64,000 bases of DNA from Muribaculaceae bacterium Isolate-013 (NCI) (GCA_004102785.1 SCEJ01000009.1:1-64000); one strand, 5' to 3'. Positions 1 through 64,000 are shown, counted from the stretch's first letter. Program-made: numbers and translations. The notes: generated by a model from the letters alone, not told the origin.

Positions 1-54
1 AAGGAAGATATAGCCTTCTACAAGGCTCGTATCCATAATTTCTTTCATAAATAA
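1..54 (+). CDS. 3' end of an upstream gene (partial)
   Basis: An open frame enters from the left edge and stops with TAA at 52-54, giving a last stretch of 17 residues ending FFHK. It is followed after 20 nt by the next gene on the same strand, as expected in a compact ICE operon. The product cannot be identified from so short a tail, and chance openness is possible. Confidence 0.4.
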   Translation, partial: KEDIAFYKARIHNFFHK

Positions 55-74
55 CCCATTAAAACATTTTTCAG

Positions 75-1640
75 ATGGCAAAGAAAAAAGACGAAAAGGA
101 CGTGCTGGTAGTCCGTGACGAGAAGACGGGCGAGATCAGCGTGGTAGCCGGGCTGAACGTGGACGGCACACCCAAGCGCACCCCCGCGAAAGCGGAGAAC
201 GCGCAGAGTTTCCTGCAATTCGACCGACATGGCGACGTGCTGGACAACTTCTTCAAGAACTTCTTCCGGCAGTGCAAGGAACCCAGCCGCTTCGGTTTCT
301 ACCGTATCGCGGCGGACCAAGCCGAAAATATCTTGGAGGTGATGAAGCAACTGCTGAAAGACCCGGAAGGGAACAAGGAACTGCTTGCCCCTCACAAGGT
401 GGACACCTCCGGTTATGAGAAGAAGGTGCAGGAAGAACAGACTTCACAACAGGTAGAAAAACAAGTACCTCAAAAACAGGAAAACATGGAGCAACAGAAA
501 GAACAACAGGAAAACCCGCAGCAGACGCAGGGCAAACGGGGCTACCAGCCCATCGACGAGAGCAAAATCAACTGGCAGGAACTGGAGGACAGATGGGGTG
601 TGAAGCGTGACGACCTTGAAAAGTCCGGCAACCTTACGAAGATGCTCAACTACGGCAAGTCCGACTTGGTGAAGGTCAAACCCACCTTCGGCGGCGAATC
701 ATTCGAGCTGGACGCCCGCCTCTCCTTCAAGAAGGACGGCGAGGGAAACATCAGCCTCGTGCCGCACTTCATCCGCAAGGAGCAGAAGTTAGATGAATAC
801 AAGGAACACAAATTCTCCGACGACGACCGGAAGAACCTGCGCGAAACGGGCAACCTCGGCAGGGTCGTGGACATCGTGGACAGGGAAACGGGCGAGATTA
901 TCCCCTCCTACATCAGCATCGACCGCAAGACGAATGAGATCACGGACATCCCGGCAAACAAGGTGCGCATCCCGGAGCGCATCGGCAAGACGGAAATTAC
1001 CAAGCAGGAGCAGGACATGCTCCGCGCCGGACTGCCCGTGCGCGACAAGCTCATCGAGCGCAACGACGGCAGGAAGTTCGTCACCACCCTGCAAGTGAAC
1101 GTGGAGCAGCGCGGTGTGGAGTTCGTGCCGGGAACCGGCAGGTCGCCCCGTACCGCACAGACGCAGGAAGCCAAGAGCGACACGTCGAAAAGTCAGGCGC
1201 AAGGCGGGGAGAATGCCGCCCAGACCAAGAAGGAGCAACGCCGCAACACGTGGACGAACGAGGACGGCAGCATTCGCCCCATCAGCAAATGGAGCGGCGT
1301 GAACTTCACCGACCAACAGAAAGCCGACTACGTGGAGGGCAAAGCCGTGAAGCTGGAGAACGTGACCGACAAGCAGGGCTTCCATGCCACGATGTATATC
1401 AAGTTCAACCCGGAGAAGGGCCGTCCGTACCGCTACGACACGAACCCCGACAACGCCCAGCAGGTCGCCCCGTCCAACGAGAGCCGCACGCAGGTGGCGG
1501 TGAACAACGAGGGCAAGACCAACGAGGCGACAAAGAACCTGAAAGAGCCTTTGCAGAAAGGTCAGACCGCCCCGAAGACCGCCAGCCAGCAACAGCAGCA
1601 GGATAAACCGAAGAAAAACAACAAGGGCATGAAGATGTAA
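75..1640 (+). CDS. DUF4099/DUF3945 ICE protein
   Basis: A 521-residue, highly charged cytoplasmic protein without signal peptide or membrane segment. The middle (about residues 150-330) looks like the DUF4099/DUF3945 domains common in Bacteroidales conjugative transposons, with a second DUF3945-like unit near residues 385-460 (WTNEDGSIRPISKW). A Gln-rich linker lies near residues 120-150 and a Gln/Lys-rich tail ends the protein. Such genes regularly precede topB in these elements, as here (62 nt apart). Its biochemical role is unknown; a part in DNA processing with the topoisomerase is only inferred from position. Confidence 0.8.
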   Translation: MAKKKDEKDVLVVRDEKTGEISVVAGLNVDGTPKRTPAKAENAQSFLQFDRHGDVLDNFFKNFFRQCKEPSRFGFYRIAADQAENILEVMKQLLKDPEGNKELLAPHKVDTSGYEKKVQEEQTSQQVEKQVPQKQENMEQQKEQQENPQQTQGKRGYQPIDESKINWQELEDRWGVKRDDLEKSGNLTKMLNYGKSDLVKVKPTFGGESFELDARLSFKKDGEGNISLVPHFIRKEQKLDEYKEHKFSDDDRKNLRETGNLGRVVDIVDRETGEIIPSYISIDRKTNEITDIPANKVRIPERIGKTEITKQEQDMLRAGLPVRDKLIERNDGRKFVTTLQVNVEQRGVEFVPGTGRSPRTAQTQEAKSDTSKSQAQGGENAAQTKKEQRRNTWTNEDGSIRPISKWSGVNFTDQQKADYVEGKAVKLENVTDKQGFHATMYIKFNPEKGRPYRYDTNPDNAQQVAPSNESRTQVAVNNEGKTNEATKNLKEPLQKGQTAPKTASQQQQQDKPKKNNKGMKM

Positions 1641-1702
1641 TCCCGTGTCCGCCACTAAATCCAATCCAAAGTAAAAAAAGTAATCATTAAAAAAGAAAAA
1701 GC

Positions 1703-3793
1703 ATGAAGACAATCATTGCAGAAAAGCCCTCCGTGGCACGTGAAATCGCCCGCATCGTGGGCGCGACAAAGAGAGAGGAAGGATATTTCGAGGGAGGCGG
1801 CTATGCCGTGACATGGGCATTCGGACACCTCGTCCAACTTGCCATGCCCGACGGCTACGGCGTGCGCGGCTTCGTCCGTGACAACCTCCCGATTATCCCC
1901 GACACCTTCACGCTCGTCCCCCGTCAGGTCAGGACGGAGAAGGGCTACAAGCCCGACAGCGGCGTGGTGTCGCAGATAAAAATCATTACCCGGCTTTTCA
2001 ATGGGAGCGAACAAATCATTGTGGCAACCGATGCCGGGCGTGAGGGTGAGCTAATCTTCCGCTATCTCTACCACTACACGGGATGCAAAACCCCGTTTGT
2101 GCGCCTGTGGATCAGCTCGCTCACCGACAAGGCTATCCGTGAGGGGTTGCGCAACCTCGAAGACGGCGGCAAGTATGACAACCTATACCTCGCCGCCAAA
2201 GCGCGGAGCGAATCCGACTGGCTCGTGGGCATCAACGGCACGCAGGCACTTTCTATCGCCGCCGGACACGGCACGTACTCGGTCGGACGGGTGCAGACCC
2301 CCACATTGGCGATGGTGTGTGAACGCTACTGGGAGAACCGCCGTTTCACGCCCGAAGCCTTCTGGCAGCTCCATATCGCAACGGACGGTTGCGATGGTGA
2401 GGTCGTGAAACTCTCTTCCTCCGAGAAATGGAAGGAGAAAGAGCCGGCTATGGAGCTATATAATAAGGTAAGGGCGGCAGGCTACGCAACGGTAACGAAA
2501 GCCGAGCGCAAGGAGAAGACGGAGGAAACTCCGCTCCTGTACGACCTGACCACGCTCCAGAAAGAAGCCAACGCCAAGCACGGCTTCACGGCGGAACAGA
2601 CGCTTGAAATCGCGCAGAAACTCTACGAGAAGAAACTGATAACCTATCCGAGAACGGGTAGCCGTTACATTCCCGAAGACGTGTTCGCCGAAATCCCCAA
2701 GCTGCTCGCCTTCATCGGCACGCAGCCCGAATGGAAAGACAAGGTGCGGGCGAAAGCCGTCCCGACACGCCGCAGCGTGGATGGCGGCAAGGTGACGGAC
2801 CACCACGCCCTGCTCGTCACGGGCGAGAAACCGCTCTTCCTCTCCAAAGAGGACGGCACCATCTATCAGATGATTGCCGGACGTATGGTCGAGGCATTCT
2901 CCGAAAAATGCGTCAAGGACGTGACCGCTGTCACGGCGGAATGTGCGGGAATGGAGTTCACCGTGAAAGGCAGCGTTGTCAAACAAGCCGGATGGCGTGC
3001 CGTATATGGCGAGGAAAACAAGGAGGAAACCACCATCCCCGGCTGGCAGGAAGGCGACACGCTGACGCTGAAAGGCTCTTCCATCACCGAAGGAAAGACC
3101 AAACCCAAGCCGCTGCACACCGAAGCCACCCTGCTGTCCGCTATGGAAACGGCGGGCAAGGAAATCGAGGACGACGCGCTGCGTCAGGCAATGAAGGACT
3201 GCGGCATCGGCACTCCCGCCACACGCGCCTCCATCATCGAAACGCTCTTCAAGCGCGGTTACATGGAACGCTGCAAGAAATCGCTTGTCCCCACTGAAAA
3301 GGGTCTTGCCCTCAACTCCGTTGTCAAGACGATGCGCATCGCCGATGTAGCCATGACGGGCGAATGGGAGAAGGAGCTGGCACGCATCGAGCGCGGGGAA
3401 CTGTCCGCCGACACCTTCCGCAAGAAGATAGAGGCGTACACACGGGAAATCACCTCCGAACTGCTCTCGTGCGACAAGCTCTTCGGCAGCCGTGACTCCG
3501 GCTGCGCGTGTCCCAAGTGCGGCACGGGCAGGATGCGGTTCTACGGCAAGGTGGTACGCTGCGACAACACGGAGTGCGGACTGCCCGTGTTCCGGCTGAA
3601 AGCGGGACGCACCCTGTCCGACGACGAAATCAAAGACCTGCTCACCGACGGGCACACCAAGCTGCTCAAAGGCTTCAAGAGCAAACAGGGCAAGAGCTTC
3701 GATGCCGTGGTCGCCTTTGACGGGGAATATAACACGGCTTTTGTGTTCCCGGAGGCTAAAAAGGGCAAGAAATTTTCAGGACGGAAGAAATAA
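1703..3793 (+). CDS. topB: DNA topoisomerase III (type IA)
   Basis: A 696-residue type IA topoisomerase, which passes single strands through a transient 5'-phosphotyrosyl break. The N-terminal TOPRIM begins MKTIIAEKPSVAREIARIVG; acidic TOPRIM residues follow in ATDAGREGELIFRY. The catalytic tyrosine is about Y315 in LITYPRTGSRYIPE, and a C-terminal zinc ribbon has CxC-x2-C and a later C-x4-C (CACPKC, CDNTEC). The length fits TopB. ICE-borne topB genes probably help resolve DNA during excision or transfer; that role is inferred. A -7 promoter box lies immediately after its stop codon. Confidence 0.95.
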   Translation: MKTIIAEKPSVAREIARIVGATKREEGYFEGGGYAVTWAFGHLVQLAMPDGYGVRGFVRDNLPIIPDTFTLVPRQVRTEKGYKPDSGVVSQIKIITRLFNGSEQIIVATDAGREGELIFRYLYHYTGCKTPFVRLWISSLTDKAIREGLRNLEDGGKYDNLYLAAKARSESDWLVGINGTQALSIAAGHGTYSVGRVQTPTLAMVCERYWENRRFTPEAFWQLHIATDGCDGEVVKLSSSEKWKEKEPAMELYNKVRAAGYATVTKAERKEKTEETPLLYDLTTLQKEANAKHGFTAEQTLEIAQKLYEKKLITYPRTGSRYIPEDVFAEIPKLLAFIGTQPEWKDKVRAKAVPTRRSVDGGKVTDHHALLVTGEKPLFLSKEDGTIYQMIAGRMVEAFSEKCVKDVTAVTAECAGMEFTVKGSVVKQAGWRAVYGEENKEETTIPGWQEGDTLTLKGSSITEGKTKPKPLHTEATLLSAMETAGKEIEDDALRQAMKDCGIGTPATRASIIETLFKRGYMERCKKSLVPTEKGLALNSVVKTMRIADVAMTGEWEKELARIERGELSADTFRKKIEAYTREITSELLSCDKLFGSRDSGCACPKCGTGRMRFYGKVVRCDNTECGLPVFRLKAGRTLSDDEIKDLLTDGHTKLLKGFKSKQGKSFDAVVAFDGEYNTAFVFPEAKKGKKFSGRKK

Positions 3794-3796
3794 TGC

Positions 3797-3804
3797 TAAC
3801 TTTG
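3797..3804 (+). promoter_or_regulatory. Bacteroides-type -7 box (TAACTTTG)
   Basis: An exact match to the Bacteroides -7 consensus TAnnTTTG just after topB. A start some 7 nt downstream would give a leader of about 60 nt before the intrinsic terminator at 3871-3900, ahead of the DUF1896 gene. No good -33 TTTG was found, so the promoter is tentative. Confidence 0.45.
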
Positions 3805-3870
3805 CCACTTGTTCAGAGTAATGAATTGTTCTTCGATACCGGATTACACTCATACTTTGGATTTAGTGGT

Positions 3871-3900
3871 GGCACTCGGAGGGATACCGAGTGCCTTTTT
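3871..3900 (+). terminator. Intrinsic terminator after topB / in the leader of the DUF1896 gene
   Basis: A perfect 9-bp stem GGCACTCGG / CCGAGTGCC (3871-3879 with 3887-3895) and a 7-nt loop is followed by a T-rich run. It ends topB transcripts and, if the -7 box at 3797 is used, sits inside a short leader where it could act as an attenuator. Confidence 0.8.
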
Positions 3901-3956
3901 CTTCCTTTTTCCAACCGATTATCCCGTTAAATATCAATCCACTAAACTCCAAAGTA

Positions 3957-4409
3957 ATGAACAACAAGAAGAAAAACGAGGGTCAGACCGACTTTTCCTA
4001 TTACGGTCTGTACCTGCTGGACTATCTCCGCACGAACAAGTTTGAACAGGCTTCCGATGCCGCCTTCATACGGGAACGCGCCGACCGTGCCGCCGAAACG
4101 TATGAAAAGGCAAGGCTCGAAGGCTATCCCGCCGACGGTGCGCAGGAGCTGGCGATGGACACGCTGCTGCGCGGGCTGCGCTATTCCCGGTACGCCATGC
4201 TCCGCGAAGTCGTGGAAAACGAGTTTGCCGATGAAGTGCCGGAAGAGAAGTGCGAAGCCTTCATACAGAAACTCCTGCCGCTTGTCGGCAACGTGTTTTC
4301 CGTCTATGACCTCTCGGACGACAATTTCGCCCTGTCTTCCGATTACGACCTGCTCTACACGGAGCTGACGGGGGCAACCGCCCTTTATATCGGGGAATAT
4401 GGCGTTTAA
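3957..4409 (+). CDS. DUF1896 family protein
   Basis: A 150-residue soluble protein of the DUF1896 family, found almost only in Bacteroidetes mobile elements. The start at 3957 (MNNKKKNEG) is preferred to an in-frame ATG at 3891, because the latter lies within the terminator hairpin and adds an unrelated hydrophobic stretch. The 3' end overlaps the next gene by 11 nt, so the two are probably translationally coupled. No catalytic motif is visible; function unknown. Confidence 0.85.
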
Positions 4410-7400
4410 CCGCAAACAGAAACTGCGGGACAACATCGAGGCGATACGGACGGCATTCATCCTTGACAGGGAAAACAGGACAGTGACAACCGAAGAGCGT
4501 GCCATACTTCAAAGGTACTGCGGTTTCGGCGGTCTGAAATGTATCCTCAACCCTGCAAAGGAACTGACGGATGCCGTCCGCTGGGCGAAATCCGACCTCG
4601 AACTGTTCGCCCCGACGGTGGAGCTGCACAGGCTTATCCGTGAGAACAGCAAGGACGAAACGGAGTACAAGCGGTTTGTGGACTCGCTCAAAGCGTCCGT
4701 ACTTACCGCTTTCTACACTCCCAAAGAGATAACCGACACCCTCGCGGACGTGCTGGCGGATTACAGTGTCCGCCCCGCCCGTATGCTCGAACCGTCGGCG
4801 GGTGTCGGCGTGTTCGTGGACTCCGTGCTGCGGCACAGCCCCAATGCGGATGTGATGGCTTTTGAGAAGGATCTGCTCACGGGTACAATCCTGCGGCATC
4901 TCTATCCTGACCAAAAGATGCGTACCTGCGGTTTTGAGAAAATCGAAAAACCGTTCAACAATTATTTCGACTTGGCGGTGTCCAACATTCCCTTCGGTGA
5001 CATCGCCGTGTTTGACCCTGAATTTCAGCGGAGCGACTCATTCGGCAGACGCTCCGCCCAGAAAGCCATCCACAACTATTTTTTCCTCAAAGGGCTGGAT
5101 GCCGTGCGTGACGGCGGCATCGTGGCGTTCATCACCTCGCAAGGGGTATTGAACAGCACCAAGACCTCCGTGCGTAACGAGCTGTTCAGTCAGGCTGATC
5201 TGGTATCCGCGATACGCCTGCCCAACAACCTGTTCACGGACAACGCGGGGACAGAGGTGGGCAGCGACCTGATTGTCCTGCAAAAGAACCTGAACAAAAA
5301 GGAAATGTCGCAGGACGAGCGGCTGATGACCGTGATACAGACGGACACGAAAACCGGCCTGACAGACAACGCCTATTTCATCCACCACCCGGAACGCATC
5401 GTGCATACGACGGCGAAACTTGACACCGACCCCTACGGGAAGCCCGCTATGGTTTATCTGCATGAGGGCAAGACCGCAGGTATAGCCGGGGACTTGCGCC
5501 GTATGCTCGACGAGGATTTCCATTACAGGCTCGCCATGCGTCTGTATTCGGGAACAATCCGGCAGTCGGGAACGGAAGAAAAAGTTATTGTTCAAAAGGA
5601 GGCGGAGCGTCCTGCTGTAACACAGAAAACGGTATTTTCACAAACAGTTGAAACTCCGACGGAGAAACCGCAACCCACAGAGGAAAAGCCGGAGATAGAG
5701 CCACGTCCGAAATATTCTGATGGGGTGCAGCTATCATTGCTCGATCTTTGGGGTATGACGGAAGAAGTCAGCCAATCGAAAACCGCCAAGAAGAAAAAGA
5801 CGGCAAAGAAAGAAAGCCCTACAAGGCGCATTTCGCCTAAGCCGCAGGTGCAGGCAACACCGAAAGTCACTGCTATACCGACTGCTTCCACACCTAAGAC
5901 TGTAACGGAGAACAAGGAGGTGAAAGTGGACAATGCCGCAAAGCCTGCCGACCCGGACGACATCTATGCCACGCTGGACTGGGATACCAATCCTCCCATC
6001 AACGGCTTCTATGAGATGATGATGGGTTTGACACCGGAACGCAGGAAGGAACTTCGGGAGCTGGCGAGGCAGCATAACGAGAAACAAGTGGCGGCGGAAA
6101 AGACGGAAGTGAAAGCCGTGTCGGAAGCTCACCGTGAGCAAACACGGCAAGAAGAAGCACAGCCGGAGGCAGTCGCCGCACCTGCCGTTACAGATACCCC
6201 ATCGGAAGCAGTGGCGACTTCCCTTTTCCCCGACATCGAAGCGGAGAAGCCGAAGGAGGAAGTCGTGGACCTATCGCCCCGTGCCTACCACCGCACACCG
6301 GAGATGCACCTGCGCGAAGGGTCGCTGGTGGCTGACTGGGGACGTCATAACATCGGCTACCTGAAGGACATCACCCCATACGGGGCGACATTCCAGCCGC
6401 TCGACCTGAAAGGCTACCAGAAGGAAAAGGCTTTGCTGTATGTGTCGCTGCGTGACGCCTACGAGCGTCTGTACCGTTATGAATCGAACAGGCACGAGGC
6501 GAATGTTCCGTGGCGAGAGCATCTGAACACCTGTTACGATGAATTTGTCATGCGTTACGGCAACCTCAACGCCAAGCAGAACGTAAAGTTGGTGATGATG
6601 GACGCAGGCGGTCGTGACATCCTTTCGCTGGAACGGGCGGAGAACGGGAAGTTCGTCAAGGCGGACATCTTCGAACGTCCCGTTTCCTTCGCGGTGGAGA
6701 GCCATACCAACGTAGGTTCTCCCGAAGAGGCACTTTCCGCGTCGCTCAACAAGTTCGGCACGGTCAATCTCGACTATATGCGGGAGATAACCGACAGTAC
6801 GGCGGAGGAATTGCTCACAGCCCTGCAAGGGCGCATCTATTACAATCCGCTCGTGACCGGTTACGAAATCAAAGACCGCTTCATCGCCGGGAACGTGATA
6901 GAGAAGGCGGAGCGCATAGAGGCATGGATGGGCGACAATCCCGAAAATGAGCGTATGCCGGAAATAAAACAGGCGTTGGAGGCTCTGAAAGATGCCGAAC
7001 CGCCGCGCATCGCCTTCGAGGATCTGGACTTCAATTTCGGGGAACGATGGATTCCTACGGGTGTCTATGCCGCCTACATGAGCCGGTTGTTCGATACGGA
7101 GGTGAAAATCGCCTACTCCGCCAGCATGGACGAGTTTTCGGTGGCGTGCGGATACCGCACCATGAAAATCACGGACGAGTTTCTGGTGAAGGGGTATTAC
7201 CGGAACTATGACGGTATGCACCTTCTGAAACACGCCCTGCACAACACCTGCCCCGACATGATGAAGTCCATCGGCAAGGATGAGCATGGCAATGACATCA
7301 AGGTGCGCGACAGCGAGGGCATACAGCTCGCCAACGCCAAGATTGACGAGATACGAAACGGCTTCTCCGAATGGCTGGAAGAGCAGTCGCCGCAGTTCAA

Positions 7401-10248
7401 GGAACGGCTGACGACGATGTATAACCGCAAGTTCAACTGTTTCGTGCGCCCGAAATATGACGGCTCGCACCAGACTTTTCCCGACCTCAACTTGAAGGGG
7501 CTGGCAAGCCGGGGCATCAAGAGCGTCTATCCCTCGCAGATGGATTGCGTCTGGATGCTGAAACAGAACGGCGGCGGAATTTGCGACCATGAGGTGGGAA
7601 CCGGAAAGACGCTGATAATGTGCATCGCCGCGCATGAAATGAAGCGTCTTAACTTGGCACACAAGCCGATGATTATCGGGTTGAAAGCCAACGTCGCGGA
7701 GATTGCAGCCACCTATCAGGCGGCATATCCCAACGCACGTATTCTGTACGCTTCGGAGAAGGATTTTTCGACTGCCAACCGTGTGCGTTTCTTCAACAAC
7801 ATCAAAAACAACGATTACGATTGTGTCATCATGTCGCACGACCAGTTCGGAAAGATACCGCAGTCGCCGGAGTTGCAACAGCGCATCCTGCAAGCGGAGC
7901 TTGACACGGTGGAGGAAAACCTCGAAGTGCTGCGGCAGCAGGGAAAGAACGTGTCGCGGGCGATGCTGAAAGGGCTGGAGAAGCGCAAGCACAACCTTGA
8001 AGCGAAGCTGGAGAAGGTGGAACACGCCATAAAGTCACGCACGGATGACGTGGTGGATTTCAAGCAGATGGGCATCGACCACATCTTCATAGATGAGAGC
8101 CACCAGTTCAAAAATCTGACTTTCAACACGCGCCACGACCGTGTGGCGGGATTGGGGAACAGCGAGGGTAGCCAAAAGGCACTCAATATGCTTTTCGCCA
8201 TACGCACTATACAAGAACGTACAGGCAAGGACTTGGGAGCAACTTTTCTTTCCGGCACGACCATCAGCAACTCGCTGACGGAACTGTACCTGCTGTTCAA
8301 GTACCTGCGCCCGAAGGAGCTGGAACGGCAGGACATCCGCTGTTTCGATGCGTGGGCGGCGATATTCGCCAAAAAGACGACGGATTTTGAATTTAACGTG
8401 ACGAATAACGTGGTGCAGAAGGAGCGTTTCCGCTACTTCATCAAAGTGCCGGAGCTTGCCGCTTTCTATAATGAAATCACGGACTACCGCACGGCAGAGG
8501 ACGTGGGCGTGGACCGTCCCAACAAGAACGAGATACTGCACCACATACCGCCCACACCCGACCAAGAGTATTTCATCAAGCAACTGATGGAATTTGCCAA
8601 GACGGGCGACGCCACTCTGCTGGGCAGGCTGCCGCTTTCGGAAACGGAGGAAAAGGCGAAGATGCTCATCGCTACCGACTATGCCCGGAAGATGGCTCTC
8701 GACATGCGCATGATAGACCCGCATTATGAAGACCACCCCGACAACAAGGCGAGCCACTGCGCCAAGATGATCGCGGAGTATTACCAAAAATACGATGCGC
8801 AGAAAGGCACGCAGTTCGTTTTCTCGGACTTGGGGACATACCAGTCGGGGGACGGTTGGAACGTCTATTCGGAAATCAAACGCAAACTGACGGAGGATTA
8901 CGGCATACCGCCAAGCGAGGTGCGCTTCATTCAAGAATGCAAGACTGACAAGGCACGAAAGGCGGTGATAGATGCCATGAACGCTGGGACGGTGCGCGTG
9001 TTGTTCGGCTCAACCTCTATGCTCGGAACGGGCGTGAACGCACAGAAAAGATGTGTGGCAATTCATCATTTGGACACGCCGTGGCGACCGTCGGACCTGC
9101 AACAGCGTGACGGACGGGGTGTTAGAGCCGGGAATGAGATAGCCAAGCATTTTGCCGGGAACAACGTGGATGTAATCATCTATGCGGTGGAGAAGTCGCT
9201 GGACAGCTACAAGTTCAACCTCCTGCACTGCAAGCAGACTTTCATCAGCCAGCTCAAAAGCGGGGCGATGGGTGCGCGTACCATCGACGAGGGTGCTATG
9301 GACGAGAAATCGGGCATGAACTTCTCGGAGTATATGGCATTGCTCTCCGGCAACACCGACCTGTTGGACAAGGCTAAACTTGAAAAGCGCATCGCCTCGC
9401 TCGAAGGGGAACGCAAGTCGTTCAACAAAGGCAGGCGTGATTCGGAGTTCAAGCTGGAGTCGAAGACGGGTGAGCTGCGCAACAACACGGCTTTCATTGA
9501 TGCCATGACGGAGGACTGGAACCGCTTCCTATCAGTGGTGCAGACCGACAAGGAGGGCAACCGCCTTAATATGATAAAGGTGGACGGAGTGGACTCCACA
9601 GACGAGAAGGTCATCGGAAAGCGTTTGCAGGAGATAGCCAAGAACACCACGACGGGCGGGCTTTACACACAGGTCGGAGAGCTTTACGGTTTCCCGATAA
9701 AGGTAGTGAGTGAGAGGATACTCAAAGAGGGCTTGGAGTTCACCGACAACCGTTTTGTAGTTGAAGGAAACTACAAGTACACCTACAACAACGGGCATCT
9801 GGCGATGGCTGACCCGTTGGCCGCCGCCCGCAACTTCCTGAACGCAATTGAGAGGATACCCCCCATCATCGACCAGTACAAGGCGAAGAATGAGGTGCTG
9901 GAACGTGAGATACCGCAGTTACAGGAGATAACGGGCAAGGTGTGGAAGAAGGAGGTCGAGCTGAAACAGTTGAAGTCCGAACTTGCCGCCCTCGACCGCA
10001 AGATACAACTGGAACTTGCGCCCACGCCCGAAATCGCCGACAAGGAGAACGAAGGGCAGCAGGTCAAGCCGGAAACGGAAGTCGTGCGGAACAGGCCGAC
10101 GCAATATCACGGAGATACACCGCCACAGATACGCAGTCCGGCAAATGAACAAAGTTCCACGGGCAATTTCATTGACAACCATATCGTAATCGGTCGTCCG
10201 GGGCTGTATGTCAAGGATGAAAACCGTCCGAAAGGATTGAAAATATGA
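4399..10248 (+). CDS. Giant N6-adenine DNA methylase / SNF2-type helicase fusion
   Basis: A 1,949-residue protein combining a DNA methyltransferase and a superfamily 2 helicase. The methylase part has the AdoMet motif [14 protein letters not shown] (about residues 130-142) and an NPPF-like catalytic motif IV written NIPFGD (about residue 195). A low-complexity Lys/Pro/Glu linker covers about residues 390-640. The helicase part has Walker A VGTGKT (about 1065), DEAD-type DESHQF (about 1231), and motifs V/VI in GTGVNAQKR and [11 protein letters not shown] (about 1540-1575). Coiled-coil segments end the protein. Proteins of this size are typical of Bacteroides conjugative transposons; protection against restriction or a role in strand processing are both possible. 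It overlaps the DUF1896 gene. Confidence 0.9.
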
Positions 10249-10255
10249 CAATGAC

Positions 10256-10298
10256 AGCAAGAGGAAGAATCATTTGAATTGTATCCTCTTGCTTTTTA
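10256..10298 (+). terminator. Intrinsic terminator after the methylase-helicase gene
   Basis: A perfect 10-bp stem AGCAAGAGGA / TCCTCTTGCT (10256-10265 with 10284-10293) is followed by TTTTTA, 8 nt after the stop codon. It closes the first backbone operon just before the IS21 element. Confidence 0.8.
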
Positions 10299-10352
10299 TA
10301 CAATAATCCATAAACGTCCGTATTATAATGGACACAGATAACCCTTTTGTTT

Positions 10353-10357
10353 ATAAA
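10353..10357. repeat. Target-site duplication of the IS21 element, left copy (ATAAA)
   Basis: ATAAA flanks the left end of the insertion sequence directly; the same five bases follow its right end at 12997-13001. IS21-family elements make 4-8 bp duplications, so the match marks a recent, intact transposition. Confidence 0.75.
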
Positions 10358-10496
10358 TGGAAAATCCACTCAAAGTAGCCCCCTTAATTCAGAGCAATTT
10401 GACCCCTGTTAAATTTTTCCATTCTTCCATCCTGTTCATTCTTGTTTTCTTCGTATTCTTCCTGTCAGTTATGCCGGGTTCTACATTAAATTTCGT

Positions 10497-11249
10497 TTAT
10501 AAATATAACGATTCTTTTTTACTTTTACATTTGCGTAGCGACTCTCCGAAGAGCTCTATACGTATAGCCTGATGTACAATTCTGTCCAGAACGGCATCGG
10601 CAATCGTCTTTTCTCCAATAACGTCATACCAATCCCTTACCGGGACCTGTGATGTTATGACGGTGGATTTTTTACCATGCCTGTCCTCTATGATATCCAT
10701 CAGGTTCATCCGCCCTTGGGAATCGAAGGGTTGTATGCCAAAATCATCCAGTATAAGCATATCCAACCTCTCGATTTTCTTGAGTTCTTGCAGGATTGTA
10801 CCTTTTGCCTTGGCAACCTTAAGCATCCCCATAAGTCTGGATGTGTTGGCGTATAGTACTTTATATCCTTTCTGGCAAGCCTGGAAGCCAAAAGCGGTTG
10901 CCAGATAACTTTTTCCTGTTCCGGCACTTCCGGTAATAAACATGTCTTTGCGTTCCCTGACAAACGTAAGGTCAGCCAAACGCTGGGTAAGATTCTTGTC
11001 CAGCCCCCTTTCCACTGAGAAGTCTATTTCTTCAATGGTGGCCTTGTATCTGAAGGAGGCCTGACGGATAGCTCTCTCTACCGCGCGGTTTCTGCGGTCA
11101 TCCCATTCACTTGAGACCAGCCATGAGACGAACTGGTCGGTAGTCATGCTCTCTGTCCGATGTGTTTCCAAACTTGTTTTAAAGGCATAATACATACCTT
11201 TAAGATTCATTCCTAACATCTTTTCCAATGTGTCCTGATTCATTTCCAT
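10497..11249 (-). CDS. istB: IS21 helper ATPase IstB
   Basis: A 250-residue AAA+ ATPase that assists the IstA transposase. Walker A is GSAGTGKSYLATA and Walker B LDMLILDDFG. The start at 11249 (MEMNQDTLEKML) gives the usual IstB length; a longer open frame to 11426 only overlaps the 3' end of istA in another frame. It lies 16 nt downstream of istA, as usual for the family. Confidence 0.93.
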   Translation of the reverse strand: MEMNQDTLEKMLGMNLKGMYYAFKTSLETHRTESMTTDQFVSWLVSSEWDDRRNRAVERAIRQASFRYKATIEEIDFSVERGLDKNLTQRLADLTFVRERKDMFITGSAGTGKSYLATAFGFQACQKGYKVLYANTSRLMGMLKVAKAKGTILQELKKIERLDMLILDDFGIQPFDSQGRMNLMDIIEDRHGKKSTVITSQVPVRDWYDVIGEKTIADAVLDRIVHQAIRIELFGESLRKCKSKKESLYL

Positions 11250-11265
11250 ATTGTATCTGGTTGGT

Positions 11266-12822
11266 TTATTGATAATATTCTTTTCCTCTGATATTCTCAT
11301 GGGAAGGCATCTCCGTTTCTTGCCCGGCACTGTCTTCCAACGGGAACTCATCCTGCCGGTTGTTAAGGATGCGCTCGATGATGGGATAATTGTACAGACC
11401 GTAACTTGTAGCCCAACGGCAGGCATTGGTCAATCGGGTGTTGCCGACCCTGCGTGCGAAGCTAAGAATGCCCTGACACGATTTATAGGCTTGCTCCGGA
11501 TGCTTTTTCTCTTCCATAACCTGACGGATATATGCCTCCACATCCGGATGAATAGCCGCCGCTTCACGTATAAATTTATCCGGGTTCCATTCCGTGATAT
11601 AGCGATGGTGTGAAGCCAGGTGCTCTTCCAGGGTCGTGTACCGGCAACGGGCCCTGTTGCGGGTATGGGAAGCAATCAGCTCGTAGCCGTAATAGATGCA
11701 TACCTCGCGTGAGGTATATAACAAGATGACCTTCTTGCCTATATAGCCGCAAGGCACACTGTAGTAATGGGCGTCTTCCCCCAGGCGGACATGACCGTTT
11801 TTCATCACGGTAGCCCTGTAACGCTGTTTGAGTTCAAAACGGATGGGATTGAGCTTGCGTAAAGAATCACGTTCTATCTCCTCGAACTGTTCCCGTCGAC
11901 TGTATTTACGGTCTGTCAGCGGAGTGTTGTTGTGGAGTTCCAAGGCGACACGGATAGCCGCGTTCAGTGAATCAAGGTCATAAAACTCGCGTTCCTGTAT
12001 CTTTGGATAGATACTGCGATAGATCAGTTTAACGGCACCCTCGACCAGTGCCTTGTCACGTGGCTTGTAAGCCCTGGCGGGAATTACGGTACAGCCGTAA
12101 TGTTCGGCAAAGGCTGCAAAGTCCTCATTCAGGATGGCCTCGTATTTACTGCTCTTAGTAACGGCGGACTTGAGATTGTCCGGGATGATGGCGGAGGGAG
12201 CCCCCTGGTAGTATAACAAGGCGTTTTCCGAAGCACGGATCAAGTCCTCCTTTTTCTGGCTCATGACCGCTTCCACATAGGTTAACTGGCTGCAGGGAAG
12301 GATCGCGACAAAAACCTCCACCGGGATGATTTCGCCCGTCTCAAGGTCGATGATGGAGAGTTTGTCACCGGCGAAGTCTATGAACACTTTATCACCGGCC
12401 TTGTGTTCAAGATGCATGATGGGACGGCTGCAGGCTATATGCTGCTGAATCAGAATATAGAAGCGGGTGCGTCCGTAACCATCCGGATGGGAAGAGAGGT
12501 ACTCACGATGTAAAGCCTCACGGGTAACACCTTTCTTCTGAAGCCGCTTGCAATATTCGGGCAACAACGACTTTAGTTCTTCCATCCGTTCGCTTTCTGT
12601 CTTTACTCTGGTCTTTTCGTGGAATAACTCCGAGAGTTCCTGGTCCGATAGAGACAGTACTCCTTCATAATCCAAACCGCTGCGCTGAAATACCTGTAAG
12701 TATTTCTTGACCGTATTGCGCGAAACGGTTAACATACTGCTGATACTTTTGGTCCCATAACCCTGAGAGTAACAGCGTAACACTTGACGAATCTTTTCCA
12801 TTCCTAATTGTCTATTGGGCAT
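11266..12822 (-). CDS. istA: IS21 transposase IstA
   Basis: A 518-residue DDE transposase. The N-terminal helix-turn-helix region includes YGTKSISSMLTVSRNTVKKY (about residues 18-37). The rve catalytic core carries the first Asp in VFIDFAGDKL, the second in IPDNLKSAV and the Glu in KALVEGAVKL. Length and istA-istB order match IS21. Both genes look intact, so the element may be active. Confidence 0.93.
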   Translation of the reverse strand: MPNRQLGMEKIRQVLRCYSQGYGTKSISSMLTVSRNTVKKYLQVFQRSGLDYEGVLSLSDQELSELFHEKTRVKTESERMEELKSLLPEYCKRLQKKGVTREALHREYLSSHPDGYGRTRFYILIQQHIACSRPIMHLEHKAGDKVFIDFAGDKLSIIDLETGEIIPVEVFVAILPCSQLTYVEAVMSQKKEDLIRASENALLYYQGAPSAIIPDNLKSAVTKSSKYEAILNEDFAAFAEHYGCTVIPARAYKPRDKALVEGAVKLIYRSIYPKIQEREFYDLDSLNAAIRVALELHNNTPLTDRKYSRREQFEEIERDSLRKLNPIRFELKQRYRATVMKNGHVRLGEDAHYYSVPCGYIGKKVILLYTSREVCIYYGYELIASHTRNRARCRYTTLEEHLASHHRYITEWNPDKFIREAAAIHPDVEAYIRQVMEEKKHPEQAYKSCQGILSFARRVGNTRLTNACRWATSYGLYNYPIIERILNNRQDEFPLEDSAGQETEMPSHENIRGKEYYQ

Positions 12823-12904
12823 AACTGACTTTTATTCGTTTTTAACAAACAAAATAGAATTATAGATCGAGTAAACAAGAATGAAACTCACTTTTTAGGG
12901 GATC

Positions 12905-12996
12905 ATTTTAAAGTGAATTTAAGGGGGCACTTTCGAGTGAATTTGGGGGATCACTTTAAAGTGAACGGAGGGGGGCAATGGTGAGTGAATTTTCCA
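12905..12996. repeat. Multiple end repeats of the IS21 element (right end)
   Basis: Variants of AGTGAATTT followed by a G-run and GCA/TCA recur four times between about 12910 and 12990 at roughly 24-bp spacing. Two related but weaker copies lie at the left end near 10370-10410. These are the expected IstA binding sites. Confidence 0.6.
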
Positions 12997-13029
12997 ATAA
13001 AGGATAAAAATAGGTGAATTTGCTTGGTT

Positions 13030-13054
13030 GACTAATTTATTTAGACTAACTTTG
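13030..13054 (+). promoter_or_regulatory. Promoter of the orphan blaI operon with a BlaI-like operator
   Basis: The -7 box TAACTTTG lies at 13047-13054. Directly upstream, 13030-13046 is an imperfect dyad GACTAA-n5-TTAGAC, the same half-sites and the same position relative to the -7 box as operator O1 of the second blaI operon (25024-25040). This makes autoregulation, and cross-regulation by the second BlaI, likely. No clear -33 TTTG is seen at 19-21 bp. Confidence 0.65.
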
Positions 13055-13074
13055 CATATACTAAATTTCATTTG

Positions 13075-13446
13075 ATGATGGAACAACTTACTAAGCGTGA
13101 AGAAGAAGTGATGAACAAGTTTTGGGAGAGGGGCGAAGCTACCGTCAAGGAGATTATAGCCACTTATCCTGAACCTCGTCCAAGCCGGACTGCCATATCT
13201 ACATTTGTGAAGTTTCTTGTCGAGAAAGGCTTTTTAGGGCATAAGCCGGCAGGGAACAACGGGTTCATATACTACCCACTCATAGAACGGGATGAGTATT
13301 GTGGCAACAACCTGAAGAATGTAGTACAGAGATATTTTAATAACTCTATTCGTGGTGTGATAAGCACTCTTGTAAGAGATAGGAAAATGTCGGATGATGA
13401 AGTTCGGGAGTTGATAAATCAGGTAATTGAAGGAAATCGCCAATAA
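13075..13446 (+). CDS. BlaI/MecI-family repressor (orphan)
   Basis: A winged-helix repressor of about 123 residues, the usual BlaI/MecI length. Landmarks are LTKREEEVMNKFW at the N-terminus, EPRPSRTAISTFVKFL in the recognition-helix region (about residues 35-52) and a C-terminal dimer helix. It is roughly half identical to the BlaI at 25087. No blaR1-type sensor follows; it heads a tight run of seven genes to 16936. The BlaR1 at 25464 could supply the inactivating protease in trans, which is an inference. Confidence 0.88.
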   Translation: MMEQLTKREEEVMNKFWERGEATVKEIIATYPEPRPSRTAISTFVKFLVEKGFLGHKPAGNNGFIYYPLIERDEYCGNNLKNVVQRYFNNSIRGVISTLVRDRKMSDDEVRELINQVIEGNRQ

Positions 13447-13461
13447 TAAAATTGAAAAGAT

Positions 13462-14130
13462 ATGGGTAATAATTTATTAGAGCAATGCCATAAAATTAAG
13501 GAAGAAATTTCCAATGAAACCACATTTCATTTGGGAATTGAAAACTTATTGTCTTTGCGTACCCAATTATTTGATATCTTAGCGCAGTTCAAAGTGGAAT
13601 TATGTCGTGCTGATTTCAATGCTATCCCATTCATTGGAGAAGACGGTTTTCACAGCAAGACAATTGCCTATTCCATCTGGCATATATTCCGTATCGAGGA
13701 TATTGTTACCCATACTCTAATCAACAAGGACAATCAGATATTCTTTTCAAGGGATTATAAAAGCTCGATTGGCTCTCCAATTATCACAACGGGTAACGAG
13801 CTTGAAAAACAGGAAATATCAGATTTCTCCAAAACATTGAATTTAGATGCGCTATATGAATATGCTGAATCTGTAAAAGACAATACCAGCCTATTGTTGA
13901 AAGAGCTTTCTTTTTGCGATTTGGAACGCAGAATGACTGATGAGGATAGGGAAAAACTCAAATCACTTCATGTTGTGAGCGACTCTGAAAATGCCCGGTG
14001 GTTGATAGATTACTGGTGTGGTGAAAATATCCGAGGTCTTATAATGATGCCTTTTTCCGAACATTGGTTGGCTCATATTTATGCGAGTTGGAAAATTAAA
14101 TGCGCATTAAAAGGAATATCAAACAACTAA
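13462..14130 (+). CDS. DinB-like four-helix protein
   Basis: A 222-residue soluble, mostly helical protein. The pattern SIWHIFRIEDIVTHTLI (about residues 72-88) and the late SEHWLAHIYASWKI (about 195-208) place conserved histidines as in the DinB/YfiT metal-binding fold, whose members include thiol transferases and damage-inducible proteins. It starts 15 nt after the orphan blaI and is probably in its operon. Substrate unknown; the family call is moderate. Confidence 0.6.
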   Translation: MGNNLLEQCHKIKEEISNETTFHLGIENLLSLRTQLFDILAQFKVELCRADFNAIPFIGEDGFHSKTIAYSIWHIFRIEDIVTHTLINKDNQIFFSRDYKSSIGSPIITTGNELEKQEISDFSKTLNLDALYEYAESVKDNTSLLLKELSFCDLERRMTDEDREKLKSLHVVSDSENARWLIDYWCGENIRGLIMMPFSEHWLAHIYASWKIKCALKGISNN

Positions 14131-14134
14131 ATAT

Positions 14135-14410
14135 ATGAATATGGAACAAAAATTTTGTCAAAGTTGCGGTATGCCGTTAACTGACAAAGATAAGGGAATA
14201 AATGCCGATGGCAGCCGCAATGATGATTACTGCAACTATTGTTACATGGATGGCCGGTTCACGCAGGACTTTACAATGGAGCAGATGATTGAGCATTGCG
14301 CTCGGTTCACCGATGATATAAACAAGTGGTCCGGAGAAAATATGACCGTGGAACAGGCTAAAGAGATGATGCGCCAATTCTATCCCAACCTCAAACGCTG
14401 GAAAAAATAA
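14135..14410 (+). CDS. Small zinc-ribbon protein
   Basis: A 91-residue protein with the putative zinc-ribbon pattern FCQSCGMPL near the N-terminus and YCNYCYMDG about 25 residues later, followed by a helical segment ending FYPNLKRWKK. Its whole length is closely similar to residues 1-90 of the fusion protein at 16256, so one probably arose from the other. A second ATG at 14141 is an equally good start and matches the start of the paralogue. Zinc binding by two CxxC pairs is expected; role unknown. Confidence 0.8.
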   Translation: MNMEQKFCQSCGMPLTDKDKGINADGSRNDDYCNYCYMDGRFTQDFTMEQMIEHCARFTDDINKWSGENMTVEQAKEMMRQFYPNLKRWKK

Positions 14411-14412
14411 AT

Positions 14413-14874
14413 ATGAGATATTGTTGTACGGTTTTATCCGTGTCAGATATAAGCAAAGCCCGAAGTTTCTACGAAAACATATTCGGGTTGGAAGTCTGTC
14501 AAAATTATGGACGAAATATCCTGTTCTCCTGCGGTCTGGCTTTACAGCAGAATTTCGATTGGCTTATTGGCGTACCCAAAGAAAAAGTTCATAAAAAGTC
14601 AAACAATGTTGAAATCGTCTTTGAGGAACGTGATTTTGATGGCTTTCTGCAAAAGCTGAAAGGCAATTCGTCAATCGCATTCTTAGGTGAAGTCGTTGAG
14701 CATGATTGGGGACAGCGAGTAATCCGCTTTTACGATTTGGATGGGCATCTAATAGAAGTCGGTGAGGAAATGAAAATGGTCATAGAGAGATTCATTTCTA
14801 ATGGAATGACTTTGGAAGAAGTTTCCAAGAGAATGGATGTTTCTGTCGATGACCTGCAAAAACTATTGAATTAA
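14413..14874 (+). CDS. VOC-superfamily (glyoxalase/bleomycin-resistance fold) protein
   Basis: A 153-residue protein whose first 120 residues show the VOC pattern: VLSVSDISKARSFYENIFG at the N-terminus and IRFYDLDGHLIEVGEE near residues 107-122, with the metal-ligand Glu. The extra C-terminal helix (SNGMTLEEVSKRMDVS) resembles a small helical DNA- or protein-binding tail. Spacing of 2 nt from the zinc-ribbon gene shows operon membership. Members bind or detoxify small electrophiles or drugs; the substrate here is unknown. Confidence 0.82.
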   Translation: MRYCCTVLSVSDISKARSFYENIFGLEVCQNYGRNILFSCGLALQQNFDWLIGVPKEKVHKKSNNVEIVFEERDFDGFLQKLKGNSSIAFLGEVVEHDWGQRVIRFYDLDGHLIEVGEEMKMVIERFISNGMTLEEVSKRMDVSVDDLQKLLN

Positions 14875-14885
14875 ACCCTATAAAT

Positions 14886-15638
14886 ATGGATATACAACGT
14901 ATAATCAGCTTGGTCAAAGAGACTAAGGGGATAATCACAAACAGGGAAATGGCAGCCCTTGTGAAAGAAAAAGGAGTAGCCGATTACGTTACTCAAGTGG
15001 ATGTCGCCGTTCAGGATTTCTTGAAGAAGGCATTACATACACTTGCGCCGGACATACAGTTTCTCGGAGAGGAAACCGGCTTACAGCGTATGGATACAGA
15101 CAGCTACTGGATTCTTGACCCTGTTGATGGCACTACCAACCTCATGCACGACTATCAGCATAGTGTGGTGTCGTTAGCTCTTTGTAGTCAGAAAGAGATA
15201 GTAATGGGCATTGTCTATGATCCGTTTCACGATGAACTTTTTTCTGCTGTCAAGGAAGAAGGAAGTTTCTTGAACGGCAAGCCCATACACGTTTCATCTG
15301 CCACAAAACTATCGGAAACCATCATAGGCATCGGCACTGCAAAAAGAGAATTAGCGAAAGAAAACTTTGCCCGATTTCTGAAAGTTTACGAAAATTCCCA
15401 AGATGTCCGAAGACTTGGCTCAGCCGCTTTGGAGTTGGCATATACAGCCTGCGGCAGACAAGGCGGATATTTCGAGATATATTTGAATCCGTGGGATTAT
15501 GCGGCAGGGATGCTTCTGGTACAAGAAGCCGGAGGAAAAGTGACTGATTGGAACGGGAATGCGCTTGACCCGGCTAAAGGAAGTCACGTCGTAGGAACAA
15601 ACGGGCAAGTCCACGAAGAAATACTCAAATTATTATGA
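14886..15638 (+). CDS. Inositol-monophosphatase-family phosphatase
   Basis: A 250-residue Mg2+-dependent, Li+-sensitive-type phosphatase. Motifs are FLGEETG (about residues 59-65), WILDPVDGTTNL (about 76-87) holding the metal-binding Asp residues, and the late NPWDYAAGMLL (about 201-211). Family members hydrolyse inositol phosphates, 3'-phosphoadenosine phosphates or fructose-1,6-bisphosphate. The stop codon overlaps the next start by 4 nt. Confidence 0.88.
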   Translation: MDIQRIISLVKETKGIITNREMAALVKEKGVADYVTQVDVAVQDFLKKALHTLAPDIQFLGEETGLQRMDTDSYWILDPVDGTTNLMHDYQHSVVSLALCSQKEIVMGIVYDPFHDELFSAVKEEGSFLNGKPIHVSSATKLSETIIGIGTAKRELAKENFARFLKVYENSQDVRRLGSAALELAYTACGRQGGYFEIYLNPWDYAAGMLLVQEAGGKVTDWNGNALDPAKGSHVVGTNGQVHEEILKLL

Positions 15639-16234
15639 ATGTAAAAGAAGTGTTGCAACAATTCGTTGAAGGTGCAACCGATCTGCGGTTTAATAACGTG
15701 GAGGTTACACCGGAAACAATACACGCAATCATGATAAATGAGATTGTTCCGTCACATCCGGAAGAGGACTTCTATGGAAAATCAGATGCGGCGTATATGA
15801 CAACGACAATTCCGTTGTTCAAAAAAGCCGGGATAGAGGTAGATTCTGTGCAGGATATTCTCAACAAGGGGATTTATATTACCAATGCGGTTAAAATACC
15901 CAAAAACGGATATGTCGTTTCAAAGGAAAGCATAGAGGAAAGTCTGCCATATCTGGAAAGAGAGCTTGCATTGTTTCCCAACGTCAAGGTTATAATGCTT
16001 ATGGGTGATGTGGCAAAGAAGGCCTTTAATATGATTGGCAAGAAGGCAATCAAGAAAAATGTTATCCCAAGCGTATCCACATACAAATTGCGAAATACAG
16101 AGATTTCATATAACGGTGTTCGCATCCTCCCCTCCTATATAATGACGGGACAAAACATACTCATAGAGAAATCTAAGTTTGAAATGGCTTCTGAAGATAT
16201 TTCCATGATGTACCGGTTGATAATGAAGAAGTAA
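15635..16234 (+). CDS. Uracil-DNA-glycosylase-like domain protein
   Basis: A 199-residue protein resembling the uracil-DNA glycosylase superfamily: an N-terminal loop EIVPSHPEEDFYGKSDAAYM in the place of the water-activating motif, and VIMLMGDVAKKAFN (about residues 116-129), the usual hydrophobic strand leading to the helix. The His-containing late motif of classic UDGs is not obvious. It may act on damaged bases or be a non-catalytic relative. It is translationally coupled to the phosphatase gene. Confidence 0.7.
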   Translation: MNVKEVLQQFVEGATDLRFNNVEVTPETIHAIMINEIVPSHPEEDFYGKSDAAYMTTTIPLFKKAGIEVDSVQDILNKGIYITNAVKIPKNGYVVSKESIEESLPYLERELALFPNVKVIMLMGDVAKKAFNMIGKKAIKKNVIPSVSTYKLRNTEISYNGVRILPSYIMTGQNILIEKSKFEMASEDISMMYRLIMKK

Positions 16235-16255
16235 AAATCATTTAATAAATAATAT

Positions 16256-16936
16256 ATGGAACAAAAATTTTGTCAGAGTTGCGGGATGCCTCTTAATCCC
16301 GCAAATCCCGGAACTAATGCCGACGGCAGTATAAGTGAAGATTATTGCGGTTACTGTTACAAGGATGGAGTATTCCTACAAGACTTCAATATGAGTCAGA
16401 TGATTGAGTTTTGTGTGCAGTTTACCGACCAGATAAACAAGGAAACAGGATGGAATCTCTCTCCGGAACAGGCAAAGGCTCAAATGCGCAAGATTTTCCC
16501 AACGCTCAAACGCTGGAAAGAGAAAGACAAAAGAAGCCTCACAGAAAAAGCTGTCAGTTTGCTTGCGCAATGCAATGAGGTCACACTTGCCACGATAAAT
16601 GCGGATGGATTCCCACGCCCTGTGCCCATCAAGAAAATTAAGACCAACGGATGCAACGAGATTTGGATGGCAACCGATGCCGCATCCGTGAAAATAAATG
16701 ACCTCAAGACAAATTCCAAAGCCGGAGTAAGCTATTATTTTTATGGTGATAGTGTCGCTCTGCGTGGCATAGCGGAAATTGTCAGCGATGATAAAATCCG
16801 AAAAGAGATGTGGCAGGAGTGGCTGATAAATCATTTCCCCGGAGGTGCTACCGATCCGAACTATACTCTAATCAGGTTTGTAGGCGAGGACGCAACCATA
16901 TATATTGATGGCGATTTTGCGCACGAAAAAATATAA
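16256..16936 (+). CDS. Zinc-ribbon / pyridoxamine-phosphate-oxidase-like fusion protein
   Basis: A 226-residue two-domain protein. Residues 1-90 are a zinc ribbon (FCQSCGMPL, YCGYCYKDG) nearly the same as the stand-alone protein at 14135. Residues 95-226 form a split-barrel flavin-binding domain of the PNPOx-like family (EVTLATINADGFPRPVPI and IWMATDAASVKIND). Members often bind FMN or F420 and reduce xenobiotics, or serve as general-stress proteins. Last gene of the orphan blaI operon. Confidence 0.85.
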   Translation: MEQKFCQSCGMPLNPANPGTNADGSISEDYCGYCYKDGVFLQDFNMSQMIEFCVQFTDQINKETGWNLSPEQAKAQMRKIFPTLKRWKEKDKRSLTEKAVSLLAQCNEVTLATINADGFPRPVPIKKIKTNGCNEIWMATDAASVKINDLKTNSKAGVSYYFYGDSVALRGIAEIVSDDKIRKEMWQEWLINHFPGGATDPNYTLIRFVGEDATIYIDGDFAHEKI

Positions 16937-16952
16937 ATACTCCGAATGCTTT

Positions 16953-16999
16953 AATGTCCGTTTTTTACTATCGGAATAAATAGCCTTGTTATAATTTTG
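16953..16999 (+). promoter_or_regulatory. araC promoter with conserved upstream motif
   Basis: The -7 box TAATTTTG is at 16992-16999, only 4 nt before the ATG at 17004, so the transcript would be nearly leaderless. Exactly 39 nt before the box starts AATGTCCGTTTTTTACTATC (16953-16972), which recurs with one change at the same distance in front of the VOC gene at 20011 and in a variant form before the MATE gene. It is a good candidate for an AraC-type activator site. Confidence 0.65.
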
Positions 17000-17003
17000 C
17001 AGG

Positions 17004-17804
17004 ATGCAAACATTCAAGATCATACATCCCTCTCCTGCGCTGAAACCGTTTGTGCGGTATTATTGGGTATTGCAGGATAGCTCACCCGGCATGGTGTCGC
17101 AACGCACTTTGCCGACGGGGTGTATGTCGCTTGTGTTTCATCGTGGTGAAAGACTGAAAGTTGTAAGTCAGAATGACTTACAGCCACGCTGTTTTATAAG
17201 CGGACAAGAAACCAGCTTTACAGATGTCATTTCCACGGGAAACATCGAAATGATAGTGACTGTGTTTCAACCACACACGGCAAAGATGTTTTTTCATATC
17301 CCCGTCAGTCTGTTTTGCAATAGGAACATTTCCATATATGATATGGAGGACATTGAGTTGCAGGATTTGGCAGGGAAAATGGGTGATGCCGACAATCTTG
17401 AAACAGCCGTTATCTTAATTGAAAATTTCCTATTAAACCGCGTACTACTGGAGAATAACTACAATATACCGAGGCTTTCCACCGTGGTGCGTCACATTAG
17501 CAATTCTGTCCATACAAACATAAAGGGGCTTGCCGACATAGCGTGCCTGAGTGAAAAGCAGTTTTGCCGTGTCTTTTCAGAACACATCGGAACTACCCCA
17601 AAGGATTTCCTGCGCATCATCAGATTGCAACGCACCTTATCCGTATTACAGCATAATCCGAAAATAGGTTTTGCCCAACTATCATATGAATGTGGTTATA
17701 CAGACCAATCACATATGATAAAGGAATTTCGGCTATTCACCGGTTACACCCCAAAAGAGTACATATCCCGTTGCGCTCCTGTTTCCGACTATTTTACGTT
17801 CTGA
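17004..17804 (+). CDS. AraC-family transcriptional regulator
   Basis: A 266-residue regulator. The N-terminal sensory part begins HPSPALKPFVRYYWVLQD, typical of the DUF6597 AraC group; the C-terminal double helix-turn-helix spans about residues 160-260 (IKGLADIACLSEKQFCRVF and a second helix pair with GYTDQSHMIKEFR, then the hallmark GYTPKEY). It probably regulates its own promoter and the VOC gene at 20011, which share an upstream motif. A second AraC protein of the same group is at 22042. Confidence 0.92.
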   Translation: MQTFKIIHPSPALKPFVRYYWVLQDSSPGMVSQRTLPTGCMSLVFHRGERLKVVSQNDLQPRCFISGQETSFTDVISTGNIEMIVTVFQPHTAKMFFHIPVSLFCNRNISIYDMEDIELQDLAGKMGDADNLETAVILIENFLLNRVLLENNYNIPRLSTVVRHISNSVHTNIKGLADIACLSEKQFCRVFSEHIGTTPKDFLRIIRLQRTLSVLQHNPKIGFAQLSYECGYTDQSHMIKEFRLFTGYTPKEYISRCAPVSDYFTF

Positions 17805-17852
17805 AAATTACGCTGATATAGATTTCGATTTGGTTGTCACCGATTATTTTTA

Positions 17853-17875
17853 TAATTTTGTCACCACTTAGTGAC
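17853..17875 (+). promoter_or_regulatory. tetR promoter with a candidate TetR operator
   Basis: The -7 box TAATTTTG (17853-17860) is followed at once by the dyad GTCAC-n6-GTGAC (17860-17875). A further GTCACC half-site lies upstream near 17836. The dyad overlaps the expected transcription start of the gene at 17886, a typical place for autorepression. Confidence 0.55.
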
Positions 17876-17885
17876 ATTAACCAAA

Positions 17886-18488
17886 ATGGAATTGAAAGAA
17901 ACAGAGAAAAGGCTGCTTGATGCAGTGAGCCATATCATAGAGAATGACGGATTTACCAAAATTGGGGTAAACCGCATCGCCAGTCAAGCCGGATGCGATA
18001 AAGTTTTGATTTATCGCTATTTTGGCGGCTTGGATGGTCTGCTCGTCGAATGGGCAAAACGGCACGACTATTATTCATTTGCCTATTCGGAGTTTATAGA
18101 TACCATCAAACAGTCCGAGAAGAAGGATATAAGGCAGATTGTCAAAGATGTGCTTTTCCGGCAACTTCATTATCTGAAGGACAATGTTCTCATGCAGCAA
18201 CTTCTGGTATGGGAATTATCCGGTCATTCATCGTTCAAGGGAATCCTCGAAGAAAGGGAGCGCATAGGCTACAAATTGCAGGAAGAATTAAACAAAAGTC
18301 TGGATATAGGTAACGACAACGATATGTCCGTTGCCATAATCATATCCGCAATCAATTACATTGTACTTTTCACAAGACAGTACCCCAAACTGAACGGCAT
18401 AGATTTCAGCAAGCCGGAAGCGTGGAGCAGAATGGAAGCAATGATTTCCAAGTATGTTGATTTCATCTTTGACGACAGCAAACTATGA
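17886..18488 (+). CDS. TetR/AcrR-family regulator
   Basis: A 200-residue regulator with an N-terminal TetR helix-turn-helix (KIGVNRIASQAGCDKVLIYR, about residues 26-45) and an all-helical ligand domain. The ATG at 17886 is preferred; a GTG 15 nt upstream lies inside the operator dyad. The stop overlaps the start of the next gene by 4 nt, so it is first in a three-gene operon with a secreted protein and a ferredoxin-flavodoxin. Confidence 0.88.
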   Translation: MELKETEKRLLDAVSHIIENDGFTKIGVNRIASQAGCDKVLIYRYFGGLDGLLVEWAKRHDYYSFAYSEFIDTIKQSEKKDIRQIVKDVLFRQLHYLKDNVLMQQLLVWELSGHSSFKGILEERERIGYKLQEELNKSLDIGNDNDMSVAIIISAINYIVLFTRQYPKLNGIDFSKPEAWSRMEAMISKYVDFIFDDSKL

Positions 18489-19114
18489 AACATATCATCG
18501 TAATAGCACTGACGCTGTTTCTTGCAGTCTTTGTTATGGCGCAGGAAAGGAATTACATTTCCACTTGCGGCAAGACGAAAACGTCTGTCAAGTGGTCGGA
18601 GGAACACAAAGACGGGAAGATATATCTGAATACAATTCAAGGCAACGAAAGGCATGAGTATATTTTGGACAATGGGTATAAGACCGAAAGTTGGAAAATA
18701 ATCAACCCTGTTTCAAATACCAGCTTGACTGTCAGCTTAAAAAACGGCAAATATTCTATATCCGGCAAGTTCAACGGCAAACCAATCTCGAAGACAGTTA
18801 AAAGCAAAGGCAAACCGTGGTATCAGAATATTGCCTACAATGCGGGGCTGACCTTGAAAAACGGCAAGTCGTTGGAATACGAGTGTTTTCGCCCTGACAA
18901 TATCAAACTCTACACCATGTCGGCTGTCAAGAAGGGTATTGAAAGATTTGACGGTGGGCACACCGTCAAAATAGAAGTCAGTCTGACCGGTTTTATGTCG
19001 GCATTCTGGAGTTGTGACTATTATTTTGACACGGCTACCTTGATGTTCGTGGGCTACAAAGGTGTGAACGGTGGCCCCGGAACACCCGAAACAAAAATAT
19101 CAATTTCAAGATGA
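18485..19114 (+). CDS. Exported protein of unknown function
   Basis: A 209-residue protein with a signal peptide (hydrophobic stretch IIVIALTLFLAVFVM, likely cut before QERNY) and a beta-rich mature part with repeated Lys/Gly-rich strands. No lipobox, catalytic motif or membrane anchor. It lies between tetR and an EFR1-type redox protein with 4-nt overlaps on both sides, which suggests a shared regulation. The family was not recognised. Confidence 0.75.
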   Translation: MKHIIVIALTLFLAVFVMAQERNYISTCGKTKTSVKWSEEHKDGKIYLNTIQGNERHEYILDNGYKTESWKIINPVSNTSLTVSLKNGKYSISGKFNGKPISKTVKSKGKPWYQNIAYNAGLTLKNGKSLEYECFRPDNIKLYTMSAVKKGIERFDGGHTVKIEVSLTGFMSAFWSCDYYFDTATLMFVGYKGVNGGPGTPETKISISR

Positions 19115-19917
19115 GAACAATAATATTATATCGCTCATCATACAAAGGCAATACGCTGAAGATCGCACAAAGCATGGCTGACGCACTGTCCGCCGAACTG
19201 GTATCAGTGGACAACACCCCGACAATAGACCTGTCAGGCTACGATTTAATTGGCTTTGGCTCTGCAATAAATTTTGCAGCCCACGATATCCGGCTTCAAA
19301 GATTTGTTTCAGAGCAGAATATTGATGGGAAAAATGTTTTCATATTTTCCACCCGCTGCCGTCCATTCTTGGGGGCATATCATAAACCCCTGAAGAAAAT
19401 CATCGAAAGAAAAGGCGGAATTATAGCCGGTGAGTTTTCTTGCCGTGGTTTTGACCGTACAGGCCCTTGGGTGCTGATGAATGGTTACAATAAAGCCAGA
19501 CCGAATGAGCTGGATATGTTCAAGGCACGGCTGTTTGCAAAAGGACTCCACCGGAAACTGCACCCATTGGCTTCCGTTCACAGAAATCTGGTTATCGGGT
19601 ATTCGGACGGCATCCCGATACGCCATAATGGGGCAGATTTGGTTTTCGGTGACAAGGTAGTGTTTCTCAATGCCTCCTCATGCGTGAATTGTGGAAAATG
19701 TGTCAAAGTATGCCCGATGCACATCTTCACAAAAACGGATAAAGTATTGCCAATGGATGAACTAAACTGTATCCAATGCCGGTTATGCGCTGACAAATGT
19801 CCGACTTCATCAATATACATCAACGAGTCTTTCCTGAACGGATTACGGATTGCATTCAGAGAATCTTTTAGTGACAAGTTGCAGAAAAGTTATAATTCAG
19901 ACGATAAAGGGCATTAA
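19111..19917 (+). CDS. EFR1-type flavodoxin-ferredoxin protein
   Basis: A 268-residue redox protein. The N-terminal half is a flavodoxin fold (ILYRSSYKGNTLKIAQSMAD for FMN phosphate binding; later IFSTRCRPF). The C-terminus has two 4Fe-4S motifs: C191-x2-C194-x2-C197-x3-C201 (CVNCGKCVKVCP) and C220-x2-C223-x2-C226-x3-C230 (CIQCRLCADKCP). Such proteins carry electrons for unknown partners in anaerobes. The gene overlaps the exported-protein gene by 4 nt. Confidence 0.9.
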   Translation: MRTIILYRSSYKGNTLKIAQSMADALSAELVSVDNTPTIDLSGYDLIGFGSAINFAAHDIRLQRFVSEQNIDGKNVFIFSTRCRPFLGAYHKPLKKIIERKGGIIAGEFSCRGFDRTGPWVLMNGYNKARPNELDMFKARLFAKGLHRKLHPLASVHRNLVIGYSDGIPIRHNGADLVFGDKVVFLNASSCVNCGKCVKVCPMHIFTKTDKVLPMDELNCIQCRLCADKCPTSSIYINESFLNGLRIAFRESFSDKLQKSYNSDDKGH

Positions 19918-19935
19918 AATGTACCCAAGGAATGG

Positions 19936-19982
19936 AATGTCCGGTTTTTACTATCATAGGCTGTCGTGTCGCTGTAACTTTG
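19936..19982 (+). promoter_or_regulatory. VOC-gene promoter with the same upstream motif as araC
   Basis: AATGTCCGGTTTTTACTATC (19936-19955) differs by one base from the motif at 16953 and again starts exactly 39 nt before the -7 box (TAACTTTG, 19975-19982). The bases between motif and box are unrelated in the two promoters, so the motif itself appears to be kept by selection. Confidence 0.65.
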
Positions 19983-20010
19983 CAGCGTACTAATCAAAAT
20001 AACAATAAGT

Positions 20011-20376
20011 ATGATTGCATTTTTTGAAATTCCCACCAATGACTTCGACAAGTCGGTGGCATTTTATCAGGCACTCTTCGGAGAGGAACTGGAGGTGTCG
20101 CAGTTCGGCGACGAGAGAATGGCGTGTCTAATGAAAGACGGAAAGAGCGTGTGTTCAATCTCTTCCGCTCCCTCGTTCTCCGGTTTTGCTCCCTCTGAAG
20201 GAGGCGTGCTAGTATATCTCAAAGCAAGAGACTTAGATGCCGATGTGAAAACGGCGATTGACAACGGCGCAACACTCGTCACTCCCAAGACCAAGATTCA
20301 GGTGGATGGCTGGGGTTCTTTCGCCATCATCGCAGATCCTGTCGGCAACCGCATCGGACTTTACGGTGACAAGTAA
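20011..20376 (+). CDS. VOC-superfamily protein
   Basis: A 121-residue glyoxalase/dioxygenase-fold protein of the short single-domain type: MIAFFEIPTNDFDKSVAFY at the N-terminus and a late IIADPVGNRIGLY. It stands alone with its own promoter. The shared upstream motif suggests control by the AraC protein at 17004. Substrate unknown. Confidence 0.88.
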   Translation: MIAFFEIPTNDFDKSVAFYQALFGEELEVSQFGDERMACLMKDGKSVCSISSAPSFSGFAPSEGGVLVYLKARDLDADVKTAIDNGATLVTPKTKIQVDGWGSFAIIADPVGNRIGLYGDK

Positions 20377-20400
20377 ATCATTGTAAATCGGGTCATTTTG

Positions 20401-20428
20401 GTTGGGATAGCCATTGGGTTATCCCAAC
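20401..20428 (+). terminator. Weak hairpin after the VOC gene
   Basis: A 9-bp perfect stem GTTGGGATA / TATCCCAAC with a 10-nt loop, 25 nt after the stop. There is no immediate T-run, so termination is uncertain. The right arm and what follows (TTATCC...ACTATTGAAA) resemble 24975-24995 upstream of the second blaI, perhaps a shared module edge. Apart from the MATE promoter nothing else is seen up to 20597. Confidence 0.4.
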
Positions 20429-20597
20429 TATTGAAAGATGCTGTATTTTTAAAGTGGAATTATTGGGATAAATAGAGAATTTGCCCATAAACAAAAAGTA
20501 TCCTTATAAATTTCATCTTCAACGCTCTTGTTTTCATTCAAATGATTGAAGAGGTAGTTTATCGTATTTGCTTCTTAGATGTCATGTAAAAAGCGAC

Positions 20598-20644
20598 AAT
20601 GTCGTTTTTGTACAATTTAATACGAGTCAAGTGGAGTAACTTTG
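20598..20644 (+). promoter_or_regulatory. MATE-gene promoter with a variant of the 39-nt motif
   Basis: The -7 box TAACTTTG is at 20637-20644. A related sequence AATGTCGTTTTTGTACAAT starts at 20598, again exactly 39 nt upstream, and shares AATGTC-GTTTTT with the sites at 16953 and 19936. The AraC protein at 22042 is the likely regulator of this copy; that pairing is inferred. Confidence 0.5.
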
Positions 20645-20663
20645 CCGGATAAATGAAATTAGT

Positions 20664-22013
20664 ATGAATATTTCCTATATATCAATTTATAAAACCAGCC
20701 TGCCTGTATTGGTTAGTTTATTAATGGAATACTTGATAGGTTTTACTGATACAGCTTATTTAGGAAGGGTTGGAGAAACCGAATTGGCGGCATCAGCTAT
20801 CGCCAGCACTTATTACTTGATTATATACATGATTGGATTTGGGTTCAGCATCGGAGCTCAAATCTTGATAGCTCAATATAATGGAAACAGACAGTATAAG
20901 GAAGCAGGAAAAATTCTTTCCCAAGGAACACTATTTTTGTTAATAATAGCGATGACAATAATATTGATTACTTCTATAATTTCGCCTATTATATTAAAGT
21001 TGATTATAGATTCTGAATCCGTATTCCAAACAGTTATGCTATATCTTGACTGGAGAATCTATGGTTTCTTGTTTTCTTTTACAATTATCATGTTTAGAGC
21101 ATTTTATATCGGAATAATACACACATCTGCACTAATGCTCAATTCCATAACGATGGTAGCAGTCAATGTTATTCTAAATTATATTTTAATATTTGGAGCA
21201 TTAGGCTTTCCAGCATTAGGAATTTCCGGAGCAGCCATTGCATCTGTCATTTCCGAAGCTGTCGCAGCAATTTATTTCATTATATATACCCAAAAGAATG
21301 CAAGCACGTGCAAATATGGAATCAAATGGCGATTTGCCATAGATTGTAGAGTATTAAAAAAGATACTCTCTGTTTCTGTTTTGATGATGCTGCAAAATGG
21401 GTTAGTATTTGGCAGTTGGTTCGTTTTTTTTATCACAATAGAGCATTTCGGGGAAAGGTCACTGGCGATTACTAATGTTGTAAGAAACATTTCGTCCTTC
21501 CTTTTTCTTTTCGTACAAGCATCTGCATCTGTTGTCAGTTCATTAGTTGGAAATCTCATAGGAAAAGAGAAAAGCACCCCTTTCCTATATGTATGCAAAA
21601 AAGTAATGCTTTCATGTTACATGATTATTTTGCCAATAATAGTGTTGTTCGCTCTTTTCCCTGAATCTATTTTACGGATTTATAGTGACAATACTGCATT
21701 GGTGTTTGATGCTATACCTACATTAAAGGTTATGCTCACTTCTTACTTGATAGCTGTACCTACATTCGTGTTTTTTAGCACAGTCTCTGGAGTAGGCCAT
21801 GCTGCGGCATCTCTATTGATAGCATTCGTGTCTTTATCTATATACATAGCGTATGTGGGAATAATTAGTCATTTTAGTTCAAGTGTTCCACTATTGTGGA
21901 CATCGGAACATATTTACTTTTTGAGTGTGTTTATACTTTCTATCTATCATATTCATCATTGGTTTACAGGAATTAACAGTCAAGGCAAAAAAATAATCAC
22001 CAATATTCCTTAG
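20664..22013 (+). CDS. MATE-family multidrug exporter
   Basis: A 449-residue integral membrane protein with about 12 hydrophobic segments. The first begins LPVLVSLLMEYLIGFTDTAYLGRVG and is followed by the MATE-type AASAIASTYYLI; GAIGFPALGISGAAIAS-like loops occur in the middle (LGFPALGISGAAIASVI). It would export cationic drugs or metabolites by Na+ or H+ antiport. It is followed at 28 nt by an AraC gene. Confidence 0.92.
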   Translation: MNISYISIYKTSLPVLVSLLMEYLIGFTDTAYLGRVGETELAASAIASTYYLIIYMIGFGFSIGAQILIAQYNGNRQYKEAGKILSQGTLFLLIIAMTIILITSIISPIILKLIIDSESVFQTVMLYLDWRIYGFLFSFTIIMFRAFYIGIIHTSALMLNSITMVAVNVILNYILIFGALGFPALGISGAAIASVISEAVAAIYFIIYTQKNASTCKYGIKWRFAIDCRVLKKILSVSVLMMLQNGLVFGSWFVFFITIEHFGERSLAITNVVRNISSFLFLFVQASASVVSSLVGNLIGKEKSTPFLYVCKKVMLSCYMIILPIIVLFALFPESILRIYSDNTALVFDAIPTLKVMLTSYLIAVPTFVFFSTVSGVGHAAASLLIAFVSLSIYIAYVGIISHFSSSVPLLWTSEHIYFLSVFILSIYHIHHWFTGINSQGKKIITNIP

Positions 22014-22041
22014 AATCATAGTTTATACCGACATTTGTAAT

Positions 22042-22851
22042 ATGTATAAAGAATATTCGCCATGTAGTTTATTAGCTCCTTTCATAGATCGCTATTGGGA
22101 ATATAAGGGAGAAACAAGAGGTGGAATGAAATTCAACATTCCACCTCATGGTTGTTCCGACTTTGTTTTCAACGTGGGGAATGCCGCAGACTGCGTCAGT
22201 AGTGGACTGATAATGAAACCTTATCATTCCTATTTTTTCGGTCCAATGAATACATTTACGGAATTGGTCACTCAAAAAAAACTCATTCATATTATAGGGG
22301 TACGTTTTCAACCGTGTGGACTTTCTCGATTTATAAAAATTCCACTTTCCAAATTTATGAATCAAGGATTAGACAGTCACGAGTTTCCTGCTCTTTTTAG
22401 TCAATCTTTCACATATCAACTCTCTGAAATTCAAAATCCGATTGGTTATATTGAACATGAATTGGTTAGGCAATTGTACAAAAACAGCATGGACGCAGAA
22501 AAGCAAATATCTCATGTTGTTTCCTTGATCCGCAGACAGAAAGGAATTGTTTCGATTAAGGAATTGGTAACAGAAGTATGCTTATGCCAAAGACAATTTG
22601 AGCGCAAGTTTAAGTTTCATACAGGTTATTCCCCAAAAGAATATAGTCGAATTGTTCAGTTTTGGAATGCTGTACATCTTTTGAAACCTAATATTTCATT
22701 CGATAATCTTTTGTTTGTTGCTGTCCAAGCGGGATATTATGATGCTTCTCATTTATATAGAGAGGTAAAAAGGCTTTCTGGTCATACCCCTAAGGCATTT
22801 CTTACACTCCCTACAAATGGAAAAGTAGAAGTGTTACATTTTGAATTATAG
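22042..22851 (+). CDS. AraC-family transcriptional regulator
   Basis: A 269-residue regulator of the same DUF6597-type group as that at 17004: N-terminal YSPCSLLAPFIDRYWEYKG and C-terminal double helix-turn-helix (about residues 165-260; IKELVTEVCLCQRQFERKF, GYYDASHLYREVKR). Probably cotranscribed with the MATE gene, for which it is the likely regulator. Confidence 0.9.
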   Translation: MYKEYSPCSLLAPFIDRYWEYKGETRGGMKFNIPPHGCSDFVFNVGNAADCVSSGLIMKPYHSYFFGPMNTFTELVTQKKLIHIIGVRFQPCGLSRFIKIPLSKFMNQGLDSHEFPALFSQSFTYQLSEIQNPIGYIEHELVRQLYKNSMDAEKQISHVVSLIRRQKGIVSIKELVTEVCLCQRQFERKFKFHTGYSPKEYSRIVQFWNAVHLLKPNISFDNLLFVAVQAGYYDASHLYREVKRLSGHTPKAFLTLPTNGKVEVLHFEL

Positions 22852-22875
22852 AAATAATCAGAAAAGAAAAAGTAT

Positions 22876-23451
22876 ATGAACGGATTAATTAATCTTCTAT
22901 GTAGTTTGAATATAAACAATGCAGATGTGCTCGAATACACCAAGCGTCTGAAAAACATCCAAATCAAGAAAGGTGAACATTTTCAGATGCAGGGCTGTCC
23001 AGTCAGATACATGGGATATGTAGATTCCGGGAAATTCAGATATTACAAAATAGACAAAGATGGTAATGAACGTACCCTTTGGTTCAATAAATCTTTTCCG
23101 TTTATCGGAGATTATCATTCGTTCTTGAAAAGAACAAATGCCGAACTTTGTATTCAAGCAATGGAGGATTATGAGATTACATTGTTTAGTTACGAACAGA
23201 TGATGGAATTATTCGACACGAATATAGATACGCAAAAGTTAAGGGCGACCATTGCGGAGCGTTCTATGTTCGGCTGGCGTAATATTGCTTTAGCACTGTA
23301 TTTCGATACCGCTGAGGAAAGATACATTGAATTATTAAAAGATTTTCCCGACATTGAAAAAGAGATTTCCTTAAAACATATCGCATCCACTTTGGGCATT
23401 TCTCCCGAAACGCTAAGCAGAATAAGAAAAAAGTTAGATAAAAATCCATAG
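22876..23451 (+). CDS. Crp/Fnr-family regulator
   Basis: A 191-residue protein with a cyclic-nucleotide-binding beta-roll (about residues 20-115; YVDSGKFRYYKIDKDGNERT, FPFIGDYHSFL) and a C-terminal helix-turn-helix ISLKHIASTLGISPETLSRI (about 158-177). No cysteines are placed as an FNR Fe-S ligand set. The effector is unknown; many Bacteroidetes members bind none. Confidence 0.88.
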   Translation: MNGLINLLCSLNINNADVLEYTKRLKNIQIKKGEHFQMQGCPVRYMGYVDSGKFRYYKIDKDGNERTLWFNKSFPFIGDYHSFLKRTNAELCIQAMEDYEITLFSYEQMMELFDTNIDTQKLRATIAERSMFGWRNIALALYFDTAEERYIELLKDFPDIEKEISLKHIASTLGISPETLSRIRKKLDKNP

Positions 23452-23460
23452 GATTGACCT

Positions 23461-24855
23461 ATGTCAAGAATTGATAATTTCCAACTCTCTACCTTTGCTG
23501 TCTTTATCAACATAAAGAGCATGGAAACTAATATTCGAATATTTACGGAACGCCACCTTCTACGGAATCCGTCACTTACGGTTCTGATGAAACTAAGCGT
23601 TGACGGCCACTTGGATGAATTACGTTTAAAAAAAACATTGCTTAAATTAAGAAGTGTTCACCCGCTACTTTATTCATCCATTTGCATGAATAATGAGGGA
23701 GAGGCATTTTATCAGGAAAACACTGTTCATCAGCTCGAATTGCATTTTATTAAAAGTGAACATTCAAATCAATGGCTGGAAATTGCCGAGTCCGAGAATA
23801 AAAAGCCTTTTAATTGCGAAACAGGTCCACTCATACGTTTTTTTGTATTCTACACTGAGATTGGTTTTGATATTCTGGCTGTATGTCATCATCTATTAGG
23901 TGACGGTAACGCTATTGCAAGATTATTGAGGGATGTAGTGTTTGTTTATGCTGGAAATAATTTGCCCTTAAAAGAACAACAGCTCATCTCAAAACAAAGT
24001 GATTTTCCACAAAAAGCTAAACTTTCTTTTCCTGTAAAATTGCTTCTGCGTTCACTAAATTCAAAGTGGTCTAAAGGTAAGCAGCAACGTTTTGGAGAAG
24101 CGGAATACCGGGAGATATTCAATAAGTACCATCAGTTAACAGATATTGCTTTGTCGTACTCAACCATAAACAAAGTTGATATGAACGCTTTGTACAATGC
24201 TTGTAAAATACACGGCATAACAATAAATGATGCAATTGTTACGGCATTTATTGGAGCTATGCAAGAAACATTCATCAATAACAAAAAAATGGTAGTCGGG
24301 ATTCCGATAGATATACGGAGACAACTTTCGTTTTCAGCAGACAGCAGCTTAGGCAATTTTGCTTCGGCCATTACAATTGCATATAAGTATGATCCTAAAA
24401 AAGACTTTTGGCAAAATGCTATTCTTATAAAGAAGAAAATAAAATCTAAAATGGATTCAACCAGAGCGCAATGGCTTATACTAAATGCCTACGCATCAAT
24501 GAATCCTTTACTAATTGATGCGATGTATTTTGCCTCTTATGGGGAGTGTGATGATAAAACTGCAAAAAAAGTTGCTTCAATGTTTTCGATTGGTAATCCT
24601 TCATCTACGGCGATATCTAATCTGGGACGATTGAACTTTGATACTCACATTGGTTCTTATAGCATTCGTGATTTGATATTCTTTGCGCCAAAAGCTCCGG
24701 GCAGTTATATTGTTCTTGGAGTTGCCACATTAAGTGACACTATGCAAATTGGATTTAGTTTTGACCGCAAAATAATATCTTCTGTGATTGTAAATAATCT
24801 GAAATCAAATATGTTGGCTTTACTTTTAAACCTGAATAAAGATATAAAAGTATGA
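23461..24855 (+). CDS. Condensation-fold acyltransferase-like protein
   Basis: A 464-residue protein with the condensation/BAHD-type motif HHLLGDG (about residues 143-149), where the second His would be catalytic. A late segment SNLGRLNFDT and SFDRKIISS fits the C-terminal half of the fold, as in PapA- or alcohol-acetyltransferase-like enzymes. No carrier protein or adenylation domain is nearby, so it more likely transfers an acyl group from CoA. The start may instead be the in-frame ATG at 23521 (METNIRIF). Confidence 0.72.
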   Translation: MSRIDNFQLSTFAVFINIKSMETNIRIFTERHLLRNPSLTVLMKLSVDGHLDELRLKKTLLKLRSVHPLLYSSICMNNEGEAFYQENTVHQLELHFIKSEHSNQWLEIAESENKKPFNCETGPLIRFFVFYTEIGFDILAVCHHLLGDGNAIARLLRDVVFVYAGNNLPLKEQQLISKQSDFPQKAKLSFPVKLLLRSLNSKWSKGKQQRFGEAEYREIFNKYHQLTDIALSYSTINKVDMNALYNACKIHGITINDAIVTAFIGAMQETFINNKKMVVGIPIDIRRQLSFSADSSLGNFASAITIAYKYDPKKDFWQNAILIKKKIKSKMDSTRAQWLILNAYASMNPLLIDAMYFASYGECDDKTAKKVASMFSIGNPSSTAISNLGRLNFDTHIGSYSIRDLIFFAPKAPGSYIVLGVATLSDTMQIGFSFDRKIISSVIVNNLKSNMLALLLNLNKDIKV

Positions 24856-25017
24856 AAAATCAATCCAAGCTATCCACACATAGAATTAGGGACATTCTAA
24901 GGATGTGTATGCAACTACTGCCAGGATTATATTGATTGGCGCAGGAACTTTCGATATCAATCGGCTATTCGGTTATCCACACTATTGAAAAATTTCAGTT
25001 TTTTCTAATAGTATTAT

Positions 25018-25077
25018 TTTGTCGTCTAAAATAATTAGACTATTTTTGCATTACTAAATCGTCTAATTTAATTAGAC
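25018..25077 (+). promoter_or_regulatory. blaI-blaR1 promoter with two BlaI-like operators
   Basis: A textbook Bacteroides promoter: -33 TTTG (25018-25021), 19-bp spacer, -7 TATTTTTG (25041-25048). Operator O1, GTCTAA-n5-TTAGAC at 25024-25040, fills the spacer; O2, with the same half-sites at 25061-25077, lies just past the expected start. Two dyads around a promoter next to a blaI gene fit repression by BlaI dimers. Confidence 0.8.
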
Positions 25078-25086
25078 TAAATATAA

Positions 25087-25461
25087 ATGGAAGATATGAA
25101 GCAATTAACAGAAAGAGAAGAAGAAGTAATGAACTTCTTTTGGGAAAGCGGGGCACTCTCGGTTCGGGATGTCGTTGCCCTTCACAATGAGCCGCGTCCA
25201 AGCCGGACTACGGTAGCCACATTCGTGAAACTTCTCGAACAGAAAGGCTATCTCAATCATAAAGTTGAAAGCACAAGCTTCATATATTTCCCCATAATAG
25301 AGCGAGAGGATTATTGTGGACAAAATCTGAAGAGTGTCATTAGGCGGTATTTCAACAATTCCATTCAGAATGTTGTGAACTTCCTGATTAACAGCGAGGA
25401 ATATAGCGATGAAGAGGCTAAGGAAATAATATCACAAATATCTAACAGAGGAAAGGAATAA
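25087..25461 (+). CDS. blaI: BlaI/MecI-family repressor
   Basis: A 124-residue winged-helix repressor (LTEREEEVMNFFWESG; EPRPSRTTVATFVKLLEQKG). Family members dimerise on dyad operators and are cleaved when the membrane sensor BlaR1 is activated. Its partner follows 2 nt downstream and two matching dyads lie in its promoter. Roughly half identical to the orphan BlaI at 13075. Confidence 0.92.
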   Translation: MEDMKQLTEREEEVMNFFWESGALSVRDVVALHNEPRPSRTTVATFVKLLEQKGYLNHKVESTSFIYFPIIEREDYCGQNLKSVIRRYFNNSIQNVVNFLINSEEYSDEEAKEIISQISNRGKE

Positions 25462-25463
25462 CA

Positions 25464-26822
25464 ATGGCAGGCATATTTTTAGCATATTCATTATTGGCAA
25501 GCACTCTCCTGATTGTAGTCTGGGTGGTGTACAAATGTGTTCTTGCCAATACCAGATGTTTCCGGTTCAATAGGATATTGTTGTTGTTCTGTATAACGCT
25601 TGCTTTCGTTTCTCCAATCTTCATACTTAATACTTTTTGGATAACGGATATTATGGAGGATAATATTGAAATCGCTTTTAATCCGGTCGAAGTTACCTAT
25701 ATTGCCAATTCGATATCAGAGGAAATCACTCCGATATGGGATTATATAGTCACACTTTACCTTATCGGGGTTATTGTCATGACTCTTTATTTTCTCGTTT
25801 CACTGGTACGGTTGGCACTCTTCATTATTAAAGGAGAACATATAAAACAAGATGGCAGTCACATAATCCTTCATCGCCACAACAGTGTTGCTCCGTTTGC
25901 ATGGTGCGGGTATATGATGATGCCCAGACGTGACTGGTATGAGTATGGGCAGATGATAGTACGCCATGAAAAAGCGCATATAGAATGTCGCCATTGGATT
26001 GACTTGCTTTTTATGCAGGCAGCGATTATTATCACTTGGTATTGTCCAGCTATATGGCTTCTGCGCAATGAGCTTCATACCCTCCATGAGTATGAAGCCG
26101 ACAGCCGTGTGCTTGCATCGGGCGTAAAACGAGAGGAGTATCAGATGTTTCTAATAAAAAAGACAGTTGGAGCAAGGTTCGCAACTCTTTCCAACTGTCT
26201 CAATCACAGTTCACTTAAAAAACGTATAACTATGATGTTATCAAGCAAACAGACAGGCACAGCCCGTGTGCGTGCCTTTGTCATGGTGCCTGCGATGGCA
26301 CTCGCATTAATCGGTCTGGCCACCCCTGCAGTGTCAGCAGTAATCAACGAGGTATCTGCCGCTACGCCGGTGGAGAATCTGCGCTACAAAATTAGCGAAA
26401 AATCCGATTCCACCATTCGCGTGACAGAAAGAAATTCCGATATGGTGGTGACGGAGAAAGCGGATGCGGACAATGCCGTGCCATTCATCAAGACTGAAAC
26501 CGCTCCCAACTTCCCCGGCGGCAAGGACAAATTGAGAGCTTTCATCAACAAGAACATAAAATTCCCTGAAACCGCCTATAAAGACGGTGTTCTTAATATG
26601 GATGCAGTCGTGCAACTCACCATTGCTAAGGACGGAGTGGTAAAAGATGCCAAAATAGTGAAAAGTTCAGGAAAGACACTTGATGGCGAAGCCCTTCGTG
26701 TGGCATTTATGCTTCCGCAATTCCATCCCGGACTCAATAACGGTCTGCCAGCAGAATCAAGCTATACATTGGAATTTAATTATTACATCTGCAATGAATA
26801 TTGGTCGTCAAACGGCGAATAA
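25464..26822 (+). CDS. BlaR1-like M56 metallopeptidase with TonB-type C-terminus
   Basis: A 452-residue membrane sensor-protease. Hydrophobic segments lie at about residues 1-20, 32-52, 95-115 and 275-295. The gluzincin motif HEKAH (about residues 172-176) marks the M56 peptidase on the cytoplasmic side. In place of the penicillin-binding sensor of classical BlaR1, the C-terminus (about 350-450) is a TonB-C-like domain (VQLTIAKDGVVKDAKIV), as in many Bacteroidetes homologues. The ligand is therefore probably not simply a beta-lactam. Second gene of the operon. Confidence 0.88.
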   Translation: MAGIFLAYSLLASTLLIVVWVVYKCVLANTRCFRFNRILLLFCITLAFVSPIFILNTFWITDIMEDNIEIAFNPVEVTYIANSISEEITPIWDYIVTLYLIGVIVMTLYFLVSLVRLALFIIKGEHIKQDGSHIILHRHNSVAPFAWCGYMMMPRRDWYEYGQMIVRHEKAHIECRHWIDLLFMQAAIIITWYCPAIWLLRNELHTLHEYEADSRVLASGVKREEYQMFLIKKTVGARFATLSNCLNHSSLKKRITMMLSSKQTGTARVRAFVMVPAMALALIGLATPAVSAVINEVSAATPVENLRYKISEKSDSTIRVTERNSDMVVTEKADADNAVPFIKTETAPNFPGGKDKLRAFINKNIKFPETAYKDGVLNMDAVVQLTIAKDGVVKDAKIVKSSGKTLDGEALRVAFMLPQFHPGLNNGLPAESSYTLEFNYYICNEYWSSNGE

Positions 26823-26923
26823 TAGCAAAACAGAATACCAATAGGACAATTATCTTATCTGATGCTTGGAGTATGCCGTATTTTTCAGTACGGCATCTCC
26901 TGTATCATAAAACTAAAAAAACA

Positions 26924-27289
26924 ATGGAATTAGTATTTACAATACTTATCGGAGTCGTTATCGGAGCCGTCAATGCCCTCCCTATGTTTCTCAAAAAAAT
27001 GGATAAGGCAAACTGTTGGTCTGCTTTTGTGCAGTATGTGGTGGTAACTTTCATTATCTTCAACACTACACTTCCTCAGTTGAATGTCAACGACTTTTTA
27101 GCCGGTCCGATTGTATCAGTTCTAATGACTATGCCTATGGTGATTATGATTGCTAAGAACGAAAAGAAAGCTGTTCCGATTGTGCTTGTCAATGCGGTCA
27201 TTTTAGGGTTGATTATAGCGGCAATCAAGCATTTCAGAGCGTCTTTAGGGTTGATTATAACGGCAATCGAGCATTTTAGAGCGTTGTGA
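26924..27289 (+). CDS. Small membrane protein with a C-terminal tandem repeat
   Basis: A 121-residue protein with three or four hydrophobic segments (starting MELVFTILIGVVIGAVNALP). The start at 26924 follows an A-rich leader; a longer frame from 26801 would overlap blaR1. The last 28 residues are two nearly equal 14-residue units, LGLIIAAIKHFRAS and LGLIITAIEHFRAL, from a 42-bp duplication. Function unknown. Confidence 0.7.
   Translation: MELVFTILIGVVIGAVNALPMFLKKMDKANCWSAFVQYVVVTFIIFNTTLPQLNVNDFLAGPIVSVLMTMPMVIMIAKNEKKAVPIVLVNAVILGLIIAAIKHFRASLGLIITAIEHFRAL
27203..27286 (+). repeat. Two tandem 42-bp units within the membrane-protein gene
   Basis: Copy 1 is 27203-27244 and copy 2 is 27245-27286; they differ at about five bases and keep the reading frame, so the gene product ends in a doubled 14-residue unit. 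A recent slip or unequal exchange is likely. Confidence 0.85.
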
Positions 27290-27294
27290 TTTGT

Positions 27295-27645
27295 ATGAAT
27301 CAGGTAATAGCAGATTTTGATAGCGTCGCAGCTTGCGAGCTGTTTTGTGGATCGTGTCGCAAATTCTTGTCAGGGAGATGTCCCGGATGTGAGAAGAACG
27401 AAAAAGCATCGTGGTGTAAAATCCGTCAATGTTGCATAAGCAGAGGCTATCATACCTGTGCCAAATGTAAGCGTGACGTAAGAGAGTGTAAAACCTATTC
27501 CAACTTTATAAGCAAAGTGTTCGCGTTCATCTTCAATTCTGACCGTCCGTCTTGTATTAGCTATATAAGGGAACATGGCGAGATTGCATATGCAGAAGAA
27601 ATGAGCAGAAGAGGATGTCAAACAATAAAACGAAATAGAAAATGA
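27295..27645 (+). CDS. DUF3795-type cysteine-rich protein
   Basis: A protein of 116 residues with about 12 cysteines, in pairs such as CGSCRKF, CPGCEKN, CCISRG, CAKCKRDVREC. The arrangement fits DUF3795, thought to bind metal. The start at 27295 (MNQVIADF) is used; a GTG at 27286 is possible. The stop overlaps the next start by 4 nt. Confidence 0.8.
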   Translation: MNQVIADFDSVAACELFCGSCRKFLSGRCPGCEKNEKASWCKIRQCCISRGYHTCAKCKRDVRECKTYSNFISKVFAFIFNSDRPSCISYIREHGEIAYAEEMSRRGCQTIKRNRK

Positions 27646-28076
27646 AATTACCCAACTGGACCATTTTATTTATAGGTCTATTGTTGCTTTCTTGTGACAA
27701 GAATACAAGTGTGGGGCTATCCGGTAAATGGCGAATCGTGGAGTATAAATGTATCGCAACTTCCACGCCATTCGCCCTTTCCACCGTAGCCGATGGAAGT
27801 GATTATTCACTTGAATTTGATAATCAAGGAAATGTATTCTGTAATACGGGGTGCAATTTGGTGTCCGGTCAATATATTCTCAAAGGGGACAAGTTGATAT
27901 TTCCGGAAATAACATCCACCGAAATGGCTTGTGAGGATATGCTTATGGAAGAAAGTATGAAGCACATTCTTCCTGCTATAAAGACCTTTGAGATAAAGAA
28001 TGATACGATTCTATTTCTTAAAGATGCAGATGGCCATACCTTGATGGAACTAACTAAAACAACAGATCAGGTATGA
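27642..28076 (+). CDS. META-domain lipoprotein
   Basis: A 144-residue protein with a lipoprotein signal (lipobox LLSC, Cys 18) and a META/HslJ-like domain (GKWRIVEYKC, FCNTGCNLVSGQYIL, EMACEDMLMEESMKHIL). HslJ-like proteins sit in the envelope and have been tied to antibiotic or stress tolerance. It is coupled by overlaps to both neighbours. Confidence 0.85.
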   Translation: MKLPNWTILFIGLLLLSCDKNTSVGLSGKWRIVEYKCIATSTPFALSTVADGSDYSLEFDNQGNVFCNTGCNLVSGQYILKGDKLIFPEITSTEMACEDMLMEESMKHILPAIKTFEIKNDTILFLKDADGHTLMELTKTTDQV

Positions 28077-29473
28077 GCAAGAAGTTTCTAATGATGGTAT
28101 TTATAGCCATTTTTTCTGTAATCAGTGTTATGGCATCGAAGAATATATCAGGGGCATGGAGCGGGACATTAAGAATCACTCCACAGTTGTCACTGAAATT
28201 AGTATTCAATTTCAAAACCGAAGAGGACGGAATACAGTTGGTAACTCTCGATTCTCCGGATCAAGGTGCTTATGGAATAGCAGGAGATGTGAATTTCATT
28301 TCTGCCGATTCGGTTAATATATCATTCCGACAAATTGGATTATCTTTTGCCGGACGACAACAAAATGGGATTATAACAGGTATTTGCAGTCAAGGGGCGA
28401 TGAAAGCGAATATTGAATTATCTCCGGGAACTGTTGAATTAAAACGGCCACAGACTCCGCTACCTCCGTATCCATATACGACCAAAGAAATCAACATCAA
28501 TAATCCATCGGACGATGTAATCCTTTCAGGGACTCTCACTCTCCCAAAAGATTATAACACTGCAACTCCCGTCGTTGTAATGATAACAGGTAGCGGGCTT
28601 CAAAACCGGGATGAGGAAATTTTTGGACACAAACCCTTTGCTGTGATAGCCGATTATCTTGCAAGAAATGGCATTGCATCTTTTCGGTATGATGATCGGG
28701 GACATGGGAAATCAACAGGTGACGGAACAACTGCCACGACCGAAGATTTTGTGCGGGATGCCCGATGTGTATTAGAATATGTACGAATGGTGGAGAACTT
28801 CAATAACGTGGGATTATTAGGGCATAGCGAGGGGGCAACTGCCGCTTTTATGTTGGGGGCTGAACCTGAGATAAAAACACAAGATAATTTATGCGTAATT
28901 GATCCGGGTAAACCGGACTTTATTGTCGCAATCGGAGCGCAGGCAGTTCGTGGTGATACCATTCTGATAGACCAGAGTGCGACTTTACTCAAACAAGGCA
29001 ATATGCCTGACAATATAGTATCGGACTATGTAGAAGCCTTGCACAACATCTATGACTTGAAAATAACACAAGATGATGAGATAGCTATTGATAGTATTGA
29101 CGCAATATGCAAAAATTGGAGTAATACACCCATCCATACTGCGTTGATGTCCAATCTTAAAAAGATTGCATCCGATACCAATCCGTGGCTGAATTTCTAT
29201 ATCGGTTTCTCTCCGGCTGAGAGCATTTTAACTACCCGTTGCCCTGTATTTGTGCTTTATGGTGAAAGGGATATACAAGTAAAACCGAAACTAAATATGC
29301 CGCAAATGCAACGACTCGCACCAAAGGCTCAAATAAAACTCTACCCGGAACTGAACCATCTTTTCCAACATTCCCAAACCGGAGCCGTACAGGAATACGG
29401 TACAATTGAGGAAACAATCTCTCCCGAAGTTTTACAGGATATTGCCGATTTTATCATATCTATAGTTCATTAG
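28073..29473 (+). CDS. Exported alpha/beta hydrolase
   Basis: A 466-residue serine hydrolase with a signal peptide (FLMMVFIAIFSVISVMA). The N-terminal 130 residues are a beta-rich accessory domain. The hydrolase core has the oxyanion region VMITGSGLQNRDEE, the nucleophile elbow GHSEGA (Ser about residue 253) and late FVLYGERDIQV and LNHLF, supplying the Asp and His. Related enzymes are esterases or peptidases of the Bacteroidetes periplasm. The gene ends 4 nt before rteA. Confidence 0.87.
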   Translation: MSKKFLMMVFIAIFSVISVMASKNISGAWSGTLRITPQLSLKLVFNFKTEEDGIQLVTLDSPDQGAYGIAGDVNFISADSVNISFRQIGLSFAGRQQNGIITGICSQGAMKANIELSPGTVELKRPQTPLPPYPYTTKEININNPSDDVILSGTLTLPKDYNTATPVVVMITGSGLQNRDEEIFGHKPFAVIADYLARNGIASFRYDDRGHGKSTGDGTTATTEDFVRDARCVLEYVRMVENFNNVGLLGHSEGATAAFMLGAEPEIKTQDNLCVIDPGKPDFIVAIGAQAVRGDTILIDQSATLLKQGNMPDNIVSDYVEALHNIYDLKITQDDEIAIDSIDAICKNWSNTPIHTALMSNLKKIASDTNPWLNFYIGFSPAESILTTRCPVFVLYGERDIQVKPKLNMPQMQRLAPKAQIKLYPELNHLFQHSQTGAVQEYGTIEETISPEVLQDIADFIISIVH

Positions 29474-29477
29474 GTTT

Positions 29478-31787
29478 ATGAATTCTATCCGTAAGTTAAT
29501 CTCTTGTGGTTATATTCTAATATTCATGTTTATAGGAATAATCATTTATTGCTATAAGCATGAATGGCAAAAACTTGAATCATTAGAAAAAGAGAATCAA
29601 GCGGCGGATGAATTACGTCAGAAAATAAATGAATTAAACTTTCATTTGACAGGACTTTCTCTATTAGGAGAAACCGTATTGGAATGGAATAAGGATGAAA
29701 GAGGACACTATCACGCCAAACGCATGGCAATAGACAGTATGCTATGTAATTTCAGAAGAACTTATCCGACAGAGCGGATTGATAGTGTACGTTATCTTTT
29801 AGAGGATAAGGAGCGACAGATGCTCTCGATTGTACGGATACTTGACAAGCAGCAAGCCGTTAACAAGAAGATAGCCGATCAAGTACCGGTCATCGCACAG
29901 AAAAGTGTGCAGGAACAGCCAAAAAAGCCGAAACGAAAAGGATTTTTGGGCATATTTGGCAAAAAAGAAGAAGTGAAGCCAACAGCAACAGCTACTATGC
30001 TTCATTCGCTCAATAAAAACATAATCAGCGAGCAAAAGGCACAAAGCCGCAGATTGTCAGAACGTGCCGACAGTCTTGCGGAACACAATGCGGAACTTAA
30101 CAGACAACTGCAAGAACTGATTCGCCAAATTGATGAAAAGGTACAGATTGACCTAAAAAATCGGGAAAATAAAATATCCTTGATGAGGAAAGAGTCGCTA
30201 ATGCAAATAGGTAGTTTGACAGGATTTGTACTTCTATTGTTAATCATTTCTTATATCACCATATACCGTGATGCAAAACAAATAAAACAATACAAATGCA
30301 AAACAGCGGAGTTAATCGGGCAACTTAAACAATCCATACAACAAAACGAAGCTTTAATAGTTTCACGAAAGAAGGCAGTACACACAATAACCCATGAACT
30401 GCGCACACCGCTTACGACAATAACCGGCTATACCGAATTGTTACGGAAAGAATGCAGCAATGGAAATAATGTGCATTTTCTTCAAAGCATACAACAATCC
30501 TCCGACCGTATGCGGGATATGCTCAACACCCTGCTGGACTTTTTCCGCTTGGACAACGGAAAGGAACAGCCCAGACTGTCACCCTGCCGCATTTCAACAA
30601 TCGCACATACCCTTGAAACGGAGTTCATGCCAATCGCCATGAACAGGGGGCTTTCCTTGACCGTAAAGAACGAAAACGATGCGGTTGTACTGACCGACAA
30701 AGAGCGAATAATCCAAATCGGGAACAACCTCCTGTCAAATGCCATCAAGTTCACGGAGGAAGGTGGTGTGTCGCTAACTACCGGCTATACCGACGGAGTG
30801 CTGATACTGATAGTCGAGGATACAGGCACAGGCATGACCGAAGATGAACAACAACGTGTATTTGGTGCATTTGAACGCCTCTCAAACGCCGCCGCAAAGG
30901 ACGGCTTCGGGCTTGGACTTGCCATCGTGCATAATATCGTGACAATGCTACACGGAACAATACGGCTGGATAGCGATAAAGGGAATGGTAGCCGTTTCAT
31001 AGTGAAAATACCCATGCAGAAAGCCGAAGACGTACCGAAAAAAGAGATACAGACTTGTATCCACCAAAAGGACAGAAACCTCAATGTTGCCGCCATAGAC
31101 AATGATGAGGTGCTACTCCTGATGCTGAAAGAAATGTATGCACAGGACGGAATACACTGCGACACTTGCACCGATACGGGGGAACTGATGGAAATGGTAC
31201 GCCGGAAAGAATACAACTTGTTGCTGACGGATCTGAATATGCCCAGTATAAACGGTTTCGAGTTGCTGGAACTGTTGCGATCTTCCAACGTGGGCAATTC
31301 ACAGACAATCCCAGTGGTCGTGGCAACCGCTTCGGGCAGCTGCGATGTGGAGGAACTTCTGGAACGAGGCTTTGCCGGATGCCTTTTCAAGCCGTTCTCC
31401 ATATCGGAGCTGATGGAAGTTTCCGACAAGTGCGCTATTAAAAATACACAGGACAGTAAACCGGACTTTTCTGCTTTGCTGTCCTACGGCAATGAAGCTG
31501 TCATGCTGGAAAAGCTGATAACGGAAACCGAGAAGGAAATGCAGGCGGTTCGGGATGCGGCAACGCGAAACGACCTGCAAGAACTTGATGCCTTGACACA
31601 CCATTTGCGCAGTTCGTGGGAGATACTCCGTGCCGACCAGCCGCTGAGGATACTTTATGGAGTGCTACATGGAAAGGCAATGCCGGAAGAAAGTGAGTTA
31701 AGCCATGCTGTTACCGCAGTATTGAATATGGGAGCGGAAATAATCCGACAGGCAAAAGAGGAAAGGAGAAAATACGAAAATGGATAG
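29478..31787 (+). CDS. rteA: RteA hybrid sensor histidine kinase
   Basis: A 769-residue kinase, sensor half of the RteA/RteB system that drives transfer of CTnDOT-like elements. In order: TM1 (about residues 9-27), a charged coiled-coil sensor region, TM2 (about 247-266), HisKA with phospho-acceptor His 306 (HELRTP), HATPase (NNLLSNAIKF, DTGTGM, GFGLGLAIV), a receiver with Asp 585 (LLLTDLNMP) and a C-terminal HPt-like region (THHLRSSW, His 708/709). Unlike CTnDOT, where tetQ precedes rteA, here an alpha/beta hydrolase gene of the blaI operon ends 4 nt before it. Confidence 0.93.
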   Translation: MNSIRKLISCGYILIFMFIGIIIYCYKHEWQKLESLEKENQAADELRQKINELNFHLTGLSLLGETVLEWNKDERGHYHAKRMAIDSMLCNFRRTYPTERIDSVRYLLEDKERQMLSIVRILDKQQAVNKKIADQVPVIAQKSVQEQPKKPKRKGFLGIFGKKEEVKPTATATMLHSLNKNIISEQKAQSRRLSERADSLAEHNAELNRQLQELIRQIDEKVQIDLKNRENKISLMRKESLMQIGSLTGFVLLLLIISYITIYRDAKQIKQYKCKTAELIGQLKQSIQQNEALIVSRKKAVHTITHELRTPLTTITGYTELLRKECSNGNNVHFLQSIQQSSDRMRDMLNTLLDFFRLDNGKEQPRLSPCRISTIAHTLETEFMPIAMNRGLSLTVKNENDAVVLTDKERIIQIGNNLLSNAIKFTEEGGVSLTTGYTDGVLILIVEDTGTGMTEDEQQRVFGAFERLSNAAAKDGFGLGLAIVHNIVTMLHGTIRLDSDKGNGSRFIVKIPMQKAEDVPKKEIQTCIHQKDRNLNVAAIDNDEVLLLMLKEMYAQDGIHCDTCTDTGELMEMVRRKEYNLLLTDLNMPSINGFELLELLRSSNVGNSQTIPVVVATASGSCDVEELLERGFAGCLFKPFSISELMEVSDKCAIKNTQDSKPDFSALLSYGNEAVMLEKLITETEKEMQAVRDAATRNDLQELDALTHHLRSSWEILRADQPLRILYGVLHGKAMPEESELSHAVTAVLNMGAEIIRQAKEERRKYENG

Positions 31788-33102
31788 GACAAGAATAATC
31801 GTCGTGGAGGATAACATCGTGTATTGCGAATATGTCTGCAACCTGCTGGCACGAGAAGGCTACCATACCGTAAAGGCTTACCACCTATCGACAGCGAAAA
31901 AACATCTGCAACAGGGGACGGATAATGATATAGTGGTTGCCGACCTGCGTCTGCCTGACGGCAACGGCATAGACCTGTTGCGCTGGATGCGCAAGGAGGG
32001 GAAACTACAACCCTTCATCATCATGACCGATTACGCCGAGGTGCATACGGCAGTGGAAAGCATGAAACTCGGTTCTTTGGATTACATACCCAAACAGCTT
32101 GTGGAAGACAAACTCATTCCACTTCTCCATTCCATACAGAAAGAACGACAAGCGGGACACCGCCGTATGCCCGTGTTCGCCCGTGAGGGTTCCGCCTTTC
32201 AGAAAATCATGCACCGGATAAGGCTGGTAGCCGCTACCGATATGAGCGTGATGATATTCGGGGAGAACGGCACAGGCAAGGAACATATCGCCCACCACCT
32301 GCACGATAAGAGTAAACGGGCGGCCAAACCATTTGTGGCGGTGGACTGCGGTTCTCTCTCCAGAGAACTTGCGCCATCGGCTTTCTTCGGACATGTCAAA
32401 GGCGCGTTTACAGGTGCGGACAGTACCAAGAAAGGATATTTCCATGAGGCGGAAGGTGGTACGCTATTTCTCGACGAGGTGGGTAATCTCGCATTGGAAA
32501 CCCAACAGATGTTGCTCCGTGCCATACAGGAAAGGCAGTATCGCCCGGTCGGAGACAAGGCGGACAGAAGTTTCAACGTCCGCATCATCGCCGCCACCAA
32601 CGAGGATCTGGAAGCGGCAGTGAGTGAAAAGCGTTTCCGGCAGGATTTGCTCTACCGTCTGCAAGACTTCGTGATAACCGTGCCGCCCTTGCGTGACTGT
32701 CAGGAGGACATCATGTCGCTGGCGGAGTTCTTTCGGGAGATAGCCAACAGGGAACTGGAGTGTAATGTAAGCGGTTTCAGTTCCGAGGCCAGAAAAGCGT
32801 TGCTGACCCACGCATGGCCGGGCAACGTGCGCGAGCTTCGGCAGAAAATCATGGGAGCGGTATTGCAGGCTCAGGAAGGTGTGGTCACGAAAGAGCATCT
32901 TGAACTTGCCGTGACGAAACCGACCTCACCAGTCAGCTTCGCCCTACGCAATGACGCGGAGGATAAGAAACGGATAATGCGTGCGTTAAAGCAGACAAAC
33001 GGCAACCGAAGTGCCGCCGCCGACCTGTTGGGAATAAGCAGAGCTACACTTTATAGTAAACTTGAAGAGTATGGACTTAAATATAAATTCAAGCAACCAT
33101 AG
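31780..33102 (+). CDS. rteB: RteB sigma-54-type response regulator
   Basis: A 440-residue activator: receiver with Asp 55 (DIVVADLRLP), AAA+ domain with Walker A FGENGTGKEH (about 160-169), GAFTGA (208-213), Walker B TLFLDEVGNL (about 227), and a Fis-type helix-turn-helix at the C-terminus (ADLLGISRATLYSKLEEYG). In CTnDOT RteB activates rteC. It overlaps rteA by 8 nt. Its last codons lie within a 54-nt sequence that recurs after the RES gene. Confidence 0.94.
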   Translation: MDRTRIIVVEDNIVYCEYVCNLLAREGYHTVKAYHLSTAKKHLQQGTDNDIVVADLRLPDGNGIDLLRWMRKEGKLQPFIIMTDYAEVHTAVESMKLGSLDYIPKQLVEDKLIPLLHSIQKERQAGHRRMPVFAREGSAFQKIMHRIRLVAATDMSVMIFGENGTGKEHIAHHLHDKSKRAAKPFVAVDCGSLSRELAPSAFFGHVKGAFTGADSTKKGYFHEAEGGTLFLDEVGNLALETQQMLLRAIQERQYRPVGDKADRSFNVRIIAATNEDLEAAVSEKRFRQDLLYRLQDFVITVPPLRDCQEDIMSLAEFFREIANRELECNVSGFSSEARKALLTHAWPGNVRELRQKIMGAVLQAQEGVVTKEHLELAVTKPTSPVSFALRNDAEDKKRIMRALKQTNGNRSAAADLLGISRATLYSKLEEYGLKYKFKQP

Positions 33103-33135
33103 CCCGTAATTCGCTGAAATTTATTATTTTTGCAG
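33082..33135 (+). repeat. Direct repeat at the rteB 3' end, copy 1
   Basis: This 54-nt stretch contains the last codons of rteB, the intergenic sequence and a -7 box. It matches 34100-34153 without gaps at 47 of 54 positions, with only one mismatch in the first 37. The two copies bracket the RES gene. Confidence 0.85.
33125..33132 (+). promoter_or_regulatory. -7 box of the RES gene (TATTTTTG)
   Basis: An exact TAnnTTTG match inside the duplicated segment, 15 nt before the ATG of the RES gene. The corresponding box in the second copy is TATCTTTG at 34143. The duplication therefore seems to give the inserted gene a promoter. Confidence 0.6.
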
Positions 33136-33147
33136 TGTTAATTCAGA

Positions 33148-34035
33148 ATGATGAGAGTCGATAGAGAAAGCCCCAACAAATATTTTGATGAAAGTGATGC
33201 GAGTTATGAAGCTCGTAAAATTTGGTATGCGTTTAAAGATGTTGTACTTTACAAAGATCGCTTTTTTGTAAAACATCAACTTTTGGATATACTATCAAAG
33301 TATGTATCTGAGAATATTGTTGAGGTTTATTCTGGTCAAATATTCTTTAGGTCAAGAATTATTGATGATAGTTGTATCAATGACCATATGGTATATAAAT
33401 GTTATGGAGCACCAGATGGTGAACGGTTAGATATAGGTTATCATAATAAATCGAATCCATTTAAAGGGCTTACAAAAGAGGCCTCTTTCGTTCCACCTAA
33501 AAATGTGAGAGTTTCGGATGGACGTGCGAATCCTAAATATATTAAGTATCTATATGTTTCAGAAAGCCCTACTACAACATTATTTGAGGTACGACCTTTT
33601 ATAGGTGATGCAGTGAATATTGCTCAAATAAGAGTTAATAGACCTCTTAAGATTGCAAACATTGCTGTTGAACTTGACTTGTCTGAAAATAATAATGCGA
33701 CAGTAGATATGTATATTATGAGGATGATACAAAGGGCATTTTCTAAACCGACTAACGATTCTGACGATTATATTCCATCCCAGATTATAGCAGAGTATCT
33801 TAAAAATCTTGGATATGATGGTATAAGGTACAATAGTTCATTACATTTTGGAGGTGTAAATTTGACTATATTTAATTATGAGAAATGTGAAGCCATATCT
33901 TCTCAAGATTTTAGAATAGAAGACATCAAACTAACGGCAAGAGCGGCTTTTGGTTGTGCTAATAATCAGGGGGATTTAGCGTATATTAATGATAATAACC
34001 CGTTATATCTCGATTATGAGAAGCTAATTAAATAA
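33148..34035 (+). CDS. RES-domain protein (putative NAD+-degrading enzyme)
   Basis: A 295-residue protein of markedly A+T-rich DNA. The RES core (about residues 60-250) shows FFRSRI, the glycine/arginine block GRANPKYIKYLYVSES with TTTLFEVRP, and the late YDGIRYNSSLHFGGVNLTIF; conserved Arg, Glu and Ser of the family are in place. RES toxins degrade NAD+, usually paired with an Xre antitoxin. No antitoxin gene adjoins this one, and the protein is longer than typical RES toxins, so a solitary defence or stress effector is possible. It sits between rteB and its former downstream region. Confidence 0.8.
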   Translation: MMRVDRESPNKYFDESDASYEARKIWYAFKDVVLYKDRFFVKHQLLDILSKYVSENIVEVYSGQIFFRSRIIDDSCINDHMVYKCYGAPDGERLDIGYHNKSNPFKGLTKEASFVPPKNVRVSDGRANPKYIKYLYVSESPTTTLFEVRPFIGDAVNIAQIRVNRPLKIANIAVELDLSENNNATVDMYIMRMIQRAFSKPTNDSDDYIPSQIIAEYLKNLGYDGIRYNSSLHFGGVNLTIFNYEKCEAISSQDFRIEDIKLTARAAFGCANNQGDLAYINDNNPLYLDYEKLIK

Positions 34036-34099
34036 AATACTATCAAATCACAATAACCTTTATAGTGTAAAAAAGCATTCTTACTAAGAACGAAAAACG

Positions 34100-34153
34100 T
34101 ATAAATTCAAGCAATCATAGCCCGTAATTCGCTGAATTTCGCTATCTTTGTAG
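34100..34153 (+). repeat. Direct repeat of the rteB 3' end, copy 2
   Basis: Copy 2 of the 54-nt repeat. Read in the rteB frame it would end KFKQS and stop, against KFKQP in the intact gene; nothing before it resembles rteB. It marks the right edge of the inserted RES cassette. Confidence 0.85.
34143..34150 (+). promoter_or_regulatory. -7 box of the leader RNA / RibD-like gene (TATCTTTG)
   Basis: An exact Bacteroides -7 match at the end of repeat copy 2. Transcription from about 34157 would give a leader of about 220 nt up to the terminator at 34348-34375, containing the long hairpin. Confidence 0.6.
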
Positions 34154-34224
34154 AACATTTGAGAAATAACGGCGATTGGCTGGAGCTTTTCGCCGCCGAC
34201 ATATAGAATAAGACCGCAAGGAGT

Positions 34225-34347
34225 TTCAAGCGTAAATCTGGTAAATTGAAACTAAACGAAGCTAATTGCGTGATGCTTATGCTATGCCTACGCATAGCGT
34301 GCATTCACGTATTTCGTTTAGGGGCTTTACCAGAGCCTACGCTTGAA
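34225..34347 (+). ncRNA. 123-nt nested hairpin in the leader of the RibD-like gene
   Basis: Five nested stems, separated by small internal loops: 34225-34234 with 34338-34347 (10 bp), 34237-34245 with 34326-34334 (9 bp), 34252-34260 with 34313-34321 (9 bp), 34269-34276 with 34301-34309 (8 bp, one bulge) and 34281-34287 with 34292-34298 (7 bp, 4-nt loop). A smaller stem CGGCGA/TCGCCG lies at about 34171-34191. A terminator follows without a gap. It could be an attenuator leader or a stable small RNA. No known riboswitch consensus was recognised. Confidence 0.65.
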
Positions 34348-34375
34348 GTAGTGTGGATTGCACGCTACTTTTTTT
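34348..34375 (+). terminator. Intrinsic terminator before the RibD-like gene
   Basis: An 8-bp stem GTAGTGTG / CACGCTAC (one G-T pair; 34348-34355 with 34361-34368) followed by seven T. It stands between the leader promoter and the gene at 34404, so that gene would be expressed only when it is bypassed. Confidence 0.75.
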
Positions 34376-34403
34376 GCACCTTGCCTAACGAAAGGATACG
34401 ATT

Positions 34404-34817
34404 ATGGGAAAAGTTCAGATTCTTGCCGTCCTTACAATAGACGGATGTCTTTCTTCCGAGTTATATGGCAAAGCGCATAAGGATTTGCGTCTTGACCGTT
34501 GCGGTCTTGATGAAATCAGAAAAAACGCCCTTTACCGTGTCACGCCTGACTATTCCATCTCTATGCTGCACGAATGGCGAGAAGACGGCACAAACACCTG
34601 CTATCTTGCGGAAGCGACACCTGACACGGCGGACTATATCAACGGGCTGCTGCGTATGCAGGCGGTAGATGAAATCATACTGTACACCATTCCTTTCATT
34701 GCTGGAACCGGACGGCATTTCTTCAAGTCGGCACTCTACGAAAAACACTGGACACTTGCTTCGCTGAAAAGCTATCCCAACGGTGTATGCCGTTCCATAT
34801 ATGCCCTTGACAGATAA
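34404..34817 (+). CDS. RibD C-terminal / dihydrofolate-reductase-like protein
   Basis: A 137-residue protein of the RibD-C/DHFR-like reductase fold: N-terminal KVQILAVLTIDGCLSSE and late VDEIILYTIPFIAGTGRHFF, the usual nicotinamide-binding end. It is shorter than typical members (about 170-200), missing part of the central region. Reductase activity is unproven. Located between the structured leader and rteC. Confidence 0.8.
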   Translation: MGKVQILAVLTIDGCLSSELYGKAHKDLRLDRCGLDEIRKNALYRVTPDYSISMLHEWREDGTNTCYLAEATPDTADYINGLLRMQAVDEIILYTIPFIAGTGRHFFKSALYEKHWTLASLKSYPNGVCRSIYALDR

Positions 34818-34830
34818 ATAAGAACACCTG

Positions 34831-34857
34831 AAATGTATGCCGGTCATACATTTTAAT
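34831..34857 (+). terminator. Intrinsic terminator after the RibD-like gene
   Basis: A perfect 9-bp stem AAATGTATG / CATACATTT (34831-34839 with 34845-34853) and TTTTAATTT. It separates this gene from rteC, whose own RteB-dependent promoter should lie in 34860-35068; no standard -7 box is visible there, consistent with activator dependence. Confidence 0.7.
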
Positions 34858-35068
34858 TTACGAAAAATTATATAAATGTCTAATTTATAGTCAAATTAAG
34901 TCTTCGTCAATTCATTCCTGATAAAAAATATCAAGATTTATACATCTGAAATCCAGTGCTTTGTGAAAACGGGTGCCGGATTTTCTGTTTTCTGCCACGC
35001 TTATTGCCAATAATATTCATGTGCGCATACCGAAAAACAGAGTGTAAAACTTCAAAATTGACAGGAAC

Positions 35069-35674
35069 ATGAACTACTTTTTATTAGCGGAAACCGACTT
35101 TTTCCGCCTGATAAACGAAGCCGGCGACTGCAATATGGAAACGGCATATATGGCTTTCGCCACCCAAGTGATCGAACTGTGCAATGGCAGCATGGACGCA
35201 AACCGTACCATCATCGCATTGGCATACATTGAAATCGAGTTACAACACCATCCCGTGCGCAACCTTTCCGAAGAAAGGAAAGAGATTGCCGCATACGTCA
35301 GCAAGGCTCTCTCTTTCGTCAGGAAGATGCAGAAGTTCCTTGCAATGTCCCAAGTGCCACCACTAATATCCGCCAACACTACAACCGATAACACTGCCAA
35401 CCTCCTGCAATGGACGGGCAACGCCATCGACCTCGTGGAACTTATCTACGGCATTGACGAGATGGGCTGCATCAACAACGGCAAAATGCCGCTCAAACAG
35501 CTCGCTCCGCTTCTTTACAAGATATTCGGTATTGAATCAAAGGACTGCTACCGTTTCTACGTTGACATCAAACGCAGGAAGAACGAAAGCCGCACCTACT
35601 TCCTCGACAGGATGCAGGAAAAACTGAACGAGAGGATGCTGCGCGACGAAGAGTTGGAACGCATGAGAAAATGA
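35069..35674 (+). CDS. rteC: RteC, activator of excision genes
   Basis: A 201-residue RteC-family protein (MNYFLLAETDFFRLIN; the C-terminal half with RFYVDIKRRKNESRTYFLDR, a helix-rich putative DNA-binding segment). In CTnDOT RteC, itself induced by RteB, activates the excision operon. The start at 35069 has AGGAA 4 nt upstream. A strong terminator follows and separates it from the convergent mob operon. Confidence 0.93.
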   Translation: MNYFLLAETDFFRLINEAGDCNMETAYMAFATQVIELCNGSMDANRTIIALAYIEIELQHHPVRNLSEERKEIAAYVSKALSFVRKMQKFLAMSQVPPLISANTTTDNTANLLQWTGNAIDLVELIYGIDEMGCINNGKMPLKQLAPLLYKIFGIESKDCYRFYVDIKRRKNESRTYFLDRMQEKLNERMLRDEELERMRK

Positions 35675-35685
35675 TATCAAAAAAC

Positions 35686-35717
35686 AAGCGGGACAGGTTT
35701 TGAAACTTGTTCCGCTT
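35686..35717. terminator. Bidirectional terminator between rteC and mobC
   Basis: A 15-bp stem with two G-T pairs (35686-35700 with 35703-35717) between two convergent genes, with A-rich sequence on the left and T-rich on the right, so it may work on both strands. Confidence 0.75.
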
Positions 35718-35738
35718 ATTTCCATTATTGCCAATAGG

Positions 35739-37748
35739 TTACTTCTGCTGCAACAGATGTTTCAGGTTATCATCGTTTGCGATACGCTCCAGTTCCTCCT
35801 GAACAATCTGTTTCACCTCTTCCTTGATTCGCCTGTAATTAGCCTGCACCGTTTCCTTCATGCGGTCGTTGCCATTCTCGTCCGTGAAGTCGGTAATGAC
35901 GGGGATAGGCTTGTAGGCACTTTCCTCCCGCTTCACCTTCTCGGCATCCACCACAATCTCGCAGTGAAAAATCTTCTGCTCGATGCGCTCGTTAAAGTTG
36001 TCGGACACCGAACCGACAAACATTCCCTGCGTAAGCCCGGAAATCTTGCTCGGTGGAATGAGCGCGTCCATCTGCGTGTTGATGGAGGTGGACACGTCCT
36101 GCCGGTTGATGGAAATGGACTGCCGCTTCTGCAACACCTTACCAAACCGCTCTGAGAGCGTCTTGGCAGTTTCGCCTACCACCTGACCGGAGAAAATGTT
36201 GCCGACAGTATTCATCACCACCTTCGCCTCTTTGTCCCCGTAGTCACGCACCAACTGACTGAAATCCTGAAAGCCCAGACACACGGCAACCTTGTTGCTT
36301 CGTGCGGTGGCAATCAAATTGTCAAGCCCCTTGAAGTATATCGTCGGCAGCTCGTCTATGATGACCGACGACTTCAACATCCCCTTCTTGTTGATGAGCT
36401 TCACGATACGGGAGTTATACAGACCGAGAGCCGCCCCGTAGATGTTCTGACGGTCGGGATTGTTGCCCACGCAGAGGATTTTCGGCTCTTCGGGATTGTT
36501 GATGTCCAGCGTAAACTCGCTGTCAGACATCACCCAGTAGAGCTGCGGGGAAATCATCCTCGAAAGCGGAATTTTTGCCGACGCTATCTGTCCCATGAGC
36601 TGCTCCGCAGCCCCTCCGAGCCACGCATCCATAAATGGGGAAAGGTAGTTCTCCAGTTCGGGATAAGAGGTCAGTATCGGAAAAATATCCTCATAGCGGC
36701 GGTTCAAAAACTCGATGGCATGGGGAAACGTGCAATACTTACCGTTCTGATAGATTTTGAGATACCAGATAATGCTGGCAAATAAAATGATAGGTGACTC
36801 CACAAAGAAGTCGCCCTGCTTTTGCACCCAAGTTTTATTGAGGTTGAGCATTATCGTGTATGCACTTTCGTAAGCGTCCGTAATATCCTCCATGAAATCC
36901 GGATGTATCGGATTGCACCGATGTGAACGTCGCGGGTCGTCGAAGTTGATTACATAGAACTTTGGCATCACCTTGTAGCCCTCCGAATTGTTCATCAGGT
37001 GGTTATAGGCGATGGTAGAGAGGTCGGGATATTTGAAATCATAACAATACATCGAAAAGCCCTTCTCAATCTGTTGCTTGATAAAACTGTTCACCACAGC
37101 GTATGACTTGCCGCTGCCCGGTGTCCCTAACACGATGGACGCACGGAACGGGTTTACCACATTTATCCAGCCGTTGTTCCAACGCTTTTTATAGTAGAAG
37201 CGTGTGGGCAGATTAACGGAATACTCGCTTTCGATGAGCCTTGTTTCCTGCATGAAACTCTCGTTTTCGTTGTTGAAAACATCCTCCATCAGATTGTGTT
37301 TCAACAGGCGGCTCATCCACAGACCTCCCATCAAAAGGCAGACATAGCCCGTGCCGATGGTAAGGATATACAAGCCTGTCACCGCTTCAACAGGTAGTGG
37401 CAGAGCCAGTATCCACCAGTTGAGGAAAAACAGCACGAACCCGGCGGCGAGTGCCGTCCAGATTTTACGCCAAGTGATTTTCTCACCCTTGACCCCTTTT
37501 GTTCCCAAGCACGACAGCGCAAGCAGCAGGACGGCAAACAGCTTCGTGTACAGTATGGAATGGAACAGCCCCGCCGTGCGGTTGAAGTTCATCAGTATCC
37601 TGTCCACCACGCCGATGTCCACGCCCCAAAGCCGGATGGCTTCATAGCAGAACCAGTACACGTTCATTACCACTAAAATGATACTCACGGCACGCAGAAA
37701 ATCCATGATTTTCGCCAATGCCCTCAAATCGTCTTCTTGTTGTGACAT
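35739..37748 (-). CDS. mobC: MobC, type IV coupling protein (VirD4/TraG-like)
   Basis: A 669-residue inner-membrane ATPase linking the relaxosome to the transfer channel. The N-terminal 130 residues have several membrane segments (ISIILVVMNVYWFCY; FVLFFLNWWILALPLP). Walker A is GTPGSGKSYAVV (about residue 208) and Walker B SSVIIDELPTIYF (about 460), followed by RSNKVAVCLGFQDFSQL, typical of VirD4-like proteins. Third gene of the leftward mob operon, 30 nt after mobB. Confidence 0.93.
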   Translation of the reverse strand: MSQQEDDLRALAKIMDFLRAVSIILVVMNVYWFCYEAIRLWGVDIGVVDRILMNFNRTAGLFHSILYTKLFAVLLLALSCLGTKGVKGEKITWRKIWTALAAGFVLFFLNWWILALPLPVEAVTGLYILTIGTGYVCLLMGGLWMSRLLKHNLMEDVFNNENESFMQETRLIESEYSVNLPTRFYYKKRWNNGWINVVNPFRASIVLGTPGSGKSYAVVNSFIKQQIEKGFSMYCYDFKYPDLSTIAYNHLMNNSEGYKVMPKFYVINFDDPRRSHRCNPIHPDFMEDITDAYESAYTIMLNLNKTWVQKQGDFFVESPIILFASIIWYLKIYQNGKYCTFPHAIEFLNRRYEDIFPILTSYPELENYLSPFMDAWLGGAAEQLMGQIASAKIPLSRMISPQLYWVMSDSEFTLDINNPEEPKILCVGNNPDRQNIYGAALGLYNSRIVKLINKKGMLKSSVIIDELPTIYFKGLDNLIATARSNKVAVCLGFQDFSQLVRDYGDKEAKVVMNTVGNIFSGQVVGETAKTLSERFGKVLQKRQSISINRQDVSTSINTQMDALIPPSKISGLTQGMFVGSVSDNFNERIEQKIFHCEIVVDAEKVKREESAYKPIPVITDFTDENGNDRMKETVQANYRRIKEEVKQIVQEELERIANDDNLKHLLQQK

Positions 37749-37778
37749 ACATTGATTTTTTAATTGTTGATACTCCGA

Positions 37779-39026
37779 TTACATACCCAACCCCTTGCGC
37801 TTTTTCTTCTTTTTGCGCTTCATCGCCCGGATGAAAGCCTCTTCCTCGGCATCGGTCGCCGGACCTTCGGGAGTGAGCAAGCCCATACCGCCCGCTACGT
37901 CTGCACCGTCGTATGCGGTCTGCACGTGTGCCTTATCCGCAGCATCCACCGAAATGGATAGCGGTATCGGCGGTTGTCCGGCGTATGGCAGGGAGAAGTG
38001 TTCCTGCAAGGCATTCGCCGAAAGTTCCTTGCCCATGCGTGAGCCGTTCAGCACGCACCCCGTGCGGTGGTCGATGAAGGTGGCCCCATAGATGCGCCCT
38101 TCCTCCGTGTAGCGCAGTACGGAGTCTATGCCCTTCTCTTTGAGTTGGGACACAAATTTGTCCTTGTCATAAGTGCCTTGCAGCACGGATAGGACGGTGC
38201 GTTTCGTCATGTCGGCGAGCTTCCTGTCCTTAATCTCTGATTTGGAGCGGTCAAACTTCTTCTGCACGGCTTCATAGCCTGCGGACCACCCGAAGAGAGA
38301 GGACTTGAACGGGTTGCCCACCTTGTTGCCCTTGTCGTCCGTGACGGAATAGACCAGCCCGTGATATTCCCGTCCGCGCACGTTGCCCCTCGCTTCCTCC
38401 ACCGTCAGGTTATAGAGGGAAAGGAGCGCACGGTATTCGCCCATCGTCTGGAAACGGTACTGCCCGTTCAGAGCTTTCAGGGTATTGCCCACCTGCTTCT
38501 TCACATCGCCAGCTGATGCGTCCACCTTGCGCAACGGGTTTTCCAATCTTGGATTTTTACGTTCAGCCGGATGCAGCCCGTATTTCTGTTCCAGTTCCCT
38601 GCGGATGCGGTCGCTGCGGCGGTGGAGGAAATCCCGGTTGAGCCGTTTCCCGTTCTCGTCCACGTTGATTGTCACGATGTGCAGGTGGTGGCGGTCGATG
38701 TCCTCGTGCTTGAAGACAAGATAAGGCTGGTTTCCGAAACCGAGCCTTTCCAGATAATCGCGGGCGATATTCTGCAACTCAATATCGGTCAGTACATCCT
38801 CCGGATGCGGGTTGAGCGAGATATGCACTACCGGTTTCTCCACTTTCATCTGCGGCGGCATGAAAGTCTGGAAGCTCTCCATCGCCTTGCCGATGTCCAC
38901 CTTCCCCGAACCGTCATTGTAGATGCGGTTGGTGGTGAGCAGCCGCCCCTGTGCCTCGTTAATCTTCTCCCCGTTGTAGGCAATCGCGCCGTACAACGAA
39001 TTTCCTACACTGATTTTTGCGACCAT
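37779..39026 (-). CDS. mobB: MobB relaxase
   Basis: A 415-residue relaxase that nicks oriT and leads the strand. Motif III is the histidine block IDRHHLHIVTINVD (about residues 109-122). The N-terminus has YN repeats (GAIAYNGEKINE) including candidate catalytic tyrosines. A Lys/Arg-rich tail ends the protein. It overlaps mobA by 22 nt. Confidence 0.93.
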   Translation of the reverse strand: MVAKISVGNSLYGAIAYNGEKINEAQGRLLTTNRIYNDGSGKVDIGKAMESFQTFMPPQMKVEKPVVHISLNPHPEDVLTDIELQNIARDYLERLGFGNQPYLVFKHEDIDRHHLHIVTINVDENGKRLNRDFLHRRSDRIRRELEQKYGLHPAERKNPRLENPLRKVDASAGDVKKQVGNTLKALNGQYRFQTMGEYRALLSLYNLTVEEARGNVRGREYHGLVYSVTDDKGNKVGNPFKSSLFGWSAGYEAVQKKFDRSKSEIKDRKLADMTKRTVLSVLQGTYDKDKFVSQLKEKGIDSVLRYTEEGRIYGATFIDHRTGCVLNGSRMGKELSANALQEHFSLPYAGQPPIPLSISVDAADKAHVQTAYDGADVAGGMGLLTPEGPATDAEEEAFIRAMKRKKKKKRKGLGM

Positions 39027-39433
39027 TTCGCCTCCAATTCTCTCGAAAGTTCCACAATCTGACGGCTCAGTTTCACGAGTTCGACGGTTTGTTGCTCCAG
39101 TTTATAGAGCAACGCCATCGCCTTTTTCTCTGAAAAATGCAGCCTCAGTTCCTTCACTACTTGGTTGTAATTCGTTCCCACGGCGCGGAACTGCGCGTGA
39201 AAATCCGACAGCTTGGTGTAGTAGTCCACCAGCGTCTTGTCCACCTTCAGCACCTTGAACGGCTGCCCGAAGAAGTGCGCTTTGAGGAAAACCGACCGTG
39301 CATAGACACCCGATTTTCCGAACATGGCGAGGAAACGGTTGTGTTCCTCCTCGTTGAAACGGACGGTGTAGCGGTACACCGCCGGATCAAGTTTGGGATT
39401 TCTCCCAGCTTTGCTTTTCTTTTTCTCTTTCAT
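39005..39433 (-). CDS. mobA: MobA, relaxosome accessory protein
   Basis: A 142-residue basic protein with a ribbon-helix-helix-like N-terminus (YRYTVRFNEEEHNRFLAMFG) and a C-terminal helix pair, as in MobA/MobC-type relaxosome factors that bind oriT. First gene of the mob operon; the noncoding region upstream probably holds oriT. Confidence 0.88.
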   Translation of the reverse strand: MKEKKKSKAGRNPKLDPAVYRYTVRFNEEEHNRFLAMFGKSGVYARSVFLKAHFFGQPFKVLKVDKTLVDYYTKLSDFHAQFRAVGTNYNQVVKELRLHFSEKKAMALLYKLEQQTVELVKLSRQIVELSRELEAKWSQKSV

Positions 39434-39854
39434 ATTACTTTGGATTTAGCGAATTGACGGCATAAGCCGCCGCTTCGGGTCACAGCACCGCAGTTCTGAA
39501 AGGCTTCCCGACTTCGGAGGGGAAGCCCGCCCCCTGCAAGGGCAAGTGCTTTTCGTGGCTGCTCAAAATATTTTGAGCGGCTGAAAAGACATCTTGCTAT
39601 GTTCATGTGAACATAAAAATCCGTCAGGGGACGGATTGGAAAGATACCTTTCAGGACTCCGGCTGCGCCACCATCGGCGAACCCTGCTGTCCGGGGGCAA
39701 AGTTATGCCCTTAAAGCGGTATCGGACAGATGCTTGACCCGGTCAATGACTGCCAACCGGCGCAACATGCCGCCACTTGCTTGGGAAGTGATACAGGTTC
39801 CAAAATATACTTGTTTATTTGCAGCATGATTCAAGAAACTAACGATTTGAAGAT
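39434..39854. other. Noncoding mob-tra intergenic region, probable oriT
   Basis: About 420 nt without a gene between divergent mobA and traA. It is rich in inverted repeats: GGCTTCCC/GGGAAGCC (39502-39509 with 39520-39527), the 18-bp palindrome GCTCAAAATATTTTGAGC (39561-39578), TGTTCATGTGAACA (39600-39613) and AATCCGTC/GACGGATT (39618-39625 with 39630-39637). Position upstream of mobA and stem structure suggest oriT and relaxosome binding sites; the nick site cannot be fixed from sequence. Confidence 0.6.
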
Positions 39855-40142
39855 ATGAGAAAAGGAACATTCAAATACCCGGACAACCGCTTCGGCGGAC
39901 ACTTGCCGAAGCGGATACCCGAACCGTCGGAACCCCGGTTATCCGACAATCCGGTGAAGTACGGATTCAATGACTTCATGACGCAATGTCGTCATTCATC
40001 ACTTGTCCGCCGCACCGCTTCACCGCAGAACCGGATACGCGACGACCCGCCTATGTGTGTAATCACGGAAGCGGATAATGCGACAGCCAAATCCGCATGG
40101 AAACAGAAAAATAAATCATCAACAATTAAAATAAATAGAACC

Positions 40143-40904
40143 ATGAGTAAAGAAATCTTCGTTGCATTCGCAACACAGAAAGGTGGCATCGGCAAATCCA
40201 CCGTCACGGCACTCGCCGCCAGCTACCTCCACAACGTGAAAGGCTACAATGTCGCCGTCGTGGACTGCGACGACCCACAACACAGCATCCACGGACTGCG
40301 CGAACACGAAATGGGGCTTATCGACAGCAGCACCTACTTCAAGGCTCTCGCTTGCGACCATTTCCGCCGGATCAAGAAGAATGCCTATACCATCGTCAAG
40401 AGCAACGCGGTGAACGCCCTCGATGATGCGGAAAGTATGATTGCCACCGAGGACGTGAAACCCGACGTGGTGTTCTTCGACATGCCGGGAACACTCCGAA
40501 GCAACGGCGTGATAAAGACGCTCTCGCAGATGGACTACATCTTCACTCCGCTGAGTGCCGACCGCTTTGTCGTGGAGAGTACCCTGAAATTCGTCACGAT
40601 GTTCCGCGACAGGCTGATGACGACCGGACAGGCGAAAACAAAGGGATTGTATCTGTTCTGGACGATGGTGGACGGCAGGGAGAGGAACGACCTGTACGGC
40701 ATCTACGAGGAAGTGATCGCCGAAATGGGCTTCCCGGTGCTTTCCACCCGCCTGCCCGACAGCAAGAAGTTCCGCCGTGACCTTTCGGAAGAGCGCAGGA
40801 GCGTGTTCCGCTCCACCATCTTCCCGATGGACACGGCACTGCTGAAAGGTAGCGGCATCCGTGAGTTTTCCGAAGAGATAAGCGAAATTATCAGACCGCA
40901 GTGA
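40143..40904 (+). CDS. traA: TraA, ParA-like ATPase
   Basis: A 253-residue ParA/MinD-type ATPase: deviant Walker A KGGIGKSTVTAL near residues 14-25, Walker B VVFFDMPG about residue 105. First gene of the transfer operon. The frame stays open upstream to an ATG at 39855, giving a 96-residue extension, but the start at 40143 matches the usual TraA N-terminus (KEIFVAFATQKGG). The upstream part carries a perfect 10-bp hairpin (39887-39896 with 39905-39914) and looks more like leader or oriT sequence. Confidence 0.9.
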   Translation: MSKEIFVAFATQKGGIGKSTVTALAASYLHNVKGYNVAVVDCDDPQHSIHGLREHEMGLIDSSTYFKALACDHFRRIKKNAYTIVKSNAVNALDDAESMIATEDVKPDVVFFDMPGTLRSNGVIKTLSQMDYIFTPLSADRFVVESTLKFVTMFRDRLMTTGQAKTKGLYLFWTMVDGRERNDLYGIYEEVIAEMGFPVLSTRLPDSKKFRRDLSEERRSVFRSTIFPMDTALLKGSGIREFSEEISEIIRPQ

Positions 40905-40906
40905 GC

Positions 40907-41347
40907 ATGGGCAGCAGGAAAGTGAACACGGAAGGCATCGACGAGGAACTGCTGTTGGCCTCCATCGGGCGGCGCACACAGGACGGGACACTACGCCCGG
41001 CGCAGGAAGTTCCCGCAGCCGCACCGACCGAAGATGACACCGCCGCACCGGAAACGCCCCCGGCGCAACCCGCCACACGGGAAAAAGCGCAGAGAGAAGG
41101 TAGCCGCCGGAAAAGGCAGGACGAGGACTACAACGAGCTGTTCCTGCGCCGCAACGAGATAAAGACCCGCCAGTGTGTCTATATCAGCCGCGATGTCCAC
41201 GGCAAAATTCTCAGAATCGTGAACGACATCGCCGGAGGTGAAATCTCGGTAGGCGGCTATGTGGATACCGTGCTGCGCCAACATTTGGAACAGCACAAGG
41301 AGAGAATTAACGAACTGTATAAGAAACAACGTGAAGACCTGATTTGA
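40907..41347 (+). CDS. traB: TraB, DUF3408 protein
   Basis: A 146-residue protein with a Pro/Ala-rich N-terminal half and a C-terminal DUF3408 ribbon-helix-helix-like domain (about residues 75-135; TRQCVYISRDVHGKILRIVN, VGGYVDTVLRQHL). It starts 2 nt after traA. ParA-type TraA with small DNA-binding partners suggests a role in positioning or transfer control. Confidence 0.85.
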   Translation: MGSRKVNTEGIDEELLLASIGRRTQDGTLRPAQEVPAAAPTEDDTAAPETPPAQPATREKAQREGSRRKRQDEDYNELFLRRNEIKTRQCVYISRDVHGKILRIVNDIAGGEISVGGYVDTVLRQHLEQHKERINELYKKQREDLI

Positions 41348-41349
41348 AA

Positions 41350-41703
41350 ATGGAAAAAGAAATGACACCGAATGAAAAAAGACCGCAACAGGAATGTGGA
41401 GGTATGCTTGCCCAAGTGCAGGCGAGTGTGGAAATCCTGTCGCCCGTCCCAGTAAGCGGTAAATGCAATGAAAAGGATTATGAGCGTCTGTTTATCCGTA
41501 ATCCCGAAGTGAAGGCGCGAGAAGGTAAGATGGCGTATGTGCGCCCGGAGTACCACGACCGCATCATGCGCATCATCCGCGTAATCGGGCATGACAGGCT
41601 CAACCTGTCCGCCTACATCGACCATGTGCTGACGCACCACTTCAACCAGTGCGAGGACGCTATAAAAAGCCTTTACGCCCGGAACTACAATTCAGTATTC
41701 TAA
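41350..41703 (+). CDS. traC: TraC, DUF3408 protein
   Basis: A 117-residue paralogue of TraB; the C-terminal domain (KMAYVRPEYHDRIMRIIRVI, NLSAYIDHVLTHHF) aligns with that of TraB. The start at 41350 (MEKEMTPNEK) follows the traB stop by 2 nt; a TTG 6 nt earlier is less likely. Confidence 0.85.
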   Translation: MEKEMTPNEKRPQQECGGMLAQVQASVEILSPVPVSGKCNEKDYERLFIRNPEVKAREGKMAYVRPEYHDRIMRIIRVIGHDRLNLSAYIDHVLTHHFNQCEDAIKSLYARNYNSVF

Positions 41704-41719
41704 CCAAAAACGGGAATAT

Positions 41720-42448
41720 ATGAATGAAACAATCAGCATGACAGACATTTTGCTGGCCGTATCGGTCGGCTGCAACCTTTGGTTCCTGTTCCTGCTTCTT
41801 TACGACCGTATCATGGAAACCAAGATGTTCCGGTTCTTCAAGGGGATTACCGGATTGTGGCGGTCGCTGGAAAGCAAAGGGACAAAGAGCGAGGCAACAC
41901 ATAAGGAAGTCCCCACGGCAAAGGCGGACATTATCGGTAAGAGCCGTTTCAGGATGGCATCCACCCGGACAACCGCTGCCATACCGACGCAACAAGCCGC
42001 CACTTCGGAAAAAGGCATTGAGCTGTCGGAGGAAGAGGCTACTTTTGACGACGAAAACGCGGAAACCACCTCACGCACGGCACAAGTCCCGGAGGAAAAA
42101 CTCGATGAAACCTTCACGAGCATACCACCGGAGGAACTGGGATATGGGGAGGACGAGCCGGAAGAGGACGCTCCGGACACGCCACGGGCTTCGGGCAGCA
42201 GCTTTGACGAGATCGACGACGCCTGCAAGACCGCCAAGAACCCGGATGCGACGCAGGCGCAACGTGAAAAGGCGGCTAAGGTGTTCACCGACATGGAAGG
42301 CACGGAGCTGTACGAGAAAATGATGGAAGGCTCTTCGGAGATAGGCATCCGCATCAGGGGGCTTATTGAAATCCGGCTGAAAAAACCTAAAAAGGTGTTC
42401 GTCGTGCCGGACAACATCGAGGAGTTCGACATCCGCAACTATGTATGA
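41720..42448 (+). CDS. traD: TraD
   Basis: A 242-residue protein with an N-terminal membrane segment (ILLAVSVGCNLWFLFLLLY), an acidic middle (about residues 95-150) and a C-terminal part ending in EIRLKKPKKVFVVPDNIEEF. Matches CTnDOT TraD by place in the operon. Role in transfer is not known. Confidence 0.8.
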   Translation: MNETISMTDILLAVSVGCNLWFLFLLLYDRIMETKMFRFFKGITGLWRSLESKGTKSEATHKEVPTAKADIIGKSRFRMASTRTTAAIPTQQAATSEKGIELSEEEATFDDENAETTSRTAQVPEEKLDETFTSIPPEELGYGEDEPEEDAPDTPRASGSSFDEIDDACKTAKNPDATQAQREKAAKVFTDMEGTELYEKMMEGSSEIGIRIRGLIEIRLKKPKKVFVVPDNIEEFDIRNYV

Positions 42449-42476
42449 CAACAATAAAAGAAATGAACATGAAGGA

Positions 42477-42569
42477 ATGACAATCAACCCACGCGGCGAG
42501 GAAACGCAAGGCGCATCCGGTCCGCAACGGACACACCCAAGTCCGTGGAAACAAACGGGCATCCACTAA
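42477..42569 (+). other. Possible 30-codon ORF between traD and traE
   Basis: ATG at 42477 with AAGGA just upstream, ending at TAA 42567-42569; the peptide is rich in Gly, Pro and Gln. It occupies the otherwise empty 200-nt gap before traE. It may equally be noise in G+C-rich DNA. Confidence 0.2.
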
Positions 42570-42649
42570 AACCAAAGTAAAGTAACAGAGTATCAACCGC
42601 CCGACAAAGGACCATCCACCCTTTCGACGGCAAAAAACAAGTACAGTTT

Positions 42650-42865
42650 ATGAACAAGAACATCGTAAGAAACAGAAAAGCAATCCTCTCAGCGGCACTC
42701 ATCATCGCCGCTACCGCCTCCGCCTTCGCGCAGGGAAACGGCATCGCGGGCATCAACGAAGCCACCTCAATGGTGAGTTCCTATTTCGACCCCGGCACGA
42801 AACTGATATACGCCATCGGCGCGGTCGTCGGGCTAATCGGGGGCGTGAAAGTGTACGGAAAATTC
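42650..42865 (+). CDS. traE: TraE (DUF4134), 5' exon interrupted by group II intron 1
   Basis: The first 72 codons of TraE, a small membrane protein of the DUF4134 family with a signal-like segment (AILSAALIIAATASAFAQ) and a second membrane segment (LIYAIGAVVGLIGGVKVYG); it occupies a VirB2-like place in the transfer channel. After VYGKF the frame runs into the intron and stops after VRREVA. Joining to 45295 restores KF-SSGDPDTSKT and a 105-residue protein of normal length. Confidence 0.9.
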
Positions 42866-45294
42866 GTGCGACGTGAAGTTGCGTAAGTGATTGTGTAACA
42901 TTAAGATTACACCTCCAGTTCCGTCTGGAGTAGCCTACGGACACATGCATTAGGAGTAATTCTTTTGTATGAAGCTGTCCCGACAAGGTAGCCTTTCCGA
43001 AAGGAGAAGATTGAACCGTGAGGGGAAATCAACGGCTGATAACACCATTCAGCACGAGGAGCTTGGCTTAGCGGTATGGTCAACGAAAGTGAACTGTCCG
43101 ATAAACATCGTAAAGTACAACGAGCCAAAGGTTGTTGACAGGCTCGAACCAAAAGGTAAGCAGTCGGCTGTCCTCTTGAATTTTGGGGACACACGGACAT
43201 TAGCACTGCCGGTGGAATAGACAGGACCTAACCCGCTTATTTGTCACTTATGTAAAACACGGTAAGCCCGTACCTCTCCAGTTCATTAAAGCTGGTAAGC
43301 AAGCCGCAAGGCAAGCCTACATGGGGTGCGGGTATAGGATAGCGGAAAAAGCGAATGCCTCCCTGTAATGGGGAGGATACGGATTGAGCCAATATCACGG
43401 GTTGGTAAAGGTAACATCATCCGACACGAAAGTGGGCAGACTTCCGCCTATGGTGACACTTTACAAGATAGTTTACAGAACTTTTAAAGAAAGGAAAGCA
43501 AATGAACGCAAAGAAATTGGCGTGTGCGCCCGAAGACATAGACATTCACGAACTCTGGTCGAAAATCGACTGGGACAAATGCGAGCGTTTTGTCCAAAAG
43601 CTGCAAGCACGTATTGTAAAGGCTCAAAGGGAAGGCAGACATAACAAGGTGAAAGCCCTGCAATGGATGCTTACCCACTCGTTCTACGCCAAAGCATTGG
43701 CGGTAAAACGAGTTACGACTAACAAAGGAAAATCTACTTCCGGCGTTGACAAGATTACATGGTCTTCTCCATTGGCGAAAGCCAAAGCCATATTCACTCT
43801 GAAAAGACGTGGCTACAAGCCACAACCTCTAAAACGTGTGAATATCAAAAAGAAGAACGGGAAATTACGCCCACTCGGAATACCAACGATGAAAGACCGT
43901 GCGATGCAGGCATTATACTTAATGGCACTTGACCCGATAGCGGAAACCACTGGCGACAGCCATTCCTACGGATTCCGCAAACATCGCTGTACGCATGATG
44001 CCATTGAGCAATGTTACATTGTACTTTCTCGCTCGGTAGCTCCCGAATGGATTCTTGAAGGGGACATCAAAGGATGTTTCGACCATATCAGTCATGAGTG
44101 GTTAATCAACAATATCCCTATGGATAAGGAGATACTACGCAAATGGCTCGAATGTGGTTATGTGTTCAACGGTGAACTCTTTCCTACGGAAGAGGGAACC
44201 CCACAAGGCGGCATAATATCCCCAACTCTCGCAAACATGGCACTTGACGGGTTACAAGGATTACTGGAAACATGTATCAAAAAGTATAAAAAGAATTATA
44301 AACAGATATACTCTAAGATACATCTTATACGGTATGCAGACGATTTTATTGTAACAACAAAGGATAAGGAAACGATAGAACTGGTTATACTTCCATTAGT
44401 ACGCAAGTTTCTTGCGGAAAGAGGTCTGACACTATCAGAAGAAAAGACAAAAATCACACATATAAGTGAGGGATTTGACTTTCTCGGCTTCAATATCCGA
44501 AAGTTCCGCAATAACACATTGCTGACAAGACCGTCAAAGGATGCGCAAAAGAGATTTTGCGATAAAATCCGTAAAACAATAGAATCCAACAAGTGCGTAA
44601 AGCAGAAGTCGCTGATTATGATGTTGAATCCAATCATAAAAGGTTGGGGAAACTATTACAAATACGGTGCTTCTGGTGAGATATTTCACCGAATGGATTG
44701 GGAAATCTTTAAGAAAATATGGCAATGGGCAAGACGCAGACATCCGCAGAAATGCAAAGGATGGGTAAAGGATAAGTATTTCAGAACACTAAATGGACAC
44801 TCGTGGAGATTTGCGGCAGATATGGGCAAGAAAGATAAGATTGATTATCTCGAACTGACCTATCTACCAACCATCCACCATGAGAAATTCGTCAAGGTTC
44901 GGCATTATGCCAATCCGTATGACCCAGCCGATAAGTCGTACTACGAATGGAGAGAAACCTACCGAATGAAGCAAACGCTGAAAGGCAGGCAATCTCTGAT
45001 AAACATTTGGAAACGACAAAATAAGGTATGTCCTGTATGTGAAGAGCGTATTGACAGGGAAAGACCTTGGAGTATCACTGAACAAATAGTCAGCGGACAA
45101 AAGATAAGAACTCTTGTACATACCAGTTGTAAACGTAAAATGCATAGTAGATTATGAATATGAAAGTCGAAAATGAGATGGCTCTACCGATAACAAAGTC
45201 GGTAACGGTCATGTTGCTTGAGCCGTATGCGGGGAAACTCGCACGTACGGTTCTTAGAGGGGAAAGCTCCCGTAAGGGGGCTGACCTACTCGAC
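42866..45294 (+). mobile_element. Group II intron 1, inserted in traE
   Basis: 2,429 bp from GTGCGAC to CTCGAC. The 5' GTGCG and 3' AC are the group II consensus. About 630 nt of ribozyme (domains I-III) precede the maturase gene, and domain V is the 34-nt hairpin 45220-45253 (GAGCCGTATGC...GTACGGTTC), followed by domain VI. GAATTT at 43178-43183, in a loop of domain I, is complementary to the last six exon bases AAATTC, as expected for EBS1-IBS1. Sense orientation and in-frame exons indicate splicing. Confidence 0.93.
43502..45157 (+). CDS. Group II intron 1 maturase / reverse transcriptase
   Basis: A 551-residue intron-encoded protein: reverse transcriptase blocks (TSGVDKITW, LRPLGIPTMKDRAMQALY, GDIKGCFDHISHEW, GTPQGGIISPTLANMALDGL), the catalytic RYADDFIV (about residue 280), maturase domain X, and a C-terminal HNH endonuclease zinc region (CPVCEER ... 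HTSCKRK). All motifs are intact. It lies in domain IV of the intron and is closely related to the maturase of intron 3. Confidence 0.95.
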   Translation: MNAKKLACAPEDIDIHELWSKIDWDKCERFVQKLQARIVKAQREGRHNKVKALQWMLTHSFYAKALAVKRVTTNKGKSTSGVDKITWSSPLAKAKAIFTLKRRGYKPQPLKRVNIKKKNGKLRPLGIPTMKDRAMQALYLMALDPIAETTGDSHSYGFRKHRCTHDAIEQCYIVLSRSVAPEWILEGDIKGCFDHISHEWLINNIPMDKEILRKWLECGYVFNGELFPTEEGTPQGGIISPTLANMALDGLQGLLETCIKKYKKNYKQIYSKIHLIRYADDFIVTTKDKETIELVILPLVRKFLAERGLTLSEEKTKITHISEGFDFLGFNIRKFRNNTLLTRPSKDAQKRFCDKIRKTIESNKCVKQKSLIMMLNPIIKGWGNYYKYGASGEIFHRMDWEIFKKIWQWARRRHPQKCKGWVKDKYFRTLNGHSWRFAADMGKKDKIDYLELTYLPTIHHEKFVKVRHYANPYDPADKSYYEWRETYRMKQTLKGRQSLINIWKRQNKVCPVCEERIDRERPWSITEQIVSGQKIRTLVHTSCKRKMHSRL

Positions 45295-45396
45295 TCATCG
45301 GGCGACCCCGACACCAGCAAGACAGCTGCCTCATGGTTCGGCGCGTGCATCTTCCTGATTGTAGCCGCCACCATCCTGCGCTCATTCTTCCTTTAA
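45295..45396 (+). CDS. traE: TraE, 3' exon
   Basis: The last 33 codons and stop of TraE (SSGDPDTSKTAASWFGACIF, then a membrane segment ending ILRSFFL). It has no start of its own and depends on splicing of intron 1 or on readthrough. traF follows 11 nt later. Confidence 0.88.
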   Translation, partial: SSGDPDTSKTAASWFGACIFLIVAATILRSFFL

Positions 45397-45407
45397 TAAA
45401 ATAATGT

Positions 45408-45740
45408 ATGGCTGAATACCCGGTAAACAAGGGTATCGGCCGTCCGGTAGAGTTCAAGGGCTTGAAGGCTCAGTACCTCTTCATCTTCTGCGGAGGTCTG
45501 CTGGTTCTTTTCATCCTGTTCGTCATCCTCTACATGGTCGGCATCGACCAGTGGGTATGTATCGGCTTCGGCGCGGCATCGTCCTCCCTCCTTGTGTGGC
45601 AGACCTTCGCGCTGAACGCCCGGTACGGCGAACACGGGCTGATGAAACTGGGAGCGGCACGGAGCCATCCCCGATACCTTATCAACCGGCGGCGGATAAC
45701 CCGTCTGTTCAAACGACAACGAAAGGAAGAAACGACATGA
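45408..45740 (+). CDS. traF: TraF (DUF4133), VirB3-like
   Basis: A 110-residue membrane protein, DUF4133, with two adjacent hydrophobic segments (YLFIFCGGLLVLFILFVILY; WVCIGFGAASSSLLVW) and a basic tail. The position before the VirB4-like traG and its size fit VirB3-like proteins. It overlaps traG by 4 nt. Confidence 0.9.
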   Translation: MAEYPVNKGIGRPVEFKGLKAQYLFIFCGGLLVLFILFVILYMVGIDQWVCIGFGAASSSLLVWQTFALNARYGEHGLMKLGAARSHPRYLINRRRITRLFKRQRKEETT

Positions 45741-48124
45741 GGAATACATCGAAAATAACAACTCTGGAAAACAAGTTCCCCCTGCTTGCGGTGGAGCATG
45801 GTTGCATCATCTCAAAGGACGCCGACATCACGGTGGCTTTCGAGGTGGAGCTGCCGGAGCTTTACACCGTGACGGGCGCGGAGTACGAGGCTATCCACGG
45901 CTGCTGGTGCAAGGCGATCAAGGTGCTGCCGGACTACTCCGTCGTCCACAAACAGGACTGGTTCATCAAGGAACGCTACAAACCGGAGCTTCAAAAGGAC
46001 GACATGAGCTTTTTGAGCCGTTCCTTCGAGCGACACTTCAACGAGCGTCCGTACTTGAAGCACACCTGCTACCTCTACCTGACCAAGACGACAAAGGAGC
46101 GTAGCCGGATGCAGAGCAACTTCAGCACGCTGTGCCGGGGACATATCATCCCGAAGGAACTGGACAGGGAAACTGCCACCAAATTCATGGAAGCCTGCGA
46201 ACAATTCGAGCGCATCATGAACGACAGCGGGCTTGTCCGCCTGCGCCGCCTATCCACCGATGAGATTGTGGGTACTGATGGAAAGACGGGGCTGATAGAA
46301 CGCTACTTCTCGCTCATGCCGGAAGGTGACACCACCTTGCAGGACATCGAGCTTTCGGCAAGGGAGATGCGCATCGGCGACAACCGCCTGTGCCTGCACA
46401 CCCTCTCCGACGCGGAAGACCTGCCGGGCAAGGTGGCTACCGACACCCGTTACGAGAAACTCTCCACCGACCGGAGCGACTGCCGCCTCTCCTTCGCCTC
46501 CCCCGTGGGGCTGCTGCTCTCCTGCAACCATATCTACAACCAGTATGTGCTGATAGACAACAGCGAGGAAACCTTACAGAAGTTCGAGAAGTCCGCCCGA
46601 AATATGCAGTCGCTCTCACGGTATTCAAGGAGCAACAGCATCAACCGCGAGTGGATAGACCAGTACCTGAACGAAGCCCATTCCTACGGGCTGACCTCGG
46701 TACGGGCGCACTTCAACGTCATGGCATGGAGCGATGACGCGGAGGAGCTGAAACACATAAGGAACGACGTAGGCAGCCAGCTGGCAAGCATGGAGTGCGT
46801 GCCGCGCCACAACACCATCGACTGCCCGACACTCTACTGGGCGGCGATACCCGGCAACGCGGCTGACTTCCCGGCGGAAGAGAGTTTCCACACCTTCATC
46901 GAACAGGCGGTGTGCCTGTTCACGGAGGAAACCAACTACCGCTCTTCGCTATCGCCCTTCGGCATCAAGATGGTGGACAGGCTCACGGGGAAACCGCTGC
47001 ACCTCGACATCAGCGACCTGCCGATGAAGCGGGGCATCACCACCAACCGCAACAAATTCGTGCTGGGTCCTTCGGGCAGCGGCAAGTCGTTCTTCATGAA
47101 CCACCTCGTGCGCCAATATTACGAACAGGGTACGCACGTCGTGCTGGTGGACACGGGAAACTCCTATCAGGGCTTGTGCGGCATGATCCGGCGCAAGACA
47201 GGCGGAGCGGACGGCGTCTATTTCACCTACACGGAGGAAAAACCCATATCGTTCAACCCGTTCTACACCGACGATTACATCTTCGACGTGGAGAAGAAAG
47301 ACAGCATCAAGACCTTGCTGCTGACGCTCTGGAAGTCGGAGGACGACAAGGTGACGAAGACGGAGAGCGGTGAACTGGGCAGTGCCGTGAGTGCCTACAT
47401 CGAGCGTATCAAGGCTGACCGGAGCATCGTGCCGTCGTTCAACACCTTCTACGAGTATATGCGCGACGACTACCGCAAGGAGCTGGCTGAGCGTGACATC
47501 AAGGTGGAGAAGTCCGACTTTAACATCGACAACATGCTCACCACCATGCGGCAGTATTACCGGGGCGGACGTTACGACTTCCTGCTCAACTCCACGGAGA
47601 ACATAGACCTGCTGAACAAGCGGTTCATTGTCTTCGAGATTGACAGTATAAAGGAAAATCGTGAGCTTTTCCCGGTGGTGACGATCATCATCATGGAAGC
47701 CTTCATCAACAAGATGCGGCGTCTGAAAGGGGTGCGCAAACAACTGATAGTGGAAGAGGCTTGGAAGGCTCTATCTTCGGCAAACATGGCTGAATATCTG
47801 CGCTATATGTATAAGACCGTCAGAAAATATTACGGCGAGGCAATCGTGGTGACGCAGGAGGTGGACGACATCATTTCCTCTCCCGTGGTCAAGGAGAGCA
47901 TCATCAACAACTCCGACTGCAAGATACTTCTCGACCAGCGCAAGTATATGAACAAGTTTGACCAGATACAGGCGTTGCTCGGACTGACGGAAAAGGAGAA
48001 GGGGCAGATACTCTCCATCAACATGGCGAACAACCCTTCACGGCTCTACAAGGAGGTGTGGATAGGCTTGGGCGGCACGCAGTCGGCGGTATATGCCACG
48101 GAGGTCAGTGCTGAAGAGTATCTG
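45737..48124 (+). CDS. traG: TraG, VirB4-like transfer ATPase, 5' exon
   Basis: 796 codons of the conjugation ATPase. The start at 45737 (MRNTSKITTLENKF) is standard; the frame is open further upstream only within traF. Walker A is GPSGSGKSFFMNHL (about residue 444), Walker B IVEEAWKAL (about 674), with VVTQEVDDI downstream. After EEYL the frame enters intron 2 and stops after three more residues (VRP). Even unspliced, the product keeps both ATPase motifs and loses only 38 C-terminal residues. Confidence 0.92.
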
Positions 48125-50631
48125 GTGCGCCCGTAAAGGGAATTTGACGAATGTCGCTTTGGCAAGCGACTGGGCAAGTGTTTAAAATGCCCATTAACAA
48201 CCGCTAACCGGAGGGGAAAACCCCACAAGGGAACATAGCACGTTGGTAAAGCCATAAGTCAGCCAACTGTCAGGCTGCGACCGAATGGCAAGTTAAAATG
48301 ATAGATATGAGGATAAAGCCTGCATTGGTTGAACGATAGTCCGAGCAGTCGTATCCTTGGGCAATGACGGAAGACAGTTGAATAATTCTTCGGAATTATA
48401 CCGTTATGTTGCGGTACTACACTGATGACACGTAGCAGGAGTAGCATAAACTTACCGCAAGGCAACTACCATAAGTAGTAAAGGACGAAAGTCGTATCCG
48501 ACAATCTATCGAGCCAAATAGTCGTCAAATTTCTAAACGGGGATTGCCTAAACCGGAAAGCCAGTTGTAGGGCTATGGGGTCTGCCCCTGAATATCCGGC
48601 ATGGCAACGGAGCTTCCATAGTAGTCTGAGCAGGGTAACGCCCTGTACATGGCGAAGGGGAGCAGCTAATTAAGTTTAACAATTTAAAGGAAGATGTGAG
48701 AGACATGAGAAATCCAGAAAATGTGTTGAACAGTCTGAGTAAACACAGCGGTAACTTGAACTATAAGTTTGAGCGGCTGTATAGAGTGCTGTTTAACGAG
48801 GAAATGTTTTATGTAGCCTATCAGAATATTTACAGCAAGACAGGCAACATGACGGCAGGAGCCGATGGTAAAACCATTGACGGAATGAGTATTGACCGAG
48901 TTGAACAACTGATTGGCAGTCTTAAAAATGAGACTTATCAGCCTAATCCGTCCAAAAGGACGTACATACCTAAGAAAAACGGGAAAAAACGTCCGCTTGG
49001 CATACCCTCTTTTGATGATAAGCTGGTACAGGAAGTAGTCAGAATGATACTTGAAGCAATCTATGAAGGTAGTTTTGAACATACTTCACATGGGTTTCGT
49101 CCCAAACGAAGTTGTCATACTGCTCTTATAGATATACAAAAGACATTCACTGCCGTGAAATGGTTTATTGAAGGCGATATTAAAGGATTCTTCGACAATA
49201 TCAATCATGACGTACTGATTAATATTCTTCGGGAACGTATCGCCGACGAGAGATTTTTGCGGCTTATCAGAAAATTCCTGAATGCCGGATATGTGGAAGA
49301 CTGGGTATTTCATAGAACGTACAGTGGAACTCCGCAAGGCGGGATTATCAGCCCAATACTGGCTAACATCTACCTTGACAAGTTCGACAAGTACATCAAG
49401 GAATACATCAATCGGTTCAATAAAGGGGTAACAAGAAAAGGCGACGCTCGATACAAGCTCTACGAACAGCGAAGATACCGACTGGCAAAGAAACTAAAGA
49501 ATGAGAAAGATGTAAAGGTAAGGAAACAGATGACCGCCGAAATTAAGCGGCTACGAGAAGAACGGAACAACTATCCGGCACGTAATGAAATGGACAGCAG
49601 TATCAAACGGTTAAAATACGTGAGATACGCAGATGACTTTCTGATTGGAATTACCGGTAATCTTGAAGACTGCAAAACAGTAAAAGAGGATATTAAGAAT
49701 TATTTGAATGAAGCTCTTAAACTGGAACTGTCAGACGAAAAGACACTGATAACCAATGCGCAGAAACCAGCGAAATTTCTCGGATATGACGTATTTATAC
49801 GTAGGTGTAACGATTTACGTAAGGATAAGTACGGTAAAACGGTTCGTGCATTCGGACACAAGCCTGTATTGTACCTGAATTTTGAAACGATGCGGAAGAA
49901 ACTCTTTGATTATAAAGCCGCAAGAATCGCGGTCGTCAATGGCAAAGAGGTTTGGAAATCCATCGTCAGAACGTACATGCTGAACTTGGATGACTTGGAA
50001 ATAGTCAGTCAGTTCAATGCCGAAATCCGAGGGTTCTATAATTACTACTCAATAGCCAATAACAGCTATGTCATCAATTCTTTCTATCACATTATGTCAT
50101 ACAGCATGTATAAGGTATTTGCGAACAAATACAAATCATCTGTAAAGAAAATACTTCTGAAATATAAAAAGAACAAGGTTTTCCAAGTGGCATATGAAAA
50201 TAGCAAGGGTAAGACACTTTACCAATCATTTTATCATGATGGTTTCAAACGCAAAAAGGTTGCAGGGAATATTTACTGTGACACTATTCCACGGACAGTT
50301 TCCATAACAGGTGGACGTAACAGCCTTATGGAAAGGCTGAAGCTCCAAGTTTGCGAATTATGCGGTGCTACCGATAAACTCGAAATGCATCACGTTCGCA
50401 AACTTAAAGACCTGAAAGGTAAATCCGACTGGGAAAAGAAAATGATAGCTCGAAGACGAAAAACTTTGGCTGTCTGCTCAAAGTGTCATGCAAAAATAGA
50501 CCCCGACCGAAGAATCAGACTGAATTAATTAGTGGAGAGCCGGATACAGGGAGACTTGTAAGTCCGGTTCGGAGGCGAGTACTCGGAAACCTACCATAGA
50601 AATATGACAAGGCGCTGGGTGCTTAGCCTAC
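48125..50631 (+). mobile_element. Group II intron 2, inserted in traG
   Basis: 2,507 bp from GTGCGCC to CCTAC. About 570 nt of ribozyme precede the maturase; domain V is 50537-50570 (GAGCCGGATAC...AGTCCGGTTC). Removing it joins TraG EEYL to AYTTEETEKVEV and gives an 834-residue protein of the normal TraG length. Its ribozyme and maturase differ from introns 1 and 3, so it is a separate lineage. Confidence 0.92.
48696..50528 (+). CDS. Group II intron 2 maturase / reverse transcriptase
   Basis: A 610-residue intron-encoded protein with RT blocks (AGADGKTIDGMS, KKRPLGIPSFDDKLVQEV, GDIKGFFDNINHDV, GTPQGGIISPILANIYLDKF), catalytic RYADDFLIG (about residue 311), a charged insertion between blocks 4 and 5, domain X and a C-terminal HNH region (CELCGATDKLEMHHVRKL ... 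CSKCHAKI). The GTG at 48696 follows AAGGAAG; ATG 48705 is the alternative. Intact. Confidence 0.94.
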   Translation: MRDMRNPENVLNSLSKHSGNLNYKFERLYRVLFNEEMFYVAYQNIYSKTGNMTAGADGKTIDGMSIDRVEQLIGSLKNETYQPNPSKRTYIPKKNGKKRPLGIPSFDDKLVQEVVRMILEAIYEGSFEHTSHGFRPKRSCHTALIDIQKTFTAVKWFIEGDIKGFFDNINHDVLINILRERIADERFLRLIRKFLNAGYVEDWVFHRTYSGTPQGGIISPILANIYLDKFDKYIKEYINRFNKGVTRKGDARYKLYEQRRYRLAKKLKNEKDVKVRKQMTAEIKRLREERNNYPARNEMDSSIKRLKYVRYADDFLIGITGNLEDCKTVKEDIKNYLNEALKLELSDEKTLITNAQKPAKFLGYDVFIRRCNDLRKDKYGKTVRAFGHKPVLYLNFETMRKKLFDYKAARIAVVNGKEVWKSIVRTYMLNLDDLEIVSQFNAEIRGFYNYYSIANNSYVINSFYHIMSYSMYKVFANKYKSSVKKILLKYKKNKVFQVAYENSKGKTLYQSFYHDGFKRKKVAGNIYCDTIPRTVSITGGRNSLMERLKLQVCELCGATDKLEMHHVRKLKDLKGKSDWEKKMIARRRKTLAVCSKCHAKIDPDRRIRLN

Positions 50632-50748
50632 GCGTACACCACCGAGGAAACGGAGAAAGTGGAGGTTTACCGTCTGGCGGAAAAGTTAGGCGGCGACATC
50701 GAAGCCGCCATCCGTCAACTTGCCGAAAGGCGGAGAAACAAGGAATAA
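50632..50748 (+). CDS. traG: TraG, 3' exon
   Basis: The last 38 codons and stop of TraG (AYTTEETEKVEVYRLAEKLG, then IEAAIRQLAERRRNKE), in frame with exon 1 after precise removal of intron 2. traH begins 32 nt downstream. Confidence 0.85.
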   Translation, partial: AYTTEETEKVEVYRLAEKLGGDIEAAIRQLAERRRNKE

Positions 50749-50780
50749 GTGAAAATGAATTTATCAACTAAAAAAGAAAA

Positions 50781-51167
50781 ATGAGTATGAGTTTATCAAA
50801 AGTGAAAATGCTGCAAGTCAGCAAGTGTTTAATCGGATTGGCGGTCGTGATGCTGCAATCCTGTGACGTGGAGGAAAACCGCCGTGACCTGCTTTGCGGG
50901 AACTGGGAAAGTGTGGAGGGGAAGCCCGACGTGCTTATCTACAAGGAGGGCGAAGCCTACAAGGTGACGGTGTTCTGCCGGAGCGGTCTGCGCCGCAAGC
51001 TCAAACCGGAAACCTATCTCTTGCAGGAGGAGAACGGCAACCTTTTCATGAACACCGGCTTCCGCATCGACGTGTCCTACAACGAAGCCACGGACGTGCT
51101 GACCTTTTCGCCCAACGGGGATTATGTGCGGGTGAAGCCGCAGCCGGATAAACCGACAGAAGAATAA
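50781..51167 (+). CDS. traH: TraH (DUF3876) lipoprotein
   Basis: A 128-residue protein with a lipoprotein signal (LAVVMLQSC, lipid Cys about residue 29) and a DUF3876 lipocalin-like beta domain (GNWESVEGKPDVLIYKEG, YVRVKPQ). Between traG and traI, as in CTnDOT. An internal ATG at 50787 is an alternative start. Confidence 0.86.
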   Translation: MSMSLSKVKMLQVSKCLIGLAVVMLQSCDVEENRRDLLCGNWESVEGKPDVLIYKEGEAYKVTVFCRSGLRRKLKPETYLLQEENGNLFMNTGFRIDVSYNEATDVLTFSPNGDYVRVKPQPDKPTEE

Positions 51168-51190
51168 CAACCGCTAAAATCCAAAGTAAC

Positions 51191-51388
51191 ATGAGAACAA
51201 GAATAACAATGATTGTCTGCCTGTGCCTGCTTCTCGCGGGCACGGCAAGCGCACAGTGGGCGGTGATAGACCCGTCCAACATCGCGCAGAGCATCGTGAA
51301 CACCTCCAAGAACGTGGTGCATACCTCGACCACCGCCCAGAACATGGTGAAGAATTTTCAGGAAACCGTGAAAATCTACGAGCAGGGG
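51191..51388 (+). CDS. traI: TraI (DUF4141), 5' exon interrupted by group II intron 3
   Basis: The first 66 codons of TraI, an exported DUF4141 protein (signal MIVCLCLLLAGTASAQ) with a VirB5-like place in the operon. After KIYEQG the frame enters the intron and stops after VRHV. Joined to 53804 it reads EQG-KKYYDALKSVNN and gives a 209-residue protein of usual length. Confidence 0.9.
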
Positions 51389-53803
51389 GTGCGACACGTA
51401 TAGTTGCATAAATGATTGTTTAACAAGCGGCTAACCGTCGGGAACGGTAAGCCAAAGTTTAAACCCACTGTTCCGTCAGTGGTAGCCTACGGGCACGTGC
51501 ATCACGAGTAATTGTTTTGTACGAAGCTGCTCCGGACAAAGTAACCCACCCGAAAGGGGAAGCCGAAGCCGTAAGGTGGACGCAACGACCGCCAGCATCA
51601 GGAGGTTAGGGAGCGAGGCTGAGTGATATGGCTAACGAGAGTGAACTGTTTTTGACGCATCGTAAGGTATGAAACGAGCTAAAGATGCTATAAGGCTTGA
51701 ACCAAAATGGTAAGCAGCCGGATAACCCCGAACCTTGTGGGGCTACACGGACACTAGAGCTGCCGGTGTATAGACAGAGCCTAAGTCATTCGAAAGTCAT
51801 TTATGTAAAACGTGGTAAGCCCGTATTTCTCCTATCATTCGATAGGTAAGTGAGCCGCAAGGCAAGCCGAACGGGATGCGGGTATAGGATTGCGGAGAAA
51901 GCGAATGCCATTCTGTAATGGGATGGATAGAGGTTTAAACGTCACCTCACGGGAAACCGGGCAGACTTCCGCGTTAGGTAACTCTTTACAAGAAACTTGT
52001 TGAACTATAAAAAAGGAGGAAAGCAAATGAACGAGATTAGAACATCGTGTGCGCCTACTGACCAAACAATCAGCAATTGGGAAAGTATCGACTGGAACAA
52101 ATGCGAGTTAGAGGTTAGAAAGCTGCAAGCACGTATTGTAAAGGCTCAGAAGGAAGGTCGCTACGGCAAGGTGAAAGCCCTGCAATGGCTACTGACCCAC
52201 TCGTTCGCGGCTAAAGCATTAGCCGTAAAACGGGTGACTTCCAACAAAGGGAAGAACACATCGGGAGTAGATAAGGTTTTATGGTCTACTCCCATCGCTA
52301 AGGCGAACGCTATCACAGAGTTGAAAAGGCGGGACTACAATCCCATGCCTTTGAAACGGGTAAACATTCGTAAGAGTAACGGGAAATTGCGCCCGTTAGG
52401 AATACCTACAATGAAAGACAGAGCGATGCAGGCATTGTACCTTATGGCATTAGACCCCGTTGCCGAAACCACAGCGGACAACCATTCATACGGTTTCCGT
52501 AGGGAAAGATGCACGGGCGACGCCATACATCAGTGCTACATCAACCTGTCCAAAGAGTCATCCCCGCAGTGGATTTTAGAGGGCGACATCAAAGGATGCT
52601 TCGACCACATCAACCACGAATGGTTGCTGAACAATATCCCGATGGATAAAGTGATGCTCCGTAAGTGGCTGAAAAGCGGTTTTATTTTCAATAAACAGCT
52701 TTTCCCCACCGAGGAAGGTACTCCGCAGGGCGGTATTATCTCGCCGACGCTTGCGAATATGGCACTTGACGGTCTGCAAACAATGCTTGAAGCAAAGTTT
52801 CACAGGGTTGATTTGTACAGCCCTAAGAGATCATACTATCCGAAAGTGCATCTTATACGGTATGCCGATGATTTTATAATCACCAGTATAAGTAAGGAGA
52901 TGCTCGAACAGGAAATCATGCCGATGGTCAAAGAGTTTCTTCAGGCACGGGGGCTTACCCTATCAGAAGAAAAGACGAAGATTACTCACATCGACGAAGG
53001 TTTTGATTTTCTTGGATTCAACATTAGGAAGTATAAAGGCAAGTTTCTAATTACGCCGTCAAAGGAGAGCCAAAAGAAATTTCAGCGGAAGATTAACGAG
53101 ATTGTCAATTCTCACAAAACTATCCCGCAGGAATCGCTTATTAGGCTTCTTAATCCGGTCATTACCGGATGGGCGAATTATTACCAACACGTGGTATCGG
53201 GCAAAGTGTTCCAAAAAATGGACTTCCATATCTACCAGAAACTTTTGCAATGGTCGCTCCGACGACATCCAGCGAAAGGGAAATGGTGGGTAGCAGAGAG
53301 GTATTTCCATAAACACAGGGGCAGGTCTTGGGTTTTCGCCGCACCTTTCGACAAGGACGGTAGGCAAGAACTGTACCCGATTAAGTGGCTGACGGATACT
53401 AAAATTACCCGCTATGCAAAGCTTAAATGTGATGCAAACCCCTACGACCCAGATTGGACAGAGTATTTTGAAAAACGGGAAACCCGTCTGATGCTCCAGT
53501 CTGCAAAAGGTAGGAATACGATAGTCCGTATTTGGAAACGCCAACAGCGAAAATGTCCCTACTGTGGGGAACCCATTACCCGGAATACTCCTTGGCGGGT
53601 ATCCGAAAAAGTGGTTCACGGTAAAACCGAGCGAATGCTCGTGCATAGCTACTGCGGTAGAAATAATGTTCAACCTTTTAATAACGAAGAATATGAGCCG
53701 GTTTCATAACAGAAATTTTGAGTTGCTTGAGCCGTATGATGCGAAAGTATCATGTACGGTTCTTAGGGGGGAAAGGGGTAGCAATACCCCCGACCTACCC
53801 GAC
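51389..53803 (+). mobile_element. Group II intron 3, inserted in traI
   Basis: 2,415 bp from GTGCGAC to CCCGAC, with about 640 nt of ribozyme, a maturase in domain IV and domain V at 53729-53762 (GAGCCGTATGATG...TGTACGGTTC). Many ribozyme stretches match intron 1 (for example TAGCCTACGG, GAGTAATT.TTTTGTA, GTGAACTGT), so these two are relatives that target different exon sequences. The loop corresponding to EBS1 of intron 1 differs here (around 51731-51738), as expected for a new target. Confidence 0.93.
52027..53709 (+). CDS. Group II intron 3 maturase / reverse transcriptase
   Basis: A 560-residue intron-encoded protein closely related to that of intron 1 (shared TSGVDK, LRPLGIPTMKDRAMQALYL, GDIKGCFDHINHEW, GTPQGGIISPTLANMALDGL, RYADDFII), with domain X and a C-terminal HNH zinc region (CPYCGEP ... 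VHSYCGRN). The ATG at 52027 follows a strong AAGGAGGAAA ribosome-binding site; earlier in-frame starts are unlikely. Intact. Confidence 0.95.
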   Translation: MNEIRTSCAPTDQTISNWESIDWNKCELEVRKLQARIVKAQKEGRYGKVKALQWLLTHSFAAKALAVKRVTSNKGKNTSGVDKVLWSTPIAKANAITELKRRDYNPMPLKRVNIRKSNGKLRPLGIPTMKDRAMQALYLMALDPVAETTADNHSYGFRRERCTGDAIHQCYINLSKESSPQWILEGDIKGCFDHINHEWLLNNIPMDKVMLRKWLKSGFIFNKQLFPTEEGTPQGGIISPTLANMALDGLQTMLEAKFHRVDLYSPKRSYYPKVHLIRYADDFIITSISKEMLEQEIMPMVKEFLQARGLTLSEEKTKITHIDEGFDFLGFNIRKYKGKFLITPSKESQKKFQRKINEIVNSHKTIPQESLIRLLNPVITGWANYYQHVVSGKVFQKMDFHIYQKLLQWSLRRHPAKGKWWVAERYFHKHRGRSWVFAAPFDKDGRQELYPIKWLTDTKITRYAKLKCDANPYDPDWTEYFEKRETRLMLQSAKGRNTIVRIWKRQQRKCPYCGEPITRNTPWRVSEKVVHGKTERMLVHSYCGRNNVQPFNNEEYEPVS

Positions 53804-54235
53804 AAGAAGTATTATGACGCGCTGAAATCAGTGAACAACCTTGTCCGGGATGCCCGCAAGGTGCAGCAGACCATTCTGATGGTGGGCGACATCACCGACA
53901 TCTATGTGACCAACTTCCAACGGATGATGCGTGACGACAACTTCACCGTGGAGGAACTGGGAGCCATCGCCTTCGGGTACACGAAGCTGCTGGAAGAGAG
54001 CAACGATGTACTGACCGAACTGAAAAACGTGGTGAACATCACCACGCTCTCCATGACCGACAAGGAGCGCATGGACGTGGTGGAACGCTGCCATTCCAAG
54101 ATGAAGCGTTACCGCAACCTCGTGAGCTACTACACCAACAAGAACATATCGGTGTCCTACCTCCGCGCTAAAAAGAAGAACGACCTCGACCGCATCATGG
54201 GGCTGTACGGGAACAAGAACGAAAGATACTGGTAG
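53804..54235 (+). CDS. traI: TraI, 3' exon
   Basis: 143 codons and stop, the bulk of mature TraI (KKYYDALKSVNNLVRDARKV; helical, ending GLYGNKNERYW). Without splicing of intron 3 almost the whole mature protein is lost. traJ follows 3 nt later. Confidence 0.9.
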   Translation, partial: KKYYDALKSVNNLVRDARKVQQTILMVGDITDIYVTNFQRMMRDDNFTVEELGAIAFGYTKLLEESNDVLTELKNVVNITTLSMTDKERMDVVERCHSKMKRYRNLVSYYTNKNISVSYLRAKKKNDLDRIMGLYGNKNERYW

Positions 54236-54238
54236 CCT

Positions 54239-55243
54239 ATGGAGTTTGACAACCTTCACCAGATATTACGCTCGCTCTACGAGCAGATGATGCCGCTGTG
54301 CGAGGACATGGCGGGCGTGGCGAAAGGCATCGCCGGGCTGGGCGCGTTGTTCTACGTCGCCTACCGGGTATGGCAGTCGCTGGCGAGAGCCGAACCGATA
54401 GACGTGTTCCCGATGCTCCGCCCCTTCGCCATCGGTCTTTGCATCATGTTCTTCCCCACGGTTGTGCTGGGTACGATAAACAGCATTCTCTCGCCCGTCG
54501 TGCAAGGCACGGCGAAGATGCTGGAGGCGGAAACGCTCGACATGAACACCTACCGCCAGCAGAAGGACAAATTGGAATACGAGGCGATGATGCGCAACCC
54601 CGAAACCGCCTACCTCGTGTCCAACGAGGAGTTTGACAAGCAGCTGGAGGAACTCGGCTGGTCGCCCTCCGACATGGTGACGATGGCGGGGATGTATATT
54701 GACCGGGGGATGTACAACATGAAGAAGGGCATCCGCGACTTCTTCCGCGAGATACTGGAACTGCTGTTCCAAGCCGCAGCCCTCGTGATAGACACCGTCC
54801 GCACCTTCTTCCTCGTGGTGCTGGCGATACTCGGTCCGATAGCTTTCGCCATATCGGTGTGGGACGGCTTCCAAAGCACGCTCACGCAGTGGATATGCCG
54901 ATACATACAGGTCTATCTGTGGCTGCCGGTGTCGGACATGTTCAGCACCATACTGGCTAAAATACAGGTGCTGATGCTGCAAAGCGACATCGAGCGGATG
55001 CAGGCTGACCCGAACTTCTCGCTGGATTCGAGCGACGGGGTGTATATCGTATTCCTCTGCATCGGCATCATCGGCTACTTCACGATACCCACCGTTGCGG
55101 GCTGGATCATCCAAGCCGGAGGCATGGGCAGTTACAACCGCACCATGAACCAGATGGCGGGACGTGCCGGAGGCATGGCGGGCGGAGTCGCAGGAGCGAC
55201 CGCAGGAAATGCCGTCGGACGCATCGGCAAGCTGCTGAAATAA
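54239..55243 (+). CDS. traJ: TraJ, VirB6-like membrane protein
   Basis: A 334-residue polytopic inner-membrane protein. Hydrophobic segments lie near residues 25-45, 62-85, 175-215 and 265-290 (FAIGLCIMFFPTVVLG; FFLVVLAILGPIAFAISVWD; YIVFLCIGIIGYF). A Gly/Ala-rich tail follows. The topology and operon place fit VirB6-like channel proteins. Confidence 0.9.
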   Translation: MEFDNLHQILRSLYEQMMPLCEDMAGVAKGIAGLGALFYVAYRVWQSLARAEPIDVFPMLRPFAIGLCIMFFPTVVLGTINSILSPVVQGTAKMLEAETLDMNTYRQQKDKLEYEAMMRNPETAYLVSNEEFDKQLEELGWSPSDMVTMAGMYIDRGMYNMKKGIRDFFREILELLFQAAALVIDTVRTFFLVVLAILGPIAFAISVWDGFQSTLTQWICRYIQVYLWLPVSDMFSTILAKIQVLMLQSDIERMQADPNFSLDSSDGVYIVFLCIGIIGYFTIPTVAGWIIQAGGMGSYNRTMNQMAGRAGGMAGGVAGATAGNAVGRIGKLLK

Positions 55244-55275
55244 TCAATGTGAAATCATAAACGGAAAAAGAAAAA

Positions 55276-55899
55276 ATGGAATTCAAGTCACTCAGAAACA
55301 TCGAATCGTCGTTCAGGCAGATACGCCTGTTCGGTATCGTCTTCCTCTCGCTATGTGCCGTGGTGACGGTGTGGAGCGTGTGGAACTCCTACCGTTTCGC
55401 CGAGAAACAACGGGAGAAGATCTATGTGCTGGACAACGGCAAGAGCCTGATGCTCGCCTTGTCGCAGGACTTGTCGCAGAACCGCCCGGCGGAGGCACGG
55501 GAGCATGTGCGCCGTTTCCACGAGCTGTTCTTCACGCTGTCACCCGAAAAGAGCGCGATTGAACACAACGTGAAACGAGCCTTGCTGCTGGCGGACAAGA
55601 GTGTGTACCACTATTATTCGGACTTCGCCGAGAAGGGGTACTACAACCGCATCATCGCCGGGAACATCAACCAAGTGCTGAAGGTGGACAGCGTGGTGTG
55701 CGACTTCAACGCCTATCCCTACCGCGCCGTGACCTACGCCACGCAGAAAATCATCCGGCAGAGCAACGTCACCGAGCGCAGCCTCGTGACCACCTGCCGC
55801 CTGCTGAACGCATCACGGTCGGACGACAACCCCAACGGCTTCACCATCGAGGGGTTCACCATCATCGAGAACAAGGATTTACAGACAATCAAACGGTAA
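55276..55899 (+). CDS. traK: TraK, VirB8-like channel protein
   Basis: A 207-residue protein with one N-terminal membrane segment (LFGIVFLSLCAVVTVWSVW, about residues 16-34) and a periplasmic domain, matching CTnDOT TraK and the VirB8/TrbF-like type. The C-terminus (NPNGFTIEGFTIIENKDL) is typical of the family. Confidence 0.9.
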   Translation: MEFKSLRNIESSFRQIRLFGIVFLSLCAVVTVWSVWNSYRFAEKQREKIYVLDNGKSLMLALSQDLSQNRPAEAREHVRRFHELFFTLSPEKSAIEHNVKRALLLADKSVYHYYSDFAEKGYYNRIIAGNINQVLKVDSVVCDFNAYPYRAVTYATQKIIRQSNVTERSLVTTCRLLNASRSDDNPNGFTIEGFTIIENKDLQTIKR

Positions 55900-55905
55900 C
55901 AGGTT

Positions 55906-56226
55906 ATGAAACGGAAAGTAAAAAGTATCAGAAAATCAATGTGGGGTATGTATTGGAAGCTCCACGACAAACGGAAACAAATCGTGGCAAAAGTCAAAGG
56001 CTATCTGGACGGCTTGCCGCCGGAAACACGCCGCCGCATCGTGCTGGGGATGCTCGCCGCCTTCGCGGTGCTTGCCCTCTACACCTTCGGCAGAGCCGTC
56101 TATGACATCGGCAGGAATGACGGCTCACGCATGGAAATGGGACACGCCGGACGGGTGGAACTGCCGACCCCGACGGAAACAGGCAATCACTTAACACCTT
56201 ATTTATATGGAACAGACGAAGAATGA
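55906..56226 (+). CDS. traL: TraL (DUF3989)
   Basis: A 106-residue protein with a basic N-terminus, one membrane segment (IVLGMLAAFAVLALYTFG, about residues 45-62) and a short periplasmic tail. Overlaps traM by 20 nt, which points to coupled translation. Part of the transfer channel by context. Confidence 0.86.
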   Translation: MKRKVKSIRKSMWGMYWKLHDKRKQIVAKVKGYLDGLPPETRRRIVLGMLAAFAVLALYTFGRAVYDIGRNDGSRMEMGHAGRVELPTPTETGNHLTPYLYGTDEE

Positions 56227-57559
56227 ACCGACGAAAGAGAACAAAGCCGCTCCCGACACGGGAAAGCCGAAAAAGGAGCGCGAACCGCTGACCGAGGCAC
56301 AGCGGCTGAAACGGCAGAAGATGATCGTGCTGCCCGCTATGGTGCTGGTGTTCATCGGGGCGATGTGGCTGATATTCGCTCCGTCCTCCGACAAGGAGCA
56401 ACCGCCGGGAACAGACGGCTACAACACCGAGATGCCCGACGCGGACAAGGCGAACAAGCAGATTATCGGCGACAAGCTGAAAGCCTACGAGCATGGGGAG
56501 ATGGAAGAGCGGTTGGAAAACCGCAACCGTGCCATCGGGCAGCTGGGCGACATGTTCGACCGCGAGATAGCGGGAACGGAGGACGGGACGGACTTCGACC
56601 TCGCCAATCCGGGCGGCAAGGAGGAAAAGGCACAGCCCGCCACGCCGCAGACCATCCAATCCTCCGCTGCCGCCTACCGTGACCTGAACGCCACGCTCGG
56701 CAACTTCTACGAACAGCCGAAGAATGACAATGCCGAAATGGATGAACTGCTGGAGCGCATCGCCTCGCTGGAGTCGGAACTGGAAAGCGAGAAGGGCAAG
56801 GCTTCCGCCGTGGATGACCAAGTGGCACTCATGGAGAAATCCTACGAGCTGGCGGCAAAGTACATGGGCGGTCAGAACGGCAGACAGCCTTCGGCGGAAC
56901 AGGCGGCAGAGCCGCCCACTGTGCAGAAGGGGAAAAAGAACACGGCTACACCCGTAAGACAAGTGACCCGCCAAGTCGTTTCCTCGCTTGCACAGCCCAT
57001 GTGCAATGCGGAGTTTGTCGCCGCCTTCTCGCAGGAAAGCAACCGGGGTTTCAACACGACTGTCGGCACGGCGGAGGTATCGGACAGGAACACCATCCCG
57101 GCGTGTGTGCATGGTGCGCAGAGCGTGACAGACGGGCAGACGGTAAGGCTGCGCCTGCTGGAGCCTATGGCGGTGGCGGGCAGGACAATTCCCCGCAATG
57201 CGGTAGTGGTCGGCACGGGCAAGATACAGGGTGAGCGGCTCGACATCGGGATCACCTCGTTGGAATACGACGGCACGATTATCCCGGTGGAGCTTGCGGT
57301 CTATGACACGGACGGACAGCCCGGCATCTTCATCCCGAATTCGATGGAGATGAACGCCGTCAGGGAGGTCGCCGCCAACATGGGTGGCTCGTTGGGGAGT
57401 AGCATCAACATCTCCACCAATGCCGGGGCGCAACTTGCCTCCGACTTGGGCAAGGGGCTGATACAAGGCACGAGCCAGTATATCGCCAAGAAGATGCGAA
57501 CCGTCAAGGTGCATCTGAAAGCCGGGTACAGGGTCATGCTTTACCAAGAAAAAGATTGA
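56207..57559 (+). CDS. traM: TraM, VirB10-like protein
   Basis: A 450-residue protein: charged cytoplasmic N-terminus, membrane segment (IVLPAMVLVFIGAMWLIFA, about residues 39-57), a coiled coil (about 178-200, LLERIASLESELESEKGK) and a C-terminal beta domain (about 270-450; VRLRLLEPMAVAGRTIPRNA), which is the VirB10/TraM-like core spanning the periplasm. Confidence 0.92.
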   Translation: MEQTKNEPTKENKAAPDTGKPKKEREPLTEAQRLKRQKMIVLPAMVLVFIGAMWLIFAPSSDKEQPPGTDGYNTEMPDADKANKQIIGDKLKAYEHGEMEERLENRNRAIGQLGDMFDREIAGTEDGTDFDLANPGGKEEKAQPATPQTIQSSAAAYRDLNATLGNFYEQPKNDNAEMDELLERIASLESELESEKGKASAVDDQVALMEKSYELAAKYMGGQNGRQPSAEQAAEPPTVQKGKKNTATPVRQVTRQVVSSLAQPMCNAEFVAAFSQESNRGFNTTVGTAEVSDRNTIPACVHGAQSVTDGQTVRLRLLEPMAVAGRTIPRNAVVVGTGKIQGERLDIGITSLEYDGTIIPVELAVYDTDGQPGIFIPNSMEMNAVREVAANMGGSLGSSINISTNAGAQLASDLGKGLIQGTSQYIAKKMRTVKVHLKAGYRVMLYQEKD

Positions 57560-57596
57560 GAACAATAAAAAAATTACCACTAAAAATCCAAAAGTA

Positions 57597-58583
57597 ATGA
57601 GAAAAGTAATCATCATGTTTGCCCTCGCTATGGGCATCGCAACTGCTAACGCGCAGGAGAATGTAACCGTTGAAACGACCAACGGAAGTGAACAACCGAC
57701 CTTGACGAAGGAGGTCTACCCGCAGAAGGAGGCGGACGGCGACCTGTATCACGGGCTGTCGCGCAAGCTGACCTTCGACCGCATGATACCGCCGCACGGT
57801 CTGGAAGTGACCTACGACAAGACCGTCCACATCATCTTTCCGGCGGAGGTGCGCTATGTAGATTTAGGCTCGCCCGACCTGATTGCCGGGAAAGCAGACG
57901 GAGCGGAGAACGTAATCCGCGTGAAGGCTACCGTGCGGAACTTCCCCAACGAAACCAACATGTCCGTCATCACGGAGGACGGCAGTTTCTACACCTTCAA
58001 CGTGAAGTATGCCGCCGAACCGCTGCTGCTCAACGTGGAGATGTGCGACTTCATCCATGACGGCAGCACGGTGAACCGCCCGAACAACGCGCAGGAAATC
58101 TATCTGAAAGAGCTGGGCAGCGAAAGCCCGATGCTGGTGCGACTTATCATGAAGTCAATTTACAAGCAGAACAAGCGCGAGGTGAAGCATATCGGCTGCA
58201 AGCGTTTCGGCATCCAGTACCTGTTGAAAGGCATCTACACGCACAACGGCTTGCTTTATTTCCACACGGAGATAAGGAACCAGAGCAACGTGCCTTTCGA
58301 TGTGGACTACATCACTTGGAAAATCGTGGACAAGAAGGTGGCGAAGCGTACCGCCGTGCAGGAGCAGATCATTCTGCCGCTCCGTGCGCAGAACTACGCC
58401 ACACTCGTGCCGGGCAAAAAGAGTGAGCGCACGGTCTTCACTATGGCGAAGTTCACCATCCCCGATGACAAGTGCCTCATTGTGGAACTTAACGAGAAGA
58501 ACGGCGGCCGTCACCAGTCCTTCGTGATCGAGAACGAGGACTTGGTACGCGCCAATACCATCAACGAACTTCAAGTGCGCTGA
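57597..58583 (+). CDS. traN: TraN (DUF4138), VirB9-like
   Basis: A 328-residue exported protein (signal IIMFALAMGIATANAQ) of the DUF4138 family, beta-rich, with HIIFPAEVRYVDLGSPDLIAG near residues 81-102 and a C-terminal FTIPDDKCLIVELNEKNGGR. Outer-membrane-complex component by position after traM. Ends 2 nt before traO. Confidence 0.92.
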   Translation: MRKVIIMFALAMGIATANAQENVTVETTNGSEQPTLTKEVYPQKEADGDLYHGLSRKLTFDRMIPPHGLEVTYDKTVHIIFPAEVRYVDLGSPDLIAGKADGAENVIRVKATVRNFPNETNMSVITEDGSFYTFNVKYAAEPLLLNVEMCDFIHDGSTVNRPNNAQEIYLKELGSESPMLVRLIMKSIYKQNKREVKHIGCKRFGIQYLLKGIYTHNGLLYFHTEIRNQSNVPFDVDYITWKIVDKKVAKRTAVQEQIILPLRAQNYATLVPGKKSERTVFTMAKFTIPDDKCLIVELNEKNGGRHQSFVIENEDLVRANTINELQVR

Positions 58584-58585
58584 CC

Positions 58586-59161
58586 ATGAGAAAATACATC
58601 GCAATAATCATCGCGTCGCTTGCCCTTTTCACGGGGCAGGCGCACGCCCAGCGATGCCTGCCGAAGATGCAGGGCATCGAGGTAAGAGCGAACATGGCGG
58701 ACGGCTTCAATCCCGGTGGCAAGGACGGCGGGTACAGCTTCGGGGCGGCACTCTCCACCTACACGAAGAAGGGGAACAAGTGGGTGTTCGGTGGCGAATA
58801 CCTCCTGAAGAACAATCCCTACAAGGACACCAAGATACCCGTGGCGCAGTTCACGGCGGAGGGCGGATATTATTTCAAGATACTGTCGGATGCCCGAAAA
58901 ATCGTGTTCGCCTATGCCGGGGCTTCGGCTCTTGCCGGATATGAGTCGGTGAACTGGGGAAAGAAGGTGCTGCATGACGGCTCCACGCTGCACGACCGGG
59001 ATACCTTCATCTACGGCGGTGCGCTGACGCTTGATGTGGAGTGCTACGTGGCAGACCGTATTGCCTTGCTTGCCAACCTGCGGGAGCGTTGCCTGTGGGG
59101 TGGCGACACAAGGAAGTTCCACACGCAGTTCGGGGTCGGCATCAAGTTCATCATCAACTGA
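58586..59161 (+). CDS. traO: TraO
   Basis: A 191-residue exported protein (signal IAIIIASLALFTGQAHA) with the amphipathic beta-strand pattern of a small outer-membrane-like barrel, ending in an aromatic-poor FGVGIKFIIN. Matches CTnDOT TraO by size and place; exact function unknown. Confidence 0.88.
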   Translation: MRKYIAIIIASLALFTGQAHAQRCLPKMQGIEVRANMADGFNPGGKDGGYSFGAALSTYTKKGNKWVFGGEYLLKNNPYKDTKIPVAQFTAEGGYYFKILSDARKIVFAYAGASALAGYESVNWGKKVLHDGSTLHDRDTFIYGGALTLDVECYVADRIALLANLRERCLWGGDTRKFHTQFGVGIKFIIN

Positions 59162-59168
59162 CACGGGC

Positions 59169-60071
59169 ATGGAACGGACGGAAATAGATGCTGTCAGACG
59201 GATGCCGCTTGCGGATTTTCTCGCACGGTTGGGGCATGAGCCTGTCAGAAGGAGCGGTAACGAGCTGTGGTATCTCGCCCCGTACAGGGGCGAACGCACA
59301 CCCTCTTTCCGTGTGAACGTGGCGAAACAGCTCTGGTACGACTTCGGCTTGGGCAAGGGCGGCGATATTTTCACGCTTGCCGGGGAGTTTCTGCAAAGCG
59401 ATGACTTTAGGACGCAGGCGAAGTTCATAGCGGAAGCCGCCAATATGACGGTGACCGGATGGGAAAAGCCCGCCTATTTCCCAAAGCCGACCGAACCCGT
59501 CTTTGAGGATGTGGAGGTCGCTCCGCTGTTTCGTTCACCGCTGACGGAGTATTTAGAGGAACGGGGCATACCAATCGGAGTAGCATCCCGCCACTGTTGC
59601 CGTCTGAACTACGGCGTTCGTGGAAAACGGTATTTTGCCGTCGGTTTCCCGAACATGGCAGGAGGTTATGAAGCCAGAAGCCGCTTTTTCAAGGGGTGCA
59701 TACCACCGAAGTCTGTATCGCTGGTAAAGGCGAAGGATACCACGGCTGACGAGTGCCTCGTGTTTGAGGGCTTCATGGACTTCCTATCCGCTCTGACGCT
59801 TGGTGTAACCGGTAACGCAGACTGCCTTGTGCTGAACTCTGTCGCCAATGTAGGTAAAGCTGTGGAACTGCTGGACGGTTACAGGCGCATCGGCTGCTTC
59901 CTCGACCGTGACGAAGCTGGACGGCGGACGCTTGACACTCTTGCCAAACGGTATGGGGCGCGTGTCACCGACCGTTCCTCACTCTATGACGGTTGCAAGG
60001 ACTTGAACGAGTACCTGCAACAGACAACGAAAAAACAGAAAAACAACCATCAAAAAATCGAAGAAAAATGA
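59169..60071 (+). CDS. traP: TraP, DNA primase-like protein
   Basis: A 300-residue primase-like protein. The N-terminal third keeps the primase zinc-domain surroundings (ELWYLAPYRGERTPSFRVN, FGLGKGGDIFTLAGEF) but lacks the CHC2 cysteines. TOPRIM motifs are LVFEGFMDFLSAL (Glu about residue 200) and GCFLDRDEAGRR (about 245). It may prime the complementary strand of transferred DNA. The stop overlaps the traQ start. Confidence 0.9.
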   Translation: MERTEIDAVRRMPLADFLARLGHEPVRRSGNELWYLAPYRGERTPSFRVNVAKQLWYDFGLGKGGDIFTLAGEFLQSDDFRTQAKFIAEAANMTVTGWEKPAYFPKPTEPVFEDVEVAPLFRSPLTEYLEERGIPIGVASRHCCRLNYGVRGKRYFAVGFPNMAGGYEARSRFFKGCIPPKSVSLVKAKDTTADECLVFEGFMDFLSALTLGVTGNADCLVLNSVANVGKAVELLDGYRRIGCFLDRDEAGRRTLDTLAKRYGARVTDRSSLYDGCKDLNEYLQQTTKKQKNNHQKIEEK

Positions 60072-60571
60072 ACATACTGAACAACAGAAACAAGAGAACA
60101 AACATCTTCAAGGCGGTGGCGTTATGCCTGATAGCCGCCGTGTCATTCACCCTCGTGTCGTGCGACGACGACATGGACATCCAACAGTCCTATCCCTTCA
60201 CGGTGGAGGTCATGCCCGTACCGAACAAGGTGACTAAGGGGCAGACGGTTGAAATCCGCTGTGAGTTGAAAAAGGAAGGCGACTTCGCTAACACCCTTTA
60301 CACCATCCGCTATTTTCAGTTTGAGGGAGAAGGAAAGTTGAAAATGGATAACGGCATCACCTTCCTGCCCAACGACCGCTACCTGCTGGAGAACGAAAAG
60401 TTTCGTTTGTACTACATAGCGGAGGGCGACGAAGCACACAATTTCATCGTGGTGGTGGAGGATAACTTCGGCAACTTTTTCGAGTTGGAATTTGACTTCA
60501 ACAACCGGAATGTAAAGGATGACGGCTTGACCATCGTTCCCATCGGCAACTTCAGACCCTTGCTGAAATGA
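60068..60571 (+). CDS. traQ: TraQ (DUF3872)
   Basis: A 167-residue DUF3872 protein with a lipoprotein-type signal (LCLIAAVSFTLVSC) and an immunoglobulin-like beta domain (YPFTVEVMPVPNKVTKGQTV). Last of the classical tra genes, overlapping both neighbours by 4 nt. Confidence 0.9.
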   Translation: MNILNNRNKRTNIFKAVALCLIAAVSFTLVSCDDDMDIQQSYPFTVEVMPVPNKVTKGQTVEIRCELKKEGDFANTLYTIRYFQFEGEGKLKMDNGITFLPNDRYLLENEKFRLYYIAEGDEAHNFIVVVEDNFGNFFELEFDFNNRNVKDDGLTIVPIGNFRPLLK

Positions 60572-61098
60572 TGCGTGTATTCATGGTAATGCTCTGTTCG
60601 CTTCTGGCGGTCTGTTCCGTGTCTGCACGGATCAGCCGCCAAGAGGGGACGGACGGGCAGGCGGCAATCTACCGTCTGCCACTTTTCGAGAGGGCGGTAC
60701 GCTGCACGAAATATTTTGAAGGCTGGCACTCGGAAAAGCACCACCCATATGTGGGTTGGGGTCACAAAATTTTGCCGGGCGAAAGGTACTCGGCACGAAC
60801 CATGACAAAACGGCAGGCGGACGCGCTCCTGCGGAAAGACCTGCGGAAGTTTTGCGCGATGTTCCGGCAGTTCGGGAAGGACAGCCTTCTGCTTGCCACG
60901 CTTGCCTACAACGTGGGCCCATACCGGCTTTTGGGGAGCAAGACAATCCCCAAAAGCACCTTAATCAAGAAGCTGGAAGCTGGCGACAGGAACATCTACC
61001 GTGAGTATATAGCCTTCTGTAACTACAAGGGAAAACGCCACGCCATGTTGCTTAAACGGCGAAAGGCGGAGTTTGCGCTGCTGTACGAACGACAATAA
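60568..61098 (+). CDS. GH24-type lysozyme of the tra operon
   Basis: A 176-residue exported hydrolase (signal VFMVMLCSLLAVCSVSA). The lysozyme signature is YFEGWHSEKHHPYVGWGHKI, with catalytic Glu about residue 51, and LATLAYNVGPYRLLGS downstream. It would open peptidoglycan locally for the transfer channel. Last gene of the operon before a terminator. Confidence 0.88.
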   Translation: MMRVFMVMLCSLLAVCSVSARISRQEGTDGQAAIYRLPLFERAVRCTKYFEGWHSEKHHPYVGWGHKILPGERYSARTMTKRQADALLRKDLRKFCAMFRQFGKDSLLLATLAYNVGPYRLLGSKTIPKSTLIKKLEAGDRNIYREYIAFCNYKGKRHAMLLKRRKAEFALLYERQ

Positions 61099-61104
61099 TA
61101 GTTA

Positions 61105-61149
61105 GGTGTGCCAATTTGTCATTTGGCACGCCTTTTGTTATTTTTTTTG
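61105..61149 (+). terminator. Terminator of the tra operon
   Basis: A 10-bp stem with one G-T pair (GGTGTGCCAA 61105-61114 with TTGGCACGCC 61123-61132), then TTTTGTTATTTTTTTT. It separates the tra operon from the CBASS cassette; only 15 nt lie between its T-run and the next start codon, so the cassette's promoter must overlap it or rely on readthrough. Confidence 0.85.
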
Positions 61150-61164
61150 TAAAAAGTGAAAAAT

Positions 61165-62202
61165 ATGGATTATTCCCAAAAACTGAGAAAAATAAATAAT
61201 CGATACAACCCAGACTCGTCAATGCTCGTAGAGCAAAGAATGTTCAGTGGAGAATCTTTATATGATAAAGATGTAGCAAGATATGTAATGCGTGCAATGA
61301 AAGCCGTTGATGAGGAATATACAAAACGGTCTAAAGCTGCAGGTGAAGTTGTTAAACAGCATCTAAAAGAATTACTTACGAATGTATCGTATGAATATCA
61401 AGGTTCTGTTATGACAGATACACACATAAGGGGAGCTAGTGATATAGATTTACTGGTACTATGTGATAAATTTGTTGGAACAGATATTTTTAAGGTAAGA
61501 GAAGAATTAGCGAAAACATGGAAATATAACAGTTATCAGCTAGGTAGATTATGTCAGTTTGATAATTCTTTCTCTCAATATGAGGGTAATAGTTTTCGGG
61601 ATATGGCATTTTTGCGGACTCAAATTGAAAAGATTATGTCACGTACATATACTATATGTGACATATCAAAGCCCAAGGCGGTAAAAATTACCAATCAAAA
61701 TCTTCATCGGGATGTAGATATTGTAACATCATCATGGTTTCAATCGTTGGATTATGTGTTGGACGGAATGCCAGAAAACAAACGTGGCATAAAAATATAC
61801 AATAAAAGCACTGGATTTTCTGAAGGTCCTGATTATCCGTTTCTAAGCATATCAAGAATAAACCAAAGAAGTTCAGATACAAATGGACGTTTGAAAAGAA
61901 TGATTAGATTCCTTAAAAATGTTCGTACAGATTCTGAGAAAGATATTCCACTTACAAGTTTTGAAATCAATGCTATCTGTTACTCAATACCAGTACAAGA
62001 TTACGCACAAAAAGAATACAAGGAATTGGTTTACATCTTGTGGTATTCTATGTTCCATTTATGGAATGATGGCAAACAAGATGAACTTAAGTCAGTGGTT
62101 GGAGACGAATATATCTTTAAAGATAAGCCAGAAAAACTTGCGGCATTAAAAGTATTGGAAGACGAAGTTTATAAAATAAATAAAGATTTAGGTAATATAT
62201 GA
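61165..62202 (+). CDS. CBASS cyclic-oligonucleotide synthase (CD-NTase, DncV/cGAS-like)
   Basis: A 345-residue nucleotidyltransferase. The catalytic signature is G80-S81 (YQGSVMTDTHIRG) followed by D93-I-D95 in GASDIDLLVL, and a third Asp in HRDVDIV (D183/D185), the cGAS/DncV layout. The rest is helical, as in the OAS-like fold. In CBASS it makes a cyclic nucleotide on phage infection. Its partner, a STING protein, suggests a cyclic dinucleotide product such as c-di-GMP. The DNA is A+T-rich, unlike tra. ATG 61165 is chosen over GTG 61156. The stop overlaps the next start by 4 nt. Confidence 0.85.
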   Translation: MDYSQKLRKINNRYNPDSSMLVEQRMFSGESLYDKDVARYVMRAMKAVDEEYTKRSKAAGEVVKQHLKELLTNVSYEYQGSVMTDTHIRGASDIDLLVLCDKFVGTDIFKVREELAKTWKYNSYQLGRLCQFDNSFSQYEGNSFRDMAFLRTQIEKIMSRTYTICDISKPKAVKITNQNLHRDVDIVTSSWFQSLDYVLDGMPENKRGIKIYNKSTGFSEGPDYPFLSISRINQRSSDTNGRLKRMIRFLKNVRTDSEKDIPLTSFEINAICYSIPVQDYAQKEYKELVYILWYSMFHLWNDGKQDELKSVVGDEYIFKDKPEKLAALKVLEDEVYKINKDLGNI

Positions 62203-63137
62203 AACCAAGAATATTTATCGGTTCATCAAGCGAAGGTCTTGATGTGGCCAACCGAATCAAGGACTTTTTCAAGGAGGATTACGATTGTTATCTTTGGACA
62301 GACAATATCTTTAAGAACAATGAATCATTTTTGGAAACGCTGATCAAATCTGCCAGTTTATTTGATTTCGGTTTTATGGTATTTTCTGCTGATGACGAAC
62401 TTATTGTCAGAGATAAGCATTTTGAATCAGCACGTGACAATGTCTTATTTGAATATGGTCTTTTCCTTGGTCGTGTAGGTTTAGATCGAGCTTTTGTTAT
62501 TGCTCAACAAGAAGCAAAAATACCTACCGATTTGTTAGGCATAACGAACACTCGGTATGAAGTGAAAAGTGGTACAGACGGAAAGAAAGTCGCTACAGAT
62601 TCATTAGAAAAAGGTTTAGCTAAATTAAAAAAACAAATTGACGAAAGCATCAACCTCGGGCATCTAGGGCTCTTGCCATCAACAGTGTTGGCAATTTCCT
62701 ACTTTGAGGGATTTGTTAAACTTGCGGCAGAATGGCTTACAGAAAACACACCGGGATTGGAAATTGATGGTACCCAATATGACAAGGGTATCTTAAAAAT
62801 TGTAATGCCGGATTCTCTTGATGCAGATATAAAAAAGTGTGCAATGTTGTATTATAAGAAATTGGGACTAAAAGAGGCTAAGATTGATACAAAACAAAGA
62901 AGTTACCCTATTCATTTTGCGACAAAAGATGGCGAAGATTCTTTGGAAATATATGATATGCCGACTATTTTGACGGGTATAGACAAGGCAATTGATATGT
63001 ATTTTCGAGTAGGACATATTGGTAAAAAGATAGAACAAGAACTTGCGGAAGAAAATGAAATGAATAATTTTCGGAGGGTTTTACAACTTTTGATCAACGA
63101 AGATGCCTTTTGTAGAGAATGTGTTGTAATTATATAA
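62199..63137 (+). CDS. TIR-STING effector of CBASS
   Basis: A 312-residue effector. Residues 1-130 are a TIR-like NAD+-hydrolase domain (RIFIGSSSEGLDVANRIKDF; SARDNVLFEYGLFLGRVGLD with the probable catalytic Glu 85). Residues about 154-312 fit a bacterial STING domain (GLLPSTVLAISYFEGFVKLA; YDMPTIL), which binds cyclic dinucleotides. Known TIR-STING proteins polymerise on ligand binding and deplete NAD+, stopping phage spread by cell death. The gene is coupled to the CD-NTase by a 4-nt overlap. No Cap2/Cap3 genes are present. Confidence 0.83.
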   Translation: MKPRIFIGSSSEGLDVANRIKDFFKEDYDCYLWTDNIFKNNESFLETLIKSASLFDFGFMVFSADDELIVRDKHFESARDNVLFEYGLFLGRVGLDRAFVIAQQEAKIPTDLLGITNTRYEVKSGTDGKKVATDSLEKGLAKLKKQIDESINLGHLGLLPSTVLAISYFEGFVKLAAEWLTENTPGLEIDGTQYDKGILKIVMPDSLDADIKKCAMLYYKKLGLKEAKIDTKQRSYPIHFATKDGEDSLEIYDMPTILTGIDKAIDMYFRVGHIGKKIEQELAEENEMNNFRRVLQLLINEDAFCRECVVII

Positions 63138-63141
63138 TCTA

Positions 63142-63176
63142 CAACTCCGATGAAGCCGCAACTTCATCGGAGTTTC
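63142..63176. terminator. Bidirectional terminator after the CBASS cassette
   Basis: A perfect 13-bp stem AACTCCGATGAAG / CTTCATCGGAGTT (63142-63154 with 63161-63173) with a 6-nt loop and T-rich flank lies between convergent genes. Confidence 0.85.
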
Positions 63177-63182
63177 CGCTTT

Positions 63183-63482
63183 TCATACATTCGGGATTGT
63201 TCCTGTGTCTATCACGCCACCGTCCCTGCAATGCTCGATGCTGCCGGGCGTAAATCCCATGCTATTGATTGCGATGTGGCGAATATAGTCCGCATACTCC
63301 TTACCTTGAAAATTCTGTCCCGTAAGGTTTCTGAAAATCATCTTTATGCTTATGCCGTCGTTGCCGTGCAAGATGATTTTTCCGTTCTGCCTGATTGTTT
63401 CCATGATTAAAACTTGTTTTTTGTGAATGGTATCGCAGATTGGCACAAAGGTTTCTTTGCTACTTTCTTTGTCCGCCATCAT
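63183..63482 (-). CDS. Small ICE protein of unknown function
   Basis: A protein of 99 residues (start MMADKESSKETF at 63482; GTG 63488 is an alternative). It has a central segment IRQNGKIILHGNDGISIKMI and a C-terminal YADYIRHIAINSMGFTPGSI. No membrane segment. Family not recognised; small leftward genes of this kind are usual beside the tra operon of Bacteroides ICEs. Confidence 0.7.
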   Translation of the reverse strand: MMADKESSKETFVPICDTIHKKQVLIMETIRQNGKIILHGNDGISIKMIFRNLTGQNFQGKEYADYIRHIAINSMGFTPGSIEHCRDGGVIDTGTIPNV

Positions 63483-63522
63483 GCTCACTGAAAGAAAGTA
63501 GGGCGGCTCTCGCCGCCGCCAC

Positions 63523-63831
63523 TCAAAAGCGTGTGTAAAGTCCTGTCACCATCGTGAACATTTCTTCCAGCATATCAAAATAGATACCCTCGTATACGGC
63601 AATGTCCTTCGTCCTGCATTCGAATGTCTTCTTGCTGAACGTCTTGCGGTAGAAACGCATATTGTAGAGGTCTGCCCCTGCATCATAGATGATGTCAAGG
63701 CGGTTTGCGCTTGTCTTGTTCCTTGAAAGGCTCATCCGTAAGCCGTTGCCCATATCTATAAAATCACGACTTCCTGTCATAGTGGCGAAGCGTTTTCCGC
63801 CTATCTGCTGTAATATCGTCTTTGCTATCAT
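63523..63831 (-). CDS. Small ICE protein of unknown function
   Basis: A 102-residue protein starting MIAKTILQQIGGKRF, with NRLDIIYDAGADLYNMRFYR in the middle and the C-terminus MLEEMFTMVTGLYTRF. Not recognised; soluble. The longer open frame upstream, to 63942, would overlap the preceding gene and is not preferred. A GC hairpin with a GAGA loop (63502-63517) follows its stop on this strand. Confidence 0.7.
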   Translation of the reverse strand: MIAKTILQQIGGKRFATMTGSRDFIDMGNGLRMSLSRNKTSANRLDIIYDAGADLYNMRFYRKTFSKKTFECRTKDIAVYEGIYFDMLEEMFTMVTGLYTRF

Positions 63832-63884
63832 ATCCGTTGTTCTTAGGGTTTTAAGTGTTGGCGGTGCGCACACCGCCAACCCGT

Positions 63885-64000
63885 TCAAAATTCTATCATC
63901 TCGGCAATGGGTGTCTGACATTGTAGCCATTCCTTCACGCACTCCATATTATACTCGCTCGTGATGACTGCCGTATGGCTGTCGGTGGCGGTGAAGCGTG
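63885..64000 (-). CDS. 3' end of a leftward gene cut by the window edge
   Basis: Reading leftwards from the edge, an open frame of 37 codons (HTAVITSEYNMECVKEWLQC, ending IAEMIEF) stops at 63887-63885. It belongs to the same run of small leftward ICE genes. A perfect 10-bp hairpin (63857-63866 with 63871-63880) lies between it and the next gene. Product unknown. Confidence 0.6.
   Translation of the reverse strand, partial: RFTATDSHTAVITSEYNMECVKEWLQCQTPIAEMIEF

Follow-up and report, generated by a model that had tools for sequence, protein, structure and literature searches.

What induces the transfer of a CTnDOT-type element in which tetQ does not stand before the regulators rteA and rteB? 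The question arises from the DNA analysed here, a window of 64,000 nucleotides from Muribaculaceae bacterium Isolate-013 (NCI) (GCA_004102785.1 SCEJ01000009.1:1-64000). To our knowledge, what sets off transfer has been studied well only in the case of tetracycline and CTnDOT. A 2025 review notes that similar regulatory genes are missing from many Bacteroidales ICEs, whose control it describes as ripe for study (PMC12632263). What is new in the window is a CTnDOT-family element in which a BlaI/M56-headed operon occupies the position of tetQ, a layout not reported in the titles, abstracts and passages concerning rteA/rteB with BlaR1, Bacteroides BlaI, or elements lacking tetQ. We regard it as the most likely reading, and hold with moderate confidence, that this operon governs rteAB, through to transfer. 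The spread of the element may thus answer to a signal other than tetracycline.

Judged by its backbone, the element is an integrative conjugative element of the CTnDOT family, not one with the CTnDOT-type tetQ operon. All three regulators, rteA, rteB and rteC, are present, as are mobABC and CTnDOT-type tra genes (relaxase, MobC_2, TraG-type coupling protein, TraJ, TraM and TraG P-loop). The window is cut at its left end; in a near-identical copy in genome G007 that end carries a tyrosine integrase (PF00589, L125:16864-18123) together with small HTH genes. Cotranscription of tetQ with rteAB, as in CTnDOT itself, does not apply, as no tetQ lies 5′ of the window rteA. Positions 1-30255 are 99.99-100% identical to contig C3 of G007, which belongs to another species of the genus, while the rpoB regions of the two genomes are only about 82.7% identical, indicating that the element moved between species recently. 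Contig L083 also matches the window, at 99.99% identity over 11.5 kb; it is probably part of the G007 genome as well, because it begins where C3 ends.

The gene run from blaI to rteB and its promoter

Between 25087 and 33102 lie eight genes, all on the plus strand, with blaI first and rteB last (gene calls and Pfam), matching the coordinates and direction given in an earlier note on this DNA. Three divergent relatives, L029 (Odoribacter sp. Z80), L066 (a Bacteroides MAG) and L081 (a Bacteroidales MAG), share with the window the order hydrolase-rteA-rteB and are used for comparison throughout. The features are as follows.

13030-13046: related dyad in the promoter of the second blaI (one-mismatch dyad scan)
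13075-13446, plus strand: second blaI, without an adjacent M56 gene (PF03965, E 1.3e-27)
25018-25048, plus strand: Bacteroides-type promoter, TTTG-N19-TATTTTTG, boxes at 25018 and 25041 with a 19-nt spacer
25024-25040, unstranded: putative operator 1, GTCTAAAATAATTAGAC, wholly inside the 19-nt promoter spacer
25061-25077, unstranded: putative operator 2, GTCTAATTTAATTAGAC, just downstream of the -7 box
25087-25461, plus strand: blaI, BlaI/MecI-family repressor of 124 aa (PF03965, E 1.7e-26, 93 bits)
25464-26822, plus strand: BlaR1-like M56 metalloprotease with C-terminal TonB_C (PF05569, PF03544)
26860-26907, plus strand: conserved RNA hairpin without a T-tract (-29 kcal/mol, z -5.7), in the 101-nt gap
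26924-27289, plus strand: 121-aa membrane-like protein (ORF; 86% relative in L081; no match in a Pfam search)
27286-27645, plus strand: cysteine-rich DUF3795-like protein (homology to neighbour genes in L029, L066 and L081, 75-80%; its L029 paralogue is PF12675)
27642-28076, plus strand: META-domain lipoprotein-like protein (PF03724, E 2.3e-18)
28073-29473, plus strand: alpha/beta hydrolase, EstD/S33-like (PF12146; best NCBIfam match EstD, below cut-off)
29478-31787, plus strand: rteA, hybrid sensor kinase (HisKA, HATPase, receiver)
31780-33102, plus strand: rteB, sigma-54-type response regulator (PF00158, PF00072, HTH_8)
34345-34373, plus strand: likely terminator between rteB/RES and a RibD-like gene, a stem followed by 7 T (fold)
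35069-35674, plus strand: rteC (PF09357, E 1.1e-25)

From blaI to rteB the junctions measure, in order, +2, +101, -4, -4, -4, +4 and -8 nt. The description of the run as joined by overlaps or short gaps therefore holds at six junctions, including the 4 nt between the hydrolase stop (29473) and the rteA start (29478), and fails between the M56 gene and its successor, where the 101-nt gap contains a strong hairpin.

Promoters were sought with the Bacteroides-type consensus TTTG, an 18-21-nt spacer and TAnnTTTG. On the plus strand of 24850-33100, the only full-consensus match is that at 25018/25041 (1 in 8.25 kb; shuffled sequences give 0.04), and the dyads at 25024 and 25061 bear out the claim that the only clear promoter has two BlaI-type dyads. 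From about 25670 to 33100 no 9/10 match was found, in a scan that weak promoters may escape; a strong promoter inside the hydrolase gene, which the earlier note had named as an observation that would count against it, is thus not seen at this threshold, while a non-consensus promoter there is possible, since consensus scans miss weak ones. At tetQ loci the promoter 5′ of tetQ is of the same type and has the same 19-nt spacer.

The putative operators stand at the BlaI/BlaR1-type system's own promoter. Throughout the 3.3-Mb genome, the dyad GTCTAAN5TTAGAC with at most one mismatch occurs at three sites: operators 1 and 2 and the promoter of the second blaI (13030). Within the window, rteC and the mob and tra genes have no such dyad; if BlaI affects transfer, it would therefore have to do so via the blaI-rteB run. 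Operator 1 is perfectly conserved in L029 and L066 and the position of operator 2 is kept; promoter and both operators persist in these two loci despite unrelated DNA further upstream.

The blaI product matches the structures of MecI and BlaI. It contains Asn98-Phe99, at a position that we take to be near the cleavage dipeptide known for BlaI/MecI. This argument for cleavage is only suggestive, because the host's chromosomal BlaI, which also adjoins an M56 gene, has no Asn-Phe at the corresponding site when read by eye. The M56 protein scores above the PF05569 cut-off and has the zinc-site motif HExxH; its HEKAH/EAD residues align with HEYAH/EAD of BlaR1 8EXS in a weak match (E 0.065), and its single-sequence fold (pLDDT 42) is too poor for structural reading. 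Neither the hydrolase nor the M56 protein had relatives in IMG/VR scans. Pfam and NCBIfam searches found in the M56 protein only M56 and TonB_C-type domains and no penicillin-binding sensor domain, the part of BlaR1 that senses beta-lactams (PMC7593790). Induction by beta-lactams is unlikely for this reason, and a role for them as a trigger acting via M56 is left unsupported; "envelope or drug stress" as the signal is a guess.

In the reading that we favour, BlaI would bind both dyads and block the promoter at 25018, until an envelope-side signal led the M56-TonB membrane protease to cleave BlaI. Transcription would then continue across the hydrolase gene and reach rteA-rteB, although the hairpin that follows the M56 gene may hold it back. 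RteB would next activate rteC, whose product would switch on the genes for excision and transfer; in CTnDOT, likewise, RteB activates rteC and RteC controls excision and transfer (PMC1976400). The proposal that rteAB is wired to the BlaI/M56 operon is upheld as to placement by the gene order, the junction and the operators in relatives, and by the lack of another consensus promoter. Read-through past the hairpin to rteA, and with it an RNA link from blaI to rteA and induction, is what we infer from the DNA.

The hairpin after the M56 gene

Mainly because of the hairpin at 26860-26907, co-transcription of rteA with blaI is not a given. The hairpin stands between blaI-M56 and the downstream genes and could limit read-through; attenuation, RNA processing and RNA stability are its possible roles. 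L029, L066 and L081 carry the same hairpin (z -5.5 to -7.8), with pairs kept in 92.5% of cells and no compensatory changes, so that its conservation is one of sequence as much as of structure. It is not a common repeat: a motif search of 99 genomes (its own and relatives) found it only in G000 and G007. An Rfam scan of 24800-36000 gave no matches.

These properties bear on an alternative in which the hairpin ends or strongly cuts the blaI-M56 transcript, the later genes and rteAB use a weak, non-consensus or constitutive promoter, and BlaI barely affects transfer. Such an arrangement would account for a hairpin of -29 kcal/mol conserved in four loci despite differences in the gene that follows it, a MATE gene in L029, DUF3795 in L066 and the 121-aa protein in the window and L081. 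It would likewise suit the block of promoter, blaI, M56 and hairpin (24995-26911), which is 89-91% identical to L029 and L066 versus 72-75% for hydrolase-rteAB and thus behaves as a unit. Yet the stem has no T-tract and so is no ordinary intrinsic terminator, the terminator scan does not list it, and the stretch downstream offers no 9/10 promoter match from which rteAB might be transcribed. We consider this alternative unlikely, while giving it more weight than any other rival to control of rteAB by the BlaI/M56-headed operon.

The slot before rteA across loci

Among 83 rteA loci, the window included, the gene directly 5′ of rteA is tetQ in 57, the present hydrolase in 4 and another gene in 15; the remaining 7 meet a contig edge. 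The hydrolase class consists of the window, L029, L066 and L081. In L029 and L066 the upstream blaI-M56 pair, both operators, the promoter and the gene order are conserved, while the flanking cargo differs from that of the window; the L081 contig begins just before the hairpin and does not cover the blaI-M56 region. The hydrolases of the three relatives are 69% identical to that of the window and adjoin rteA in every case, with exactly 4 nt from stop to ATG in all four loci. A hydrolase search of 393 genomes of the order revealed no relative beyond the Odoribacter contig of this class. In CTn214, tetQ and rteA overlap by 1 nt.

Where another gene stands 5′ of rteA, it may encode an outer-membrane efflux protein of an RND-type pump (L025, L078), a hexapeptide acetyltransferase behind a MATE pump (L067) or an aminotransferase (L065), or be a small gene behind a TonB-type receptor (L004, L005 and C195 of the window genome). 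In nine distinct loci of this class that were inspected, the upstream gene is co-directional with rteA throughout, and no 9/10 promoter match precedes rteA, weak promoters being apt to escape consensus scans. For the family as a whole, this suggests that expression of rteAB relies on transcription coming from upstream.

The layout in the four loci may instead reflect common descent of the cargo and not selection for regulation, the BlaI operon merely travelling beside rteA with the element and having no regulatory effect on transfer. A variable cargo slot and the small number of loci with this layout (4) are in keeping with such a history, which we nonetheless judge improbable: the 4-nt junction is exact, the genes are co-directional in every class examined, and no class has a recognisable rteA promoter.

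The host itself raises a further alternative. The statement that no tetQ is present is correct for the slot that runs from the methylase/helicase gene to rteA, the site of tetQ in relatives, and does not extend to the genome, which has two more rteA loci, one of tetQ type on contig C340 and one of another type on C195. The C340 locus reads tetQ-rteA-rteB, and its RteB is 90% identical to that of the window. Because foreign RteAB can drive other elements in trans, as in the triggering of CTn4-bt transfer (PMC1976400), tetracycline might by analogy still induce the window element in this host via C340 RteAB. That RteA and RteB from C340 activate the window rteC under tetracycline, with the BlaI link a by-product, would nevertheless leave unexplained both the conserved BlaI-hydrolase-rteA layout in other species and the retention of the element's own intact rteAB, and as a full account we find it very improbable. 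Control by the element's own BlaI/M56-headed operon remains the reading that we prefer.

Within rteA itself the window is a mosaic. A tree of 46 RteA proteins places the window RteA apart from those of L029, L066 and L081, on well-supported branches. The first ~150 nt of the gene are 73-81% identical to the same three loci and 46-60% to all other classes; further along, the gene resembles tetQ and other loci more closely. Of the group-separating sites, 24 lie before nt ~230, and at 20 of these the window agrees with the BlaI class; of the 113 that lie after it, the window does so at 11. The changepoint falls at nt 228-238 and was exceeded in none of 1000 permutations; codons 1 to ~78 track the BlaI class and the remainder the tetQ/other backbone. 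The most economical interpretation is that recombination inside rteA, at about 29705-29715, brought in the cargo operon along with the beginning of the gene. On the left, similarity to tetQ elements extends no further than the stop codon of the methylase/helicase gene (10249), which, together with the breakpoint in rteA, places the exchanged slot between 10249 and ~29.7 kb.

A swappable cargo operon before rteAB is the more interesting possibility. More generally, rteAB would be driven by whichever cargo operon stands upstream, such operons being exchangeable within the 5′ end of rteA. That recombination in the CTnDOT family swaps the upstream cargo operon along with the first ~78 rteA codons, tying transfer to the signal of the current cargo (tetracycline, the BlaI/M56 signal, efflux substrates or others), is a tentative proposal, to which we give rather less credence than to BlaI/M56 control in the window. 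Were rteAB indeed plugged into the upstream cargo operon, these elements could be induced to spread in the gut by other drugs or by non-antibiotic signals, and the trigger of transfer would be predictable from the gene in front of rteA.

Comparison with known systems

With CTnDOT, CTnERL and CTn214 the element shares the integrase (in the G007 copy), topoisomerase III, the N6-methylase/helicase gene, rteA, rteB, rteC, mobABC and the CTnDOT-type tra genes, and the CTn214 backbone is ~90-91% identical to its own. Unlike these elements, it has no tetQ, whose leader attenuator controls translation (PMC5418344), carries a BlaI/M56-headed operon before rteA, and has a RES gene inserted 3′ of rteB. 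With the staphylococcal BlaI-BlaR1 and MecI-MecR1 systems it has in common a Penicillinase_R repressor, an M56 protein with HExxH and, at the system's own promoter, dyad operators, here putative. It differs from them in that the C-terminus of the M56 protein is TonB_C and not a penicillin-binding sensor, and in that the operon, which has no beta-lactamase gene, ends in transfer regulators.

A second blaI gene

A second blaI gene with its own promoter occupies 13030-13446, and the operator of this promoter is nearly identical to that at the promoter at 25018, which heads the run from blaI to rteB. No M56 gene lies beside this second copy, the product of which may cross-regulate the 25018 promoter. 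An IS21-type istA/istB pair (10497-12822) immediately follows the methylase/helicase gene, where the cargo slot has its left edge.

Mosaic rteA and further rteA loci

The rteA gene is recombinant (29478-29715), its 5′ end matching the BlaI-hydrolase class of loci, in which an alpha/beta hydrolase gene directly precedes rteA, and its remainder matching the tetQ/other backbone. The same genome carries two more rteA-rteB loci: that on contig C340 (locus L108) lies behind tetQ, and that on contig C195 (locus L107) behind a gene for a TonB-type receptor. The rteA locus in a metagenome-assembled genome (MAG) labelled Oscillospiraceae (L008) is of the Bacteroidales type and nearly identical to its counterpart in an Alistipes MAG (L007), which probably reflects a binning error.

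Insertions and cargo downstream of rteA

Two group II intron reverse transcriptase genes (43502-45157 and 48696-50528) lie among the tra genes, on either side of the TraG gene, and towards its right-hand end the element carries genes for a CBASS-type cyclase and a TIR-STING effector (61156-63137). Between rteB and the RES-domain gene on one side and a RibD-like gene on the other is a structured stretch (34212-34380) that ends in a likely T-tract terminator and has no match in Rfam. The RES-domain gene itself (33148-34035) is an insertion 3′ of rteB, flanked by direct repeats of ~50 nt (region 33084-34157), whereas CTn214 (L104), a tetQ-type relative, lacks this gene and possesses a single copy of the repeat.
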